Assembly: GCA_903832775.1 (NCBI GenBank)
Contig: CAILCX010000214.1
Coordinates: 1-59,653 of the forward strand
Length of the DNA stretch: 59,653 nucleotides
Direction of reading: 5' to 3'
Origin: an uncultured Methylobacter sp.
GTDB taxonomy: Bacteria; Pseudomonadota; Gammaproteobacteria; Methylococcales; Methylomonadaceae
Below the pieces are notes generated by a model that did no database searches, was not told the origin of the DNA, and was given only the letters and a program-made list of their open reading frames with translations. Numbering within the stretch: position 1 is the stretch's first letter; each line of letters opens with the position of its first letter. Shown piece by piece: positions 1-59,653 of this stretch. A program made the translations under genes and the position numbers.

Positions 1-448
1 TCTTCAGAGCAGCAACACTCGCTACGCTCCTATTGTTTTGCTCTTCCGATTTGCTAAATTAAATTAAATCCGTATAGAAATGTTAAGTTGATTTTAATTA
101 CAAATCCATTCGGTATTATTTTTTAATAAATATATGTACTAAATTTTCAACTAGAAGCATGCGGCGTAGCGTAGCGTCGCAGCCGCGACACAAAACCAAG
201 AATACAAGCAGCCATTGCCAATCAACTGATTATAAAAGTTAACGTCATTAAATACATAAAAAAGACCAATAAACGCGAGAAAACAAAACCAAGTCCGTGC
301 AATAATTCATGCATAACGTTTATAAAGGTTGTACGGGGGGCTTAAGATGCGTTAATTTTAAGTCTACAGTACATTGCCAATATCAATAGGCGTAAACCTA
401 ACTGATACATAGAATCGAACATATAAACAGAAACTTAAAAGCAAAATT
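1..448. other. AT-rich island end, no gene recognised
   Basis: This stretch lies downstream of the integrase gene that ends at 449. It is AT-rich, with several in-frame stops in every frame I read, and I see no start codon with a ribosome site leading into a credible protein. A short GC-rich patch near 160-190 (GCGGC then repeated GTAGC units, then GCCGC) can fold into a small hairpin. It is probably the interior edge of the element integrated at tRNA-Ser. Confidence 0.4.
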
Positions 449-1987
449 TTAACAAACAGGCCGATAAAAATTTAAGCCAAAATCGAATCTCTCAATAGTT
501 TCTTTCTTTTCTAATATGTTGTCCGTAACATTTTGCGTCCAATACCCCCTGGCCACTTTTGAAATCTTACCGAAGCCATCAACAACCTCGGTTTGATGGC
601 CAGTTATTTGTAAAGTTCCTGCTATTTTATTATCAAGCCCATGAGTTACAAATGTATGTCGAAAACCATGAAATCCACTAAGCTTCGCACCCTCTGAATC
701 ATCTCTCAACCCTATTTCATCAAGATACCGGACAAACCATTTAGTTGCATTTGCTGACGCCTTACCGCCACGAGGTTTCCATTCTGGGAAGATAGCCTTA
801 TGATCACCGGCTTTAACTGCTTCAACATAACCCAGGAAACCCAAATCAAGTAGCACGCTATGAATTGGAGCTACTCTTGTTTTTTTTGTCTTGATTGATT
901 TTTTAATATCAACCGATGATTCAGTTTCTTCGGAAAAGAGAAAGTAATATATGCCTGTATCAGCATCCTTCAATATATCGGTAAATGGGTTTAGCTGACA
1001 AGCCTCATTGATGCGGCAACCGGTATATAAACCGATCAAGGGCAACCAACAATAATGAGCAGTTTTGATATTTGAAGCATATTCTTTCATCTTGGGATGC
1101 GAAAATAATCTTACCAGCTCATCTGGCCGTATAGCGCGCTGCTTGTTAAGTCCACTAGCACGTAACCCCCGATACTCAGCCCCTTTTACGCTTAATCCTG
1201 GAAAGCCTTGATCCATGTAATTTACTATTGCCCAATCAATAAATACACTTACGCAGGCTCGGTATGTGCTTATAAATGTCTTCTCTGCAATACAGGGGGC
1301 TCCCGCGTTAGCAATGATCATTTTCTTTATGCCCATACCTTTAAATTTTTTAACATCCCGCCTAACAGGCAGTTTTTGCACTTCATCAAAAAAATAATTA
1401 ATATCAGCTTGTAGAATTTGATTGATTGATTTATCACCCACTAATTCTGTAAATATCGGCAATACACCAGTTAACTTATCAAGCATATCGGCTTTTAATG
1501 GATTATATCGTTTTAAGAAATCACTTACGACAATAGACAACAATGGCCCTACAACTACCTCAATTTCAGCAGGCGCCGTGCAGAGGACAAAGTTTTGAAG
1601 CTTATCAAATGCATCAGCCTTAATTCTCAATTCAGACTGAATCTCTCTTCGCCTAGCAGCTGCAACCGCAATCTCTTTTTCTGCGATTATCCGCTGAGCC
1701 AATGGTGGCAACAAAGAAATTTCTTTCTTTTCTTCTGCCTCTATTTCAGCAACAGCTTGTATTAGAAGTTCTAAATCATAATCATCATGCATATTCTTAT
1801 CCAGATACAAAAAAAGCTCTTTAGCTTTACCGGCAAGTTCATAGCAAGCAGGAACAGCCTCTTGGTAATTTTGGGTTTGCAATGTTTGAGTTAGTTCACG
1901 GACGTGAAGTATCGAATGAAAACGATGTGGAACGCTTAACCGAAAATATAGCGTATTGTTACGGCGGTGCAGATGTGGACATTTCAT
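449..1987 (-). CDS. Tyrosine recombinase / phage-type integrase
   Basis: Site-specific tyrosine recombinase that would integrate and excise the element at the neighbouring tRNA-Ser. The C-terminal catalytic domain is recognisable: box I arginine in TGCRINEACQL, then FHGFRHTFVTH (HxxR), then ITGHQ and a terminal tyrosine in VARGYW. The N-terminal part (LHRRNNTLYFRLSVP) resembles the DUF6538 arm-binding domain usual in this integrase group. I start at the ATG at 1985-1987, just before that conserved stretch (about 512 aa). A GTG at 2047 would add 20 residues without obvious conservation. The gene sits about 115 bases past the 3' end of tRNA-Ser, the usual position of an island integrase. Confidence 0.85.
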   Translation of the reverse strand: MKCPHLHRRNNTLYFRLSVPHRFHSILHVRELTQTLQTQNYQEAVPACYELAGKAKELFLYLDKNMHDDYDLELLIQAVAEIEAEEKKEISLLPPLAQRIIAEKEIAVAAARRREIQSELRIKADAFDKLQNFVLCTAPAEIEVVVGPLLSIVVSDFLKRYNPLKADMLDKLTGVLPIFTELVGDKSINQILQADINYFFDEVQKLPVRRDVKKFKGMGIKKMIIANAGAPCIAEKTFISTYRACVSVFIDWAIVNYMDQGFPGLSVKGAEYRGLRASGLNKQRAIRPDELVRLFSHPKMKEYASNIKTAHYCWLPLIGLYTGCRINEACQLNPFTDILKDADTGIYYFLFSEETESSVDIKKSIKTKKTRVAPIHSVLLDLGFLGYVEAVKAGDHKAIFPEWKPRGGKASANATKWFVRYLDEIGLRDDSEGAKLSGFHGFRHTFVTHGLDNKIAGTLQITGHQTEVVDGFGKISKVARGYWTQNVTDNILEKKETIERFDFGLNFYRPVC

Positions 1988-2101
1988 GTTCAGCTCACTT
2001 TTGTAGCATCGCTTTGTAGCAAATACAATGCGATGAAAAGAGCTCACACAAAACTAATAATTACTATTACTTATCAATTACTTAGATAAGTGGAAATCTA
2101 A

Positions 2102-2193
2102 TGGCGGAGAGTGAGGGATTCGAACCCTCGATGGGAGTTAAAGCCCATACTCCCTTAGCAGGGGAGCGCCTTCAGCCTCTCGGCCAACTCTCC
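2102..2193 (-). tRNA. tRNA-Ser(GCT)
   Basis: Read on the minus strand, the acceptor stem GGAGAGT pairs with ACTCTCC, followed by discriminator G and an encoded CCA at 2102-2104. The anticodon loop is CTGCTAA, giving anticodon GCT. A long variable arm (TATGGGCTTTAACTCCCAT) identifies a class II serine tRNA, and the T arm has the GGTTCGAATCC pattern. The 3' end faces the integrase gene, so it is the likely attachment site of the element to the left. Confidence 0.95.
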
Positions 2194-2275
2194 AAATAGA
2201 TAATATTTATCTTTTAGTTAAAGATATTAATTTTAAAAATTTTATAAAAAGTTATTTTGAACAACAGTAAATATT

Positions 2276-2476
2276 CTAAATCTCATACCCTGTCAATCCT
2301 TCAGGATCATTTTGTTCTTTTTTTATTCTTTCGTAGATTTCTTCCCTATGCACTGAAACTTCTTTCGGTGCATTAACACCAATGCGAACCTGATTCCCTT
2401 TAACTCCGAGAACAGTGACTGTAACTTCATCACCTATCATTAAAGTCTCTCCTACCCGACGAGTCAAGATAAGCAT
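2276..2476 (-). CDS. csrA: Carbon storage regulator CsrA
   Basis: Small dimeric RNA-binding regulator that binds GGA motifs in mRNA leaders and represses or stabilises translation. The 66 aa protein has the full family signature: [16 protein letters not shown] at the start, [20 protein letters not shown] in the core, and EEIYERI after it. A GGGAG ribosome site lies just upstream of the ATG. It follows lysC at the end of the recA-recX-alaS-lysC series, the classic gammaproteobacterial placement. Confidence 0.97.
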
Positions 2477-2568
2477 GGCTACTCCCTATATATATTAAAA
2501 AAGCACTGAATTTAAACAGTACCCAACCAAGACGAGCAATTATAGCAGATTTTTCTTATAAATAAACC

Positions 2569-3795
2569 CTATGATGCAATTTTCTGATCCAGTTTAAAAG
2601 CTGCGTGTAATGCTCTTACTGCAAGTTCTAAATATTTCGCATCAACTACAACCGAAATTTTGATTTCGGATGTTGAAATCATTCTTATATTAATGCCTTC
2701 GTCAGCCAATGCTTTAAACATCGTACAGGCAATCCCAGCGTGCGAACGCATACCAACGCCGACAATCGATACTTTTACGATACTATCATCACCAGTCACA
2801 TTTCTGGCGCCAAGCTCTTCGCAGGTTTTATCCAGCAAGGCTTTTGCCCGCTGATATTCATTACGATTGACTGTAAATGTAAAGTCAGTCGTTGAATCAT
2901 CAGCAATATTTTGGATGATCATATCAATTTCGATATTAGCATCAGCAATCGGCCCTAAAATTTTAAACGCAACTCCCGGTAAATCAGGAACACCGGTTAT
3001 GGTTAATTTAGCTTCATCCCGATTAAAGGCGATTCCTGATATTAATGCACTTTCCACTTCTGATTCCTCATAGGTAATGAGCGTACCCCTACCCTCTTCA
3101 AATGATGACAACACGCGCAAGGCAACGTTATATTTTCCGGCAAATTCAACCGATCTAATCTGTAAAACCTTTGAACCTAAACTGGCCATTTCCAGCATTT
3201 CTTCAAAAGTTATTTTATCCAGTCTACGCGCTTTAGGCTCTACTCTTGGATCTGTCGTGTAAACACCATCAACGTCAGTATAAATATGACATTCATCGGC
3301 TTTTAAAGCCGCAGCCAACGCTACGGCAGTCGTATCAGACCCACCTCTACCCAAAGTAGTGATATTTCCGTCTTCATCAACACCCTGAAAACCTGCAACG
3401 ACAACAACTTTGCCTGCATCAAGATCCGCGCGGATGCAAGCATCATCTATCTTACGAATTCTGGCTTTGGTAAAACTGCTATCGGTTAGAATTTTTACCT
3501 GAGAACCAGTATAAGAACAAGCATCGCAACCAATCTCGTGCAAAGCCATACTTAACAAGGCAACGGTAACTTGCTCGCCGGTCGATAACAAGACATCTGT
3601 TTCCCGTTCATCAGGGTTATTCTGCATTGCATTTGCCAGAGCAACCAAGCGATTTGTTTCCCCACTCATCGCCGAAACAACAACAATAATTTGATCACCT
3701 AAATCATGAGCTGCCTTTACCTTTTCAGCAACCGCTTTGATCCGCTCAACGGTACCAACTGAGGTACCGCCAAATTTGTATACATATAATGCCAT
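2569..3795 (-). CDS. lysC: Aspartate kinase
   Basis: Phosphorylates L-aspartate, the first step towards lysine, threonine, methionine and diaminopimelate. The 408 aa length fits the monofunctional type. The N-terminal amino acid kinase domain begins VYKFGGTSVGT and contains GRGGSDTTAVALA; the C-terminal third carries two ACT domains (around ISGIAFNRDEAKLTI and VSIVGVGMRSHAGIA), which usually bind lysine or threonine for feedback control. An AGAAGG ribosome site precedes the ATG. It lies 13 bases after alaS, so the two are probably co-transcribed. Confidence 0.96.
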   Translation of the reverse strand: MALYVYKFGGTSVGTVERIKAVAEKVKAAHDLGDQIIVVVSAMSGETNRLVALANAMQNNPDERETDVLLSTGEQVTVALLSMALHEIGCDACSYTGSQVKILTDSSFTKARIRKIDDACIRADLDAGKVVVVAGFQGVDEDGNITTLGRGGSDTTAVALAAALKADECHIYTDVDGVYTTDPRVEPKARRLDKITFEEMLEMASLGSKVLQIRSVEFAGKYNVALRVLSSFEEGRGTLITYEESEVESALISGIAFNRDEAKLTITGVPDLPGVAFKILGPIADANIEIDMIIQNIADDSTTDFTFTVNRNEYQRAKALLDKTCEELGARNVTGDDSIVKVSIVGVGMRSHAGIACTMFKALADEGINIRMISTSEIKISVVVDAKYLELAVRALHAAFKLDQKIAS

Positions 3796-3808
3796 TTAAT
3801 AGAACCTT

Positions 3809-6421
3809 CTAAGCGCCAAGTTGCGTTTTCACCCAAGCCGAAACTTGTGCCAATGCGGCTGTCAAACCAGACGGATCATTACCTCCCGCCATTGCCAGAT
3901 CCGGTTTACCGCCACCTTTCCCTCCCACTTGAGTAGCAACAAAATTGACCAAATCGCCGGCTTTTATCTGCCCCATTTTGTCTTTGGTCACACCGGCAAT
4001 CAAATTGACTTTTTCGCCTTCTACAACCGCCAACACAATGACTGCGCTATCCAGTTTGTTTTTTAACTGCTCAACCAAATCTCTAAGGGATTTGGGATCA
4101 ACATCATCCAACTTAACGGCCAAGACCTTAATACCCTCAACATCGACTGCCTGAGCACCCAGTTCGCTACCTGCCGAACTGGCCATCTTGGCTTGCAATC
4201 GATCCAACTGTTTCTCCAAAAGCCGGTTTTTTTCCATCAATTGTTCAACTTTTTCAGGTGCTTTATCTGGCGCGCTTTTTAGCATACAGGCAATACTGAC
4301 AAGTGCGTTATCTCGACTGGCTAGCCAGTCAAAACAAACACCGCCAGTTACCGCCTCAATGCGCCTGACACCAGACGCAACACCAGTTTCGCTTATAATT
4401 TTCAAACAACCGATGTCCCCCGCCCTATCAACATGCGTACCACCGCAAAGCTCGGTAGAAAATTCGCCAATTTTTAAAACACGTACTTCGTCACCGTACT
4501 TTTCCCCAAACAGAGCCATAGCACCGGCTTTAACAGCCTCATCCTTGGCCATTACTTCAGCACTAACAGTATTATTTAAACGGATTTGTTCATTAACAAT
4601 CCGCTCAACAGCACTGATTTCAAAAGTTGTTACTGGCTCAAAATGTGAAAAATCAAAACGTAAGCGCTCAGGGTTTACCAAAGAACCCTTTTGCGCGACA
4701 TGATCACCCAAAACCTGCCTTAAAGCTGCGTGCAACAAATGGGTTGCGGAATGATTGAGCTCAGTCGCTATTCTGTCAACCGCACTAACTTTGGCATCGC
4801 ATAATTGACCTTGAGTTAAAATACCGGAAAGCAATTTGCCTTTATGTAAAAACAGGTTTCCACCCTGTTTTTGGGTATCGGTCACTTCAAAGATTGCGCC
4901 ATCGGCCTCAATTATTCCGCAATCGCCGATTTGCCCACCAGACTCGGCATAAAACGGTGTTTTATCCAAGATCACAACACCCTCTTCACCATCCTGCAAA
5001 CTGTTAACCGGTTGTCCTTGTTTATAAAGACCAATAATGCTTACCTGATCTTCAAGGTGATGATAACCGGTAAATTCAGTCTGTGAATCAAGCTTGATAT
5101 CCTGGTCGTAATCGGCACCAAAACTACTTGCAGACCTTGCTCTGTCTCGTTGCGCAGACATAGCCATTTCAAAACCGGCATGATCGACAGTAAGATGATG
5201 TTCACGGGCAAAGTCGGCAGTCAAATCGACGGGGAATCCATAGGTATCATAAAGCTGAAATACGGTATCGCCTGGAATAACCGAACCTTCCATTTTGGCG
5301 ACACACGCCTCCAGAATCCTCATACCTTGTTCCAGGGTTTCAGCAAAACGCTCTTCTTCCTTTTTCAACACCCGCTCAATTTGAGCTTGAGTCGCAATAA
5401 GTTCAGGAAACGCCAGCCCCATTTCTTCAGCCAGTGGCGCAACCAGTTTATAAAAGAAAACATCGCGAATACCCAAACGATAACCGTGACGAATGGCGCG
5501 ACGAATAATACGACGCACTACATAACCGCGACCTTCATTGGACGGCATCACACCATCTGCAATCAAAAATGCACAGGAGCGTATATGATCTGCAATCACC
5601 CGTAACGAACTTTGCGACAAATCGTTAATTCCAGCAAGTTCGGCAGCAGCATTTAATAGTTTTTGGAATAAATCAATCTCGTAGTTGCTATGCACGCCTT
5701 GAAGCACTGCTGCGATACGTTCCAACCCCATACCGGTATCCACCGAAGGTTTTGGCAATGGTGTTAACGAGCCGTCTGCGGCACGGTCATATTGCATGAA
5801 CACCAAATTCCAGATTTCGATATAACGATCACCATCTTCATCGGGTGAACCCGGTGGTCCGCCATCAATATCCTCACCATGATCATAGAATATTTCGGTA
5901 CAAGGCCCGCAAGGCCCAACGTCACCCATTGACCAGAAATTATCTTTCGCACCTATTCTTGAAAAACGAACCGACGAAATACTAACATCGTCCAACCAGA
6001 TTTTTTCGGCTTCCGAATCTTCATCAAAAACGGTAACCCATAATTTTTCCGCAGGAATTTCAAGTTCTTTGGTTAAAAAGTCCCAGGCAAAATGAATGGC
6101 TTCTTTTTTAAAATAATCGCCAAAACTGAAATTACCCAGCATTTCAAAAAAAGTATGATGCCTGGCTGTATAACCAACATTTTCCAGATCGTTATGCTTA
6201 CCACCGGCACGCACACACCGCTGACTGGTAGCGGCCTTGTTATACTCTCGGTGATCTCGGCCTAAAAACACATCCTTAAATTGCACCATCCCAGCATTGG
6301 TAAACAATAAAGTCGGATCATTGCCCGGAACTAGTGAACTTGAAGACTGAACAGAATGTTCCCGTTCACGAAAAAACTCCAGAAAAGCGGTGCGCAACTC
6401 TGCGCTAGTCATTTTTTTCAT
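3809..6421 (-). CDS. alaS: Alanyl-tRNA synthetase
   Basis: Class II synthetase that charges tRNA-Ala and edits mischarged Ser- and Gly-tRNA-Ala. The 870 aa protein is full length. The catalytic core has [19 protein letters not shown] and [13 protein letters not shown]; the editing domain has the zinc-binding HSATHLLH and, further on, CGGTHV; the C-terminal C-Ala domain ends with [15 protein letters not shown]. The gene is in the usual recA-recX-alaS order, 24 bases after recX. Confidence 0.97.
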
Positions 6422-6445
6422 AATAAATGCTGTTATAACTAAAAC

Positions 6446-6931
6446 TTATTCCAATTTGATAGCCAAATCATTAAATAACTGATTAATCATTTCGCCGGAA
6501 AATCCACGCTGTAGTAAAAAACGATTGCGTTTTGCCCATTCATTGCGCTTTAACACAACATCCTGGTTATATTTTTTGCTGTATACCTTTTGTAACAACT
6601 CCAGCCAGTCAGCCGACTCTCTTTGGACAATGTCATCAAGAGAAAACGCCGCTATGCCGTTTTGCTTTAGTTCATAAGTCACACGAAGCGGTCCGTAACC
6701 TTTTAGAATACGAAATCTGGCATAACTTTCAGCATATCTCAGATCGCTTTGCCAGCCATCGGCTGCCAACTCTAAAATAACAGGATGTGCAAGCTCTGCG
6801 TCAAAACCTCTTAAAGCCAGCTTGTTCAGCAATTCTTTTTGACTGTGCTCTCTATACGCCAATAACCGCAGACAAACATCCTTAATTTGCTTGTCGCCAG
6901 CTAATGGCTCGAAATCACTTTCTTCAATCAA
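6446..6931 (-). CDS. recX: RecA regulator RecX
   Basis: Binds RecA filaments and modulates, usually inhibits, RecA activity. The 161 aa protein has the three-helix RecX repeats, starting VCLRLLAYREHSQKELLNKL and continuing through RILKGYGPLRVTYELKQNGI. It begins 6 bases after the recA stop codon, so translation is probably coupled with recA. Confidence 0.93.
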   Translation of the reverse strand: MIEESDFEPLAGDKQIKDVCLRLLAYREHSQKELLNKLALRGFDAELAHPVILELAADGWQSDLRYAESYARFRILKGYGPLRVTYELKQNGIAAFSLDDIVQRESADWLELLQKVYSKKYNQDVVLKRNEWAKRNRFLLQRGFSGEMINQLFNDLAIKLE

Positions 6932-6937
6932 AACGAA

Positions 6938-7975
6938 CTATTCATCCTCTTCTTCAATCGATGGTACATCGTTAACGCCAGGTTTCTTGGCAAAAGCTTC
7001 AGCTCTGATTTTACTCTCAATTTCTTTGGCTTTTTCAGGATGCTCTTTTAAAAAAGCCTTTACATTATCCTTGCCCTGGCCGATTTTTTCATCGCCGTAA
7101 CTATACCAGGAACCGGCTTTCTGAATAAAACCATAACTTACGCCCAAATCGACCAATTCGCCGACAAACGAAATGCCTTCGCCATATAAAATCTCAAACT
7201 CAGCCTGTTTAAAGGGCGGTGCGACTTTATTTTTGACGACTTTAACCCGAGTTTCATTACCAATAACTTCTTCGCCCTTTTTGATCGAGCCAATGCGTCG
7301 AATATCCAGACGAACCGAAGCGTAAAACTTAAGTGCATTACCACCGGTAGTGGTTTCGGGACTGCCAAACATCACGCCGATTTTCATGCGTATCTGATTA
7401 ATAAAAATAACCAGTGTATTGGAACGCTTAATATTACCAGTCAATTTCCGTAAAGCCTGAGACATCAAACGCGCCTGCAAACCCATATGGGAATCACCCA
7501 TATCACCTTCAATCTCGGCTTTGGGCGTTAACGCCGCAACCGAATCAATGACAACCACGTCAACAGCACCAGAACGTACCAACATATCGGTAATTTCAAG
7601 AGCCTGTTCGCCAGTATCGGGTTGCGAAACCAGTAAATCATCGACATTTACGCCCAATTTCTCTGCATAACCAGGGTCTAAAGCATGCTCGGCATCAACA
7701 AAAGCAGCGGTTCCACCCAACTTTTGCATTTCGGCGATGACTTGCAGAGTCAAAGTGGTTTTGCCGGAGGATTCAGGACCATAAATCTCAATAACGCGAC
7801 CACGAGGTAAACCGCCACAGCCCAGAGCAATATCCAACCCTAGGGAACCCGTAGAAACCACGTCAATATCTCGGGAAGCAGCCACATCACCCATACGCAT
7901 CACAGAGCCTTTACCAAACTGCTTCTCGATCTGCATCAGTGCCGCACCTAGCGCTTTCTTTTTATTCTCATCCAT
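6938..7975 (-). CDS. recA: Recombinase RecA
   Basis: DNA-dependent ATPase that forms nucleoprotein filaments for homologous recombination and triggers LexA autocleavage. The 345 aa length is standard. Visible motifs are Walker [11 protein letters not shown], the VVIDSVAAL Walker B strand, the loop region [19 protein letters not shown], and [14 protein letters not shown]. The acidic tail SIEEEDE is typical. A run of G bases (AAAGGGGAA) gives the ribosome site. No canonical LexA box was found by eye upstream (see findings). Confidence 0.98.
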
Positions 7976-8518
7976 ACTTATTCCCCTTTATGCCCTGCGG
8001 CGCTGTCGGTTGGAAAGAAATGTCGCCAAACCCAATATAATTATTATCACATAGAGACAAGGCTTCGGATAGTCTTGATTTGCTAAAGAGCTAAGACGGA
8101 AGGCTCTGTAATTCAGGTATTACACTTATACCGAATAATTGACTAAAAAATCTGATGATTTCAGTAACGCATTAATTTAACTTAAGTGCTCGCTACTGAC
8201 GACAAGATAATCATAGACAATTGTGAACAACCATTGAATACCGGCTTCTGTGTCCCACACAAAGACAGTTTTGATCGTTAATGGATTTCTTCAGGTACCT
8301 CTTCGTTCAGCTAAAGCTAAACCACTCATTTTTTTATCAAACTTATCGAAAGTAGTTAGCCATCTGAAGCCGAATCTAATGCAATGCCTTGTTAATAACA
8401 GCCTGCGACATAATCGTTGACGGCAATTATTGCGTCACCCATTGATAACAGGATGACTAAATCGTCAATAAAACTGTAAAATAGCTGTTTTTTTCATTGG
8501 CCAGCCTTTTAATACATC
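7976..8518. promoter_or_regulatory. Divergent recA / proS intergenic region
   Basis: This 543-base region must hold the promoters of the leftward recA operon and the rightward proS. I see no protein or RNA gene. A small near-palindrome (GCAAT T ATTGC, flanked by GAC/GTC) lies near 8420-8440. I looked for CTG-N10-CAG SOS boxes on both strands and found none. Confidence 0.4.
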
Positions 8519-10228
8519 ATGCGTACTTCTCAATTTCCACTTAATACCGTTAAAGAAACACCGGCTGATGCAGAGATAGCCAGCCATCAACTGATGATTC
8601 GCGCCGGTCTGATTCGCAAACTAGCTGCCGGTCTTTACACTTGGTTACCGCTGGGACTTCGGGTTATGCGCAAAGTTGAAAAAATTACCCGCGCGGAAAT
8701 GGAAAAAACCGGTGCGTTGGAAGTGTTGATGCCCGGACTGCAACCCGCTGAACTTTGGCAGGAAACCGGACGCTGGGAACAATACGGCCCGGAGCTTGCC
8801 CGACTAAAAGACCGGCATGACCGTGATTTTTGCCTGGGTCCCACGCATGAAGAAATCATTACCGATCTGGCGCGTAACGAAATCAAAAGCTACAAGCAAC
8901 TGCCAATCACCTATTACCAAATACAATCCAAATTCCGCGATGAAATTCGCCCCCGTTTCGGCGTGATGCGTTCGCGTGAATTTATCATGAAAGACGCTTA
9001 CTCCTTTCACTTGGATCATGAATCCTTACAAGTCACATACGAGGCGATGTATCAGGCTTATAGCAATATTTTCAATCATTTGGGCTTAAAGTTCAGAGCA
9101 GTTATTGCCGATTCGGGTTCGATTGGCGGCGCTATTTCTCATGAATTTCATGTGCTGGCCGATTCCGGTGAAGACGCGATTGCCTTTTCAACTGACAGCG
9201 ACTATGCAGCGAATGTTGAAAAAGCCGAAGCATTACAACCTTTAGGCGTTCGTGGTGAAGCTACGGAAGCCTTAACGCTGCTTGATACACCTGATCAGCA
9301 TAGTATCGAAGAAATCAGCTTGTTTTTAAGTATTCCAAGCTCACAATGCCTTAAAACACTAATTGTTAAAGGTGAAGAAGATACTCTGGTTGCGTTGTTG
9401 CTTAGAGGTGACCACACCCTTAACGATATTAAAGCCATAAAAATCGATGGCGTTGCTTCACCACTGGAGTTCGCCAGCGATGAACAAGTCAGCAGTGCCT
9501 GCATTTGCAAGCCCGGCTCAATCGGCCCCATCGGTTTGAATATTAAAATCATTGCCGATCGCAGTGTAACAGCTATGGCTAATTTCGTGTGCGGCGCCAA
9601 TCAAGAGAATAAGCATTATAAAGGCGTGAACTGGGAACGTGATTTACCAACACCAGACCATATCGCCGATCTGCGCGTAGTGGTTGAGGGCGATCCAAGT
9701 CCCGATGGTAAAGGTACTATAACTCTGGCGCGCGGCATTGAAGTTGGTCATATTTTTCAGCTTGGCACTAAATACAGCGAAGCCATGAAAGCCGGTGTCA
9801 TCAACGAAGGCGGCAAAAACCAGATTATGACCATGGGCTGTTATGGTATTGGAATTTCGAGGGTAGTCGCAGCCGCTATTGAGCAAAGTCATGACGATAA
9901 AGGCATTATTTGGTCTACGCATCTTGCGCCTTTTCAGGTTGCTCTTTGTCCAATGAACATGCACAAATCCGAACGTCTTAAAGTGGCTTCAGAGCAGTTG
10001 TACCAAGATTTGCTGGCTGCCGGCATTGATGTGTTGTTTGATGACAGAAAAGTCCGTGCCGGATTTATGTTTTCGGACATGGAGTTAATCGGTATTCCTC
10101 ATTGTATCGTTATTGGTGATCGCGGTCTTGATTCCGGTACGGTTGAATACAAAGCAAGAACGGCTGAGGCAAATGAAGAAATCCCGTTTGCAGATATTGT
10201 CACTTTTTTGAAGGCCAAATTAGCTTAA
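8519..10228 (+). CDS. proS: Prolyl-tRNA synthetase (bacterial type)
   Basis: Class II synthetase that charges tRNA-Pro. The 569 aa length matches the bacterial type with an inserted YbaK-like editing domain. The N-terminal catalytic part starts [19 protein letters not shown] and has [29 protein letters not shown] and the motif 2 region [20 protein letters not shown]. The insert (roughly residues 225-400) contains CLKTLIVKG. The motif 3 region is [10 protein letters not shown]. The ATG has only a weak ribosome site. The gene stands alone, divergent from recA. Confidence 0.96.
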
Positions 10229-10243
10229 AACCTGGCCTCGATT

Positions 10244-10285
10244 TTTCACCACGAAGGACACGATGCAGTATCTTTTGTGGTGAAA
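10244..10285. terminator. Hairpin between convergent proS and hydrolase genes
   Basis: Perfect 9-base inverted repeat TTTCACCAC / GTGGTGAAA separated by 24 bases, placed between two convergent genes. T-rich and A-rich flanks on either side could make it a bidirectional terminator. The loop is long, so this is tentative. Confidence 0.4.
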
Positions 10286-10287
10286 GC

Positions 10288-11277
10288 TTAGTAATTTAAC
10301 AATTGCCTGGCTCGATTATCAGCGCCTGAAGGAAGTTCTCGGGAATTAGCATTAATCCAGGCAACTATATCTTTCCAGGTAGTGGGAGCTTGCAAATCGC
10401 GTAATAGCATGTGATAGCCCTTAGGATAAATCGCCACAGTTTTTGCCGTGGCATCCGTTTCCAAAACTTGTTTCAAGAAAGCATAGGTTGGCTCTTTTGG
10501 AATGATTTCGTCTTTTTCGCCATACATAATCAGGCTGTTCCCGCTTAGCGAGGCAGCACTGTCAAAGGCCGAATCCATCAAATCAGTCAAACCGTATATT
10601 GTTTCCACTCGGGTCGCTTTAATGATCCAAGGATCACGGCCCATGGCACGGAGCATATCGATGTTGTCCGAGGCCATCACATGTACGCCCTTTCCGGTCA
10701 AAGTCAGCCAGGGCACGCTATGAGCCAGCGTCCAAAGCAAACCGGTTTGATACCAGGGCATCGTTGATCTGGCCCATAACGCAGGTGCTGCAAGAATGAC
10801 TCCAGCAACTTCAAGCACTTTTCTTTGCCCCATCGCGGCAATAATTATTGCACCACCCATGCTTTCTCCCAGCAGATAAATGGGACGCTGCGGATAATGT
10901 TGTTTCACCAGTCGCACAAAATCCTGCACGTCATTGATGTAAGCCTCTTTTCCCGGCCATAAACCGCGTTGCGGAGCCGCGCCAAAGCCGCGCTGATCAT
11001 AGGCAAAACAGGCTATTCCAACTTTACTGAAATACTCGGCCGGCGGGTCAAAAAAATGGCTGTAATCGTTAAAACCATGTAGCGCAATAATAACAGCAAC
11101 CGGTTCGGTTTTAGGTAGCCAATGGCGTAACGGTAAATGGGTACCGTCTGCCGTCAGAAACATATTTTCACCTAACTGGGCTACTTGATCTTTAGCGCCG
11201 GGTGGATAAGTCATCGGCATGCAACCATTCAGGTTTAAAGCCAAAAGAATGACAAAAAATGTATTTCGATATTTCAT
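10288..11277 (-). CDS. Alpha/beta hydrolase lipoprotein (lysophospholipase-like)
   Basis: Probable membrane-anchored serine hydrolase. The first 19 residues form a lipoprotein signal ending in the lipobox LNGC, so the mature protein should be lipidated. The fold is recognisable: the oxyanion region VIIALHGFNDYSHFF, ACFAYDQRGFGAAP, the nucleophile elbow LLGESMGGAIIIA (Ser), then IMYGEKDEIIPKEP (Asp) and PKGYHMLLRD (His). This matches the monoacylglycerol lipase / lysophospholipase L2 group (serine aminopeptidase S33 fold). The substrate cannot be read from the sequence. It is a single gene, convergent with proS. Confidence 0.85.
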   Translation of the reverse strand: MKYRNTFFVILLALNLNGCMPMTYPPGAKDQVAQLGENMFLTADGTHLPLRHWLPKTEPVAVIIALHGFNDYSHFFDPPAEYFSKVGIACFAYDQRGFGAAPQRGLWPGKEAYINDVQDFVRLVKQHYPQRPIYLLGESMGGAIIIAAMGQRKVLEVAGVILAAPALWARSTMPWYQTGLLWTLAHSVPWLTLTGKGVHVMASDNIDMLRAMGRDPWIIKATRVETIYGLTDLMDSAFDSAASLSGNSLIMYGEKDEIIPKEPTYAFLKQVLETDATAKTVAIYPKGYHMLLRDLQAPTTWKDIVAWINANSRELPSGADNRARQLLNY

Positions 11278-11425
11278 ACGATGGGATAAATCTTTGAGCA
11301 GTATTTTTTTAAAAACATTAAATAGCAGAGCAAGAATCGCCTTAAACCCTAAAAATCTTCAGAGCAATAACTGCTAATGCTTTATGATACACAGAAATAT
11401 AATCTGCTAAACCAATTTTTACCCC

Positions 11426-12145
11426 TTGGCAAAACCATCCCGATATACCAACATAACTAACTTTCGCTCGCGTTCCTTCAAAAATATTGCGCGTAAAGCC
11501 CTGATTTATTTCCTGCTCAGCTTTGTCGTGTCTTCGGTTGGTTCCTGTCTTTTGTTTCGCTGGATGCCATTGCCGACTTCTACCTTCATGATCTATCGGC
11601 ATATGGAAGACTTATTCGGAAAAGGAACATTCATCCCGATTAAATATTCATGGGTTAGTGATACAGCTATTTCAAATTATGCCTTTTCAGCTGTAATCGC
11701 TGCCGAAGATCAACGATTTTTCAAGCACTCAGGCTTTGATTTACATTCCATACAGTCGTCGCTTGATGTTTACATGGATGGTGGAAAACTTAGAGGCGCC
11801 AGCACTATTTCTCAGCAGGTCGCAAAAAACCTATTTTTATCACCATCGAAAAGTTTTATACGCAAAGGGCTGGAAGTTTGGTTTACGCTTTTAATTGAAG
11901 TGCTGTGGACTAAAGATCGTATCTTATTGGTCTACTTAAATATTGCTGAATTTGGCGACCATGTATTTGGCATAGAAGCGGCCAGTCAGCATCATTTCGG
12001 TAAACATGCAGGGCAAATCAGCCCTTCTCAAGCGGCTTTATTGGCAGCTACTTTACCCAATCCGATTATTCTCCGCGCATCCCAGCCTTCAGCTTATCTG
12101 TTAACACGTCAACGCTGGATACTCCGACAAATGCAAAATCAATGA
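11426..12145 (+). CDS. mtgA: Monofunctional peptidoglycan glycosyltransferase
   Basis: Inner-membrane GT51 enzyme that polymerises lipid II into glycan strands. The 239 aa protein has one N-terminal membrane segment (about residues 25-45, ALIYFLLSFVVSSVGSCLLF), then the GT51 motifs: AAEDQRFFKH with the catalytic Glu, GASTISQQVAKNLFL, KSFIRKGLEVWF, and ILLVYLNIAEFG. No transpeptidase domain follows, which separates it from class A PBPs. The start chosen is a TTG at 11426. No good ribosome site is visible, so the start is uncertain by a few codons. Confidence 0.92.
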   Translation: MAKPSRYTNITNFRSRSFKNIARKALIYFLLSFVVSSVGSCLLFRWMPLPTSTFMIYRHMEDLFGKGTFIPIKYSWVSDTAISNYAFSAVIAAEDQRFFKHSGFDLHSIQSSLDVYMDGGKLRGASTISQQVAKNLFLSPSKSFIRKGLEVWFTLLIEVLWTKDRILLVYLNIAEFGDHVFGIEAASQHHFGKHAGQISPSQAALLAATLPNPIILRASQPSAYLLTRQRWILRQMQNQ

Positions 12146-12233
12146 AGCATTTGAAGTAAGGTGTCTGATATAATCACATAAATTGAAAAAACCGTCCTAA
12201 ACACCTCCAACATCCAGTAAATAGAGATAAGTA

Positions 12234-13130
12234 ATGAGTATGCAAAAATCTGTCATAAACACTCGTTTATTTGTAAGTAGCTTGGTTATATCAGGTTTAC
12301 TTGTTGGCTGCGCCAGCACACCGAAAGTTGATGAAAAAGACCCTTGGCAAGGCTGGAATCGCGGTGCGCAAGGCTTTAATGACGGTCTTGATAAAAACGT
12401 TGTAAAGCCTGTTGCAAAGGGTTATGCAGCGGTAACCCCAAAATTTGTCAATGATGGGGTCACCAATTTTTTTAGCAACCTTAAAGACATTGGCGTCTTT
12501 GTTAATGATTTCCTGCAACTTAAAATGTCACAAGGCGGCATGGATGCAAGTCGATTTTTAATTAATACCACAGCTGGCGTTGCCGGTTTTGTTGATGTTG
12601 CAAAAATGGTTGATTTACCAAAACATAATGAAGATTTTGGACAAACTTTAGGGTTCTGGGGTGTTCCTTCGGGCAATTATCTGGTTGTACCGTTTCTAGG
12701 TCCAAGCTCACCCAGAGAAGTGGTTGGCGCTGTCGGCGATGCTTTATTAAATCCGCTAACCTATACCTTTGCCTTTGCCGGTAGTGGTGCGGCTGTTTCC
12801 GCAATCAATGCCGGAGCAAGGGCTGTTGATGTTGTTGATACTCGGGCAGATTTGATTCCGACTGAAAAGATTCTTGATGAAGCCTCTGTTGACCGTTATG
12901 ACTTTATCAAAAACTCTTACCAACAACGTCGTGAACATTTGGTTCATGATGGCAATGTTCCTGAAGAAGATGAACTTCAATTGGATGATGATGCCTCGGC
13001 AGAAGGAACGGGCAATGCAAAAGCAAACACAAACGGCACAGCAACCGTAATAAAAGGTAAACCAGGCCATGCACCGGTAACCAATAATTCCAAACACTTC
13101 CTGGATCTTTCTGCACCTGTTAAAAAATAA
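12234..13130 (+). CDS. mlaA: MlaA/VacJ outer-membrane lipoprotein
   Basis: Outer-membrane component of the Mla pathway, which removes mislocalised phospholipids from the outer leaflet. The 298 aa protein has a lipoprotein signal with lipobox LLVGC, then the family core: DPWQGWNRGAQGFNDGLDK, VNDFLQLKMSQGG, NTTAGVAGFVDVA, and the signature FGQTLGFWGVPSGNYLVVPF followed by LGPSSPRE. The C-terminal 50 residues are acidic and low complexity. The other mla genes are not nearby. An AATGCG hairpin separates it from mepA. Confidence 0.93.
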   Translation: MSMQKSVINTRLFVSSLVISGLLVGCASTPKVDEKDPWQGWNRGAQGFNDGLDKNVVKPVAKGYAAVTPKFVNDGVTNFFSNLKDIGVFVNDFLQLKMSQGGMDASRFLINTTAGVAGFVDVAKMVDLPKHNEDFGQTLGFWGVPSGNYLVVPFLGPSSPREVVGAVGDALLNPLTYTFAFAGSGAAVSAINAGARAVDVVDTRADLIPTEKILDEASVDRYDFIKNSYQQRREHLVHDGNVPEEDELQLDDDASAEGTGNAKANTNGTATVIKGKPGHAPVTNNSKHFLDLSAPVKK

Positions 13131-13139
13131 AGCAGGATA

Positions 13140-13166
13140 AATGCGGCCGGTTAAACCGGTCGCATT
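13140..13166 (+). terminator. Hairpin between mlaA and mepA
   Basis: AATGCGGCCGG pairs with CCGGTCGCATT (one G-T pair) around loop TTAAA, 10 bases after the mlaA stop and 6 bases before the mepA ATG. There is no clear T tract after it, so it could be an attenuator or mRNA stabiliser as easily as a terminator. Confidence 0.45.
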
Positions 13167-13172
13167 CCCTTC

Positions 13173-14009
13173 ATGAAGTTTTCAGTATTTATTCTATTAT
13201 TAAGCATTTGCTTAGAATGCGCTTCATCGCCCAATGACTGGGCACTGATCAAACAAGTAACACAAATTGGCGATAGCCCCCAAAGCATAGGGACCTATAC
13301 GGCCGGCTGTTTAAGCGGCGCAGTTTCACTGCCTCAAAATGGCACTGGTTTTCAGCTGATGCGCCCTACGCGAGGCCGCAATTTTGGTCATCCAGACTTG
13401 GTAAAATTTATTGAAAATCTGTCTCAAACTACTCATATTAAATATGGAGAAGTTTTGCTGATTGGTGATTTGGGACAGCCGCGTGGCGGACCAACACCCA
13501 GCGGACATCGCAGTCATCAAACCGGTCTTGATGTGGATATCTGGTATTTGTTATCGAAGCAGGCAGCAACCAGAAACCTAAACTTTAATGAACGCGAAAG
13601 CTGGAATGCTCCGTCAGTACTCATTGCAAAATCAAACACTATGGACATTCATCAATGGTTTTCAAACCATGAAGAAATATTGGGGCTAGCAGCGCTTCAA
13701 CCCGAAGTAGACCGCATTTTTGTGCATGCCAGTGTTAAACGCCAATTATGCTTGAACAAATCAAACGCTAGCTGGTTAAGAAAAATTCGCCCCTGGTGGG
13801 GACATGACGATCACTTTCATGTTCGTCTCACCTGCCCTTTTAATAATAAAAATTGCACGCCCCAAGAACCCTTACCGGCAGGCGACGGTTGTGATGCGTC
13901 ACTGAACTGGTGGTTTTCAGAAGAAGCCAAAACGTCGGTTAAACCTGCTAAAAAACCAGAAAACGCTGTGTTGCCTGCCCTTTGTGACGTTGTTTTGAAG
14001 AAAAAATAA
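13173..14009 (+). CDS. mepA: Penicillin-insensitive murein endopeptidase
   Basis: Periplasmic LAS-type zinc metallopeptidase that cleaves D-Ala-mDAP cross-links in peptidoglycan. The 278 aa protein starts with a signal peptide (MKFSVFILLLSICLECASS). It has RPTRGRNFGHPDLVKFI, then RGGPTPSGHRSHQTGLDVDIW with the HxxxxxxxD zinc ligands, and WWGHDDHFHVRLTCP with the third His. Cysteines across the protein suggest the disulfides known in E. coli MepA. The ATG has almost no ribosome site and sits right after a hairpin, so expression may depend on read-through from mlaA. Confidence 0.94.
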   Translation: MKFSVFILLLSICLECASSPNDWALIKQVTQIGDSPQSIGTYTAGCLSGAVSLPQNGTGFQLMRPTRGRNFGHPDLVKFIENLSQTTHIKYGEVLLIGDLGQPRGGPTPSGHRSHQTGLDVDIWYLLSKQAATRNLNFNERESWNAPSVLIAKSNTMDIHQWFSNHEEILGLAALQPEVDRIFVHASVKRQLCLNKSNASWLRKIRPWWGHDDHFHVRLTCPFNNKNCTPQEPLPAGDGCDASLNWWFSEEAKTSVKPAKKPENAVLPALCDVVLKKK

Positions 14010-14341
14010 GACACAAGTGATTCCATGATTGGAAGGTAGAATACTGCAAGTCTGATTAAATGAAACGTGGCAAGTCGCAATCCATAGTAATGAAAGGCTT
14101 TTCTATCTGGCAAAAAAATCTGATCAAAAAAGCACCGTTGGGTTGCCAACCGGAAGGGTGGGCGATACCCACCCTTCCGGCTTATAGCAAAAAGTTAATT
14201 TGCCAAAAATACATGGCGCATAGCTTAAAACTGTGCCAACTAAAAAGTTATTTCATTAATTTACAACACCCGAGTCTGATATAGATTTTCTCAACTCAAC
14301 AACGCCTCTGTAAAAAAATATAACGTTGCTAGATCCACTCG
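14010..14341. other. Gap between convergent mepA and alpha-E genes
   Basis: No protein gene is credible here. The notable structure is the hairpin at 14150-14180, listed separately. Confidence 0.4.
14150..14180. repeat. Perfect 13-bp palindromic hairpin, REP-like
   Basis: CCGGAAGGGTGGG, loop CGATA, then CCCACCCTTCCGG. All 13 base pairs match. It sits between convergent genes. On the minus strand a run of six T follows about 15 bases later. The GGGTGGGC/GCCCACCC core resembles dispersed extragenic palindromes known in many gammaproteobacteria, so it may be one copy of a genome-wide repeat acting as a bidirectional terminator. Confidence 0.6.
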
Positions 14342-15325
14342 TTAAGCAAAACTACTTATCTGAACCTGAACCTGATCCTGAATTGAATCCTGTTCTGCTA
14401 TATGTAAAAACCAGTTATCAGAGATCCGGCCATGCAGCTCTCCCAGCTTATTTTGCAAATCATCCAAAATTGCCCTTAATTGATCCTGAGTCGTTCCCTG
14501 AGTATTAATACCCTGCACATAAGCATTCAGCTTAATCAAGTCATTCGGCAAACCGTCGTTGTTCGGTAATTCATTTATACAATCAGCAATATCGGCAATG
14601 CAACAACCCACAGAGCGGGGCAGATTTGTATTGAGTATTAAAAAATTAAGCACGTCATCACCATTGACGCTGCTTCTGACATGCTGACGATACATTAACT
14701 GGGCATTAAGTGACTTCAAGAGGTTGACCCACAGTATGGTTTCGTACTGACGCATGTCATCGCTGCGTGTATCAGCCAATAATAAAGATGCCAAATCCAA
14801 AATTCGGCTAGTCATGTCTGCACGTTCAATATTTTTACCCAAGCGAATGAATCGATAGGGATTATTGTGACTCATATAACCTGATAATAAACCGGTGAAA
14901 CGCTGACAACCTTTTAGAACATCTTTTAGCAAGGCAACACGATTACTGCGATTTTGTATAGAATCAATATTGTTTTTTACCAGTAAATACATTTCATTGA
15001 CCTGCTCCCAGGCTTCATCGGGTAATAAGTCTCTGGTGGTGCGAATATTCTCCCGGGCCGCACTTAATGACGAAAACAACGACCCCATATAAGTTGCATC
15101 GCTAATCAGAAATCGGGTTACATTGCGCTCATTAGCCGATTTATATTTTTCATGGAATTCCTGATCTGCTGCGTTAATGTGAATCAGCTGCTGCCATCCC
15201 ATTTCAACGCCAATCGGTAAATCCATCAATAAATTCATATGCACACTGACCAGTCTGGCAATATTTTCAGTGCGTTCAATATAACGTGCCAACCAATAAA
15301 GGCGTTCCGCTGATCGTGATAACAT
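14342..15325 (-). CDS. Alpha-E domain protein (DUF403)
   Basis: Alpha-helical protein of the alpha-E family, nearly always encoded with a circularly permuted ATP-grasp enzyme. The biochemical role is not established. The 327 aa protein begins with the family signature MLSRSAERLYWLARYIERTE, then NIARLVSVHMNLL. Other conserved stretches are FLISDATYMGSLFSSLSAARENIRTTRDLLPDEAWEQVN in outline, and NIERADMTSRILDLAS. Its ATG overlaps the stop of the ATP-grasp gene (TAATG), so translation is coupled. In the second arm at 23676 the same two domains are fused in one chain. Confidence 0.9.
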   Translation of the reverse strand: MLSRSAERLYWLARYIERTENIARLVSVHMNLLMDLPIGVEMGWQQLIHINAADQEFHEKYKSANERNVTRFLISDATYMGSLFSSLSAARENIRTTRDLLPDEAWEQVNEMYLLVKNNIDSIQNRSNRVALLKDVLKGCQRFTGLLSGYMSHNNPYRFIRLGKNIERADMTSRILDLASLLLADTRSDDMRQYETILWVNLLKSLNAQLMYRQHVRSSVNGDDVLNFLILNTNLPRSVGCCIADIADCINELPNNDGLPNDLIKLNAYVQGINTQGTTQDQLRAILDDLQNKLGELHGRISDNWFLHIAEQDSIQDQVQVQISSFA

Positions 15326-16776
15326 TACTCATGCTCCCTATTGATAACCCAAGTATCTTTACTGCCACCGCCTTGCGAAGAATTGACCACTAACGATCCT
15401 TTTTTCAAGGCTACGCGGGTTAATCCTCCGGCCGTCACAAAAGTATCTTCCCCCTGCAAAATAAAAGGTCGAAGATCAATATGCCGAGGTTCAAGTGTAC
15501 CTTTGCACAAAGTTGGAGCCGTTGAAATTGCCAGTGTCGGTTGTCCAATATAATTTCGTGGATTTTTCTTAACAATTTCTCGAAACTCAATTATTTCCTT
15601 GGCCGTTGCATGAGGACCCACTATCATGCCGTATCCCCCTGATTCGTTAGCCGGCTTGACCACCAGTTCGGGTAAATGTGCCAAAACGTATTCGAGATGC
15701 TCTGGATTGTCGCACAAGTAAGTCTCCACATTGGGCAGTATCGGTTCCTCATTCAAATAATAGCGAATCATCTCGGGCACATAAGCATAAACCACTTTAT
15801 CATCAGCAACACCTGCCCCCGGTGCATTCGCCAGGGATACATTGCCGGCTTTCCAAGCACGCATTAGGCCGGGAACACCCAACGTAGAGTCTTTGCGAAA
15901 GACCTCAGGATCAAGAAAATCATCGTCGATACGCCGGTAAATGACGTCAACCTTCTCTAACCCTTCAATGGTACGCATATAGACGCAATCATCGTCATTG
16001 ACCACAAGATCACTGCCTTCAACCAGTTGCGCACCCATTTGCTGGGCCAGATAAGCATGTTCAAAATAAGCCGAGTTATAAATACCGGGGGTTAAAACCA
16101 CGATTTGCGGCTTGCTAACATCATCAGGTGCAAGTGACGCCAACATCGCTTGTAATTGGCTTGGATAATCGTCGATAGGCAGAATGTCTAACCCCTGAAA
16201 GAGTTCAGGAAATACTCGTTTGGTAATAACACGGTTCTCCAACATGTAGGAGACCCCCGAAGGTACCCGTAAGTTATCTTCCAATACATACATGACACCG
16301 TCTTTATCTCGCACCAAGTCGGTGCCGCAAATGTTTGCCCAGACATTATGCCGGGGTTTCATGCCAATACATTCTTTACGAAAATTTTTGGAGCTGGTAA
16401 TAATCTCGGCGGGCATTTTGCCGGCCTTAATAAACGACTGTTCATCGTAAATATCGGCAATAAAACAGTTTAAAGCTTTCAATCGTTGCTTTAATCCTTT
16501 TTCAATTGATCGCCATTCTTTGGCGCAAATGACGCGTGGGATAATATCAAACGGCCACGCCCGATCGATATTCCCTTCATCGCTGTAAACAGTAAAAGTA
16601 ATGCCCATTTCCAAAATAGCCAGTTCAGCCGCAATTTTTCGCTTGTCAATATCACTCTTATTAAGTGAATTTAAATACTGACACAATCGATAACTGATTG
16701 GCCGCGGTTGGAACTCTGAGCACATGAGCTCATCGTAAGCGGTCTCGGTTTTGTAGTTTTCCCAGATTGATTTCAT
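15325..16776 (-). CDS. Circularly permuted ATP-grasp protein (split form)
   Basis: Member of the DUF404/DUF407 (CP_ATPgrasp) family, predicted to ligate an amine or amino acid to a carboxylate using ATP. The substrate is unknown. The 483 aa protein shows FTVYSDEGNIDRAWPFDIIPR, VLEDNLRVPSGVSYMLENR, VVLTPGIYNSAYFEHAYLAQ, VDVIYRRIDDDFLDPEVF, then VVKPANESGGYGMIVGP with likely nucleotide-binding residues, and SSQGGGSKDTWV at the end. It is the first gene of the leftward arm; the promoter must lie in 16777-17380. Iyer, Aravind and colleagues predicted from gene neighbourhoods that this family works with alpha-E, transglutaminase-like and Anbu proteins. Confidence 0.9.
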   Translation of the reverse strand: MKSIWENYKTETAYDELMCSEFQPRPISYRLCQYLNSLNKSDIDKRKIAAELAILEMGITFTVYSDEGNIDRAWPFDIIPRVICAKEWRSIEKGLKQRLKALNCFIADIYDEQSFIKAGKMPAEIITSSKNFRKECIGMKPRHNVWANICGTDLVRDKDGVMYVLEDNLRVPSGVSYMLENRVITKRVFPELFQGLDILPIDDYPSQLQAMLASLAPDDVSKPQIVVLTPGIYNSAYFEHAYLAQQMGAQLVEGSDLVVNDDDCVYMRTIEGLEKVDVIYRRIDDDFLDPEVFRKDSTLGVPGLMRAWKAGNVSLANAPGAGVADDKVVYAYVPEMIRYYLNEEPILPNVETYLCDNPEHLEYVLAHLPELVVKPANESGGYGMIVGPHATAKEIIEFREIVKKNPRNYIGQPTLAISTAPTLCKGTLEPRHIDLRPFILQGEDTFVTAGGLTRVALKKGSLVVNSSQGGGSKDTWVINREHE

Positions 16777-17380
16777 GCTGTGTCATATGGCTAGTTGGCT
16801 TTAATAAATAACTAGCACTTTTAATGCCACGTAAATAGCCGCTTGAGCTAATATGCCAATTTGAAGTTACTAACCCTGCAAAAAATAGATTTAGAGCTCT
16901 TTCAGCAACCCGAATTGTCTTTTAAATAGATGATTAATATTAATTATTACTGAAATCACTTTACTAATACCAAGCATATCATCCCTGACTGTCAAATAAA
17001 AAATTGCTGCAAAGTTAAGACATAAGCACTGATTATTAGTGTGATTACGGCCTAGCTAGAATTATGGATACAAAAGACAAGTAAAAACGACTCGCTAACA
17101 TAAACCCTATTGCTCTATTCTGGGGATAATGCGCCTCAATTTGGTGCACCATAGATCTTCAGATAGTTAAAGAGATTTCTAATTAAGATATTTTTTTTAA
17201 CGGAATATTAATAGAGTGTTATTTCAGACCTGAATAATGGAATAATCCTTATAAATAATACCGACAAAAAACATTGCAGTTTGCATCCAAAGCCAGACGC
17301 AACGGACAATAAGATTACTAAAGTTAAAGTTGATCATAAACCCCATGAATGATTTTTTTATCTCTGAATAGTCAATTGGT
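16777..17380. promoter_or_regulatory. Divergent promoter region of the two ATP-grasp arms
   Basis: This 604-base AT-rich non-coding stretch separates the leftward ATP-grasp/alpha-E pair from the rightward HPPD-like gene. It must hold both promoters. I found no RNA gene. TGCGCC-N7-GGTGCA near 17130-17150 resembles an NtrC half-site pair, but the spacing is wrong for NtrC. Confidence 0.4.
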
Positions 17381-17431
17381 ATGGTGTTTGCTTTATTCAT
17401 GTTAAAGCATAAAACTTATAGAGATCCAATC

Positions 17432-18688
17432 ATGACTATTTCCAGCCAATCTTTATCTTTCCCTGTCCAAGGTGATAAAAAAAACTCAACATTTTTCAAT
17501 GCATACCTTAACAAACTTCTTACAGAGCGTGACAGCCTTGGCTTAAGCGACATGATCCATGAAATCGACGCCTTGATGCTGGCAGTTGATCCGGGAAAAG
17601 CCATTGAATACATCGAAGAGCTATGTCTGATGTCGCCTTATCACTATTTGGTTACCCTGGAAAGCGAGTCGCACTGGACCCACGTTCTGCGCATTGACAT
17701 GAACTCACCGGATCTTCTGATCCGTGAAGTGAAAGACAACACCATAAAGGGCATCTTTCGCAGCCTTAACGAAGTATTTCCAATAGGTTTAAGCAAACCA
17801 CACAGTCGCTACATGGGCGAAATTCTGCGGGTTAACAATCTGCATGAAGTAGCCACTTTACAGCAACGCCGAGGATTCCGGTTTTTCTCTCAGGATGAGG
17901 TTCGAAAACTCGAACTGCCCGGCAATATGGCAATCATCAAACCCTCGCCCTATACCCATAACATTGTTGCCTATATGGAACGTGAACCTGATCAGCTACG
18001 GGTTTATGCTTTGGGTGTCAGCAGCATTCGCAGTGATGCGCAACAAGCTTGTGACAAGGCCAAAAATCAACAAGTGATACTGGGTATCGCCGATTTGATT
18101 TTACCGGTGGATCATTTAGCGACACGTATTTACAGCCAAAACCGCGAAGTAGCGATTTTGGAATGGCTATCGTTGTCCAGTTATTACTACTGGGGTTCGT
18201 TTGATATACACGACCAGAACTCCTCGACTAATGTCACCAAAAGCATCCATTATTCGGATGAGTTGCGTAGCCCGGCCAAAGTATTTACCGCTAATAACAC
18301 ACCTTATTTTGTCAATCATTTCACAAACTCGGATTCCCCAACCGAAAATTTTGTGCGCAATTATGGCCCCCGATTACACCATATTGCCCTCGCTGTTAAA
18401 GATGGTGATCAGCTAGGCATTGAAAATATTGAATTTGTGGTCGAAGCCATTCGCCACCAAGGCAAAAGCTTTTTACTGGATGTGGTCGGTTCCAAGGACG
18501 AAGGTCTAAAACAGATCTTTTCCAGCGCCTCTGAGCACTCCTCCTTGATTATTGAATACGTTCAACGCTTTGGCGGCTTTCAGGGCTTTTTCACCAAAGA
18601 CAATGTTGCGCAACTGACCCATGCCGCCGGCGTGGAAGAAGAATTACTGAGAATGCAGGCACTGGCACAACCTGTTTTGCAGGATTAA
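17432..18688 (+). CDS. HPPD-like VOC-fold dioxygenase
   Basis: The C-terminal half resembles 4-hydroxyphenylpyruvate dioxygenase. From the ATG at 17432 (418 aa) the three Fe(II) ligands expected of HPPD are in place: His228 in ILPVDHLATRIY, His317 in GPRLHHIALAV, and Glu375 in SLIIEYVQRFGGFQGFF, the last matching the usual FFEIIQR...GFG...NF region. The N-terminal 200 residues do not look like ordinary HPPD, and the protein is longer than the usual 350-360 aa. The upstream in-frame ATG at 17381 adds 17 residues that look non-conserved. It is the first gene of the rightward arm, so it probably serves the ATP-grasp/transglutaminase pathway rather than tyrosine breakdown. Substrate unknown. Confidence 0.75.
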   Translation: MTISSQSLSFPVQGDKKNSTFFNAYLNKLLTERDSLGLSDMIHEIDALMLAVDPGKAIEYIEELCLMSPYHYLVTLESESHWTHVLRIDMNSPDLLIREVKDNTIKGIFRSLNEVFPIGLSKPHSRYMGEILRVNNLHEVATLQQRRGFRFFSQDEVRKLELPGNMAIIKPSPYTHNIVAYMEREPDQLRVYALGVSSIRSDAQQACDKAKNQQVILGIADLILPVDHLATRIYSQNREVAILEWLSLSSYYYWGSFDIHDQNSSTNVTKSIHYSDELRSPAKVFTANNTPYFVNHFTNSDSPTENFVRNYGPRLHHIALAVKDGDQLGIENIEFVVEAIRHQGKSFLLDVVGSKDEGLKQIFSSASEHSSLIIEYVQRFGGFQGFFTKDNVAQLTHAAGVEEELLRMQALAQPVLQD

Positions 18689-18806
18689 AAATAATTCCAG
18701 TCCACAAACAAAATAATTGTCCACGAAATGCACGAAATACCTTTCATGGACAAGCTGAAACTTTAAGAATTTTTGTAACGCTTAACACTTCGTCAAGGAA
18801 AACATC

Positions 18807-21800
18807 ATGACCATTCGGGTAGCTATCCGTCACAAAACCGTTTACAACTTCGATAGATCAGTATCGTTGTCGCCGCATGTGTTCAGATTACGGCCGGCAG
18901 TCCATAGTCGCACACCAATTAGTGGCTACAGCTTGCGCATCGAACCGGAAACCCACTTTATCAACTGGCAACAAGATCCGTTTGGAAATCTTCTGGCACG
19001 GGTAGTATTTCCCGGAAAATGTACAAAACTGAGTGTTGAAGTTGAAGTAATCGCTGACTTGACAGTAATTAATCCCTTTGATTTTTTTGTTGAAGACTAT
19101 GCGGAAAATTTCCCGTTTAACTACAACGCGCCATTGCTAAAAGAATTACAGCCATATCTGGAAATCACCGAACAAGGGCCTTTACTTAAAAAATGGCTGG
19201 CTGATTTTGATCTGAGTAAATGCACTATCAATGACTTTCTGGTTGATATTAACCGAAAAGTTTTTCAGACCATTGGCTACAACATCCGTATGGAAGTAGG
19301 TATCCAGAGTTGTGAAGATTCCCTGACCAAACTGAGCGGATCGTGTCGCGATTCTGCCTGGTTACTGGTGCAAATATTGCGTCATTTAGGCTTGGCAGCT
19401 CGTTTTGTCTCAGGTTATCTGGTACAACTGACCGCAGACATCAAATCACTGGATGGACCGTCCGGTCCGGAACAGGATTTCACCGATTTGCATGCCTGGA
19501 CTGAAGTATATATACCCGGCGCAGGCTGGATTGGTCTTGATCCAACCTCCGGTTTACTGGCGGGTGAAGGTCATATTCCACTGGCTTGTACACCCGATCC
19601 GGCCAGCGCTGCGCCAGTCACCGGCGGCACAGATAAATGCGAAGTGGCGTTTGAATTTAGTAACACCGTCGTGCGTCTGCACGAAGATCCACGCGTCACC
19701 AAACCTTACACGGATGAACAATGGCTGAACATTGATGCTTTGGGTCAGCAAGTTGATCGGCAATTGCTGGTAGACGATGTGCGTTTAACTATGGGTGGAG
19801 AACCGACTTTTGTATCGGTAGACGATATTGAAGGTGCAGAATGGAATGTCGATGCGGACGGACAGCACAAACGGGAACTTGCACAAGCCTTAACCAAACG
19901 GTTACGTGATGATTTCGCAAAAGGCGCCATGCTCCATTATGGTCAAGGTAAATGGTATCCAGGCGAACCACTGCCGCGTTGGCAATATGGCATTTTCTGG
20001 CGTAAAGACGGCGCACCGATTTGGCGCGATCCGTCCCTGCTCGCTGATATTAATCAGGACTATGGTCATACCGCTGCACAAGCCGAACAGTTTATAACTC
20101 AGTTCACCTTGCGCCTGGGTTTACAGCCTCGACATATTAAAACAGCTTATGAAGATTGTTTTTATCATCTCTGGCAAGAAGGTACGTTACCGGACAATAT
20201 TGATCCGTTAAAAAGCAATTTAAAAGACTCGCTGGAACGCAAGACCTTGACCCAAAAACTGGATGCCGATTTAGGTCAACCGGCTGGCTTTACCTTACCC
20301 ATCAAATGGGACTGGATTAACCAGCACTGGCAAAGCGGTCCCTGGGATTTCCGTCGTGGCCAGATGTTCTTAATTCCCGGTAATTCGCCAATGGGCATGC
20401 GTCTGCCTTTAGGCAGCTTACCGTGGGTAGCCCCGGATAAGCGCGACACGCAGGAAGAGCAAAGCCTGTTTGCCGAGCTTCCGGAACTGGGCGACTATTA
20501 CGGTGAAGTTATGCGTCGCTACAGTCATCTTGAAAAGAAACTTAAAACCCATCCAGAGCTTGCTGATCAAGCTTTGGGCGATGATAAAACTATTGAAGTC
20601 GAGGTGCCTCATACCGCCGTGTGTGTTGAAGCCAGAGCCGGTCGAATCCATATTTTTCTGCCGCCCCTGACTTCACTAGAACATTACCTGGAACTGATTG
20701 CTGCGGTTGAAGCGACGGCGGAAAATCTTGCTGTACCTGTGGTGCTGGAAGGTTACGAGCCGCCCCGCGATTATCGTGTTGAGCGCTTAATGGTAACGCC
20801 TGATCCCGGTGTCATCGAAGTCAATATTCATCCGTCAAAAACCTGGCAAGAGTTGGTGGACAAAACCACCCTGCTTTATGAACAAGCGCATCAAGTCAGA
20901 TTAGGTACCGAAAAGTTTATGCTGGATGGACGTCATACCGGAACCGGTGGCGGCAACCATATCACCATGGGCGCTGAAATGCCGACGGACAGTCCATTGT
21001 TACGCCGCCCTGATTTATTGCGCAGTCTGGTGACTTACTGGCAGCATCACCCCGGTTTATCGTATTTGTTTTCCGGGATGTTTATCGGCCCGACCAGCCA
21101 GGCGCCGCGTGTCGATGAAGGTCGCGATGAAAAACTCTATGAACTGGAAATCGCCTTTCAGCAAATGCCTGAAGGAGAAGTACCGGCACCTTGGTTAGTG
21201 GATCGATTATTGCGCCATTTACTGACCGACATCACAGGCAACACGCATCGCTCTGAGTTCTGTATTGATAAACTGTATTCGCCGGACAGCTCAACCGGAC
21301 GCTTGGGCATTCTGGAACTACGTGCCTTTGAAATGCCACCGCATGCTCAAATGTCACTGGTACAAATTGTGTTATTGCGCTCGTTGATCGCCTGGTTCTG
21401 GCGTGAACCTTACAAACACGATTTAATCCGTTGGGGCACCGAGTTACATGACCGTTTTATGTTGCCGCATTTTGTTCAGGAAGACATGAAACAGGTCACG
21501 CAAGATCTGCAACGTGCGGGTTACGGTTTTGAATTTGAGTGGCTGGCGCCGTTTTTCGAGTTTCGTTTTCCGAGATATGGAAACACAATGATTGATGGCA
21601 TGGATCTGGAATTGCGCTTTGCCATCGAACCCTGGCATGTACTGGGCGAAGAAGTCAGCAGTACCGGAACGGCAAGATATGTCGATTCCTCGGTAGAACG
21701 TGCCCAAATTAAAATAACCGGCCTTACCGAAGGCCGTTACATAGTGACTTGTAATGGCCGACGCTTGCCGTTACGCAATACCGGTCGCAACGGCGAATAT

Positions 21801-22115
21801 GTAGCCGGTGTGCGTTACCGTGCCTGGCAGCCGCCCTCTGCCTTACACCCCACCATTGCACCGCATGTGCCCTTGGTGATTGATGTAATTGATACCTGGA
21901 ACGGCCATTCGGTAGGCGGTTGCACTTATCATGTCGCTCATCCCGGTGGACGTAGTTATGATGCTTTTCCGGTGAACAGTTATGAAGCCGAAGCTAGACG
22001 CGTCAATCGTTTTTGGGCTTTTGGCCACACGCCTGGTGTTATAATGTCGACACCCATCCATGAATTAAGCCTGGAATATCCACTTACCCTGGATTTAAGG
22101 CATCGGAACGGGTAA
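18807..22115 (+). CDS. Transglutaminase-like protein with DUF2126 domain
   Basis: The 1102 aa protein has a bacterial transglutaminase N-terminal beta domain (residues 1-85), a transglutaminase-like cysteine protease core with Cys180 (LSGSCRDSAWL), His229 (DLHAWTEVYIP) and Asp245 (WIGLDPTSGL), and a long C-terminal DUF2126 region from about residue 300 (DVRLTMGGEPTFVSVDD onward). That region contains the conserved DGRHTGTGGGNHITMGA and SVGGCTYHVAHPGGRSYD. The family is usually linked to ATP-grasp/alpha-E genes. It may cleave or form peptide or isopeptide bonds; this is inference. It lies 118 bases downstream of the HPPD-like gene in the same direction. Confidence 0.9.
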   Translation: MTIRVAIRHKTVYNFDRSVSLSPHVFRLRPAVHSRTPISGYSLRIEPETHFINWQQDPFGNLLARVVFPGKCTKLSVEVEVIADLTVINPFDFFVEDYAENFPFNYNAPLLKELQPYLEITEQGPLLKKWLADFDLSKCTINDFLVDINRKVFQTIGYNIRMEVGIQSCEDSLTKLSGSCRDSAWLLVQILRHLGLAARFVSGYLVQLTADIKSLDGPSGPEQDFTDLHAWTEVYIPGAGWIGLDPTSGLLAGEGHIPLACTPDPASAAPVTGGTDKCEVAFEFSNTVVRLHEDPRVTKPYTDEQWLNIDALGQQVDRQLLVDDVRLTMGGEPTFVSVDDIEGAEWNVDADGQHKRELAQALTKRLRDDFAKGAMLHYGQGKWYPGEPLPRWQYGIFWRKDGAPIWRDPSLLADINQDYGHTAAQAEQFITQFTLRLGLQPRHIKTAYEDCFYHLWQEGTLPDNIDPLKSNLKDSLERKTLTQKLDADLGQPAGFTLPIKWDWINQHWQSGPWDFRRGQMFLIPGNSPMGMRLPLGSLPWVAPDKRDTQEEQSLFAELPELGDYYGEVMRRYSHLEKKLKTHPELADQALGDDKTIEVEVPHTAVCVEARAGRIHIFLPPLTSLEHYLELIAAVEATAENLAVPVVLEGYEPPRDYRVERLMVTPDPGVIEVNIHPSKTWQELVDKTTLLYEQAHQVRLGTEKFMLDGRHTGTGGGNHITMGAEMPTDSPLLRRPDLLRSLVTYWQHHPGLSYLFSGMFIGPTSQAPRVDEGRDEKLYELEIAFQQMPEGEVPAPWLVDRLLRHLLTDITGNTHRSEFCIDKLYSPDSSTGRLGILELRAFEMPPHAQMSLVQIVLLRSLIAWFWREPYKHDLIRWGTELHDRFMLPHFVQEDMKQVTQDLQRAGYGFEFEWLAPFFEFRFPRYGNTMIDGMDLELRFAIEPWHVLGEEVSSTGTARYVDSSVERAQIKITGLTEGRYIVTCNGRRLPLRNTGRNGEYVAGVRYRAWQPPSALHPTIAPHVPLVIDVIDTWNGHSVGGCTYHVAHPGGRSYDAFPVNSYEAEARRVNRFWAFGHTPGVIMSTPIHELSLEYPLTLDLRHRNG

Positions 22116-22171
22116 TACCGTAATGCTTAAAAATTAACTGATCGTCCCATCCGCTTTGGAGCTTGATTAAA

Positions 22172-23476
22172 ATGACCGATAAATTAAAACAGTTACCGCC
22201 GGCCGTTTTGACGCTGGATAACAAAAATTACGAATTGCCCACGATGATAGGAATCGAGGGTGAAAAAGCAATTGATATTTCCAAACTACGCAGTCAAAGC
22301 CAATATGTAACACTGGATGAAGGTTACGGAAATACTGCCAGCTGTGAAAGTGCGATTACTTATATTGACGGTGAAAAAGGGATCTTACGTTATCGCGGTT
22401 ATCCCATCGAAGAATTGGCAGAACATTCGCGTTTTGTTGAAGTCGCCTACCTGCTACTTAATGGCGAATTGCCTAACAGCCAGCAATTAACAGCGTTTTC
22501 AACCGATCTGAATGAGGCATCAATCATTCACGAAGACATGCATCATTTTTTTAACGGCTTTCCGCGCGGCTCTCATCCGATGGGGATTCTGGCGACCATG
22601 GTAGCTTCCTTATCGACCTTCTATCCGGTTCCTGATCGACTTGACGCGGTGACTGAACAACAAATCGTTATCAAATTAATTTCACAGGTCCGCACCATAG
22701 CGGCTTTTTCTTACAAAAAATCAATCGGAGAACCGTTGATTTATCCTTCGCATAAACTGAAGTATGTGCGTAATTTTTTAAATATGATGTTTTCTTCGCC
22801 GGTACGGGATTATCAACTGGATGAAGACATCGTCCGAGCTATCGATATGTTTCTGATTTTACATGCCGATCATGAGCAAAATTGCAGTACTTCGTCGGTA
22901 AGGACTGCCGGTTCCAGTATGGCGAATGTCTATGCCGTCGCTTCATCTGGTATTTCAGCACTTTGGGGTCCGCGCCATGGCGGCGCTAACCAGCAAGTTA
23001 TTCAAATGCTTGAGCAAATACATGCTGACGGCGGTGACGGTACAGAATTTATCAATCAGGCAAAAGACAAAAACTCAACCAGTCGCTTGATGGGTTTTGG
23101 TCATCGCGTTTATAAAAACTTTGACCCGCGTGCCATGGTTTTAAAACAGCAATGTGACAAATTATTCGACAAAGCCGGTGTCAGTGATCCGTTGTTCGAT
23201 ATAGCCCGTAAACTTGAAGAAATCGCTTTGAAGGACGATTATTTCATTTCACGAAAACTGTATCCCAATGTCGACTTTTATTCCGGCTTGATTCTTCGTG
23301 CTGCGGGTATACCCACGAATATGTACACCGTATTATTTGCGATTGGCAGAATGCCAGGCTGGTTGGCACACTGGCGCGAAATGCTGCACGGTGAACAGGT
23401 AATCATCACGCGGCCACGTCAAATCTATGTGGGTGAACCTTTAAGGCACTACCAAGGTATTGATCAACGATCTTGA
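22172..23476 (+). CDS. gltA: Citrate synthase (type II)
   Basis: Condenses oxaloacetate and acetyl-CoA to citrate at the entry to the TCA cycle. The 434 aa protein has ESAITYIDGEKGILRYRGYP near the N-terminus, the catalytic histidine in LHADHEQNCSTSSVR, MGFGHRVYKNFDPRA, and the catalytic aspartate in LYPNVDFYSGLI. I start at ATG 22172, placed about 10 bases after a TGGAG ribosome site. An in-frame TTG at 22163 is too close to that site. It sits between the two halves of the rightward ATP-grasp/transglutaminase arm, an unexpected place for it. Confidence 0.95.
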   Translation: MTDKLKQLPPAVLTLDNKNYELPTMIGIEGEKAIDISKLRSQSQYVTLDEGYGNTASCESAITYIDGEKGILRYRGYPIEELAEHSRFVEVAYLLLNGELPNSQQLTAFSTDLNEASIIHEDMHHFFNGFPRGSHPMGILATMVASLSTFYPVPDRLDAVTEQQIVIKLISQVRTIAAFSYKKSIGEPLIYPSHKLKYVRNFLNMMFSSPVRDYQLDEDIVRAIDMFLILHADHEQNCSTSSVRTAGSSMANVYAVASSGISALWGPRHGGANQQVIQMLEQIHADGGDGTEFINQAKDKNSTSRLMGFGHRVYKNFDPRAMVLKQQCDKLFDKAGVSDPLFDIARKLEEIALKDDYFISRKLYPNVDFYSGLILRAAGIPTNMYTVLFAIGRMPGWLAHWREMLHGEQVIITRPRQIYVGEPLRHYQGIDQRS

Positions 23477-23519
23477 GCTTAGATTTAAATATTAAGGGGG
23501 TGTTAGTTAAAAAATATAT

Positions 23520-23600
23520 CCACAACAAATAAAGAATTTGTGGTGAATTAATATTTTTGTCTTCTGCTTTGTACATCCAGTCAATTTCAGGCTGGATGTA
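23520..23600 (+). terminator. Two hairpins downstream of citrate synthase
   Basis: First hairpin CCACAA/TTGTGG at 23520-23543, followed shortly by a T-rich stretch (AATATTTTT); second a perfect 9-bp inverted repeat TACATCCAG/CTGGATGTA at 23572-23600 with an 11-base loop. Together they probably end the citrate synthase transcript, which would give the 23676 gene its own promoter. Confidence 0.45.
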
Positions 23601-23675
23601 GCCAGTGTTAATAGCAAGCTGCTGCCTTGATTCAATGGGAAATGATGATGATTAGAGAATAACAAAGGACGCAGC

Positions 23676-26237
23676 ATGGATGAATCAGCCAATACTCTTG
23701 GTGAGCAGTTTTACGCAACAAAACTGGGCGTTTACGATGAAACCGCTTCCAAAGATGCCAAGGTACTCCCTCACTGGGAGCGCTTTATGGGTGCAGTTAC
23801 CAGCATGGGTAGCGAACAATTGGACTTGCGTCGACGTGAAGCCCAAAGGCTGTTACGAGAAAACGGCGTCACTTACAATGTTTACGGGGACACCCAAAAA
23901 TTAACACGTCCCTGGCGACTTGATCCACTCCCTTTATTAATTAGCAGTGCAGAATGGGCACTTATCGAGGTCGGTCTTAAACAACGCGCTGAATTACTTA
24001 ACCTGGTTTTAAAGGATATTTACGGCAAACAAAACTTACTGAAAAAAGGTCTGTTACCGCGAGAACTTGTGCTGGCTCACAACGGTTTCTTGCATGCCTG
24101 TGTCGGCTCACTTTCAAACCGAAAAAACCAGTTGACTGTTTATTCAGCCAATCTTGCCCGTGGCCATAATGGACGGATGTGGGTGCTCAACGACCGAAGT
24201 CAGGCACCTTCAGGCTTGGGTTATGCTATGGAAAATCGCTCCGTGATGACCAAAGTACTACCGGATATTTTTCGGGAAACCCAGGTTAACAGGCTTTCAG
24301 ATTTTTTTAAGGTCCTTCGTAAAGGATTAGCCGATAGTGCGCCACATAATAAAGAAGATCCGAGAATTGTTATTCTGACACCGGGATCTCTCAATGAAAC
24401 CTATTTTGAACATGCCTATTTAGCGACTTATCTTGGTTTTTCGCTAGTACAAGGGGATGATCTCACCGTTCGTGATGGCCGAGTCTGGTTTAAATCCCTG
24501 GATGGCCTGCAACCGGTTGATGTTATTTTGCGACGCGTAGACGATTCTTTCTGTGATCCCCTGGAGTTGCGCAGCGCTTCGCGATTAGGTGTTGCAGGCT
24601 TGCTTGAAGCCGTGCGCAGAAATAATGTTGCAATCGCCAATCCGTTGGGTAGCAGCGTCTTGGAAAACTCGGGTTTACTGGCATTTTTACCCAAACTTTC
24701 ACGCTATTTTTTAAATCAGGAGCTCTTGTTACCTTCTGTAGCCACCTGGTGGTGCGGGCAACGCCATGAGCGAGATTTTGTTTTGCAAAATTTTGATCGC
24801 CTGGTTATTAAACCGATTAATCGATCTGTGGGTGATTATTCCGTATTCGGCGGTTTATTGAGCGTTAAAGAAAAAGAACGGTTACGTGCGGCCATCCTTG
24901 CAAAACCCCATGCTTACGTTGGCCAGGAATCCGTCAGTTTTTCTACGGTACCTTCATTTATCGATCATCAAATTGAGCAGCGCTTTGCTGTCTTAAGAAG
25001 CTTTGTAGTTGCCAGCGATGAAGGCTACCACGTGATGCCTGGTGGTCTGACACGGGTTGCCCGCCAACAGGACGACTTTATTGTTTCAAATCAGTCAGGC
25101 GGTATCAGTAAAGACACCTGGGTGTTAGCGGACGCCTCAGCCAAGCAAATCAGTTTATGGGCCCAACCCGGTCGTGGCGTGGTTTTATCTGCGGTAACTG
25201 AACCGCTTACCAGTCGCTCTGCGGATAATCTATTTTGGGTTGGCAGACATTTGGAGCGCATCAAGGCAGCTACGCGTTTAATGCGGACAATCCTGATCAA
25301 ATTATCGGAAGACCAGGAACATAAAGAGACCATCGATAGCCAATGTCTTAATGAGCTGTTGCGGTCCATGACCCAGATAACAGGCACCTTTCCGGGCTTT
25401 CTTAATGGTAATGCCGCTTTATTTAAAGCCCCTCAAAGCGAATTACTGGCACTGGCCAAGAATGTGCAACGGGCCGGAACCCTGGCTGCCAGTATTCAAG
25501 CTTTCTTTCAAACCGCTTACAGTATCCGCGATTTCTGGTCACAAGATACCTGGCGCTGTGTTGATAATATTCAACGCCGCTGGCAACAACGCGTTGTTAA
25601 TAATGAGTGCGATCTGGAGCAATTGCAAAAATATCTGGACGATTTAATTACCAGTTTCGTTGCATTTATTGGCTTAACAACGGAAAGCATGACCCGGGAA
25701 GCAGGCTGGTTAATGCTGGATAGCGGTCGTCGTCTGGAACGCGCATTGACCCTAGTGGCACTGATACGTGCCACATTGGTACAACGCCATCCACTCGCCT
25801 TGCAAAATCAGTTGCTCGAAGCCGTCTTGATTTCCACTGATAGCTTAAGTATTTATCGGCGCCGCTATCGTTCCTTTATCCAGTTACCAATGGTACTTGA
25901 ACTGCTGCTAATGGATGAAACGCACCCGCGATCTCTGGCCTATCAGTTACACCAGTTATCCAATCATATTAATGCACTACCCAGAGAAGCCGGTAAAAAA
26001 CAGCTAAGCGAAGAAGAACGTCTGATTCTCCGGGCCTACACGGACTTACGTTTACTTAAAGTATCTGAACTGGTAAAAGTTGATGACGATGCCGGTGTTT
26101 ACCATGATCTGGAACGCGTCCTGTCGGGAATGACCCAGCAATTATGGCAACTCTACGAAGTTCTTGCCCAGGCCTATTTTAGCCACTCGCAAGTACCGCA
26201 AGTCATGACACCAACTCAACAGGAGGATGATCTGTGA
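23676..26237 (+). CDS. Fused circularly permuted ATP-grasp and alpha-E protein
   Basis: This 853 aa single chain equals the two leftward proteins joined together. Residues 1-480 are the ATP-grasp part: VTYNVYGDTQKLTRPWRLDP, LNDRSQAPSGLGYAMENRS, VILTPGSLNETYFEHAYLA, VDVILRRVDDSFCDPLELR, LVIKPINRSVGDYSVFGG, SNQSGGISKDTWVLAD. Residues about 510-830 are the alpha-E part, starting TSRSADNLFWVGRHLERIK. The ATP-binding stretch differs from the split copy (NRSVGDYSVFGG against NESGGYGMIVGP), so the two copies may act on different substrates. It overlaps the next gene by 4 bases (GTGA). Confidence 0.9.
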   Translation: MDESANTLGEQFYATKLGVYDETASKDAKVLPHWERFMGAVTSMGSEQLDLRRREAQRLLRENGVTYNVYGDTQKLTRPWRLDPLPLLISSAEWALIEVGLKQRAELLNLVLKDIYGKQNLLKKGLLPRELVLAHNGFLHACVGSLSNRKNQLTVYSANLARGHNGRMWVLNDRSQAPSGLGYAMENRSVMTKVLPDIFRETQVNRLSDFFKVLRKGLADSAPHNKEDPRIVILTPGSLNETYFEHAYLATYLGFSLVQGDDLTVRDGRVWFKSLDGLQPVDVILRRVDDSFCDPLELRSASRLGVAGLLEAVRRNNVAIANPLGSSVLENSGLLAFLPKLSRYFLNQELLLPSVATWWCGQRHERDFVLQNFDRLVIKPINRSVGDYSVFGGLLSVKEKERLRAAILAKPHAYVGQESVSFSTVPSFIDHQIEQRFAVLRSFVVASDEGYHVMPGGLTRVARQQDDFIVSNQSGGISKDTWVLADASAKQISLWAQPGRGVVLSAVTEPLTSRSADNLFWVGRHLERIKAATRLMRTILIKLSEDQEHKETIDSQCLNELLRSMTQITGTFPGFLNGNAALFKAPQSELLALAKNVQRAGTLAASIQAFFQTAYSIRDFWSQDTWRCVDNIQRRWQQRVVNNECDLEQLQKYLDDLITSFVAFIGLTTESMTREAGWLMLDSGRRLERALTLVALIRATLVQRHPLALQNQLLEAVLISTDSLSIYRRRYRSFIQLPMVLELLLMDETHPRSLAYQLHQLSNHINALPREAGKKQLSEEERLILRAYTDLRLLKVSELVKVDDDAGVYHDLERVLSGMTQQLWQLYEVLAQAYFSHSQVPQVMTPTQQEDDL

Positions 26238-27184
26238 AATACCGTATCACTCACAGTACTCTCTACCAATACAACCAGTTAGTCGGCTTGTGTCAAAATG
26301 AAGCCCGGTTGAAACCGCGTGATTTCTGGCGCCAACAATGTCATAGCTGCGTCTTTGATATTGGCCCGGAACCGGCTGACTTTAACGAACGCATCGATTT
26401 CTTTGGCAACCACGTTGCTTATTTCGCCATACAACAGCCCCATCAACGACTGCTTGTCACTGTCACCAGTGAAGTCACCGTATTTCCCAAAGACATGCGC
26501 AATGAGCTGGCCAATCGCTTAACTTGGGAGCAGGTGCGTGACCAGTTACAAGAAACGTCCTGTAAAACACCCTTACAAAGTCAGCACCAAAATGGGTCGG
26601 CACAGAGTCAAAGTCAAAACTCATTGCTTAACACTTATGATGAATTGCACGATGCCAAGCTCTATCTACTGGATTCGCCAATGCTAATCGCCAGCGCAGA
26701 TCTCATGGCTTATGCGCAAGCTTCCTTTCAAGCCGGCCGCCCCCTGGTTGAAGCCGTGGCTGACTTGATGCGACGTATCCATGTTGATTTCACCTATGAT
26801 CCCAGTTTTACTACGATTGCCACGCCTTTATCCGACGTACTGCATTTTCGCCGAGGCGTTTGTCAGGATTTCGCCCATTTGGCGATTGGGTGCTTGCGCT
26901 CGATGGGAATTGCCGCCCGTTATGTCAGTGGTTACGTGGAAACACTACCAGAACCCGGCAAACAACGCCTGGTTGGTGCTGATGCTTCACATGCCTGGTT
27001 TGCAGTCTATGTACCGGAGGCAGGTTGGCTGGAATTCGATCCCACCAATAATAAACAACCTTTCGATCAACATATCAGCTTGGCTTGGGGACGTGATTAT
27101 ACGGATGTTACACCACTTAAAGGCATAGCCTTTGGTGGCGGACAACATACCTTGTCAGTATCCGTGGATGTACTTAGACTGTAA
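26234..27184 (+). CDS. Transglutaminase-like cysteine peptidase family protein
   Basis: This 316 aa protein has an N-terminal transglutaminase beta domain (MKYRITHSTLYQYNQLVGLC, typical of the family) and a C-terminal transglutaminase-like core with Cys210 (FRRGVCQDFAHLAIGCLRS), His253 (GADASHAWFAVYVP) and Asp269 (LEFDPTNN). No DUF2126 extension is present, unlike the 1102 aa relative. It starts at a GTG overlapping the upstream stop, with a strong AGGAGG ribosome site inside the preceding gene, so it is translationally coupled to the fused ATP-grasp/alpha-E gene. It may make or break an amide bond in the product of that enzyme. Confidence 0.92.
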   Translation: MKYRITHSTLYQYNQLVGLCQNEARLKPRDFWRQQCHSCVFDIGPEPADFNERIDFFGNHVAYFAIQQPHQRLLVTVTSEVTVFPKDMRNELANRLTWEQVRDQLQETSCKTPLQSQHQNGSAQSQSQNSLLNTYDELHDAKLYLLDSPMLIASADLMAYAQASFQAGRPLVEAVADLMRRIHVDFTYDPSFTTIATPLSDVLHFRRGVCQDFAHLAIGCLRSMGIAARYVSGYVETLPEPGKQRLVGADASHAWFAVYVPEAGWLEFDPTNNKQPFDQHISLAWGRDYTDVTPLKGIAFGGGQHTLSVSVDVLRL

Positions 27185-27288
27185 CTGCATTATTTGACAT
27201 TATTATCTTTTGAGCAAAATGGACGTTGACCTTGCTTTACTGGATAATATTGTCAAAATTATTTTTAATCACAACAATCGAACGTACT

Positions 27289-28044
27289 ATGACCTATTGT
27301 ATTGCAGCTTCTATAGATGAAGGACTTATACTTGTTTCTGACTCAAGAACCAATGCGGGTATTGATAATGTCAGTACCTACGGCAAAATGCATGCGTTTA
27401 AAACTACACCGGATCGCAAGATTGTTTTAATGTGTGCGGGTAACCTTGCAACGACTCAAGCCGTTCTGGAACAATTGCATCGAGATAAAGTAAAAAATGC
27501 CGGGGTTAATATTAATAATGTAGAGTGCTTGTCTGAAGCTGCGGCCTATCTGGGACATGTCAGTGTTGAAAAGCAAAAACAACATATCAACTCGGAAGGA
27601 CAATCGGCATTTAATCCCGCGGCCAGTTTTATCTTGGCCGGCCAGATAGGAGATGAACCCCATGGGGCTTATATGGTGTATTCTGAAGGTAACAACATAA
27701 CCAGCTCAGCCAATACTCCCTTTTTACAAATTGGGGAAAGTAAATATGGCAAACCAATACTGGATCGTTTTCTTAAATTAGGTACCTCAATAGACGAGGC
27801 AGCGCGTTGTTGCCTAGTTTCAATGGACTCAACCATCCGAAGTAACGCTAGTGTCGGCCCACCGGTTGAAATGCTGATTTATCGGAAAGACAGCTTTTGT
27901 TTTGATGAATATTATTGTTTTGATGGCGATGATGATTATTTGCTACACCTAAGACGAAGCTGGGAAAACAAGCTCCGTGAAGCCATTAGCGCTCTGCCCT
28001 GCTTGAGCAAAGAAGAAGTCAAAATCATGCGGGTTGATTTGTAA
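27289..28044 (+). CDS. Anbu-type proteasome-like Ntn hydrolase
   Basis: Ancestral beta-subunit (Anbu, COG3484) homologue of proteasome beta subunits. From the ATG at 27289 the protein is 251 aa and begins Met-Thr-Tyr-Cys, so Met removal exposes the Thr nucleophile. An upstream in-frame start at 27226 would bury it and is therefore unlikely. Supporting residues are Asp18 (LVSDSRTNAG) and Lys33 (STYGKMHAF), matching the proteasome catalytic trio. Anbu proteins are known to form open helical or ring assemblies and to lie beside ATP-grasp, alpha-E and transglutaminase genes, as here. The natural substrate is not established. Confidence 0.93.
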   Translation: MTYCIAASIDEGLILVSDSRTNAGIDNVSTYGKMHAFKTTPDRKIVLMCAGNLATTQAVLEQLHRDKVKNAGVNINNVECLSEAAAYLGHVSVEKQKQHINSEGQSAFNPAASFILAGQIGDEPHGAYMVYSEGNNITSSANTPFLQIGESKYGKPILDRFLKLGTSIDEAARCCLVSMDSTIRSNASVGPPVEMLIYRKDSFCFDEYYCFDGDDDYLLHLRRSWENKLREAISALPCLSKEEVKIMRVDL

Positions 28045-28354
28045 CTGACTTACTGCAAAAATTGAAATATTGAGATCTGGGAACTGCTAAAATCGCCCCC
28101 ACGACTATGGATAGTTGATAACACTCCCCATATTTTGTAATTTAAATAAGTCAGCAAGTAAAGCTGCAAATAGCCTCGATGGAGAAACGCTGAATCAAGG
28201 ATTTATTGACGCCGAATAACTCTTATTAACTCCGTTACAGCGAGGCAACTTGCTGGCGGTGACCAACTCGCTAAGACAATCAGGCGATAAGCCGCAATCT
28301 GTAGGAAAAATAGCGTCGTGTGTTAGAAGGAGTCATCCCATTGCCCTTTAGATT
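28045..28354. other. Gap between convergent Anbu and rpiA genes
   Basis: 310 bases without a credible gene. I see no strong hairpin with a T tract and no tRNA. Possibly decayed sequence. Confidence 0.3.
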
Positions 28355-29056
28355 TCATTTTACTGCATTGAAGGCACGCGATATTTTTCTCACTTCCATC
28401 TGTCCTTGATTAGCAATTAAAACCGTAGTTGCCAAATCATTAAATATTCCATGCTCCACGATTCCTGAAATACTATTTAAACTATCGTTCAAGGCTTTTG
28501 CAGGGATAGACGAATCAAAACTTACATCGGCTATCAAGCTACCGTGAGAACTTAGGGCAAAGCCATTTTTAGCCGGATTTTGACGTAACTCTCCATGCCC
28601 ACCAATTGCTTCCAGCTGATTTTTAAGCAGTTGCCAGGCAAACGGCATCACTTCGATGGGGATTGCGAAACGCTGTCCGATACGATCAACTAACTTGGAA
28701 GCGTCAGCCAAAACGATAAACTCTTTACTTGCGGTTGCCAGTAATTTCTCACGCACCAAATCAGCTCCCTGACCTTTAAGCAAGGTCGAGTCAGGCGACA
28801 CTTCATCCGCACCATCGACATAAAGGTCGAGTTGACTGACTTGATCAAATTCAACTACAACTAATCCCTGTTGTTGCGCAAAATGCTTGCTCACCTCCGA
28901 ACTGGCAACGATAGTTACTCTTAAGCCTTTCTCACGACTTCGCATGCCCAGTTCCATAATAAAACAATTTGCGGTTGAGCCAGTCCCCAACCCAACTACC
29001 ATGCCCTCTGCCACTAATCCGACCGCATAGTGGGCCACAAGTTCTTTATCATTCAT
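28355..29056 (-). CDS. rpiA: Ribose-5-phosphate isomerase A
   Basis: Interconverts ribose 5-phosphate and ribulose 5-phosphate in the pentose phosphate pathway and, in methanotrophs, in the RuMP cycle. The 233 aa protein has GMVVGLGTGSTANCFI near the start, LDLYVDGADEVSPDSTLLKG with the catalytic Asp residues, ADASKLVDRIGQRFAIPIEV, and ISGIVEHGIFNDLATTVLI at the end. It is a single gene, divergent from trhO. Confidence 0.95.
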   Translation of the reverse strand: MNDKELVAHYAVGLVAEGMVVGLGTGSTANCFIMELGMRSREKGLRVTIVASSEVSKHFAQQQGLVVVEFDQVSQLDLYVDGADEVSPDSTLLKGQGADLVREKLLATASKEFIVLADASKLVDRIGQRFAIPIEVMPFAWQLLKNQLEAIGGHGELRQNPAKNGFALSSHGSLIADVSFDSSIPAKALNDSLNSISGIVEHGIFNDLATTVLIANQGQMEVRKISRAFNAVK

Positions 29057-29200
29057 GGTTTCACCCTAAGTTAACATCATAACAAGCCTTACTATATCAG
29101 CTACATTCAAGAAATTTTATAACCCGAAAGCGCTGTCGCGTATAATCAAACCCTTTTTTATGCACTGGATTTACGTTCCAGCCAGCACTCAGGAATAATA

Positions 29201-30184
29201 ATGCCCCAAATAGTTGTTTGCGCCCTATACAAATTTGTTGTTCTTGAAAATTACCAGGCTTTACGTCAACCCCTACACGACATCATGGAAGTCTCAGAGG
29301 TTCGCGGAACTTTGTTATTAGCCAATGAAGGCATTAACGGAACGATAGCCGGTTCGCGCCAAGCTATTGATACAGTTTTGAATTGGTTACGGCATGACTC
29401 GCGCCTGGCGGATATTGACCACAAAGAGTCGCTGACCGACACCATGCCGTTCAACCGCGCCAAAGTAAAACTCAAAAATGAAATTGTTACCATGGGCATT
29501 GCAGGCATCGACCCTAAACGGGTGGTGGGAACTTATGTCAATCCCAAAGAGTGGAACAAACTGATCTCCGATCCTGACGTTATTTTGGTGGATACCCGAA
29601 ACGACTATGAGTATCAGGTCGGCACCTTTAAAAACGCCATCAACCCGAATACCATGAGTTTCAGGGAGTTTCCCCAATACGTTAAAGATCATCTTAATCC
29701 TGAAAAACACAAAAAAATCGCCATGTTCTGTACTGGCGGTATCCGTTGCGAAAAATCAACGGCCTTCCTCAAAGAACAGGGTTTCGCCGAGGTTTATCAT
29801 CTCAAAGGCGGCATATTAAAATATCTGGAAGAAGTCCCCGCTCAAGAAACACTCTGGGAAGGCGAATGCTTTGTTTTTGACGAACGGGTAACGGTTAATC
29901 TTCAGCTTGAAAAAGGCCAGTATGACCAATGTAACGCCTGCCGCTTACCGATTACTGAAACAGACAAAGCCAGCGATACTTATCAGCAAGGCGTCAGCTG
30001 TCCCCATTGTTACGATAAAATCACGCCTGACCAGAAAACCCGCTTCATGGAACGTGAAAAACAAATGGATTTGGCCAGAAAGCGCGGCGAAGCGCATATT
30101 GGCGCAGATGCCGCCAAATCGTTAATCCAAAAGCGGGCCAACAAAGTGCAACGACGCAAAGAGAGTAAAACTGAGTTAGGATGA
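29201..30184 (+). CDS. trhO: tRNA uridine(34) hydroxylase TrhO (rhodanese-like)
   Basis: Oxygen-dependent hydroxylase that makes 5-hydroxyuridine at the wobble position of certain tRNAs (formerly YceA/UPF0176). The 327 aa protein has an N-terminal acylphosphatase-like domain ([20 protein letters not shown]), a rhodanese domain with active-site Cys in [16 protein letters not shown], and a C-terminal Cys-rich part (CNACRLP and CPHCYDKI). An AGGAAT ribosome site precedes the ATG. Confidence 0.93.
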
Positions 30185-30394
30185 TTAAGCTATTTTCATT
30201 AAGCTATCGATTATTGCCACTATAACTTTTTGGCGATCTTTAAATATTTTCGTCAAATTTCTGCGATTGATAAAGTTGATGTTAAAATTATCATTAGCGA
30301 CACCGTGTAGCAAAATACTGATTATCTTGTTAAAAATAGGTTTTTGTTTTCGAACCACATAATCAGCATAACAATCATTCATCGAAGAATTAAA

Positions 30395-32143
30395 TTGAAA
30401 AAAACCATAAGACACCGCATCCCACGATTATTTGTTATTCTTTTTTTGATCCTGCCTTTGCAAGCATCTCTTGCTGAAGACATAATCACTCAGGAAACCG
30501 GCATATCGCAGGAAATTACGGCCATTATTACGGCAAAACAACATCCTTATCTGGTGCTGTCGAATTTCCCAAATCGCACTGATGATCTGGAAGCGCTTTA
30601 TAAACTGTCCAACCACGAATTGTTATGGCTTGGTACGCCCGATTCAGAAAAGAAAATTAATGAAGCGCTCGTTTTACTGGCCAACGCGACTGTTCACGGT
30701 TTAAATCCTAAAAACTACGATACTGAAACTTTATGGCAAAAACTACAACCCGCCTTACAGTTGAAACCGGATGCTTATAAAGATTTGGCCTTATACGATA
30801 CAGCTTTAAGCATCTCGTTACTGAGATTCCTGCATGATTTGCATTATGGTCGGGTCAACCCTCAGGGCATAAACTTTAACTTGAAGTTAAGGGAAAAAAA
30901 GCTGATTGATTTACCGTTATTGATCAAAAATAGCCTGAACCAAAAAACCTTGGCTGACCTACCATTGGCGGTTGAACCCAAATTAAAACAATATCAGAAG
31001 TTAAAGCCAGCCCTGGCAAATTACCGCCAACTTGCCGCGAACTCATTGCCATTTAAATTTGACTTTAAAGAAACTCTGCGCCCCGGTGAATCCAATCCAC
31101 AAATCGCCCAGCTTCGCCGATTTTTGATCACAGTTGGGGAAATGCCGGAAGAAAAATCTGTTTCAACCACTCAAAAATCCTCGCTCTATTCGGATGCCAT
31201 CGTTAGCGGAGTTAAAAAGTTTCAAAAACGTCATGGACTGACGGCTGACGGGCATATTGGAAAAGGTTCTGTTGCTGCGTTAAATATACCGTTAATCCAA
31301 CGCGTTACCCAAATTGAGTTAGCTATGGAAAGACTACGTTGGTTACCTGCGCTTAGTACCGGCGCCTCTATCATCGTTAACATTCCGGCCTTTCAATTAT
31401 GGGCATTTAATTCGGTGGATCAGAACGATTCTGATGTATTAAACATGCGAGTAGTTGTGGGCAATGCGCTAAAAACCCAAACCCCCGTGCTAATGGCTGA
31501 AATGCATTTTATTGATTTCATGCCTTACTGGAACGTTCCTTACAGCATCATAAAAAATGAACTGTTACCCAAGTTAATTCAAAACAGTCATTATCTTGAA
31601 AAAGAAAATATGGAACTGGTTTCGGTTTTCCGCGACTCAGAAAAACCCACAGCATTTAACCAGGAAACCATGAGCCTGCTTAAAGAAGGTAAATTAAGAG
31701 TCAGACAGCGACCCGGTGGCAAGAATGCACTGGGCAGAGTGAAGTTTATCTTCCCCAACAAAGATGATGTCTATTTACATGATACGCCATCAAACGCTTT
31801 GTTTAGCAGATCAAGAAGAGATTTTAGCCATGGCTGCGTGCGAGTCGAGAACCCACAAAAACTGGCTGAATTTGCACTGAAAGATCAGGATAACTGGAAT
31901 ACAGATACCATAAAAGAGGCTCTTAACACGCCAAAAACCCAGAGGGTCATACTGAAAAAACCAATACCGGTTTTGTTTTTTTACACTACGGCCTATTTTG
32001 ATCACAATGACAGCCTGGATTTTTACCCCGATATCTACGGTCATGATGCAGTATTATTGGAAGCATTAAGTAAACCTGATGATTTATCCGATCAATCGCT
32101 TTTTATCAGTTCCAACGCAACTCAAGAAGCAGTGATTCAATAG
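30395..32143 (+). CDS. L,D-transpeptidase (LdtD/YcbB-like)
   Basis: Periplasmic enzyme that forms 3-3 cross-links between mDAP residues in peptidoglycan. I choose a TTG start at 30395, which gives a normal signal peptide (MKKTIRHRIPRLFVILFLIL) just after GAAGAA. An ATG at 30344 would add 17 residues before it. The rest contains a scaffold domain (around GLNPKNYDTETLW), a peptidoglycan-binding domain (VKKFQKRHGLTADGHIGKGS), and a YkuD catalytic domain with the substrate loop typical of YcbB. The catalytic cysteine is about residue 481 in DFSHGCVRVENP, with upstream His in VYLHDTPS. Full length is about 582 aa. Confidence 0.93.
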   Translation: MKKTIRHRIPRLFVILFLILPLQASLAEDIITQETGISQEITAIITAKQHPYLVLSNFPNRTDDLEALYKLSNHELLWLGTPDSEKKINEALVLLANATVHGLNPKNYDTETLWQKLQPALQLKPDAYKDLALYDTALSISLLRFLHDLHYGRVNPQGINFNLKLREKKLIDLPLLIKNSLNQKTLADLPLAVEPKLKQYQKLKPALANYRQLAANSLPFKFDFKETLRPGESNPQIAQLRRFLITVGEMPEEKSVSTTQKSSLYSDAIVSGVKKFQKRHGLTADGHIGKGSVAALNIPLIQRVTQIELAMERLRWLPALSTGASIIVNIPAFQLWAFNSVDQNDSDVLNMRVVVGNALKTQTPVLMAEMHFIDFMPYWNVPYSIIKNELLPKLIQNSHYLEKENMELVSVFRDSEKPTAFNQETMSLLKEGKLRVRQRPGGKNALGRVKFIFPNKDDVYLHDTPSNALFSRSRRDFSHGCVRVENPQKLAEFALKDQDNWNTDTIKEALNTPKTQRVILKKPIPVLFFYTTAYFDHNDSLDFYPDIYGHDAVLLEALSKPDDLSDQSLFISSNATQEAVIQ

Positions 32144-32174
32144 ACTTGATTATTAGACCAAACCAATAAAAACA

Positions 32175-32210
32175 GGGTCGGTACTTTTAAAGTAATTTGC
32201 CGACCCTTTA
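32175..32210 (+). terminator. Terminator after the L,D-transpeptidase gene
   Basis: GGGTCGG pairs with CCGACCC around a small inner hairpin (ACTTTTAAAGT), followed by TTTA. It lies 32 bases past the stop codon. Confidence 0.6.
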
Positions 32211-32439
32211 GTATGCTGACAGTCGAATACAACCATTCAATACGCAAAGCATTGGTTGCTTCGATTCATTTTGCGCAATTTCTTTACGCATCTCAAGTTC
32301 ATCCGATTTAGAAAAAAATTTACATCTTATCCGTATAAGGGAGTCTTTAACCAGATTGGAAAAAAGCTGATCATGGCCCTATTCGTGAGTAATCTAAGTA
32401 AACAGCTTTTTTAAGTCACCGATCAACATTAACCACCGC

Positions 32440-32468
32440 TTGACATTCAATCATTTGATTGACAAAAT
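32440..32468 (+). promoter_or_regulatory. Promoter of the TetR-RND efflux operon
   Basis: A perfect -35 box TTGACA (32440-32445), a 17-base spacer and a -10 box CAAAAT (32463-32468). Both boxes are overlapped or flanked by the palindromes listed next, as expected for an autorepressed operon. Confidence 0.65.
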
Positions 32469-32494
32469 ATAAATCAAACGATTGATTTATATTT
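32448..32494. promoter_or_regulatory. Double palindromic operator for the TetR regulator
   Basis: Two inverted repeats lie in the operon promoter. The first, CAATCA-TT-TGATTG (32448-32461), fills the spacer between -35 and -10. The second has perfect 13-base arms, AAATATAAATCAA and TTGATTTATATTT, around spacer ACGA (32465-32494), and covers the -10 box and likely start point. Both contain the TCAA/TTGA half-site. They are probably the binding sites of the adjacent TetR-family protein. Confidence 0.75.
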
Positions 32495-32511
32495 AACGAC
32501 TGTGAGTAAGC

Positions 32512-33174
32512 ATGACTAAATCCGCCGATAACCAGACAGAACAGGGTAATGCCCGTGGCTGTTTGATCATGGCTGCATTGCGAATCTTTGCCGAAAAAGG
32601 TTTTGGTAGCGCAACCACGCGTAATATTTGCGAATTAGCAGGAACTAATATCTCTGCCATTCGCTATTACTTCGGTGATAAAGCCGGGTTGTATAGGGCT
32701 GCTTTTACTGAGTCTATGGGCGGACTTCCTTGCCATTCAACTCTCGATACTTTCGCTAACCTGCCTTTGCCAGAAGCTTTACATTTGTTTTTCAGGGAAT
32801 TCCTTGAGCCCTTAAAAAAGGGTGAAGAGTTACGCCTGGCGATGAAATTGCGCTTTCGGGAAATGATCGAACCTACCGGAGTCTGGCAACAAGAAATTGA
32901 TGCCGAAATCAAGCCGCAATTCGACGCCTTATTGTCGATAATAAAACAATATTTAAAGTTAGAGAGTAGTGATGACGATATGCAACGCCTGGCGTTTGCA
33001 ATTATTGGTATGGCGGTACATTTTTATGTCGGTCAGGACGTTATTGCCATTATTGCACCACACCTGCTTGATACGGCTGAAGAAATCGATACCCTGGCTG
33101 AACGTTTATCAGGCTATGCCGTTGCGATGATTGAAAGTGAAGCTAAACGTCGGTTAATGGATAACGATTTATGA
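32512..33174 (+). CDS. TetR-family repressor with CerR-type C-terminal domain
   Basis: The 220 aa protein has the TetR helix-turn-helix at residues 15-65 (AALRIFAEKGFGSATTRNIC, then ISAIRYYFGDKAGLYRAAF). The C-terminal ligand domain is of the DUF1956/CerR (CecR, YbiH) type, with LRLAMKLRFREMIEP. It is the first gene of an efflux operon and overlaps the next gene by 4 bases (ATGA). A large palindrome covers its promoter, so it most likely represses itself and the pump until an inducer binds. The inducer cannot be predicted. Confidence 0.88.
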   Translation: MTKSADNQTEQGNARGCLIMAALRIFAEKGFGSATTRNICELAGTNISAIRYYFGDKAGLYRAAFTESMGGLPCHSTLDTFANLPLPEALHLFFREFLEPLKKGEELRLAMKLRFREMIEPTGVWQQEIDAEIKPQFDALLSIIKQYLKLESSDDDMQRLAFAIIGMAVHFYVGQDVIAIIAPHLLDTAEEIDTLAERLSGYAVAMIESEAKRRLMDNDL

Positions 33175-34619
33175 ACATAATATTTCCCCATCGTCTAGGC
33201 TTTGTTGTTTATGCTTTATTGCTGACTGGCTGTGGCTTAAAAGGTGGCTGGCTGACTACCGTCGGCCCAGATTACCAAGCACCTAGCCCACCGACCGCTC
33301 CCCAATGGAATGCACCTCAACCGACGCTTGCGCATCAGGGTGAACTAACCGAATTAACCAACTGGTGGAAAAAGTTTAATGATCCCACGCTTAGCCAATT
33401 GCTGGCCGCCGCACAAAACGAAAGCGCGAGTATTGCCAAAGCCAAAGCTCATATCGAAGAGGCACGAGCCAGTCTGGTTGGCTCTGAATCTGTATTTTTG
33501 CCCAGTTTAGATTCACAAATAAGCAGTAGCCGCTCGTCCTTCTCTTTCGGCCAAGCACCCTTCATCCGCAATCAGCATCAAATCAGCATACAATCCAGTT
33601 GGGAAGTTGACTTGTTCGGTGGCCTAGCGCGCCAGCAAGAAGCCAACCTTAGCAAATTGGCCTCACGAACGGCAGCCTGGCACGATGCGCGGGTTGCGGT
33701 GGCGGCTGAACTTGCCAATGCTTACTTGGCCTACCGTTATTGTGAAACGCAAGTACAGTTACACAAAACAGATACAGAATCCCGGTTAGCCACGGCAAAA
33801 CTGCTGGCTGTTGCGATGAAAGCGGGTTTACGCAACGCGACAGATCAAGCACTTGCCAGTGCCAGTGCCGCTGAAGGCAACAATGTCATGCTACAACGAC
33901 AAACTCAATGTGAACGCTCGCTTAAAGGACTGGTTGCGATGACCGGCCTGGAAGAAATCAAGCTTCGTCAGTTAGTGGTGCGTTTTCCTGATCATGTCGC
34001 CAAACTGCCCAGTCCACCGCCCTTCCCTATCAATGCCGTCCCGGCAATAATGCTGCTTCAACGACCTGATGTAGCGGTCGCCGAACGCGATATGGCCGAA
34101 GCCAGCGCTAAAATCGGTGTAGAACAAGCCCAACGTTATCCCAAATTAAGCTTATCTGGAAATATTACGCCTGTGTTGCAAAACATCAACGGCGCGGCTT
34201 TAAGCCTGGCGGAAACCTGGTCGTACGGCCCCACTTTGAGCTTACCTTTATTTGATGCCGGCAAACGCGCCGCAAATGTAGACGCGGCAAAAGCGAATTA
34301 TACCGCCGCCACCTCGCAATTTCGTGCCACGGTAAGAACAGCGGTAAAAGAAGTGGAAGATGCACTGGTGCGTTTGGCGAGTTTAGAGCAACGTCTACCT
34401 CAAGCAAATTCAGCTGCCAGCGGTTATAAAGCCAGCTTCCAGGCGACCCAAAAACTATTCGACAGTGGCTTGGGCAATTTACTTGATGTTGAAGTGGCAA
34501 GACGTTCCCTAGTGTCTGCCGATCTGGCCGTTAAAGAACTTGAACAGGAAAAAGTGAGTGCATGGATTGCCCTGTATCGTGCGATTGGCGGCGGCTGGGA
34601 GGACAAGCCAAGTCACTAA
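33171..34619 (+). CDS. RND efflux outer-membrane lipoprotein (NodT/OprM type)
   Basis: TolC-like trimeric outer-membrane channel for the tripartite pump. The 482 aa protein has a lipoprotein signal with lipobox LLTGC, then VGPDYQAPSPPTAPQWN, which is typical of the NodT family. Two OEP repeats follow, the second around VAVAERDMAEASAKIGVEQA and YGPTLSLPLFDAGKRAANVD. The start overlaps the TetR stop (ATGA). The membrane-fusion protein starts 70 bases downstream. Confidence 0.93.
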   Translation: MNIIFPHRLGFVVYALLLTGCGLKGGWLTTVGPDYQAPSPPTAPQWNAPQPTLAHQGELTELTNWWKKFNDPTLSQLLAAAQNESASIAKAKAHIEEARASLVGSESVFLPSLDSQISSSRSSFSFGQAPFIRNQHQISIQSSWEVDLFGGLARQQEANLSKLASRTAAWHDARVAVAAELANAYLAYRYCETQVQLHKTDTESRLATAKLLAVAMKAGLRNATDQALASASAAEGNNVMLQRQTQCERSLKGLVAMTGLEEIKLRQLVVRFPDHVAKLPSPPPFPINAVPAIMLLQRPDVAVAERDMAEASAKIGVEQAQRYPKLSLSGNITPVLQNINGAALSLAETWSYGPTLSLPLFDAGKRAANVDAAKANYTAATSQFRATVRTAVKEVEDALVRLASLEQRLPQANSAASGYKASFQATQKLFDSGLGNLLDVEVARRSLVSADLAVKELEQEKVSAWIALYRAIGGGWEDKPSH

Positions 34620-34689
34620 TCAAAAATCAGTTAAATATTATTATTTTCCTACACCAAAAACCGAATTTCCAAGCGGAGAAAAACTCATA

Positions 34690-35796
34690 ATGAAAGGCAA
34701 AATCCTTGCACTTTTAAGCACACTATTCATATTCATCAGTTTTGGTATTACCATTGGCCAGACCGAAGAAACACTGCCCAATGCCAAAAACAACACCCAG
34801 GCAGCACTTAACGTAACGGTCATCAAACCCGTGCAACTCGATATTCCTCAGACCTTGACCGCCAACGGCTCTATCGCAGCCTGGCAGGAAGCGATTATTG
34901 GCGCGCAAATCAGTGATTTATGTTTAAACGAAGTGCGGGTGCAAGTCGGCGAAAGTGTGCATAAAGACCAGGTTCTGGCGGTGTTTGCCGATGACAGCGT
35001 GCTGGCGGATGTCGCCAAAGCGAAAGCAACGGTCGCAGAAGCCGAAGCAACGCTGGCCGAAGCGCAACTTAACGCAGATCGGGCAAGACAGGTAGCCGGT
35101 TCCGGTGTACTCAGCGAACAACAAGTCGCGCAATATATGACCGGTGAGAAAACCGCAAAAGCCAAACTGCAATCAGCCAAAGCCCAGCTGGATAGCCAAT
35201 TGTTACGGCAAAAACACACCCGCGTCCTTGCCAGTGATGATGGCATTATTACTTCGCGTGCCGCGACACTGGGTGCCGTGGCGACTCCCGGCCAAGAATT
35301 ATTTCGGCTGATCCGGCAAAACCGCCTGGAATGGCGGGCAGAAGTCACCGCTGCGGAAATGACCAGTCTTAAAACAGGGGTTGCCGTTACCGTGACTATA
35401 CCCAACGTGGGACAAGTACAGGGCAAAGTGCGTTTTCTTGCCCCGACCCTGGATCCACAAAGCCGCAACGGCTTGGTATATGTCGATCTGCCCAATGCCG
35501 CCAGCCACGGGTTACGTGCAGGGATGTTTGCGCAAGGCGAGTTTACTTTAGGCAGCAGTTCTGCTTTGACAATTCCGCAAGATGCCCTGTCGTTGCGCGA
35601 AGGTTTCAGCTTCGTTTTTCGTTTGGGCCAACAAACGCAAGACCACGCCACTGTCAGTCAGGTCAAGGTGCAATTGGGGCGACGCATGGGCGAACATTAC
35701 GAAATCCTTTCCGGCCTCAAACAGGAAGATCGCCTGGTTGCCAGCGGCGCGGCATTTTTGACCGATGGTGATAGTGTGAAGGTAGTGGAAAAATGA
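34690..35796 (+). CDS. RND periplasmic adaptor (membrane fusion protein)
   Basis: HlyD/AcrA-type adaptor that links the inner-membrane pump to the outer-membrane channel. I start at ATG 34690 (368 aa), which follows a GGAG ribosome site and opens a signal peptide (MKGKILALLSTLFIFISFGI). The in-frame start at 34558 lies inside the preceding gene and adds an unrelated extension. The barrel-sandwich and coiled-coil parts are clear: ISDLCLNEVRVQVGESVHKD, the Ala/Glu-rich hairpin KAKATVAEAEATLAEAQL, and GVLSEQQVAQYMTGEKTAKA. It overlaps the permease start by 4 bases. Confidence 0.92.
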   Translation: MKGKILALLSTLFIFISFGITIGQTEETLPNAKNNTQAALNVTVIKPVQLDIPQTLTANGSIAAWQEAIIGAQISDLCLNEVRVQVGESVHKDQVLAVFADDSVLADVAKAKATVAEAEATLAEAQLNADRARQVAGSGVLSEQQVAQYMTGEKTAKAKLQSAKAQLDSQLLRQKHTRVLASDDGIITSRAATLGAVATPGQELFRLIRQNRLEWRAEVTAAEMTSLKTGVAVTVTIPNVGQVQGKVRFLAPTLDPQSRNGLVYVDLPNAASHGLRAGMFAQGEFTLGSSSALTIPQDALSLREGFSFVFRLGQQTQDHATVSQVKVQLGRRMGEHYEILSGLKQEDRLVASGAAFLTDGDSVKVVEK

Positions 35797-38700
35797 ACAT
35801 TTCCACTTGGTGCATCCGTAACCCCATCCCAGCCTTAATGCTGTTCCTGCTAATGAGCGTGGGCGGCATGATGAGCTTTAAGGCTATGAAAATCCAAAAC
35901 TTTCCTGATCTGGATTTGCCGACTGTCATTGTGACCTGCAGCTTGCCCGGCGCGTCACCAGGGCAATTGGAAACCGACGTTGCGAGAAAAATTGAAAATT
36001 CGCTGGCAACCGTACAAGGTTTAAAACACCTCACCACCACTATTAAAGATGGCAGTGTCACAATTACCGCTGAATTTCGCCTGGAAAAACCCGCCCAGGA
36101 AGCGGTCGACGATGTTCGTTCAGCTGTCAGCAAAGTGCGTTCCGATTTGCCTGGTGACTTACGCGACCCGATTGTCAACAAACTTAATCTTGCCGGTTCA
36201 CCGATTTTAGCCTTCACGGTAGCCTCGACCCAACGTGATGAAGAAGCTTTGTCCTGGTTTGTCGATGACACTATCACCAAACGACTTTTATCGGTACGTG
36301 GTGTTGGCGATGTAAAGCGCGTTGGTGGTGTCAGTCGCGAAGTGACGATTGCCCTTGATCCCGTCAAACTGCAAGCGCTAGGGGCAACCGCTTCGGACCT
36401 GTCCCGTCAATTGCGGCAAATTCAGCAGGAAAGTTCCGGTGGACGTACCGACTTGGGTGGAGGCGAACAACCCGTCCGTACCTTGGCCAATGTCAAATCA
36501 GTTGATGAATTGCGTCCCCTCCAAATATCGCTATCCGATGGACGGCGCGTCCGCCTTGATCAAGTTGCAACAATTACCGATGGCGTCGCTGAACCTCGGG
36601 CACTGGCCTTTTTCAATGGCAAACCCGTGGTAGGGTTTGAAGTCACCCGCAGTCGTGGTGAGAGTGAAGTTGAAGTTGGCGCTGGCGTGCAAAAAGCCCT
36701 AGCGGAGTTGCGTCTTGCCAATTCAGATGTCGAACTTAACGAAGCCTTTAATTTTGTCGTGCCCGTGCAGGAAGAGTTTAACGGCTCCATGACTTTGCTT
36801 TACGAAGGCGCGTTGCTGGCGGTATTGGTAGTCTGGTTGTTTTTGCGCGATTGGCGAGCCACCTTTATCTCTTCTGTCGCCCTGCCCTTGTCGGCGATTC
36901 CGGCATTTATGGGCATGGATTATTTTGGCTTTTCGCTGAATGTCGTCACTTTGCTGGCATTATCCCTAATCATCGGCATTTTGGTCGATGATGCTATTGT
37001 TGAAGTCGAAAACATCGTCCGTCATTTACGAATGGGCAAAACACCTTATCAGGCTGCGATGGAAGCCGCCGATGAAATTGGTATGGCGGTAGTCGCTACC
37101 ACATTTGCCTTGGTGGCGGTATTTTTGCCTACCGCGTTTATGAGCGGCATTGCCGGGCGCTTTTTCAAGCAATTCGGCTGGACGGCTTCATTGGCAATCA
37201 TGGCCTCCTTAGTCGTGGCAAGAATGCTGACGCCAATGATGTCAGCCTATTTACTGAAAAATACTGGTCACAAAGTACAAGCCGATAGCCGGATTATGCA
37301 TTATTACCTTGCTATGGCAGCTTGGTGTTTACGGCATAGACTGCTCACTATCAGTGCGGCGGTAGCGTTTTTTGTTGGTTCTTTATTTTTAATTCCCTTG
37401 TTGCCCAAGGGCTTCGTCCCGCCGGATGACAATCCGCAAAGCCAAGTATTTGTCGAATTACCCCCCGGGGCAACCTTGCAACAGACACGGGCTTCAGCCG
37501 AAACCGCGCGGCAATTGGTCGCCGCAGTGCCTTATGTAAAAAACATTTACACCACCATCGGCGCCGGCACGGCGGGCGCCGATCCCATGACCACTCAGGG
37601 TGGCGGTGATGTCCGTAAAGCAACCTTAACTATCGTACTGGCCAACCGTCAGGATAGGCCGATGCGCAAACAAGTCATCGAGAAAGATATCCGCAAAGCC
37701 TTGCAAGCCTTGCCTGGCGTGCGTACCAAAGTAGGTCTCGGGTCGTCCGGTGAAAAATACATCTTAGTGTTGAGCGGTGAAGACCCCCAAGCCTTGTCTA
37801 CCGCAGCTTATGCGGTGCAAAAAGATTTACGGAGCATTCACGGGCTGGGCAATATCGCCTCCAGCGCGGCTTTAGTCAGACCCGAAATTTCCGTGCGGCC
37901 CAATTTCGCCCGTGCCGCTGACTTGGGCGTGACGTCAGCTGCCATCGCCGAAACCCTGCGCATCGCGACAGTCGGTGATTATGATATGTCACTGCCCAAA
38001 TTCAATCTCGCGCAACGCCAGGTTCCGATCATGGTAAAGCTCAACGACACAGGCCGACATGACCTAGCCGTGCTGGAGCGTCTCGCCGTGCCGTCTAACA
38101 AACCCGGCACAGGCCCGGTGATGATCAGCCAGGTCGCTGACTTGGAATTATCCAGCGGCCCGGCGGTCATCAACCGCTTTGACCGCTCACGTAACGTCAA
38201 CTTTGAAATTGAATTGTCCGAACTGCAATTGGGCGATGTTACCACGGCCGTGCAAAACTTACCCAGCATCAGGGCGCTGCCTGCCGGTGTCAAACAAGTC
38301 AACGTCGGCGATGCGGAAATGATGATTGAATTATTCACCAGCTTTGGCGTGGCGATGCTTATCGGCGTATTGTGTATCTTTGTGGTTTTGGTGTTGTTGT
38401 TCAGGGATTTCTTACAACCCATCACCATTCTAGTAGCGTTGCCACTGTCCTTCGGTGGTGGCTTTGTCGCTTTGTTGTTGGCAGACAAGAGTTTTTCAAT
38501 GCCCTCATTGATCGGCTTGGTCATGCTTATGGGTATCGCCACCAAAAACTCCATATTGCTGGTCGAATACGCTATCGTTGCCAGACGTGATCATGGCATG
38601 GGACGCTATGAGGCCTTGCTGGACGCCTGCCACAAACGCGCCAGACCCATCGTAATGACCACCATTGCCATGGGTGCCGGCATGATGCCAATCGCGATGA

Positions 38701-38891
38701 GTTTGGGTTCTTCGGATTCATCATTCCGGAGCCCGATGGCCGTTGCAGTCATTGGCGGTCTGGTGACTTCGACGTTGCTCAGTTTGTTGGTGATTCCCGT
38801 CGCTTATACTTATTTGGATGATTTCAAAGAATTACTTTTGCGGATTTGGAAGCGGTTTGGAGACGACGGTATCGCTAAAGAACTTAGTTAG
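35793..38891 (+). CDS. RND efflux permease (HAE-1 family)
   Basis: Inner-membrane proton-driven drug exporter of the AcrB/MdtB type. The 1032 aa protein has the twelve-helix layout with two large periplasmic loops. Helix 1 starts MNISTWCIRNPIPALMLFLL. Helix 4 carries the acidic residues used for proton relay (LIIGILVDDAIVEVENIVRH). The second half has the matching TKNSILLVEYAIVARRDHGMG region and MPIAMSLGSSDSSFRSPMAV. Its ATG overlaps the adaptor stop. The specific substrate cannot be told; the Asp pair VDDA is present, so the pump is probably active. Confidence 0.94.
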   Translation: MNISTWCIRNPIPALMLFLLMSVGGMMSFKAMKIQNFPDLDLPTVIVTCSLPGASPGQLETDVARKIENSLATVQGLKHLTTTIKDGSVTITAEFRLEKPAQEAVDDVRSAVSKVRSDLPGDLRDPIVNKLNLAGSPILAFTVASTQRDEEALSWFVDDTITKRLLSVRGVGDVKRVGGVSREVTIALDPVKLQALGATASDLSRQLRQIQQESSGGRTDLGGGEQPVRTLANVKSVDELRPLQISLSDGRRVRLDQVATITDGVAEPRALAFFNGKPVVGFEVTRSRGESEVEVGAGVQKALAELRLANSDVELNEAFNFVVPVQEEFNGSMTLLYEGALLAVLVVWLFLRDWRATFISSVALPLSAIPAFMGMDYFGFSLNVVTLLALSLIIGILVDDAIVEVENIVRHLRMGKTPYQAAMEAADEIGMAVVATTFALVAVFLPTAFMSGIAGRFFKQFGWTASLAIMASLVVARMLTPMMSAYLLKNTGHKVQADSRIMHYYLAMAAWCLRHRLLTISAAVAFFVGSLFLIPLLPKGFVPPDDNPQSQVFVELPPGATLQQTRASAETARQLVAAVPYVKNIYTTIGAGTAGADPMTTQGGGDVRKATLTIVLANRQDRPMRKQVIEKDIRKALQALPGVRTKVGLGSSGEKYILVLSGEDPQALSTAAYAVQKDLRSIHGLGNIASSAALVRPEISVRPNFARAADLGVTSAAIAETLRIATVGDYDMSLPKFNLAQRQVPIMVKLNDTGRHDLAVLERLAVPSNKPGTGPVMISQVADLELSSGPAVINRFDRSRNVNFEIELSELQLGDVTTAVQNLPSIRALPAGVKQVNVGDAEMMIELFTSFGVAMLIGVLCIFVVLVLLFRDFLQPITILVALPLSFGGGFVALLLADKSFSMPSLIGLVMLMGIATKNSILLVEYAIVARRDHGMGRYEALLDACHKRARPIVMTTIAMGAGMMPIAMSLGSSDSSFRSPMAVAVIGGLVTSTLLSLLVIPVAYTYLDDFKELLLRIWKRFGDDGIAKELS

Positions 38892-38998
38892 TATCACCAT
38901 TTCTATGCAACCAACATTTGAATTATATTTTTCTTATGCAAACTATTGTTATACTGGAATTGTTTCGACTTTCACTGTACTGCTAATGGAAGATATTT

Positions 38999-40291
38999 AT
39001 GCGTAAAAAAGCTATTAAACCTTCTACTTATCTGACCGAAGTTAAAACGCTATCGGATCGGATCGTCAAAGCACAACAACCTATTCGGATTTTGGATGCC
39101 ATCAAATGGGATGATCATATCAAGCAGGATTTTCTTGATGGCCATTGTAAAAAATCGCCGATCGTAACACCGGATTACTATCAAAAACGTCCACTCGGCT
39201 TTGATCCCAACGAAAAGAAACAGGAGTTTTATCAAATCGAGCGCGATTTAATGCGCAAACTGGGGCAACTTAATCCGCTCAGCGTCATTATGCGTCGAAT
39301 GTGTAAAGAATATCTGGATGTTGTTCGCATGCTGGAAGCCAGAGGCAAACCAACTTTTTCCAATATTTCCCAGGAATTATACGGTTCTTCGCAAGACGTT
39401 TTTCATGTTGGCGATCCCACTATTGCCGATCTGGGCAGTATGATGGAAGGCACTTTAACAGAACTATTAAAACTGGATTTTCTGAATGAAGAACCTAAAA
39501 CCATCAATGGCACAGATGCAGTCATCATCCTGAACGAAAAAATTGATGCTGTATTTCCCGGCGCAGGTCTTCGCGCCATGCTCAGCGACGGTATTGTCGC
39601 TGATGCCGCAGCCGGCACCGATTACATCAAACTACGCGCTGACGCCATGTTCAACATACGTGATCTGCGAGTGCTGGAGGTTCATGAAATATGGGTACAT
39701 TTAGGCACCACGCTCAACGGTCTGGCTCAACCTTATTGTACTTTTCTGGGTAAAGGACCACCTTCTGCAACTATTACCCAAGAAGGTCTGGCGGTTTTAA
39801 TGGAAATTTTAACCTTCAGTTCCACGCCCAACCGGTTAATGCGTTTAATCAACCGGGTACGCGCCATAACGCTTGCCGAAGAAGGCGCAGACTTTATGGA
39901 TATTTTTCGTTTTTTCAAAGACAAAGGTTTGGACAATGAGGACAGCTATACGCTAAGCAGCCGGGTATTTCGAGGCAGCAGTTCAAACGGCATGCCTTTT
40001 ACCAAAGATCTGACTTATATCAAAGGTTTTGTGCTGACTTACAACTTTATGCGTCTGGCGGTCAACATGGGCAAACCGGATCGGATACCGTTACTGTTTT
40101 GCGGAAAAACCATGATCGAGGATATGAAAGTACTTGCTGATCTAGTTGAAGAAGGGACAGTAATTGCGCCCATCTTCCTGCCGCCCCAGTTTAAAGATCT
40201 GATGGGTCTTTCGTCCTGGCTAAGCTTTAGTCGCTTCATGTCATCAATGAATTTCCGGCAACTGGAACAGGATTATGCCAATGTTTTATGA
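38999..40291 (+). CDS. QEGLA-motif HExxxH metallopeptidase-like protein (DUF1704)
   Basis: Member of the family annotated as flavohemoglobin expression-modulating QEGLA motif protein (DUF1704), related to the eukaryotic MATCAP tubulin carboxypeptidases. The 430 aa protein has His229, Glu230 and His234 in VHEIWVHLGTT, the unusual HExxxH zinc motif, and the likely third zinc ligand Glu262 in ITQEGLAVLMEI. No signal peptide is visible, so it is probably cytoplasmic. The bacterial role is not known. It follows the RND operon by 107 bases and may have its own promoter. Confidence 0.88.
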   Translation: MRKKAIKPSTYLTEVKTLSDRIVKAQQPIRILDAIKWDDHIKQDFLDGHCKKSPIVTPDYYQKRPLGFDPNEKKQEFYQIERDLMRKLGQLNPLSVIMRRMCKEYLDVVRMLEARGKPTFSNISQELYGSSQDVFHVGDPTIADLGSMMEGTLTELLKLDFLNEEPKTINGTDAVIILNEKIDAVFPGAGLRAMLSDGIVADAAAGTDYIKLRADAMFNIRDLRVLEVHEIWVHLGTTLNGLAQPYCTFLGKGPPSATITQEGLAVLMEILTFSSTPNRLMRLINRVRAITLAEEGADFMDIFRFFKDKGLDNEDSYTLSSRVFRGSSSNGMPFTKDLTYIKGFVLTYNFMRLAVNMGKPDRIPLLFCGKTMIEDMKVLADLVEEGTVIAPIFLPPQFKDLMGLSSWLSFSRFMSSMNFRQLEQDYANVL

Positions 40292-40999
40292 TATTAACCG
40301 ATGTTATTTCTTCAATATTTAATAAGCCATCTGGTTTGCATTTATGAATAGCTTAGCCCGTAACACGAAATAGTTGACCTTATGCTTATCTGCATAGATC
40401 AACATGGAGGCTTGATCTGGATAGTGATGCGGGTTGGCGACTTCGCCAAGCCCGCATTGGATTTTACGACTTATGGAACGCCTCAACTTTCCTCCGTTTT
40501 TGATAGATCGTGGCAACTTATTCGCCGTTGCACGCCAAATCGCTGTGAACCACATTGAATGCTGGCATAACCTGATAAATTTCAGTCATTAAAAAATTGG
40601 CGCTCGACCCCTGAAAGTCAAGGAAAGCGCGATTCACATCTTAATGAAACACAATTGGCCTTGGAGAAAAATGGCTGGGTTCAAGCTAAAGTGCAAGTCT
40701 GCTTAATTTGTCCCCTAGGCAAATCGCTTATGTTATATTGAATCTGGTTATCACCCTGTAGCAAATTTAGTGCACTTCAAACAACCGTAATCTCAGTCTC
40801 ATGAGAAGATATTCCTGAAATAGACTGAGATTATTGTCTGTATTTGTGGCTTATACGATTTAAGTGTTAATATGTAAGAATATTTTTGTGGATTAAGGGC
40901 TGTTAGCCGAATCACAAAAAAACATCCTTATATTTAGTACCTTAAGCTGCTAACAATTCGTATTTTTCAATCATTCTTTTTGGCAATGAGGATTAGGTT
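40292..40999. other. Long non-coding or decayed stretch before the chemoreceptor
   Basis: About 700 bases without a convincing gene. A 78-codon open frame on the minus strand (40319-40555) has a composition not typical of its neighbours and no recognisable family, so I do not call it. Some stretches read like broken coding sequence. Confidence 0.35.
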
Positions 41000-43120
41000 A
41001 TAAATCACATATCAATTTTATGGCCCAGGATTGGGCTGCAGCTGAAGTTACAGCTACTCATCCAAGGTTCTCTGATCATAATTCTTGTGGCTGCCCAGCT
41101 ATGGATATCAATGCACCTTGAGCAACAGGACTTAAATGATGTTGAGGCGCGCGCCAAGTCAGTGGCCACCAGCGCCATTAATGTACTGAACACCTTAATG
41201 ATTGTTAAGATAGGTGATCATGAAGTTATCAGTGATAAAACAACTCGCGGACTTTTCATTAAAAAGATGGGGGATGTGGACAAAGTCATGGAAATGCGAA
41301 TTGTCCGTGGCCAGGGAATTGATGATGAGTTCCCTGCCGGTCTTGCAGAGGAGAAACCAGTTGACGATATGGATCGCCGCGTCCTTGCCACCGGAAAATC
41401 AGAAGTCGAATTAATTAAAGGCAATGACGGCGAGGCAAAACTTAGAACCGTGATGCCGTTTATTGCTGAAAAAAACTTTCACGGCATAGATTGCCTTAAA
41501 TGCCATGGCGTTAATACGGGAGCCGTACTCGGCGCGGCTAGCGTTATTATTGATGTAAAAGAAGATTTGGCAAACATCAAGAGCTTCAATGAATTGATGT
41601 GGATAGGACAGTTAATTCTGCAATTCCTGCTGTTCTTTGTAATCAGTCTTATTAGCCGTCGCTTACTCAAGCAACTTGGCGGTGAACCTGCCAAAGCTAT
41701 TGAAATCGCAAACAAGATTTCAAATGGCGATCTCTCTACATCAATCATCGTTGCAGAACATGATACGACCAGTTTACTTTCATCGATGAAGCGAATGTCC
41801 GAGACGATACACCTCATGACCGATGATGCTGTGATGTTATCGAATGCTGCAATGGACGGAAAGTTAGCCATTCGTGCGGATACAACCAAGCATCAGGGCG
41901 ACTTTCGCAAGATTATTAACGGTATAAACGATACCCTGGACGCCGTCATCGGTCCGCTTAATGCTGCCGCCGGTTATGTTGATCGCATCTCAAAAGGTGA
42001 TATTCCAGCAAAGATCACTGACACTTTCAATGGCGACTTTAATTCGCTCAAAAACAACTTGAATGCGTTAATCGACGCTATTCAAGCCTTGGTTGCAGAT
42101 GCTGATCTTCTCGCTAATGCAGCGGTACAAGGTAAGCTAAGCAACCGGGTCGACGCCTCCCGGCATAAGGGTGATTACCGTAAGATTGTAGCGGGTGTCA
42201 ACGATACACTCGATAGTATCGTTACGCCCATTAATGAAGTTATTCGGGTGCTCAGCGCACTAGCCAAGAGTGACCTCACCGAGAAAATCGCAAACAACTA
42301 TCAAGGTAGTTTTGCCGAACTGTGCAACAACATTAATATCTCTGTAGATAACCTGGCTCAGACTGTTTCAAGCATCCAGGAAGCCACCGACTCAATCAAT
42401 ACTGCGGCAAAAGAGATTGCCGCCGGCAATAACGATCTGTCGCATCGCACTGAGGAACAAGCTGCCAGTCTGGAACAAACCGCTGCCAGCATGGAAGAGC
42501 TGACCTCTACCGTACAACAAAATAGTAAAAATGCCAAACAGGCCAATCAGCTTGCTGTTGATGCATCCACCATAGCCGGTAAAGGTGTTTCGGTGGTTGG
42601 CGACGTTATGACAACCATGGATGAAATTAACCAGTCATCCCACAAGATAGTAGATATTATCTCGGTCATTGATGACATTGCTTTCCAGACTAACATTCTT
42701 GCGCTCAATGCCGCAGTAGAAGCGGCACGTGCTGGAGATCAAGGTCGTGGTTTCGCCGTTGTTGCCATCGAAGTTCGTAATCTTGCCCAACGGGCGGCCT
42801 TGGCTGCCGGTGAAATTAAAATACTGATTTCAAATTCTGTCGAAAAAATTCATGATGGCACCAACCTGGTTACACAAGCCGGAAAAACGATGGAAGAAAT
42901 CGTAAATGCAGTCAGTGGCGTGACGGTTATTATGTCTGCAATCAGCTCTGCTTCGATGGAACAAACTTCAGGTATTCAACAAGTTAATCAGGCTATCACT
43001 CAGATGGATGATGTAACCCAGCAAAATGCCGCCTTAGTTGAACAAGCCGCGGCATCGGCAGAATCGCTTGAAGAGCAAACTGAAAACTTAAGTATAACTG
43101 TTGGGCAATTTAAGGTTTAG
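41000..43120 (+). CDS. Methyl-accepting chemotaxis protein with heme-c (DUF3365-like) sensor
   Basis: Transmembrane chemoreceptor that would signal to CheA/CheW. The open frame continues upstream of the first usual start (GTG 41087) and encodes the missing first membrane helix ([19 protein letters not shown]). The frame opens after a TAG at 40994. No ATG, GTG or TTG lies between, but an ATA at 41000 sits 8 bases after GAGG. From the GTG, the periplasmic domain contains a CxxCH heme-c motif at 136-140 ([10 protein letters not shown]), in a DUF3365/Tll0287-like sensor. Helix 2 is at about 171-190. Several HAMP-like repeats follow, then the signalling domain ([20 protein letters not shown]). No NWETF tail. 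Start lost, or a rare start codon used. Confidence 0.8.
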
Positions 43121-43152
43121 GATTTATCCATCTTACAATCTACAAAATAAAA

Positions 43153-43184
43153 GCAGCGGTGGCCTGTTTGGCCAATGCCGCTGC
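43153..43184 (+). terminator. Hairpin downstream of the chemoreceptor gene
   Basis: GCAGCGG pairs with CCGCTGC, with an inner TGGCC/GGCCA stem, 32 bases after the stop codon. The T tract is weak, so a terminator role is likely but not certain. Confidence 0.5.
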
Positions 43185-43495
43185 ATTACCGGCTTGAGTC
43201 GAGTTGATATAAAGATCCTTCCCCCATCACTTTTAATTCTGTTATCTCTGGTTCCATACCTAAAAAAATTATGGTCTGAATTTGGGATATAAGTTGACTT
43301 GGACAGGGTGTACTCCTCAAAAGCTGAATTGAATGATTAAACAACTGACATATTTGGGTTTGATTCTATCGCTAAGCTTGGATATCAGGCTTTGTGCCGG
43401 CTAACTTTTATGGTTTTCTCGCGTGCTTCCAACGTTCCCGCGCATGCTGGAGACGTTGCCCCGCACGCAAAAAGTATCACTCAAAAATTGATCCT

Positions 43496-43524
43496 CTGCA
43501 GGCCATATCTGGCGTGGCCTGCAG
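43496..43524. repeat. Perfect 10-bp inverted repeat
   Basis: CTGCAGGCCA, loop TATCTGGCG, then TGGCCTGCAG. It stands alone in a non-coding region with no T tract. It could be an extragenic palindrome or the remnant of a mobile element end. Confidence 0.5.
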
Positions 43525-44374
43525 CGATTTTTACCTGGTCCTTCCAGCGGGCGCCGGAAAGACTCGACCGCGCGCAAATATCGTTCTGCCGGCACAGGTA
43601 AGCTTATTTCGTTCTGATCTTGTTTTAAAGCCACTAAACTTCATCCTGGTTCGGGATAACTCTGACTCATTACTACAAGATTTTTAAGCAGGTTGATAAC
43701 TAAACAGCATCCCCCGGGTAACTATCGGGGCAAGCCAAATTTACCGCATTATTTATGAGGCGGGGATCAATAAGAAAATTATTGTAAATCCCCTCAGTTA
43801 ATGTTTCCTGAACGTCAACAGACGAACCACGGTGAAATTTCACAGAAATTTGCCAAGGACCTAGTTTCAGCAGACTTTAAGTACTTGGTGTTTTATTTGG
43901 ATATCCGTAAAAATTTATCAGCTAAACACTCAACTTCAAAGCCTTTCTCGATTTAAAAATATTTCAAAAATGACCGTAAACGCAGATCGCCATCAACAAT
44001 TAAAATTTTAGCAGAATATGCATCTGGTAGCATCAAATAGAAAGAGTACGCCAACCTTGCCAATATTTATCCAACTATCCAACTATCCAAAATAATTTAA
44101 GGAGTGAATTATATCCGCATCCTAATGGATGTATTACCTATCCCTTTCTTGTGACATTTTGTGACAATTCAAAACTTGATTAAAACCCACTAATTGTTAG
44201 CATAATATTTGGAGTATACAAACTGCAAAACTGTTACGGTGTATGGCTAATGAAGCTTATTACTCCTAGGATAGTTAATACCACCATGAAATAATAACAA
44301 ATTTTTATGGTTGGCTCTTTATAGGTCTATCCATAGATAAGTAACTTGAATTGCAATTTTTTACTCGAAATTTA

Positions 44375-44800
44375 ATGATTTTAAAACATATACCTCAAAA
44401 GGCTTTGATCGTTGATAGTATTCATATCGACAAGTTACTGAACGGTAGCGGTTCATGGGAAATGGTCGGCGGCATTCACCTTAAATCTGAGCCTATTGCT
44501 CTAATTAATCTGGTTTTGAGCCAAATTGTGGGCATAGCAAATCTCATTGCCGTCAAACGCTCGGTCGATTTTTCCATCCGAAAAAATAATGTTAATGAAC
44601 ATCGTATTTCTGATGAGGACCTAAAAGCTGGACACTTGAATAACTGGGATGTGATCTGGACGCTTGACCAAGCACAGCGTTTGACCAAGCTAATTCCAGT
44701 CAATTATCCAACTGAAGATGAAACGTGGATAAATTTGGACGAGTCGATACAAGTTGAACTTGCACTTTCCATGGCTTTAACTGATAGCGACTGCCTATAA
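44375..44800 (+). CDS. Small ASCH-like domain protein
   Basis: A 141 aa protein from ATG 44375 (149 aa from 44351). The segment KALIVDSIHIDKLLNGSGSW followed by EMVGGIHLKSEPIALINLV and LSQIVGIANLIAV resembles the ASCH fold, where W-D-x-I-L-x-G-x-K-x-W-E-x-R leads to an ALI...SGQIVG strand. ASCH proteins are thought to bind RNA or modified nucleotides. The usual arginines after W-E are not kept, so function may be altered. No ribosome site is clear. The neighbours give no functional hint. Confidence 0.55.
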   Translation: MILKHIPQKALIVDSIHIDKLLNGSGSWEMVGGIHLKSEPIALINLVLSQIVGIANLIAVKRSVDFSIRKNNVNEHRISDEDLKAGHLNNWDVIWTLDQAQRLTKLIPVNYPTEDETWINLDESIQVELALSMALTDSDCL

Positions 44801-45276
44801 TGCATTAATGCGCAATTTTAACGTACCAAGGCTTAGCACTATTGTGCCGGACTGTTTTTCTATCTCGAAAAATCCCCAACCACGCTCACCTTCAATATAA
44901 CACCTTAGGTCAAGCTGGTGCTTTTCCAAAGCGACATTTACCTTGTCTCAAATTTTCAATTGCTAAAAAGCGGAGTAGCACGACCCAATGTGGTCATTGA
45001 CATCTAATTTTCAAATCGCAGCTCACACAAGCCCAGCTTACAGCCGATTTTTTATAACCCAAATGGCATTCCAGTGCAATAAGCTGGCTAATGTTGAAGA
45101 ACTGGTTTATAAGTATTGATAATCTAGCGGCTGCTATACTTACATTTAAAGGGATGGTTTTGATACCTGATAAGCCAAAATATTTTATTTCTCATGAAGC
45201 CTTAATAACGCATCCTGTTGAAAGCTAATCAGATATTAAGACCGACACTTCATTTCCAATCGATTGCCGGATACCT
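44801..45276. other. Gap before the histidine kinase
   Basis: 476 AT-rich bases with no credible gene. It lies just where the missing front part of the histidine kinase would be expected, but I could not read PAS coding sequence in any frame. Confidence 0.3.
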
Positions 45277-47301
45277 ATGATGTTTAATGAATGCAGCAAG
45301 GTTAATGACTTATTACCAGCATGGGCGGATATTTCGGCTCGGAAGCAAGCAGAAGAAGTATTAAAAGTTTACCCCGAACCTTTGGTAGAATTGGTTAATA
45401 AGTGCCACTGTGAGTTAAAAAAATCCAAAGAATCACTTGAGCAAAGTCAGCACAACCTAAAACTTGCCATTGCCTCAGGCCAAGTCGGTATATGGAATTT
45501 TAATCTGCAAACCAATGAATTGATCTGGGACGATGCCATGTTTGCACTTTATGGTGCCTGCAGAAAGGATTTCTCTGGGGCTTATGATGCGTGGTCAACT
45601 CGACTGCATCCGGACGACAGAGCGGTAACTGAGACAGCACTGAATAATGCCATTTCCGGCAAGAGCAATTATAGCCCCGATTTTCGGGTGATATGGGCAA
45701 ATGGGGAAGTACACCACCTTAAAGGACATGCTCATGTGATCACTAATAAGGCTGGCACCCCTCAGTACATGGTTGGCACCAACTGGGACAACAGTGCGTT
45801 TGCCGATACCCATGAACAACTATTGTTGGCACATACCGCTATTAACAACAGTAAAAGTTCTTTCATTTGGCTGACCTCGGATGGCCGTTTAGCTGATACC
45901 AACGACTTTGCCTGTATTAGTCTGGGCTACTCACAGAATGAACTAAGGGATCTGAATGTCTGGGACTTTGATGTTGAGATGTCGACTGAGTCTTGGTCTG
46001 ATATATGGACACAATTAAAAAAATCAGGGAAATATCAGGGTGAAAGACTCTATCGGCGTAAGAATGGAACTAATTTCCCGGTAGACGTTAGCAGTGACCT
46101 CATCGTTATTAACGGTAAAGAGTACAGCTTTTCCTTTGTCATTGATACTACCGAGCGAAAACAGATAGAGCAGCGCCTGAGTGAAGCGAATGATTTTAAT
46201 ATCAGTATACTGAACTCGCTGACTGCGCACATTTCTGTGCTTGATAGCCAAGGTGTTATTGTTGCCACTAACAACGCTTGGCAACAATTCAGTCTGGAAA
46301 ATGGACTCTCTGAAATCGAAACAAACTTTATCGGCCTTAGTTATCTTGATGCCTGCAACTCATATAATCAAAACTACGAATATGATCTTGATGCAATCGC
46401 AGCGCGTAAGGGCATATTAGCTGTAATAAAGGGGGAACTGAAAGTATTCGTTATGGATTATCCCTGTCATTCGCCTAGTCAGCAACATTGGTTTCATCTT
46501 AAAGTCACACAACTTGACAATTCTAGTAATTACATAGTGATCAGCCACGAAAATATCACCGAACGTAAACAGAAGGAACAAATAGATCAAGAACATCTGG
46601 ATCAACTAGCTCATGTCACGCGTCTTGGACTGATGGGGGAAATGGCTTCAGGTTTGGCACATGAGGTTAACCAGCCCTTGGCGGCGATTGCTAATTATGC
46701 ACAAGCCAGTTTAAACCTGATGAAAAAGGGAAATCCTGATCTGATAAAACTTGCCGAAGTAGCTATAAAAACCAAAGAGCAGGCGCTACGTGCAGGCCAA
46801 ATTATTCACCGAATGAAAGAATTCTGCAAGTCCAGATCACAACAGAGATCAACGATTGACATCAATGCTTTGATTAATGAAAGCGTCAGCTTGTGTACTG
46901 ATCAGCTGAAGCAAAATAACATAACAATCATACTTAAACTTGACGATAAGCTATCTCATATCTATGTTGACAACATTCAAATCGAACAGGTACTGATCAA
47001 CCTGATCCGCAACAGTATGGATGCCATAGTCAGCATGCCAGAAAACAAAAAAGGTGAGATAACCATCCAGAGTTACTCTACGTCCAATCATGAAATACAG
47101 GTTAGTGTGCAAGACAACGGTTCAGGCATTGAGGAAGATCAGCAATCCAAGATACTTTTGCCTTTCCACACTACCAAGAATAATGGTATGGGAATGGGCT
47201 TATCCATTAGTCGATCACTGATCGAGGCACATAATGGTAAATTAAGTTTTAATAGTCAATTGGGAAAAGGCAGCAATTTTTATTTTACGCTGCCTATTTA
47301 A
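45277..47301 (+). CDS. PAS-domain sensor histidine kinase
   Basis: Cytoplasmic two-component sensor kinase of 674 aa. It has at least three PAS-like domains: about residues 57-180 ([20 protein letters not shown]), 190-300 ([20 protein letters not shown], ending in [14 protein letters not shown]) and 305-430. The DHp phospho-acceptor is His462 in [20 protein letters not shown], of the FixL/NtrB-like type. The ATPase domain has the N box [13 protein letters not shown], then [11 protein letters not shown] and [12 protein letters not shown]. The first 30 residues include [12 protein letters not shown], the usual tail of another PAS domain, so the gene seems 5'-truncated. No response regulator is adjacent. 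No membrane segment. Confidence 0.88.
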
Positions 47302-47440
47302 TGGATATAAATGCCGTCTTATAGTGCAGGCCGAACCACAGCAATAGCTTCTTGGGCTTCGCACAACCGGATGTTTCCTTCTTGTTATGCTCACAGCCCG
47401 GTTTGTCTAATAGCGTAGCAATATCTTTAATTGATTTCAT
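47294..47440 (-). pseudogene. nifE: 5' fragment of nifE
   Basis: A 48-codon frame on the minus strand starts [20 protein letters not shown] and continues [10 protein letters not shown]. This matches the N-terminus of NifE, the scaffold for FeMo-cofactor assembly (usual pattern: [35 protein letters not shown] in outline). After KPK the frame breaks off. In another frame the next bases give A-x-A...A...D-G, weakly like the continuing NifE. Only about 45 of roughly 470 codons remain. It is a decayed remnant, tail to tail with the histidine kinase (overlapping its last 8 bases). Confidence 0.65.
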
Positions 47441-47827
47441 CGGCTTAACCAATCGCGTTGTTTAATTTAACTAAGGCAATCGTTCTGCCATTTTGAATGT
47501 AGTTAAAATTATTTAGGTTTAATGAGTATTGGATTACAGGAAAGCTAACAAAGTGGGTAGTTGGATACGGCAAGCGGATTCATTGCTGCAATGGCGTGGA
47601 CCAGAAATACCAATTCTTGCCAGCCATCAATCTTGCTTAATTCTATTCACAAGACTAATGTCCTTCTATACCCAAAGCGGTATAATTCAAGAAATGAGAA
47701 AACAGGAGTCAAGACTATGAGCGAACAGCTAAAAAAAGCGTTGCTTGAGAGACACCGATAATAATCAAGGTCACAAAGCACTGATTCCCCCTTAAAGCCT
47801 CAACTTCTATTCTATCGAAATCATCAC
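47441..47827. other. Gap between the nifE remnant and xth
   Basis: No full-size gene. A 14-codon frame MSEQLKKALLERHR (47717-47761) follows a good AGGAG ribosome site with 8-base spacing and ends in TAA TAA. It may be a leader peptide or the stub of a truncated gene. A short inverted repeat TATACC/GGTATA lies just upstream, near 47670. Confidence 0.35.
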
Positions 47828-48592
47828 ATGAAAATAATCTCCTGGAATGTCAATGGCGTTCGCGCTGTGCAAAGTAAAGGCTTTGCCGAAACCCTCAAGT
47901 TGCTTGATGCCGACTGTATTCTATTGCAGGAAACCAAGGCTCAGGTCGACCAGATCGAGAAGGCACTGGATGGTATTGACGGCTATCACATATATTCTAA
48001 CTGTGCCGAACGCAAAGGCTATTCCGGTGTGACAATTTTATCCCGGCATGAGCCGCTGCAAGTTATTAGCGATATTGGTCTTATTGAACACGACCAGGAA
48101 GGACGCGTGATAGTCGCCGAATTTGAACAGTTTTATTTGCTCAATGTCTACGTGCCCAATTCGGGCGAGGCATTAGCCAGACTGGATTATCGGCAAACCT
48201 GGGATACGGAATTTCTGGCTTATTGCCGACAACTGCAAAACAAGAAACCGCTTATTGCTTGCGGCGATTTTAATGTCGCGCACAGGGAAATCGATATTGC
48301 ACGTCCGAAGCCAAATTACAATAAATCGTCTGGCTATACTCAACTCGAAATCGATGGTTTCAGTCGTTTTCTCGATGCCGGACTGGTCGATACTTTTCGA
48401 CATGATCACCCTGATACGGTGGCTTATAGCTGGTGGAGTTACCGCGCTGGCGCCAGGGAGAAAAACGTAGGATGGCGGATCGATTATGTGTTGACTAGTG
48501 AAATGCTCGTCAACAAAGTTAAGAATGCTTTTATTCTACCGGAGATTACCGGGTCGGATCATTGTCCGGTCGGCATTGAGATTGATTTTTAA
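47828..48592 (+). CDS. xth: Exodeoxyribonuclease III
   Basis: AP endonuclease and 3'-5' exonuclease of base excision repair. The 254 aa protein has all family motifs: ISWNVNGVRAV, LLQETKAQ, YSGVTILSR, LNVYVPNSGEA, CGDFNVAHREIDIARP, VGWRIDYVLTS and SDHCPVGIEIDF. It is followed after 1 base by a uracil-DNA glycosylase gene, a sensible repair pairing: the glycosylase makes the AP site and this enzyme cuts it. Confidence 0.95.
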   Translation: MKIISWNVNGVRAVQSKGFAETLKLLDADCILLQETKAQVDQIEKALDGIDGYHIYSNCAERKGYSGVTILSRHEPLQVISDIGLIEHDQEGRVIVAEFEQFYLLNVYVPNSGEALARLDYRQTWDTEFLAYCRQLQNKKPLIACGDFNVAHREIDIARPKPNYNKSSGYTQLEIDGFSRFLDAGLVDTFRHDHPDTVAYSWWSYRAGAREKNVGWRIDYVLTSEMLVNKVKNAFILPEITGSDHCPVGIEIDF

Positions 48593-48593
48593 G

Positions 48594-49211
48594 ATGCCCG
48601 TACGCGAGCAGTTGATACATGCCCACCGGGCGGCATTGTCGAATTGTAAAAGATGTCCCGAGATGGTCGGCCCGGTCGTGAGCGGTAGTCAGGTATTATC
48701 AAAAGTCTTACTGATCGGTCAGGCGCCGGGCGATAAGGAGGGCGCTTTCGATAAACCCTTCGCCTGGACGGCAGGAAAAACCCTATTTAAATGGTTCGAA
48801 CTTATCGGGATTAATGAACAAACTTTTCGGCAGCGCGTTTATATGGCCGCCGTGTGTCGTTGTTTTCCGGGTAAAAATCCAAAGGGCGGTGACCGTGTGC
48901 CGAGTCCTACCGAAATCGCTAATTGCGCGGACTGGCTGCAAGCGGAAACCGCTTTGCTTAAACCCGATTTGATCCTGCCGGTCGGCAAACTGGCGATCAG
49001 CCAATTACTGCCGGTCAAAAGACTGAATGAGGTGATCGGCAAACTTCATCCAGTCACTTTTCACGGTCACCATACAGAAGCAATCCCCCTGCCCCATCCA
49101 TCCGGTGCATCGACCTGGCATCGGACCGAACCGGGCTTTACGTTACTGAAATCAGCCTTGACAATCCTACAACGACATCCGTCCTGGCAACAAATTTGCG
49201 CAGAAAACTGA
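48594..49211 (+). CDS. Uracil-DNA glycosylase family protein (Fe-S type)
   Basis: Base-excision enzyme of the family 4/5-like uracil-DNA glycosylases. I start at ATG 48594, one base after the xth stop (205 aa). A longer frame from 48498 overlaps xth and its extra 32 residues look non-functional. Cys18 and Cys21 (NCKRCPE) with Cys88 or Cys90 and Cys111 are placed as for a 4Fe-4S cluster. The catalytic stretch is IGQAPGDKEGAFDKPFAWTA, followed by GKTLFKWF. The C-terminal loop is PLPHPSGASTWH. Probably co-transcribed with xth. Confidence 0.88.
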   Translation: MPVREQLIHAHRAALSNCKRCPEMVGPVVSGSQVLSKVLLIGQAPGDKEGAFDKPFAWTAGKTLFKWFELIGINEQTFRQRVYMAAVCRCFPGKNPKGGDRVPSPTEIANCADWLQAETALLKPDLILPVGKLAISQLLPVKRLNEVIGKLHPVTFHGHHTEAIPLPHPSGASTWHRTEPGFTLLKSALTILQRHPSWQQICAEN

Positions 49212-50020
49212 AAGATGTTTGGGTGCTGGATTAATTCTGTAATTAGGCATGAATATCCAAGCCGAATTCGACCTTATCAATCAGTAACCCGATGACCGCA
49301 ACATGGATTCTTTCCAACTCTGAGAATCTGCTGGGTGTTGATAAGCAAGGTTGCTGATTTGTAGCAGATGTCCTTTGTGACCAAACGATCCATCTGCAAG
49401 ACCCAAAGCCACAAGTGCCGAGATGGTCAGTTCGAGGCAAGGCATTCATCGTAAACTCAATGCACCGCGCATGACGTTGACCAATAGGCAACCACACAGA
49501 TACCAGGTGCGAGACGGAAGTTGACTTTGCGTAAGCGCGAGTAAGGCTTATTGGCAGTCGATTACCTGCACGCCCAAGTTGGGTTTGGGATGGTAAAAAA
49601 GAATACGCGCGCTGCTGGCATCTGTTGGTGCGCAGAGTAGTCGGTGCGGATAACATACCTCACTATTTGTATCCAATGCTCCTCTCGACACGCCCTGGCA
49701 AGAACTGTCTCCGGTAAAGGCTCGAGATTTTTTATTGTGCATAGATTTCGGGAAGCGAAAAGCGATGCGGCATGGCCGGCTACCAAGTTCGCCGCTGGGA
49801 CTCTTGGCATAACCATATGGCATTGGTGATGCTGGGAACACTATTTCTGGTCATAGAAAAAAATCCCTGCGCCCGCAGTGGTCCATGAATGAATCTAACA
49901 AAGTAGAATTAGATGCAGTAGATTTAAATTAAATGTGACCCTATTTTAAAGTGAAGCAATATTCTCAGAGGATTTTGAATTCTATGATTTTATAAAAACT
50001 CATTCGGTTGAAAAAAAAGT
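49212..50020. other. Decayed region before the tRNA cluster
   Basis: No intact gene. It contains the transposase remnant at about 49460-49888. The rest (49212-49459 and 49889-50020) shows nothing I recognise. AT content rises towards the tRNA promoter. Confidence 0.4.
49460..49888 (+). pseudogene. IS701/IS4-superfamily transposase remnant
   Basis: Pieces of one transposase can be read in different plus-strand frames. First comes KEYARCWHLLVRRVVG with NIPHYLYPML, then in another frame RFFIVHRFREAKSDA, then in a third frame from 49772 MAGYQVRRWDSWHNHMALVM followed by LGTLFLV. The order matches the end of IS701-like transposases (WHLLVRRE..., SFREAKSE, YQVRxWxxWHHHMALV). At least two frameshifts and stops separate the parts. 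Terminal inverted repeats were not identified. Confidence 0.65.
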
Positions 50021-50049
50021 TTGACTAAATAAAACTTAATCGCTATTAT
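50021..50049 (+). promoter_or_regulatory. Promoter of the tRNA-Pro-Arg-His operon
   Basis: TTGACT, a 17-base spacer, then TATTAT, about 57 bases before the first tRNA. It is the only good sigma-70 promoter in front of the cluster. Confidence 0.7.
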
Positions 50050-50105
50050 AGACAGCTCTTCAGGGATGTTTTAAAGTCATATTATTTTAAAGTATTAGAA
50101 GATAT

Positions 50106-50182
50106 CGGGGTATAGCGCAGTCTGGTAGCGCGCCTGCTTTGGGAGCAGGATGTCGGGAGTTCGAATCTCTCTACCCCGACCA
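50106..50182 (+). tRNA. tRNA-Pro(TGG)
   Basis: Acceptor stem CGGGGTA pairs with TACCCCG, discriminator A, encoded CCA. Anticodon stem CCTGC/GCAGG with loop TTTGGGA, giving anticodon TGG. 77 bases. First of three tRNAs in tandem. Confidence 0.96.
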
Positions 50183-50186
50183 ATTC

Positions 50187-50263
50187 GCGCTTGTAGCTCA
50201 ACCGGATAGAGCACCAGCCTTCTAAGCTGGGGGTCGCAGGTTCGAGTCCTGCCAAGCGCACCA
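50187..50263 (+). tRNA. tRNA-Arg(TCT)
   Basis: Acceptor stem GCGCTTG pairs with CAAGCGC, discriminator A, encoded CCA. Anticodon stem CCAGC/GCTGG with loop CTTCTAA, anticodon TCT. Four bases separate it from tRNA-Pro. Confidence 0.96.
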
Positions 50264-50283
50264 TCAAGAAAGCCAAATATTAT

Positions 50284-50360
50284 GGTGATCGTAGCTCAGT
50301 TGGTAGAGTCCCGGATTGTGATTCCGGTTGTCGCGGGTTCGAGCCCCGTCGTTCACCCCA
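50284..50360 (+). tRNA. tRNA-His(GTG), ICE attachment target
   Basis: Starts with the extra G at position -1, which pairs with C73 as usual in tRNA-His. Anticodon stem CCGGA/TCCGG with loop TTGTGAT, anticodon GTG. CCA is encoded. The acceptor stem shows one T-T mismatch (positions 5 and 68). An integrase gene lies 69 bases downstream, so the 3' part of this tRNA is the probable attB/attL core of the conjugative element. Confidence 0.94.
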
Positions 50361-50406
50361 ATAAATTCAATTACTTAGTCAAGTTTAATCGTGTTAATTT
50401 TATATA

Positions 50407-50440
50407 CTGGTGGGAAATCTGGTGGGAAATCATTCACCAG
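50407..50440. repeat. Tandem and inverted repeats at the ICE left end
   Basis: The 12-base unit TGGTGGGAAATC occurs twice in direct succession (50408-50419, 50420-50431). CTGGTG at 50407-50412 is inverted as CACCAG at 50435-50440. The repeats lie between tRNA-His and the integrase, extending into its last codons, and are likely integrase arm-binding or regulatory sites. Confidence 0.55.
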
Positions 50441-51548
50441 CCGGTCTCACTAAACTCGGTTTTACATCATAAATATTAAGCATGCTGGCATTTCGATGGC
50501 CGCTAGCTTCTTGCTTATTTCCGCTCGTATCAGTCACTCCTTTTCTTTTCAAATCATGAAAAGTGAAGTGATTAAATTCTATCCCTAATTCTTTAGCTTT
50601 TTTTATTGCTTGTTGATCGATTCGCGCTTTTGCGGTTTTAAATGACGAAACAACCAATCTATCTCCAGTTCTTTCACTAATAAAGATCAGGCGTTCTTCA
50701 GGTTTAATTTTTTGGGGTATGCGTTTTTCTGCTTGAATTTTATTACGCATTTCCTTTGCTGATTTCCAGGCTTTCTCAAGACGTGGACTCCATTCTGTAA
50801 TATTGTCTTTTGAGCCTTTTCTTCTTCGTATATAGAGTCCTTCAGGAAGTTCATCGGTATCTGACAAATCAATCACCTCAGAAAGACGCATTCGACACAG
50901 ATATGCAATTTCCATTGCATATGGCATATACCAATAATTAGATTCGAAGGCTACCTGTAGCAAAAAATTATAATCTTTATCATCAGCATAATGTTTGCGT
51001 GCTGCTACCGTAAGTTTTTTGATCCCCTTTGCTGGATTATTCTTTACCTTTTCGTATTCGTATGCCCATGAAAATACGCGCTTGATATAAGATAATTCCT
51101 TATTTGCGCGACTCCTGGATTCATCTGCCCTAAAGTCTCGATAGTTACGCACCGTAGCAACACTCCATTTGGCCAGGGCTTGATCCCCGAACAATCCTGT
51201 TGCTGTCTTGCTATTGATGATTTTTGTGTGACAACCAAGATAATCATCTTGTGTTAATCGACTCAAATCCCGCCATGCAAGAGACTTTTGAAAATCAAGT
51301 GACAAACTTTTAAAAGTAGTCTCAGATTGCACTGCCTGTGCTTCATAAGCTAACCATATTTCATGCATGGTTGCCAATGGTCCGGCAATGCGTCTTGAAC
51401 GCCACTTTTCAGACGTAGCATCGTAGTAATCAAACATCCATTTGCCAGCACCCGACTTGTTAAACCAAGTGTGACAGGGAAGTTTGGATGGGTCTTTTAT
51501 GTGTGCAGGAAAGTTATTACTAGATCGCGTTCTGCCTCGTTTTTTCAT
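50430..51548 (-). CDS. Tyrosine-type integrase of the tRNA-His element
   Basis: This 372 aa phage-type integrase should insert the element into tRNA-His. The catalytic domain has the box I Arg in YLCRMRLSEVIDL, the FHDLKRKGVTD stretch in place of the usual HxLR (seen in this integrase subgroup), and SGHRNASMLNIYDV with the nucleophilic Tyr. The N-terminal part is AT-rich and binds arm sites in relatives. It overlaps the upstream DUF4224 gene by 4 bases (ATGA), so the two proteins are made together. Its stop lies 69 bases from the tRNA 3' end. Confidence 0.92.
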   Translation of the reverse strand: MKKRGRTRSSNNFPAHIKDPSKLPCHTWFNKSGAGKWMFDYYDATSEKWRSRRIAGPLATMHEIWLAYEAQAVQSETTFKSLSLDFQKSLAWRDLSRLTQDDYLGCHTKIINSKTATGLFGDQALAKWSVATVRNYRDFRADESRSRANKELSYIKRVFSWAYEYEKVKNNPAKGIKKLTVAARKHYADDKDYNFLLQVAFESNYWYMPYAMEIAYLCRMRLSEVIDLSDTDELPEGLYIRRRKGSKDNITEWSPRLEKAWKSAKEMRNKIQAEKRIPQKIKPEERLIFISERTGDRLVVSSFKTAKARIDQQAIKKAKELGIEFNHFTFHDLKRKGVTDTSGNKQEASGHRNASMLNIYDVKPSLVRPAGE

Positions 51549-51751
51549 CGCATAAACTCTATTTGATCCGGAATCTGTTCAGTAAATTTTAACCCAAGCG
51601 CATTATTGATAGCATCTAAAGTTGTGAAAACATGACCATCTTTACCATAGAGCACAGGAATTTTTTGATTGCGCAAGCATTTTTCAAGGGCGGCATTATT
51701 ATCAAAGCCCGTTGCGGATTTAAGTTCTTCGTGGGTTACGAGTAGTGCCAT
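51545..51751 (-). CDS. DUF4224 protein (integrase partner)
   Basis: A 68 aa protein beginning MALLVTHEELKSATGFDNNA, with CLRNQKIPVLYGKDGHVFTT in the middle. This is the DUF4224 family, small winged-helix-like proteins almost always encoded just before integrases of this group and possibly acting as excisionase or recombination directionality factors. The stop overlaps the integrase start by 4 bases. Confidence 0.85.
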   Translation of the reverse strand: MALLVTHEELKSATGFDNNAALEKCLRNQKIPVLYGKDGHVFTTLDAINNALGLKFTEQIPDQIEFMR

Positions 51752-51806
51752 TTTAATAAATTATTAAATTTTGCAGACACTGCGCATATCATGCTGCAGT
51801 TCATTA

Positions 51807-52055
51807 TTAATTAACTTCGCGTTGCGGCAATATCCACAGCGCACCTTGGAATTTGAGTGCCTCACGTTGATCCGCTAAATTGGGTTTCCGCAAGGTCGAA
51901 GCTTTCAATGTATATACGCATCTGTTTTTATTTGTATAATCAATAAGTATTTCTAGGTTTATCCAAAAAATATCATCAGTTACGAAATATCCCCGTACCC
52001 CCGGTTTGCTATAGTCCAACGACTGAATTCTTATGCCCGTCCAGAACCGGTTCAA
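51807..52055 (-). CDS. Hypothetical protein, possibly truncated
   Basis: An 82 aa protein of unknown family. The only usable start is TTG 52055, 11 bases after GGGAGG. The frame stays open further upstream (WEEKQLL before the start), which reads like protein interior, so the gene may have lost its 5' end. The content is rich in aromatic residues (YFVTDDIFWINLEILIDY). No domain recognised. Confidence 0.4.
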   Translation of the reverse strand: MNRFWTGIRIQSLDYSKPGVRGYFVTDDIFWINLEILIDYTNKNRCVYTLKASTLRKPNLADQREALKFQGALWILPQREVN

Positions 52056-52164
52056 TAATTGCTTTTCCTCCCATATTTCTTATGAAGGAATTTAGTTTGG
52101 CGGACACTCCGGATTCCACTCAACGCACTTGGCTTGGGCAATAGCGCGCCTGAGTAGAGAGACA

Positions 52165-52187
52165 AAGTGCGGCAGGCTGCCGCACTT
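52165..52187 (-). terminator. Hairpin at the end of the tra operon
   Basis: AAGTGCGGC, loop AGGCT, then GCCGCACTT; on the minus strand TTTGTC follows. It lies 34 bases past the stop of the last gene in the leftward tra operon. Confidence 0.5.
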
Positions 52188-52220
52188 CCAAATATCCATT
52201 GACCCTATCCAGCCAAAACA

Positions 52221-52777
52221 TTAACGTGCACCCTCGCGTTGCCCAGACAACTGCGACCTAAGGGTTGCAATATTTTTTTTGTATTCGTTTTCCTGCTGTT
52301 TCGATTTTACTTGCTGTTGGCCTTTTTCCATCATGCTAAAGCCTTGTTGCGACAAGGCCTGTTTATGGGCCGTATCGGTTTGCTGCCGTTGCTGTTCCCG
52401 CTCCCGTACTTGGCGATGTTTAATGCCTAAATTTGTTATCGGATAAATGCCGTCACTCCGTAATTCCTTGTTCGCCCAGGCTAACCACCCGGCCGCATTA
52501 TTGATTTTTCGGGGACTGGAAGGGAGCATTCTTGCGGCGATTTCATCTAACAAATCTTGATGAAACTCTGATGGGCACTTGCGTAACGATTGCCAGGCTA
52601 TCCATCGAGCATCGCCAGACAATTCGTTTGGCCAAATCAACGCCGGGTCTATCGGCTGTTTGCTGGATTTGTCGAGTTCAAGCGAATTTTTGTCAAACGA
52701 CTCTGCGGTTGTAGTAGTAGTTTTTATATTAATATTATTGCATCTGCTGCGGCAGTCACTCTATCAAATGTAGTCAT
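52221..52777 (-). CDS. Unknown tra-operon protein with a -1 frameshift
   Basis: A strong AAGGAG ribosome site (52785-52790) and an ATG at 52777, with 7-base spacing, start MTTFDRVTAAADAIILI, which stops at 52724. The long downstream frame has no good start: only TTG at 52640, with coding-like sequence (TTTAESFDKNSLELDKSSKQ) upstream of it. A -1 shift between about 52745 and 52726, in an A/T-rich run, joins both into a 185 aa protein. The C-terminal half is Gln/Lys-rich and coiled-coil-like (REREQQRQQTDTAHKQ). No family recognised. It lies 31 bases after traF, where RP4 has traE, but does not resemble TraE. It could be a pseudogene, a sequencing slip or recoding. Confidence 0.55.
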
Positions 52778-52808
52778 GGTTGTTCTCCTTCGGTTTATGG
52801 TTGATTGC

Positions 52809-53330
52809 TTACCAGGTAAAAATCGGACGAATAACGCTCTGTATTTGTGACTGAGGAATTAAGCCAAAATACCGGCTATCAAACGATTTTTGGCTAACAT
52901 CAGTCATCAGCAATAGATCCGTATCCCTTAATTTATATTCTCCCCTCAATACGGGTAAAGGTCTTCCAGTGCTATCGGCGTTAAGTGGTAGACTGAACGG
53001 CAGTAATTCACCGTTGACATATACACCCTCATCGGTCACGCTGACTTTGTCGTGTTTAACGGCTAAAATCTTTTTCATCAGGTACTGGTATTCACCCGGG
53101 CAAAAACCTGCCTTGAAATAACCTCGCCGCTTGGCTTTATCGAACACGTCATTTTGTGGCGGGCAGAAAATCACATATTCGCCCTTCTCAATAGGCCTGT
53201 CGGTCAGCCAATACAAGCCAAGCGGTATGCTGTGGGTGGTATTCACCCTTGCGCCAGTTGCATAAGCGCAATAGCCGAGTAACAAAATGGAGATGCCAAC
53301 GCATAAAGTCATCAAGGTTAATCGTTTCAT
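52809..53330 (-). CDS. traF: Conjugative transfer signal peptidase TraF
   Basis: S26-type peptidase that in RP4 processes and cyclises the TrbC pilin. The 173 aa protein starts with a membrane segment (LMTLCVGISILLLGYCAYA). The catalytic serine is in NTTHSIPLGLYW and the lysine in LMKKILAVKHD. RP4 TraF is about 178 aa. It overlaps the end of traG by 4 bases. Confidence 0.92.
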   Translation of the reverse strand: MKRLTLMTLCVGISILLLGYCAYATGARVNTTHSIPLGLYWLTDRPIEKGEYVIFCPPQNDVFDKAKRRGYFKAGFCPGEYQYLMKKILAVKHDKVSVTDEGVYVNGELLPFSLPLNADSTGRPLPVLRGEYKLRDTDLLLMTDVSQKSFDSRYFGLIPQSQIQSVIRPIFTW

Positions 53331-55234
53331 AGCTTGATGCCCTCCCCTGCCTGACTATGCAGCTTCGTTAGCCGATCACTGTGTTTCGGTGCCTGAATAG
53401 CGGCCCGAGCCTGAAAGATGGGATCTTGGAAGTACAACGGCTGAACGCCATAAATGGCCGGAAACCCAGCCACATAGACAACCATGTCGCCGGGTTTATT
53501 GATTAGCCCTTCGCTGTCTTTCATCGGTCCCGGCATTCGTAAACATTCGTCGGTGGTTAACAGCGGGCGTTGAACCTCTTGCAGGGTCCGAGATACCTGG
53601 CCCAATAAGGCGCTGGTTCTTCGGCCACTGGTGGTGATCTGCTCTTTAGCGACGGTGGTTTGCCCGGTGAGCTTGGATAAGTGTTCGGCTGTTTCTATCC
53701 GGTTAGGCGGATAGGCCGTCTGAACATGGCAATTCGAGGTAATGCTTTCATCTGATCCATAGCCGGTTTCTCGACTTTTGAGCTGGTTAAGGTCCTGACA
53801 GATCAGGTAACATTTGATCCCATAACCGGCTACGAACGCCAACGACTCTTGCAGAATTTCAAGGCGACCTAAACTGGGAAATTCATCCAGCATCATTAAC
53901 AATCGGTGTTTGTAATGTGCTTTAGGTCGGCCGTTTGCAAAGTCCATGTGGTCGGCCAACAGCCGGACAATCATGTTGACCAGGACGCGCACCAGCGGCC
54001 GTAGTCTGGCCTTGTCATTAGGTTGTGTCACAATGTACAAACTGACCGGGCTCTGATGGTTCATCAAATCCTTAATCTTAAAGTCTGACTGGCTCAGGTT
54101 ACGGCCGACAATAGGGTCGCGATATAAGGAAAGATAGGACTTGGCGGTCGATAACACGGAACCCGCCTCTTCGTCGGGTCTATCCAGCATGTCACGCGCC
54201 GCAGACCCCACCACCGGATGATTGTGGCCGTCTATATGGCTGTAGGTCGCCATGTCCTGCCACAACTCGGCGGTGTTCCGCTGAGGATCGGCCAGCAGCG
54301 CATCAACAACCGGCAAGGTTGCGAGGGTGCCTTCTGTTTTGGCTTTATACAAGACATGCAATATGACACCGACCAACAGTGCTTGTGCGGTTTTTTGCCA
54401 GTGACTTTCTAAGCCCTTACCATCAGGATCGACAAGCAAGGTCGCCAGGTTTTGCACATCACCGACTTCGTACTCGGTGCCGATACGGATTTCATCGAGC
54501 GGATTCCAGCAGACACAGCCATTTAAGGCGGCAGGTTCAAAACGCAAGACTTTGTTGTTGCCATGCTGTTGCCTCCAGCCAGCGGTTAATGCCCAGAGCT
54601 CACCTTTCAGGTCGGTAATTACACTACTGTCCGGCCATGAAAGCAAAGTCGGCACCACCAAGCCAACACCTTTACCGGAACGGGTCGGCGCATAGCACAA
54701 GATATGCTCCGGACCGTTGTGCCGCAAGTAATGTTGTTTACCGTGTTTGTCCAACCAGGCGCCGACATAAACCCCAGCATTCGTGGCTGTATGTTTACCC
54801 GTTATGATTTGCCAAAGGCTACGCGACATAGGCAATAGACCGGCCGCTTGAATATCTTGCTGATTAGCCCAGCGGGCGGAGCCGTGTAGATAGGGATTCA
54901 CCTTGGAGGAGTTGGCCTGTACCATCTTGGTGACAACAAGGCCGAGTAGTCCGACTGCTGTAACAGTGATGCCAACACTCGCTGCGCGCATGAACGCGTT
55001 TTGATAAAGCTCGTACCAGTTTCCGGCCCAGTGCACGATAGCCCAAGGTGGATAGATGTGTTTGAAATTTACCCCAAGTACCGGCTGATAGCCAAATTCA
55101 AAGGCAAAGCATTGTGTCGCCGACTGAAGGCCTGCAACCAGCGTGGCAAGGCCTAAAGCTGGGACAAGCTTTGTTGTTTTTGGTCTTGCGGCTTGTACCT
55201 GAGGCCCCACCGCATTATTAAACTTAGCTTTCAT
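53327..55234 (-). CDS. traG: Type IV coupling protein TraG
   Basis: VirD4-type ATPase that links the relaxosome to the mating channel. It is 635 aa, the same length as RP4 TraG as I recall it. Two membrane segments lie at about 24-45 and 84-104. Walker A is at 182-189 (APTRSGKG) and the Walker B region is LLMMLDEFPSLGRLEIL. The C-terminal part has RPLLTTDECLRMPGP. It overlaps traI by 4 bases and traF by 4 bases, the same order as in RP4. Confidence 0.95.
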   Translation of the reverse strand: MKAKFNNAVGPQVQAARPKTTKLVPALGLATLVAGLQSATQCFAFEFGYQPVLGVNFKHIYPPWAIVHWAGNWYELYQNAFMRAASVGITVTAVGLLGLVVTKMVQANSSKVNPYLHGSARWANQQDIQAAGLLPMSRSLWQIITGKHTATNAGVYVGAWLDKHGKQHYLRHNGPEHILCYAPTRSGKGVGLVVPTLLSWPDSSVITDLKGELWALTAGWRQQHGNNKVLRFEPAALNGCVCWNPLDEIRIGTEYEVGDVQNLATLLVDPDGKGLESHWQKTAQALLVGVILHVLYKAKTEGTLATLPVVDALLADPQRNTAELWQDMATYSHIDGHNHPVVGSAARDMLDRPDEEAGSVLSTAKSYLSLYRDPIVGRNLSQSDFKIKDLMNHQSPVSLYIVTQPNDKARLRPLVRVLVNMIVRLLADHMDFANGRPKAHYKHRLLMMLDEFPSLGRLEILQESLAFVAGYGIKCYLICQDLNQLKSRETGYGSDESITSNCHVQTAYPPNRIETAEHLSKLTGQTTVAKEQITTSGRRTSALLGQVSRTLQEVQRPLLTTDECLRMPGPMKDSEGLINKPGDMVVYVAGFPAIYGVQPLYFQDPIFQARAAIQAPKHSDRLTKLHSQAGEGIKL

Positions 55235-57384
55235 CGATGCCTTCCTTTCGTTGTCTTGATCGCCCCCTGTTGAGTCAAGGTGACGGGATCATCTAGGGAT
55301 AGTTTGTTCAGTTTACGGACAGTTGTTTCGTCTATCGGTACTACGACTATTTCATCACTTCGTTTCAGCAGCGCTAAAGTCTGGTTATCGACTTTACGTA
55401 GCCCCGCAAAGGTCGCCTCACCTACATCACTCTGACTGTAGAGTCTATGTTTTAATATATTGGTTAATAATACTCTTTTTTGATTGCGTTCTTCAATATA
55501 TTTATTTGTAGCCACGTTTTCCTCTGATGCTAATCTTTCCCCAGAAAGTGGCCGTCGCAGTGGATGATTTGGCTGGGTTCCTTGCTGCTCCAGGTGATCA
55601 GATACATGGCCCGGCAATAGCACTTCAGTTCCACTGGCGAGGCGAACCACAGCGACATCGGACAGATTTCGCAAGCGGTTGCGACTTTCGGGCGGCGGGT
55701 CGCAGCCAATGCGCCCAAGGTTGGGCTTCCCGGTGAAACCAGCTGAGGTAGTTGCTTTGTATCCAGCGACATTAACGCCGCTTCCAGTTCCAGGTCTTCG
55801 CTGCTGGGTTGATTCATGGTTGCTCTCCGTTAGGTTGTTTTTTTCTAATAAAGCATGGCGATGCTGCTCCAGGGAGGCATCGGCAAAGGTAATCGGCAGC
55901 TTGGCAGTCACTGCTGCCTGGATGATCTTCGCTTTAAAGTCTATGCTGCCAGTGACAGTGATTTTATTGCCATAGCGTTCCATCGCCATGCGTAAGGCGG
56001 CTTCCATGCCGTCCTTTGTAGCATCCTTCGACACTTTGAGCGTGCCGCCATCATCACGTATGGCCGATGCACCTACCCGATAAATAATGGTTCCCTTCTT
56101 GGTAATGCTGTCTTGGGCGGCATTGACGCCCAACTTCATCAACTGCCCGTCAGCAGCGCCGACCGTATTGGCTTTCAGTCCTTGCGACAGCTGTCGCGCT
56201 CGAAGTGCTGCCAACGCTTCTTGGTCACCTGCTGTCGCCCGGCGACGTAACCAGTCCGCCCATTGTTGAGGCTGGTATTTTTTAAAAATGTTGGCTCGCT
56301 CTTGACGATATTGTTTGTTGATAATCTCAATCTGATTGCGCATTGCCTTGCTAGTCATTGCGTACAACAGCTTTTTTTCATCCCTGGACTGCCCCATGAG
56401 CTTAGTCGCCGCACGTTTCAGCTTCGCCGATCGCTTAGCCTCTTCGATCAGTCTGATTTTATGCTCGCGGGCAAGCGCCCATTCCTTAGTACGCTTAGCC
56501 CCCATTCCTTGCTGTTCTGTTTTGTATTGGGCGAATAACAAGGTGGTATCGATACGTGAACGAACCGGACGGGCTTCATAATTGTTTTTTGGACTGTTAG
56601 CATTGCCTGGCCGGATAGATTCCGGCTCGAAAGCGCCGAATTTATTTTCAAGCTTAGCCTTCGACAGTTCGCGGGCGACGGAACTGGCCTTCACCGTTAA
56701 TCCGTCTTGAGCGGTAATAACCAGGCCATTGCCTCGTTCTTTTAAAGCAAGGCCGTTTTCCTGCAGGACCCGATGCAGATCTGCCCACGAGGTTGCTGCT
56801 TGCAGTTGCTCCAGACATTCCCGTTTGATCCAGCTTAATAAACTCTCAACTCCGGCGTGATGCTCCATGTCATTAGCGCGGTTTTCACTGCCTAGTTTTA
56901 AGGGTTGATGATTAACCCGAGTCAAGCCATACTCCTGCTCAAGTTTTTCACATAACTTACCCAGCACTTTGTGGCTGTAATAGGGATCATTCAGGGTGTA
57001 ACGCGTCGGGTGTATCTTGTTAACCGCAATATGGATATGAAGGTGGTCGGTATCGTGGTGAACAACACTGACACGCTGATGTTCACCATAGCCCAGCCCG
57101 TCACAAAGCTTCGTCTCTATCGCTTTCAAAATGTCCTCGTCTGGCTGTTCACCGGCAGGAAAGCTCACCACTAAATGAAAGGTTTTATCAGACTCGGCGC
57201 GGGTGTTTTTTTCCTGGGTAGTGATGATTTCTAGGACACCCGCATCTGATCGATCAGAATGGCAATTGGTGACCGACACCCAACCAACCCGTTCGCACTT
57301 TTCCTGTTCGTCGGTCATGTATTTAACCAATCCGGCAAAATCACTTTTCTTAACCGACTTCATCGCTATATGTTTGGCAATCAT
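55231..57384 (-). CDS. traI: Relaxase TraI (MOBP, RP4 type)
   Basis: DNA relaxase that nicks oriT and stays bound to the 5' end of the transferred strand. The 717 aa protein keeps the RP4 TraI active-site residues at the same numbers: Tyr22 (GLVKYMTDE), Ser74 (HLVVSFPAGEQ) and His116 within HHDTDHLHIHIAVNKI. The C-terminal part (roughly 330-720) is less conserved and contains MobA/LPD7-like helical stretches. In RP4 traH lies inside traI; I did not find an equivalent. It starts 35 bases after traJ and overlaps traG. Confidence 0.95.
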   Translation of the reverse strand: MIAKHIAMKSVKKSDFAGLVKYMTDEQEKCERVGWVSVTNCHSDRSDAGVLEIITTQEKNTRAESDKTFHLVVSFPAGEQPDEDILKAIETKLCDGLGYGEHQRVSVVHHDTDHLHIHIAVNKIHPTRYTLNDPYYSHKVLGKLCEKLEQEYGLTRVNHQPLKLGSENRANDMEHHAGVESLLSWIKRECLEQLQAATSWADLHRVLQENGLALKERGNGLVITAQDGLTVKASSVARELSKAKLENKFGAFEPESIRPGNANSPKNNYEARPVRSRIDTTLLFAQYKTEQQGMGAKRTKEWALAREHKIRLIEEAKRSAKLKRAATKLMGQSRDEKKLLYAMTSKAMRNQIEIINKQYRQERANIFKKYQPQQWADWLRRRATAGDQEALAALRARQLSQGLKANTVGAADGQLMKLGVNAAQDSITKKGTIIYRVGASAIRDDGGTLKVSKDATKDGMEAALRMAMERYGNKITVTGSIDFKAKIIQAAVTAKLPITFADASLEQHRHALLEKNNLTESNHESTQQRRPGTGSGVNVAGYKATTSAGFTGKPNLGRIGCDPPPESRNRLRNLSDVAVVRLASGTEVLLPGHVSDHLEQQGTQPNHPLRRPLSGERLASEENVATNKYIEERNQKRVLLTNILKHRLYSQSDVGEATFAGLRKVDNQTLALLKRSDEIVVVPIDETTVRKLNKLSLDDPVTLTQQGAIKTTKGRHR

Positions 57385-57418
57385 GTAACCCCGCTAAAAA
57401 TTTTATCCGCTAAAATAA

Positions 57419-57802
57419 TCACTTTTCCGCTCGCGGCATGACGACAGCCCGCATTACCTCAATCATCTTGTCTTGCGTATCCTCAATACGCGCTAGTGCT
57501 GCTCGAAGGGTGGACTCGCCAAATTGGGCAGTACGGACATCATTCGTCAACCAAAGCTTTAGCAACCCACCCAGTCGACCAAGATCACCATTGATTTTCG
57601 CCAACTCTATAACCCGATCGTTATCAACAAGGCTCTTCGGCTGATAACCCAAGCCAAGCATACGTAAATAAGCCGACATGCTTCTCCCGGTTTGTCTGGA
57701 AAATTCCTCTATTGCCGCTTTTTCGTCTGGTGTAACCCTTACCACGATGGGAGTACTGCCCTTTCGCGTTGGTTTCTTATCCTGCGATTTATCTTGTTTC
57801 AT
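57419..57802 (-). CDS. traJ: Relaxosome protein TraJ (RP4 type)
   Basis: oriT-recognition protein that guides TraI to nic. I start at ATG 57802 (127 aa) after a GGGAG site. Starts at 57817 and 57823 would add 5 or 7 residues. The sequence follows RP4 TraJ closely: KPTRKGSTPIVVRV, then DEKAAIEEFSRQTGRSMSAY, INGDLGRLGGLLKLWLTND, and the end VMPRAEK (RP4: VRPRAEP). The N-terminal half is a ribbon-helix-helix domain. It is the first gene of the leftward traJIGF operon; oriT lies directly in front of it. Confidence 0.95.
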   Translation of the reverse strand: MKQDKSQDKKPTRKGSTPIVVRVTPDEKAAIEEFSRQTGRSMSAYLRMLGLGYQPKSLVDNDRVIELAKINGDLGRLGGLLKLWLTNDVRTAQFGESTLRAALARIEDTQDKMIEVMRAVVMPRAEK

Positions 57803-57960
57803 TTCACTCCCGCTCATAAACATTTACCGGCGGTAGCCGGTTGGCCTCGCAGAGCAAGATGACCCGTTGAGTGCGTAGCGCGAATAAGTGGGAGTGAAAT
57901 GCTAGTGCCTGCTGCGCAGGTGCTAGCACTTCACACATCTTGCCCAGACTTTTATCGGTT
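57803..57960 (+). other. Origin of transfer (oriT), RP4-like
   Basis: The order of blocks matches RP4 oriT. The nic region CTTCACACATCTTG^CCCAG (RP4: CTTCACCTATCCTG^CCCGG) puts the nick between 57942 and 57943 on the plus strand. Next to it is an imperfect 17-base inverted repeat (57896-57912 / 57916-57932, loop TGC), in the place of the TraJ-binding repeat. Read on the minus strand, further blocks shared with RP4 are CTTATTCGC, CTCAACGGG, TGCTCTGCGAGGC and CCGGCTACCGCCGG. RP4 sequence is from memory. The nick polarity implies that traK, traL and traM would enter the recipient first. Confidence 0.88.
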
Positions 57961-58161
57961 TTACTCCAGAATAAAACGGTTCCCAATCTTTTTTGTAAAT
58001 ATAATAAAACTTGATTTATTATATATTGAATGAAAAAATTAGCAAAACACGAAATAAACAAGATTTACGTAGGCTTCAAGACCGGTAACAACGCTATAAA
58101 CAACTTTCAAGAAAGATTTAAACCAGTTTCAAGCAAGTTTTAAGCAAGTTCCAAACAAGAT
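57961..58161. promoter_or_regulatory. AT-rich leader with short repeats before traK
   Basis: This AT-rich stretch holds promoters for traJ and traK. Near 58105-58158 a short motif (CAAGNAAG/CAAGTT type) repeats several times (TTCAAGAAAG, TTCAAGCAAG, TTAAGCAAG, CAAACAAG). In RP4 the same position, on the traK side of nic, is the bent TraK-binding region, so these repeats may be TraK sites. Confidence 0.5.
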
Positions 58162-58551
58162 ATGGCAAAGAAACTATCTGATCGTATAGCTGAGCGGGCG
58201 AAAACCAAAAAACAGAGTCGGAACGCCAAAAATCGCGCCCAGTTTCTAGCTGTCCGCGATGAACTACAAGAAGCACTGGATGACAATTGGACAATAAAAG
58301 ACCTATGGGAAACCCTTCATACTGAAGGGTCGATCACCTTCAGCTATCAGGCATTTCGTACCCATCTGCTCGCTTGGCAAACCACAGCACCGCAAGCGAT
58401 TAAAGAAAAACCGAAACCGGCTGCCGATCCAACAAAACCAGGCGACGGCAAAAAAGACCAAACAACGGACAAGCAAAAACCACACACCACAGAAAAACAA
58501 AGCAAGGGCTTTATCTTCGATTCATCACCCAAAAAAGAGGACTATATCTAA
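58162..58551 (+). CDS. traK: oriT-binding protein TraK (RP4 type)
   Basis: Wraps the traK side of oriT and helps to open nic in RP4. The 129 aa protein keeps the TraK outline: a basic N-terminus (AKKLSDRIAERAKTKKQSRN), FLAVRDELQEAL, DLWETLHTEGSITFSYQAFR, a Lys/Pro-rich linker, and GFIFDSSPKKEDYI at the end (RP4: GFTFNPTPDKKDLL). Its stop overlaps the traL start by 1 base (TAATG). No strong ribosome site is visible. Confidence 0.93.
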   Translation: MAKKLSDRIAERAKTKKQSRNAKNRAQFLAVRDELQEALDDNWTIKDLWETLHTEGSITFSYQAFRTHLLAWQTTAPQAIKEKPKPAADPTKPGDGKKDQTTDKQKPHTTEKQSKGFIFDSSPKKEDYI

Positions 58552-59276
58552 TGGCTAAAGTACATATGGTTTTACAAGGAAAAGGCGGCGTCGGAAAATC
58601 CTTTATCGCTGCCATGCTCGCTCAATTCAAAATGAGCAAAGGACAAACACCCACCTGTATTGATACAGACCCGGTCAACGCAACGCTGAACGGCTACCAA
58701 CATCTGAACGTTACCAAACTCGACATCTTGGACGGCGATGAAATCAACTCTCGCCATTTTGATGAGCTGATAGAAATGATTGCTACCGCCGACACCGATA
58801 TTATTGTTGATAACGGCGCCAGTTCGTTCGTGCCGTTGTCTCACTACCTCATTACCAACAATGTCCCGGCAATGCTTAAAGACATGGGCCATGAACTGAT
58901 TATTCATACGGTTATCACCGGTGGTCAGGCCTTGGTCGATACGGTTGCAGGATTCGGACAACTGGTACAACAATATCCCGACGAAACTGTTTTCGTGGTC
59001 TGGCTTAATCCGTTTTGGGGACCTATTGAAAACGGCGGCAAAAATTTTGAACAAATGAAAGCCTACATAACCCATAAATCACGGGTCGCAGCCATCATAA
59101 AAATACCCGGTTTAAAAGAGGAAACCTTTGGCCGCGACCTTAGCGACATGTTGCAAGACAAGCTCACTTTCGCCGAAGCTATCGCCACGGAAGCCAATAC
59201 CATCATGACGCGGCAACGGCTAAAAATCATCCAAAAGCAACTATTCGAGCAAATGGAAACTGCGGCGGTGTTATAA
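58551..59276 (+). CDS. traL: Conjugal transfer protein TraL (ParA/MinD-like)
   Basis: ATPase-like transfer protein of 241 aa, the length I recall for RP4 TraL. It starts MAKVHMVLQGKGGVGKSFIA with a deviant Walker A, followed by PTCIDTDPVNATLNGY, DGDEINSRHFDELIEMIA, DNGASSFVPLSHYLITNN, VVWLNPFWGPIENGGK, and ends RQRLKIIQKQLFEQM. Every one of these matches RP4 TraL in outline. The exact role in RP4 transfer is minor and not well defined. An AGAGG ribosome site lies inside the end of traK. Confidence 0.94.
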   Translation: MAKVHMVLQGKGGVGKSFIAAMLAQFKMSKGQTPTCIDTDPVNATLNGYQHLNVTKLDILDGDEINSRHFDELIEMIATADTDIIVDNGASSFVPLSHYLITNNVPAMLKDMGHELIIHTVITGGQALVDTVAGFGQLVQQYPDETVFVVWLNPFWGPIENGGKNFEQMKAYITHKSRVAAIIKIPGLKEETFGRDLSDMLQDKLTFAEAIATEANTIMTRQRLKIIQKQLFEQMETAAVL

Positions 59277-59653
59277 ATGATGAGCGAAGAAAACGATGCC
59301 CTTATTAAAGAAATCGCCGTCAAACACGGCATAGCCGTGGGTCGCGACGATCCGATATTGATCTTGCACACCCTCAACAACCAACTACTGCAGGACAACC
59401 GGAAGGTCCAGCAAGAGCTGCTGGATCAGTTCAAAGCTGAACTGGAAGGCCTATCGTTAAGATGGAGCTCTGACGCCAAGGACAAAGCAGAGCGCATACT
59501 CAATGCCTCACTCGTCGCCAGTAAGGAATCGATGGAGCATTTGATGCAGGCCGGTACAAATGATCTGGTAGCAACGGTCAAAAACGATGTGGACGCTGCC
59601 TTAAGCCGTATTGAGCAGCCTCTTCGCGACGCCTACCGTATCGGCATCATGAA
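59277..59653 (+). CDS. traM: Conjugal transfer protein TraM (partial, RP4 type)
   Basis: The frame starts ATGATG right after the traL stop and runs off the window after 125 codons. It reads MMSEENDALIKEIAVKHGIA, then VGRDDPILILHTLNNQLLQD, and later SLRWSSDAKDKAERILNASL. This is the RP4 TraM pattern (KEIAVKHG.AVGRDDPILIL, DAKDKAERILNASL). TraM of RP4 is about 145 aa, so only the last 20 or so codons should be missing, beyond the window. Confidence 0.9.
   Translation, partial: MMSEENDALIKEIAVKHGIAVGRDDPILILHTLNNQLLQDNRKVQQELLDQFKAELEGLSLRWSSDAKDKAERILNASLVASKESMEHLMQAGTNDLVATVKNDVDAALSRIEQPLRDAYRIGIM

Follow-up and report, generated by a model that had tools for sequence, protein, structure and literature searches.

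The two ATP-grasp copies at positions 14342-28044 of the window (the whole 59,653-nucleotide stretch of DNA analysed, from a relative of methane oxidisers) form a genuine doubled locus, but one that is a single system and not two parallel ligation arms. We read it, with a probability of about 0.57, as a nitrogen-starvation module that would make and cut an amide bond using an active ATP-grasp, its dead paralogue, a glutamine-synthetase (GS)-like ligase, Cys hydrolases and Anbu.

Gene content of the locus

Open reading frames of at least 100 aa were listed across the window, and of at least 25 aa within 16777-17380. The locus comprises the following features.

14342-15325, minus strand: free-standing alpha-E protein (aE; PF04168, 276.8 bits)
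15325-16776, minus strand: AGs, split circularly permuted (CP) ATP-grasp, predicted active ligase (PF14403, 560 bits)
16815-16829, minus strand: sigma-54-like promoter TGGCAT-N5-GTGC, 38-53 nt before AGs, 8/10 consensus positions
17377-17391, plus strand: sigma-54-like promoter TGGTAT-N5-TTGC, ~62-76 nt upstream of the probable start of P3, 8/10 consensus positions
17453-18688, plus strand: P3, 411 aa from the likely start, no Pfam match, possible VOC/HPPD-like iron oxygenase
18807-22115, plus strand: TGD, transglutaminase-like (TG) domain fused to DUF2126, putative amidoligase (PF08379/PF01841/PF09899)
22163-23476, plus strand: paralogue of citrate synthase within the operon, start probably at 22172
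23676-26237, plus strand: AGf, fused CP-ATP-grasp and alpha-E, predicted pseudo-ligase (PF14403, 507 bits; PF04168, 219 bits)
26234-27184, plus strand: TG2, transglutaminase-like, belonging to the AGf/TGD set
27289-28044, plus strand: Anbu Ntn-hydrolase, Thr2 nucleophile (PDB 5loy/5lox)

The aE gene overlaps the end of the AGs gene, and the TG2 gene overlaps the AGf gene. Pfam bears out the earlier note's description of two CP-ATP-grasp/alpha-E copies, one split and leftward and one fused and rightward, and the two different transglutaminase-like proteins and the Anbu that it named are likewise present; the P3 ORF and the citrate synthase were missing from it. Because the Pfam scores of the locus genes lie far over the curated cut-offs and the same gene set recurs in relatives, the doubling is not due to chance. 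The citrate synthase was considered as a core component and rejected: it adjoins AGf in 15 of 33 relatives' AGf loci (counted by eye) and is found in 4 of the 80 named loci, each with Methylococcaceae or Methylococcales in its title, and another citrate synthase exists at C39:25756-26856.

Active-site residues of the split and fused ATP-grasps

We used AGs of the window as the reference for 13 active-site positions. It matches PDB 3n6x (E 5.4e-160) and combines the PF14403 domain with a complete set of predicted metal and ATP ligands, as in an active ligase of this family. D153, E166, N168, K374, D434 and R436 are all kept in 110/111 split copies, the single incomplete copy (L251) containing masked letters. 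Among 102 free-standing alpha-E copies, E17 with R18 and E167 are invariant and R168 is present in 101. Phosphate release from ATP is reported for the Yersinia homologue of AGs (PMC6376114).

The metal-ligand pair E166/N168 occurs in none of the 130 AGf-clade sequences, nor does any of them have all six key residues; on this criterion AGf would fall outside the active PF14403 ligases. Both the predicted metal ligands and the Gly-rich loop are lost, with no majority residue at loop positions 380, 382 and 383 in 85 fused sequences. The raw residue table held 113 split and 132 fused sequences, reduced to 111 and 130 by removal of L111_1_2715 and L162_12703 from the fused set (one gene of genome G267, with the active motif and a long open frame) and of L183_7766 and L239_3759 from the split set (fused-type genes cut by contig ends). 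Duplicate sequences were removed, and residue counts for alpha-E, for TG2, for Anbu and for the Anbu-type TG found in relatives (TG1) were taken after length filters.

In the tree, one bipartition (support 0.891) unites 132 fused-type sequences with no split sequence; it numbers 132 because it omits L111_1_2715 and L162_12703, which fall outside the fused clade, and adds L183_7766 and L239_3759. A 57-sequence subset gave the same clade split with UFBoot 100. By these sequence comparisons the AGf clade is sister to the split copies, and the clades separate perfectly. The earlier note had remarked that the ATP-binding stretch differs between the copies; the difference is present, but since the predicted metal and ATP ligands are lost in the whole sampled fused clade, it is unlike a change of specificity. 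AGf is a probable catalytically dead paralogue, retained in many bacteria. A limited literature search, in which Iyer 2009 was not covered, found no earlier description of an inactive fused copy.

Co-occurrence and gene order in relatives

The earlier note had proposed asking whether the two arms occur together in related genomes, and they do so strongly in both a family and a phylum sample. In the former, each of the 34 genomes whose fused gene is intact has the split gene as well, and six carry the split gene only. In the latter (249 genomes), two or more CP-ATP-grasps are present in 70 of the 71 genomes for which a fused copy was listed; AGf calls there were made by eye among the matches listed, the number of fused-copy genomes is at least 71, and G110, G136, G145, G213 and G272, with two matches and no fused copy among those listed, may hold one. 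The phylum count of 132 genomes omits four in which the sole match was a weak one (E of about 1e-4 to 1e-7). DUF2126 is absent from 9/71 genomes with a listed fused copy, and 9/71 DUF2126 genomes are without a listed fused copy.

The head-to-tail arrangement AGs-aE-TGD-AGf is seen in 12 of the 80 named loci and spans several phyla, and TG2 adjoins AGf in 48 of the 50 named loci that have AGf. P3 is present in 8/80 named TGD loci. Correcting the two cut genes L183_7766 and L239_3759, mislabelled AGs, gives 22 AGf-only loci (not 20) and 15 AGs-only loci (not 17); L250 is a 283-aa sequence at a contig end whose type is ambiguous, and L219 represents an AGf fragment of 159 aa.

DUF2126, transglutaminase-like proteins and P3

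DUF2126 models as a GS fold, a call based on re-examining with VIA-align the Foldseek matches, which include GmaS and 1-naphthylamine GS, and it has many invariant E, H and R residues; by its modelled fold it would belong to the glutamine-synthetase superfamily. Given this predicted fold, a second ligase, if there is one, is more likely to be DUF2126 than AGf. The transglutaminase-like proteins carry the Cys-His-Asp triad of PF01841: C180/H229/D245 is invariant in 36 TGD sequences, C210/H253/D269 is found in 114/114 TG2 sequences, and TG1 has its triad in 23/23.

The P3 ORF opens at 17381 (435 aa, 17381-18688), with the likely start at 17453. A Pfam scan gave no match (one sub-threshold row at E 0.15), and the sole match in a PDB profile search, to spermine synthase, was at chance level. 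H245, H333, H334 and E392 are invariant in 8 sequences, and six of seven weak tblastn matches (E 0.02-0.4) are annotated VOC. As the structure model is unusable (pLDDT 45), assignment of P3 to VOC/HPPD-like iron oxygenases remains a suggestion.

Anbu

The Anbu protein clearly matches solved Anbu structures (5loy, E 3.7e-63), and a Pfam scan found no match over the cut-off. Its most likely start is the ATG at 27289 (MTYC...), not the TTG at 27226. T2, D18 and K33 (Met counted) are kept in 42/42 sequences and, together with the homology, supply the Thr1, Asp17 and Lys32/33 of an Anbu Ntn-hydrolase. TG1, often beside Anbu in relatives, is absent from this locus and has a 66% identical match on another contig (C17:2790-3572); the conserved order of the four Anbu-operon genes is thus broken, with all four protein types present in the genome. 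A Yersinia study detected no specific complex among the four products of the Anbu operon and no peptidase activity of Anbu (PMC6376114).

Promoter-like sites and nitrogen control

Sigma-54-like sites lie upstream of AGs in 61/109 cases, where 4.9 would be expected (3/109 on the opposite strand and 98/1382 for other ORFs), upstream of TGD in 31/134 against 4.8 and upstream of P3 in 8/24 against 0.7, and are at chance level at AGf (5/131) and TG2 (6/131). NtrC-like sites occur at AGs in 18/108 cases, with 1.9 expected, and rpoN is present in the genome. The window's own two sites, scoring 8/10 each, do not exceed chance alone, and sigma-54-like matches with at most two mismatches are no commoner across the window (71) than in shuffles (69.3). 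In the phylum set the strand contrast at TGD is gone (5 sense and 5 antisense of 24), and no AGs site scoring at least 8 was found among the listed Bacteroidota, Desulfuromonadales and planctomycete loci.

A homologous cluster in B. cenocepacia is described as a sigma-54/NtrC target (PMC5491218), and one in P. putida is reported to be induced by nitrogen limitation (PMC7801951). In the latter, PP_2686-2688 rise 11- to 15-fold in the wild type and 14- to 20-fold in an rpoN mutant; for the Anbu gene PP_2685 the wild-type rise is only 1.1-fold (PMC7801951). Sigma-54 dependence is not general, since induction persists in the rpoN mutant. From the promoter-like sites and these relatives, the locus is probably switched on under nitrogen scarcity.

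Discussion

We propose that the locus would be induced at low nitrogen via NtrC and sigma-54, as the promoter-like sites and nitrogen control in relatives suggest. AGs, with alpha-E, would activate a carboxylate by ATP and join it to an amine, as its family predicts. AGf may have been retained to serve AGs and TG-DUF2126 as partner, scaffold or regulator, a role suggested by co-occurrence and synteny. DUF2126, with its predicted GS fold, could act as a second amidoligase, and the Cys-His-Asp transglutaminase-fold proteins and Anbu may cut or transfer the amide. The logic of a pathway that builds and then removes a product, which the earlier note had put forward, fits these enzyme families; a peptide-synthesis system with Anbu as the peptidase was already proposed in Iyer 2009 (cited in PMC5666114 and PMC6376114). 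As to physiology, we offer tentatively, by analogy with gamma-glutamylation pathways, that an amine or peptide nitrogen source is activated and salvaged through an amide intermediate.

The loss of ligands in AGf bears on the two-step ligation that the earlier note had suggested, in which the two ATP-grasps, each of them active, would attach different amino acids one after the other. Both copies are strong PF14403 matches, and K374 and R436 are kept in 87/132 and 131/132 fused-labelled sequences, a set that includes two entries with the active motif; without E166/N168, a complete set of key residues or a conserved Gly-rich loop in the fused copies, two-step ligation is not supported and we regard it as very improbable. 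AGf might instead have been repurposed for a new metal-independent or non-ligase catalysis. Its homology to 3n6x is retained (E 4.5e-89), and at 21 positions, including R182, E239, D289 and R436, the two clades share one residue that is conserved to 97% or more. However, the only clade-specific fixed switch is S176 to G and the AGf pocket is drifting, as would suit a protein with a structural and not a catalytic function, and we consider repurposing distinctly unlikely.

A protein tagging and turnover system, with ligases to add a tag, Anbu and the Cys hydrolases to strip it off or break it down, and protein as the source of nitrogen, has been proposed in the literature (PMC5666114, PMC6376114) and would agree with Anbu being a proteasome relative (a weak PF00227 match below the cut-off) and with P. 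putida induction on nitrogen limitation (PMC7801951). An unfoldase family is nevertheless absent among the eight proteins scanned by Pfam, and Anbu from three sources is reported to be inactive on standard proteasome substrates (PMC6376114). We hold tagging and turnover to be unlikely, and prefer the module that makes and cuts an amide bond.

A broader form of this reading is doubtful: a widespread nitrogen-starvation pathway in which ATP-grasp and GS-like ligases would tag a small amine or peptide, P3 would optionally oxidise it, and transglutaminase-fold hydrolases and Anbu would cut it, with AGs forming an obligate pair with its dead, alpha-E-fused paralogue. If true, the role of Anbu, an orphan proteasome relative, would be metabolic instead of proteolytic. 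A probable dead ligase paralogue, a GS-fold DUF2126 and recurrent sigma-54-like promoters narrow the question of what Anbu and its partners do to which compound changes under nitrogen limitation without AGs or DUF2126, and whether the dead copy controls the live one.

Comparison with known systems

The genome of the window holds the same four protein types as the Anbu operon (ATP-grasp, alpha-E, TG and Anbu; e.g. Y. bercovieri and P. putida PP_2685-2688, of which we take PP_2687/2688 to be members), and its Anbu keeps the catalytic Thr, Asp and Lys. In contrast to that operon, the window's ATP-grasp and alpha-E are directed opposite to Anbu and separated from it by a second set, made up of TG-DUF2126, the fused pseudo-ATP-grasp and TG2, and the Anbu-type TG lies on a different contig. 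The rise of PP_2686-2688 on nitrogen limitation is a further likeness (PMC7801951). B. cenocepacia H111 I35_5080-83, described as DUF404/407, DUF403, a TG-like and a large TG-like protein, also groups ATP-grasp, alpha-E and a large TG, and there they are described as common sigma-54/NtrC targets (PMC5491218). No fused copy is named among these genes, and the window carries one together with P3, a citrate synthase and Anbu.

DUF2126 branches off far from the gamma-glutamylation enzymes GmaS and 1-naphthylamine GS, with 8-12% identity in those matches, and, unlike them, is fused to a transglutaminase-like domain. Presumed mycobacterial parallels are Rv2566-2569c and Rv2409c-2411c, on which a literature search gave nothing useful. 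An anti-phage defence system was considered and rejected, PADLOC models matching 0/7 proteins.

E. coli Gss, YgiC and YjfC (glutathionylspermidine/peptide-spermidine ligases) share the permuted ATP-grasp logic; for YgiC/YjfC, ligase activity is given by record annotation and citations only. The three have no significant sequence match to the window ATP-grasp, and our residue mapping onto Gss is a non-significant profile alignment in which the fused-profile path agrees with the motif order. The Gss letters were confirmed at R316, D318, E330, N332, K498 and K533, which we presume to be the active-site counterparts, and the motif order D...E-x-N...K...K is readable in both Gss and the window protein.

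Gene content of the locus

Contig C214, the window, belongs to an assembly of 3.86 Mb. Its leftward (-) genes and its rightward (+) genes, the latter in order, are as follows.

14342-15325, -, free-standing alpha-E (aE)
15325-16776, -, split circularly permuted ATP-grasp (AGs)
17381-18688, +, P3, ~411-435 aa
18807-22115, +, TG-DUF2126 (TGD)
22163-23476, +, citrate synthase, between TGD and AGf
23676-26237, +, fused ATP-grasp/alpha-E (AGf)
26234-27184, +, transglutaminase-like (TG2)
27289-28044, +, Anbu; start most likely at 27289, the protein beginning MTYC

The closest named relatives by TGD are Methylococcaceae/Methylococcales records, including Methylovulum and Methylobacter (88-78% identity). 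A third transglutaminase, TG1, adjoins Anbu in many relatives and has a 66% identical match on another contig of the window's genome (C17). The genome holds another citrate synthase (C39:25756-26856); a citrate synthase adjoins AGf in 15/33 loci of family relatives and occurs in 4/80 named loci, all Methylococcales by title. Two Anbu types (~65-90% vs ~41% identity to that of the window) are found together in several family-sample relatives, the second lying close to another split ATP-grasp in some (e.g. genome G014, contig C10). Translations read by eye include an integrase-like ORF at the left window end (449-2047) and integrase-like, relaxase-like, TraG/TraD-like and ParA-like ORFs close to the right end (49243-59653), which suggest mobile elements close to both ends.

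Active-site loss in the fused ATP-grasp

In the family sample, window included, E166, N168, R170, G380, G381, Y382, G383 and D434 (AGs numbering) are kept in 20/20 split copies, and E166, N168, R170 and D434 are substituted in 34/34 fused copies. A wider set, drawn from loci of the family and phylum samples and 80 named records, comprised 111 split and 130 fused sequences after two entries had been dropped from each class. The full set of D153, E166, N168, K374, D434 and R436 is present in 110/111 split vs 0/130 fused sequences; three of the latter retain E166 and none N168. Identical residues are conserved at 21 positions across both clades. Read against E. coli Gss and the residue roles in that enzyme, the residues lost from AGf would be metal and ATP ligands, as suggested by a profile alignment that is itself not significant; AGf looks like a dead ligase. 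An active, split-type ATP-grasp also occurs inside a 1263-aa open frame (L162:12703-16494, genome G267), a length suggesting possible fusion to a further domain.

Of 123 fused proteins, all carry R18 in the alpha-E part, 112 carry E17, 121 E167 and 109 R168, while R91, N93, R95, R174 and W199 are also altered in the fused form. With these E/R residues mostly kept, and with TGD, TG1, TG2 and Anbu retaining their hydrolase residues in the sets examined, decay is centred on the ATP-grasp site of AGf. We infer ligase activity and a possible salvage function for the locus, with the fused copy as a partner. In a predicted model, DUF2126 shows a glutamine-synthetase (GS) fold.

Clade structure, co-occurrence and synteny

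A single bipartition sets the 132 fused-type sequences, with no split one among them, apart from the rest (support 0.891), and the fused/split separation has UFBoot 100 in a 57-sequence subset (28 fused); protein length, active-site state and tree position are concordant for split vs fused. PF14403, the CP-ATP-grasp family, is found in 41 of 61 family genomes: the intact fused gene occurs in 34, with the split gene too in 34/34, six have the split gene only, and G017 has broken pieces. At least 71 of 249 phylum genomes have the fused copy among the matches listed, and two or more PF14403 matches are found in 70/71, all but G209 (74% complete). TGD is present in 71 phylum genomes, 62 of them with the listed fused copy (Fisher p ~1e-38 over 249 genomes, kinship ignored); nine genomes with a listed fused copy lack TGD, nine TGD genomes have no fused copy among the matches listed, and none of the 249 has TGD without any CP-ATP-grasp.

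Synteny was compared in 80 named TGD loci with flanks of up to 10 kb, many ended by contig ends. Both ATP-grasps occur in 30, AGf only in 22, AGs only in 15 and neither in 13, the single-copy classes having first been counted as 20 and 17 before two contig-cut fused genes were reassigned. TGD is followed by AGf on the same strand in 43/80 loci, and TG2 adjoins AGf in 48/50 having AGf. The order AGs-aE-TGD-AGf, head to tail, is found in 12/80, by title including Marinobacterium, Marinomonas, Halioglobus, Aestuariicella, Desulfuromonas, a planctomycete, a verrucomicrobium and a poribacterium. Its spread over these taxa indicates that the doubling is either old and held in common or repeatedly exchanged, rather than a local duplication. 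One TGD locus (L218) comes from a record whose title names a MAG of Helicobacter pylori PMSS1; this looks like a misnamed metagenome bin.

P3, for which there was no Pfam match, is present in 18/61 family genomes, all among the 38 with TGD (p ~3e-5, kinship ignored), in 6/249 phylum genomes, five with TGD, and in 8/80 named TGD loci, titled Methylococcaceae (two), Methylomonas, Methylophilus, Gallionella, zetaproteobacterium, Ectothiorhodospiraceae and a Methylococcales record. Its invariant His/His/Glu, together with weak VOC matches, suggests that it may be an HPPD-like oxygenase.

Sigma-54-like and NtrC-like sites

The sigma-54 consensus is TGGCAC-N5-TTGC; sites within 250 nt upstream were accepted when GG and GC were both present and 8/10 or more positions matched. 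Against an approximate shuffle that swaps pairs of bases, and with counts that are not independent, the sequences being related, such sites were enriched upstream of AGs (61/109 distinct regions vs 4.9 expected), TGD (31/134 vs 4.8) and P3 (8/24 vs 0.7), and were at chance level at AGf (5/131, 5.9 expected), TG2 (6/131, 6.5), Anbu (2/45, 1.7) and TG1 (1/24, 0.9). For the AGs regions read on the opposite strand the figure is 3/109, and upstream of other ORFs of at least 250 aa, spurious ones included, it is 98/1382. By set, AGs sites occur in 28/36 family, 13/32 phylum and 20/41 named regions. TGD sites in sense vs antisense number 13 vs 0 among 33 family regions, a clear contrast; the difference shrinks to 13 vs 6 among 77 regions of named loci and vanishes among 24 phylum regions (5 vs 5). 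The window's two divergent sites match 8/10 each and, taken alone, are within chance; rpoN is found in the genome. NtrC-like sites (at least 10/12 matches within 400 nt) occur at AGs in 18/108 (1.9 expected), TGD in 8/134 (2.3), P3 in 4/24 (0.4), Anbu in 5/45 (0.6), AGf in 0/131 (2.3) and TG2 in 2/131 (2.4).

Published regulation of homologues

As excerpted, a B. cenocepacia study places the ATP-grasp/alpha-E/TG/large-TG cluster among common sigma-54/NtrC targets, its expression being 6.0- to 9.4-fold lower when ntrC is mutated (PMC5491218). A sigma-54 regulon analysis, also excerpted, lists COG3484 as enriched among alpha-, beta- and gammaproteobacteria (PMC12316311), and another excerpt links the locus domains with urea metabolism in marine metagenomes (PMC3597751). 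Expression is described in excerpt as unchanged under various conditions, yet Anbu is up in nitrogen-limited P. putida (PMC5666114). In the excerpted P. putida table, PP_2686-2688 are up 11- to 15-fold in the wild type; the rise is 17- to 37-fold when relA/spoT is mutated and 14- to 20-fold when rpoN is. NtrB/NtrC is named there as putative regulator, and for the Anbu gene PP_2685 the corresponding increases are 1.1-, 4.8- and 1.5-fold (PMC7801951). Because the rise of PP_2686-2688 persists in the rpoN mutant, a behaviour shared by urea transporter genes in that table, strict sigma-54 dependence in P. putida is disfavoured.
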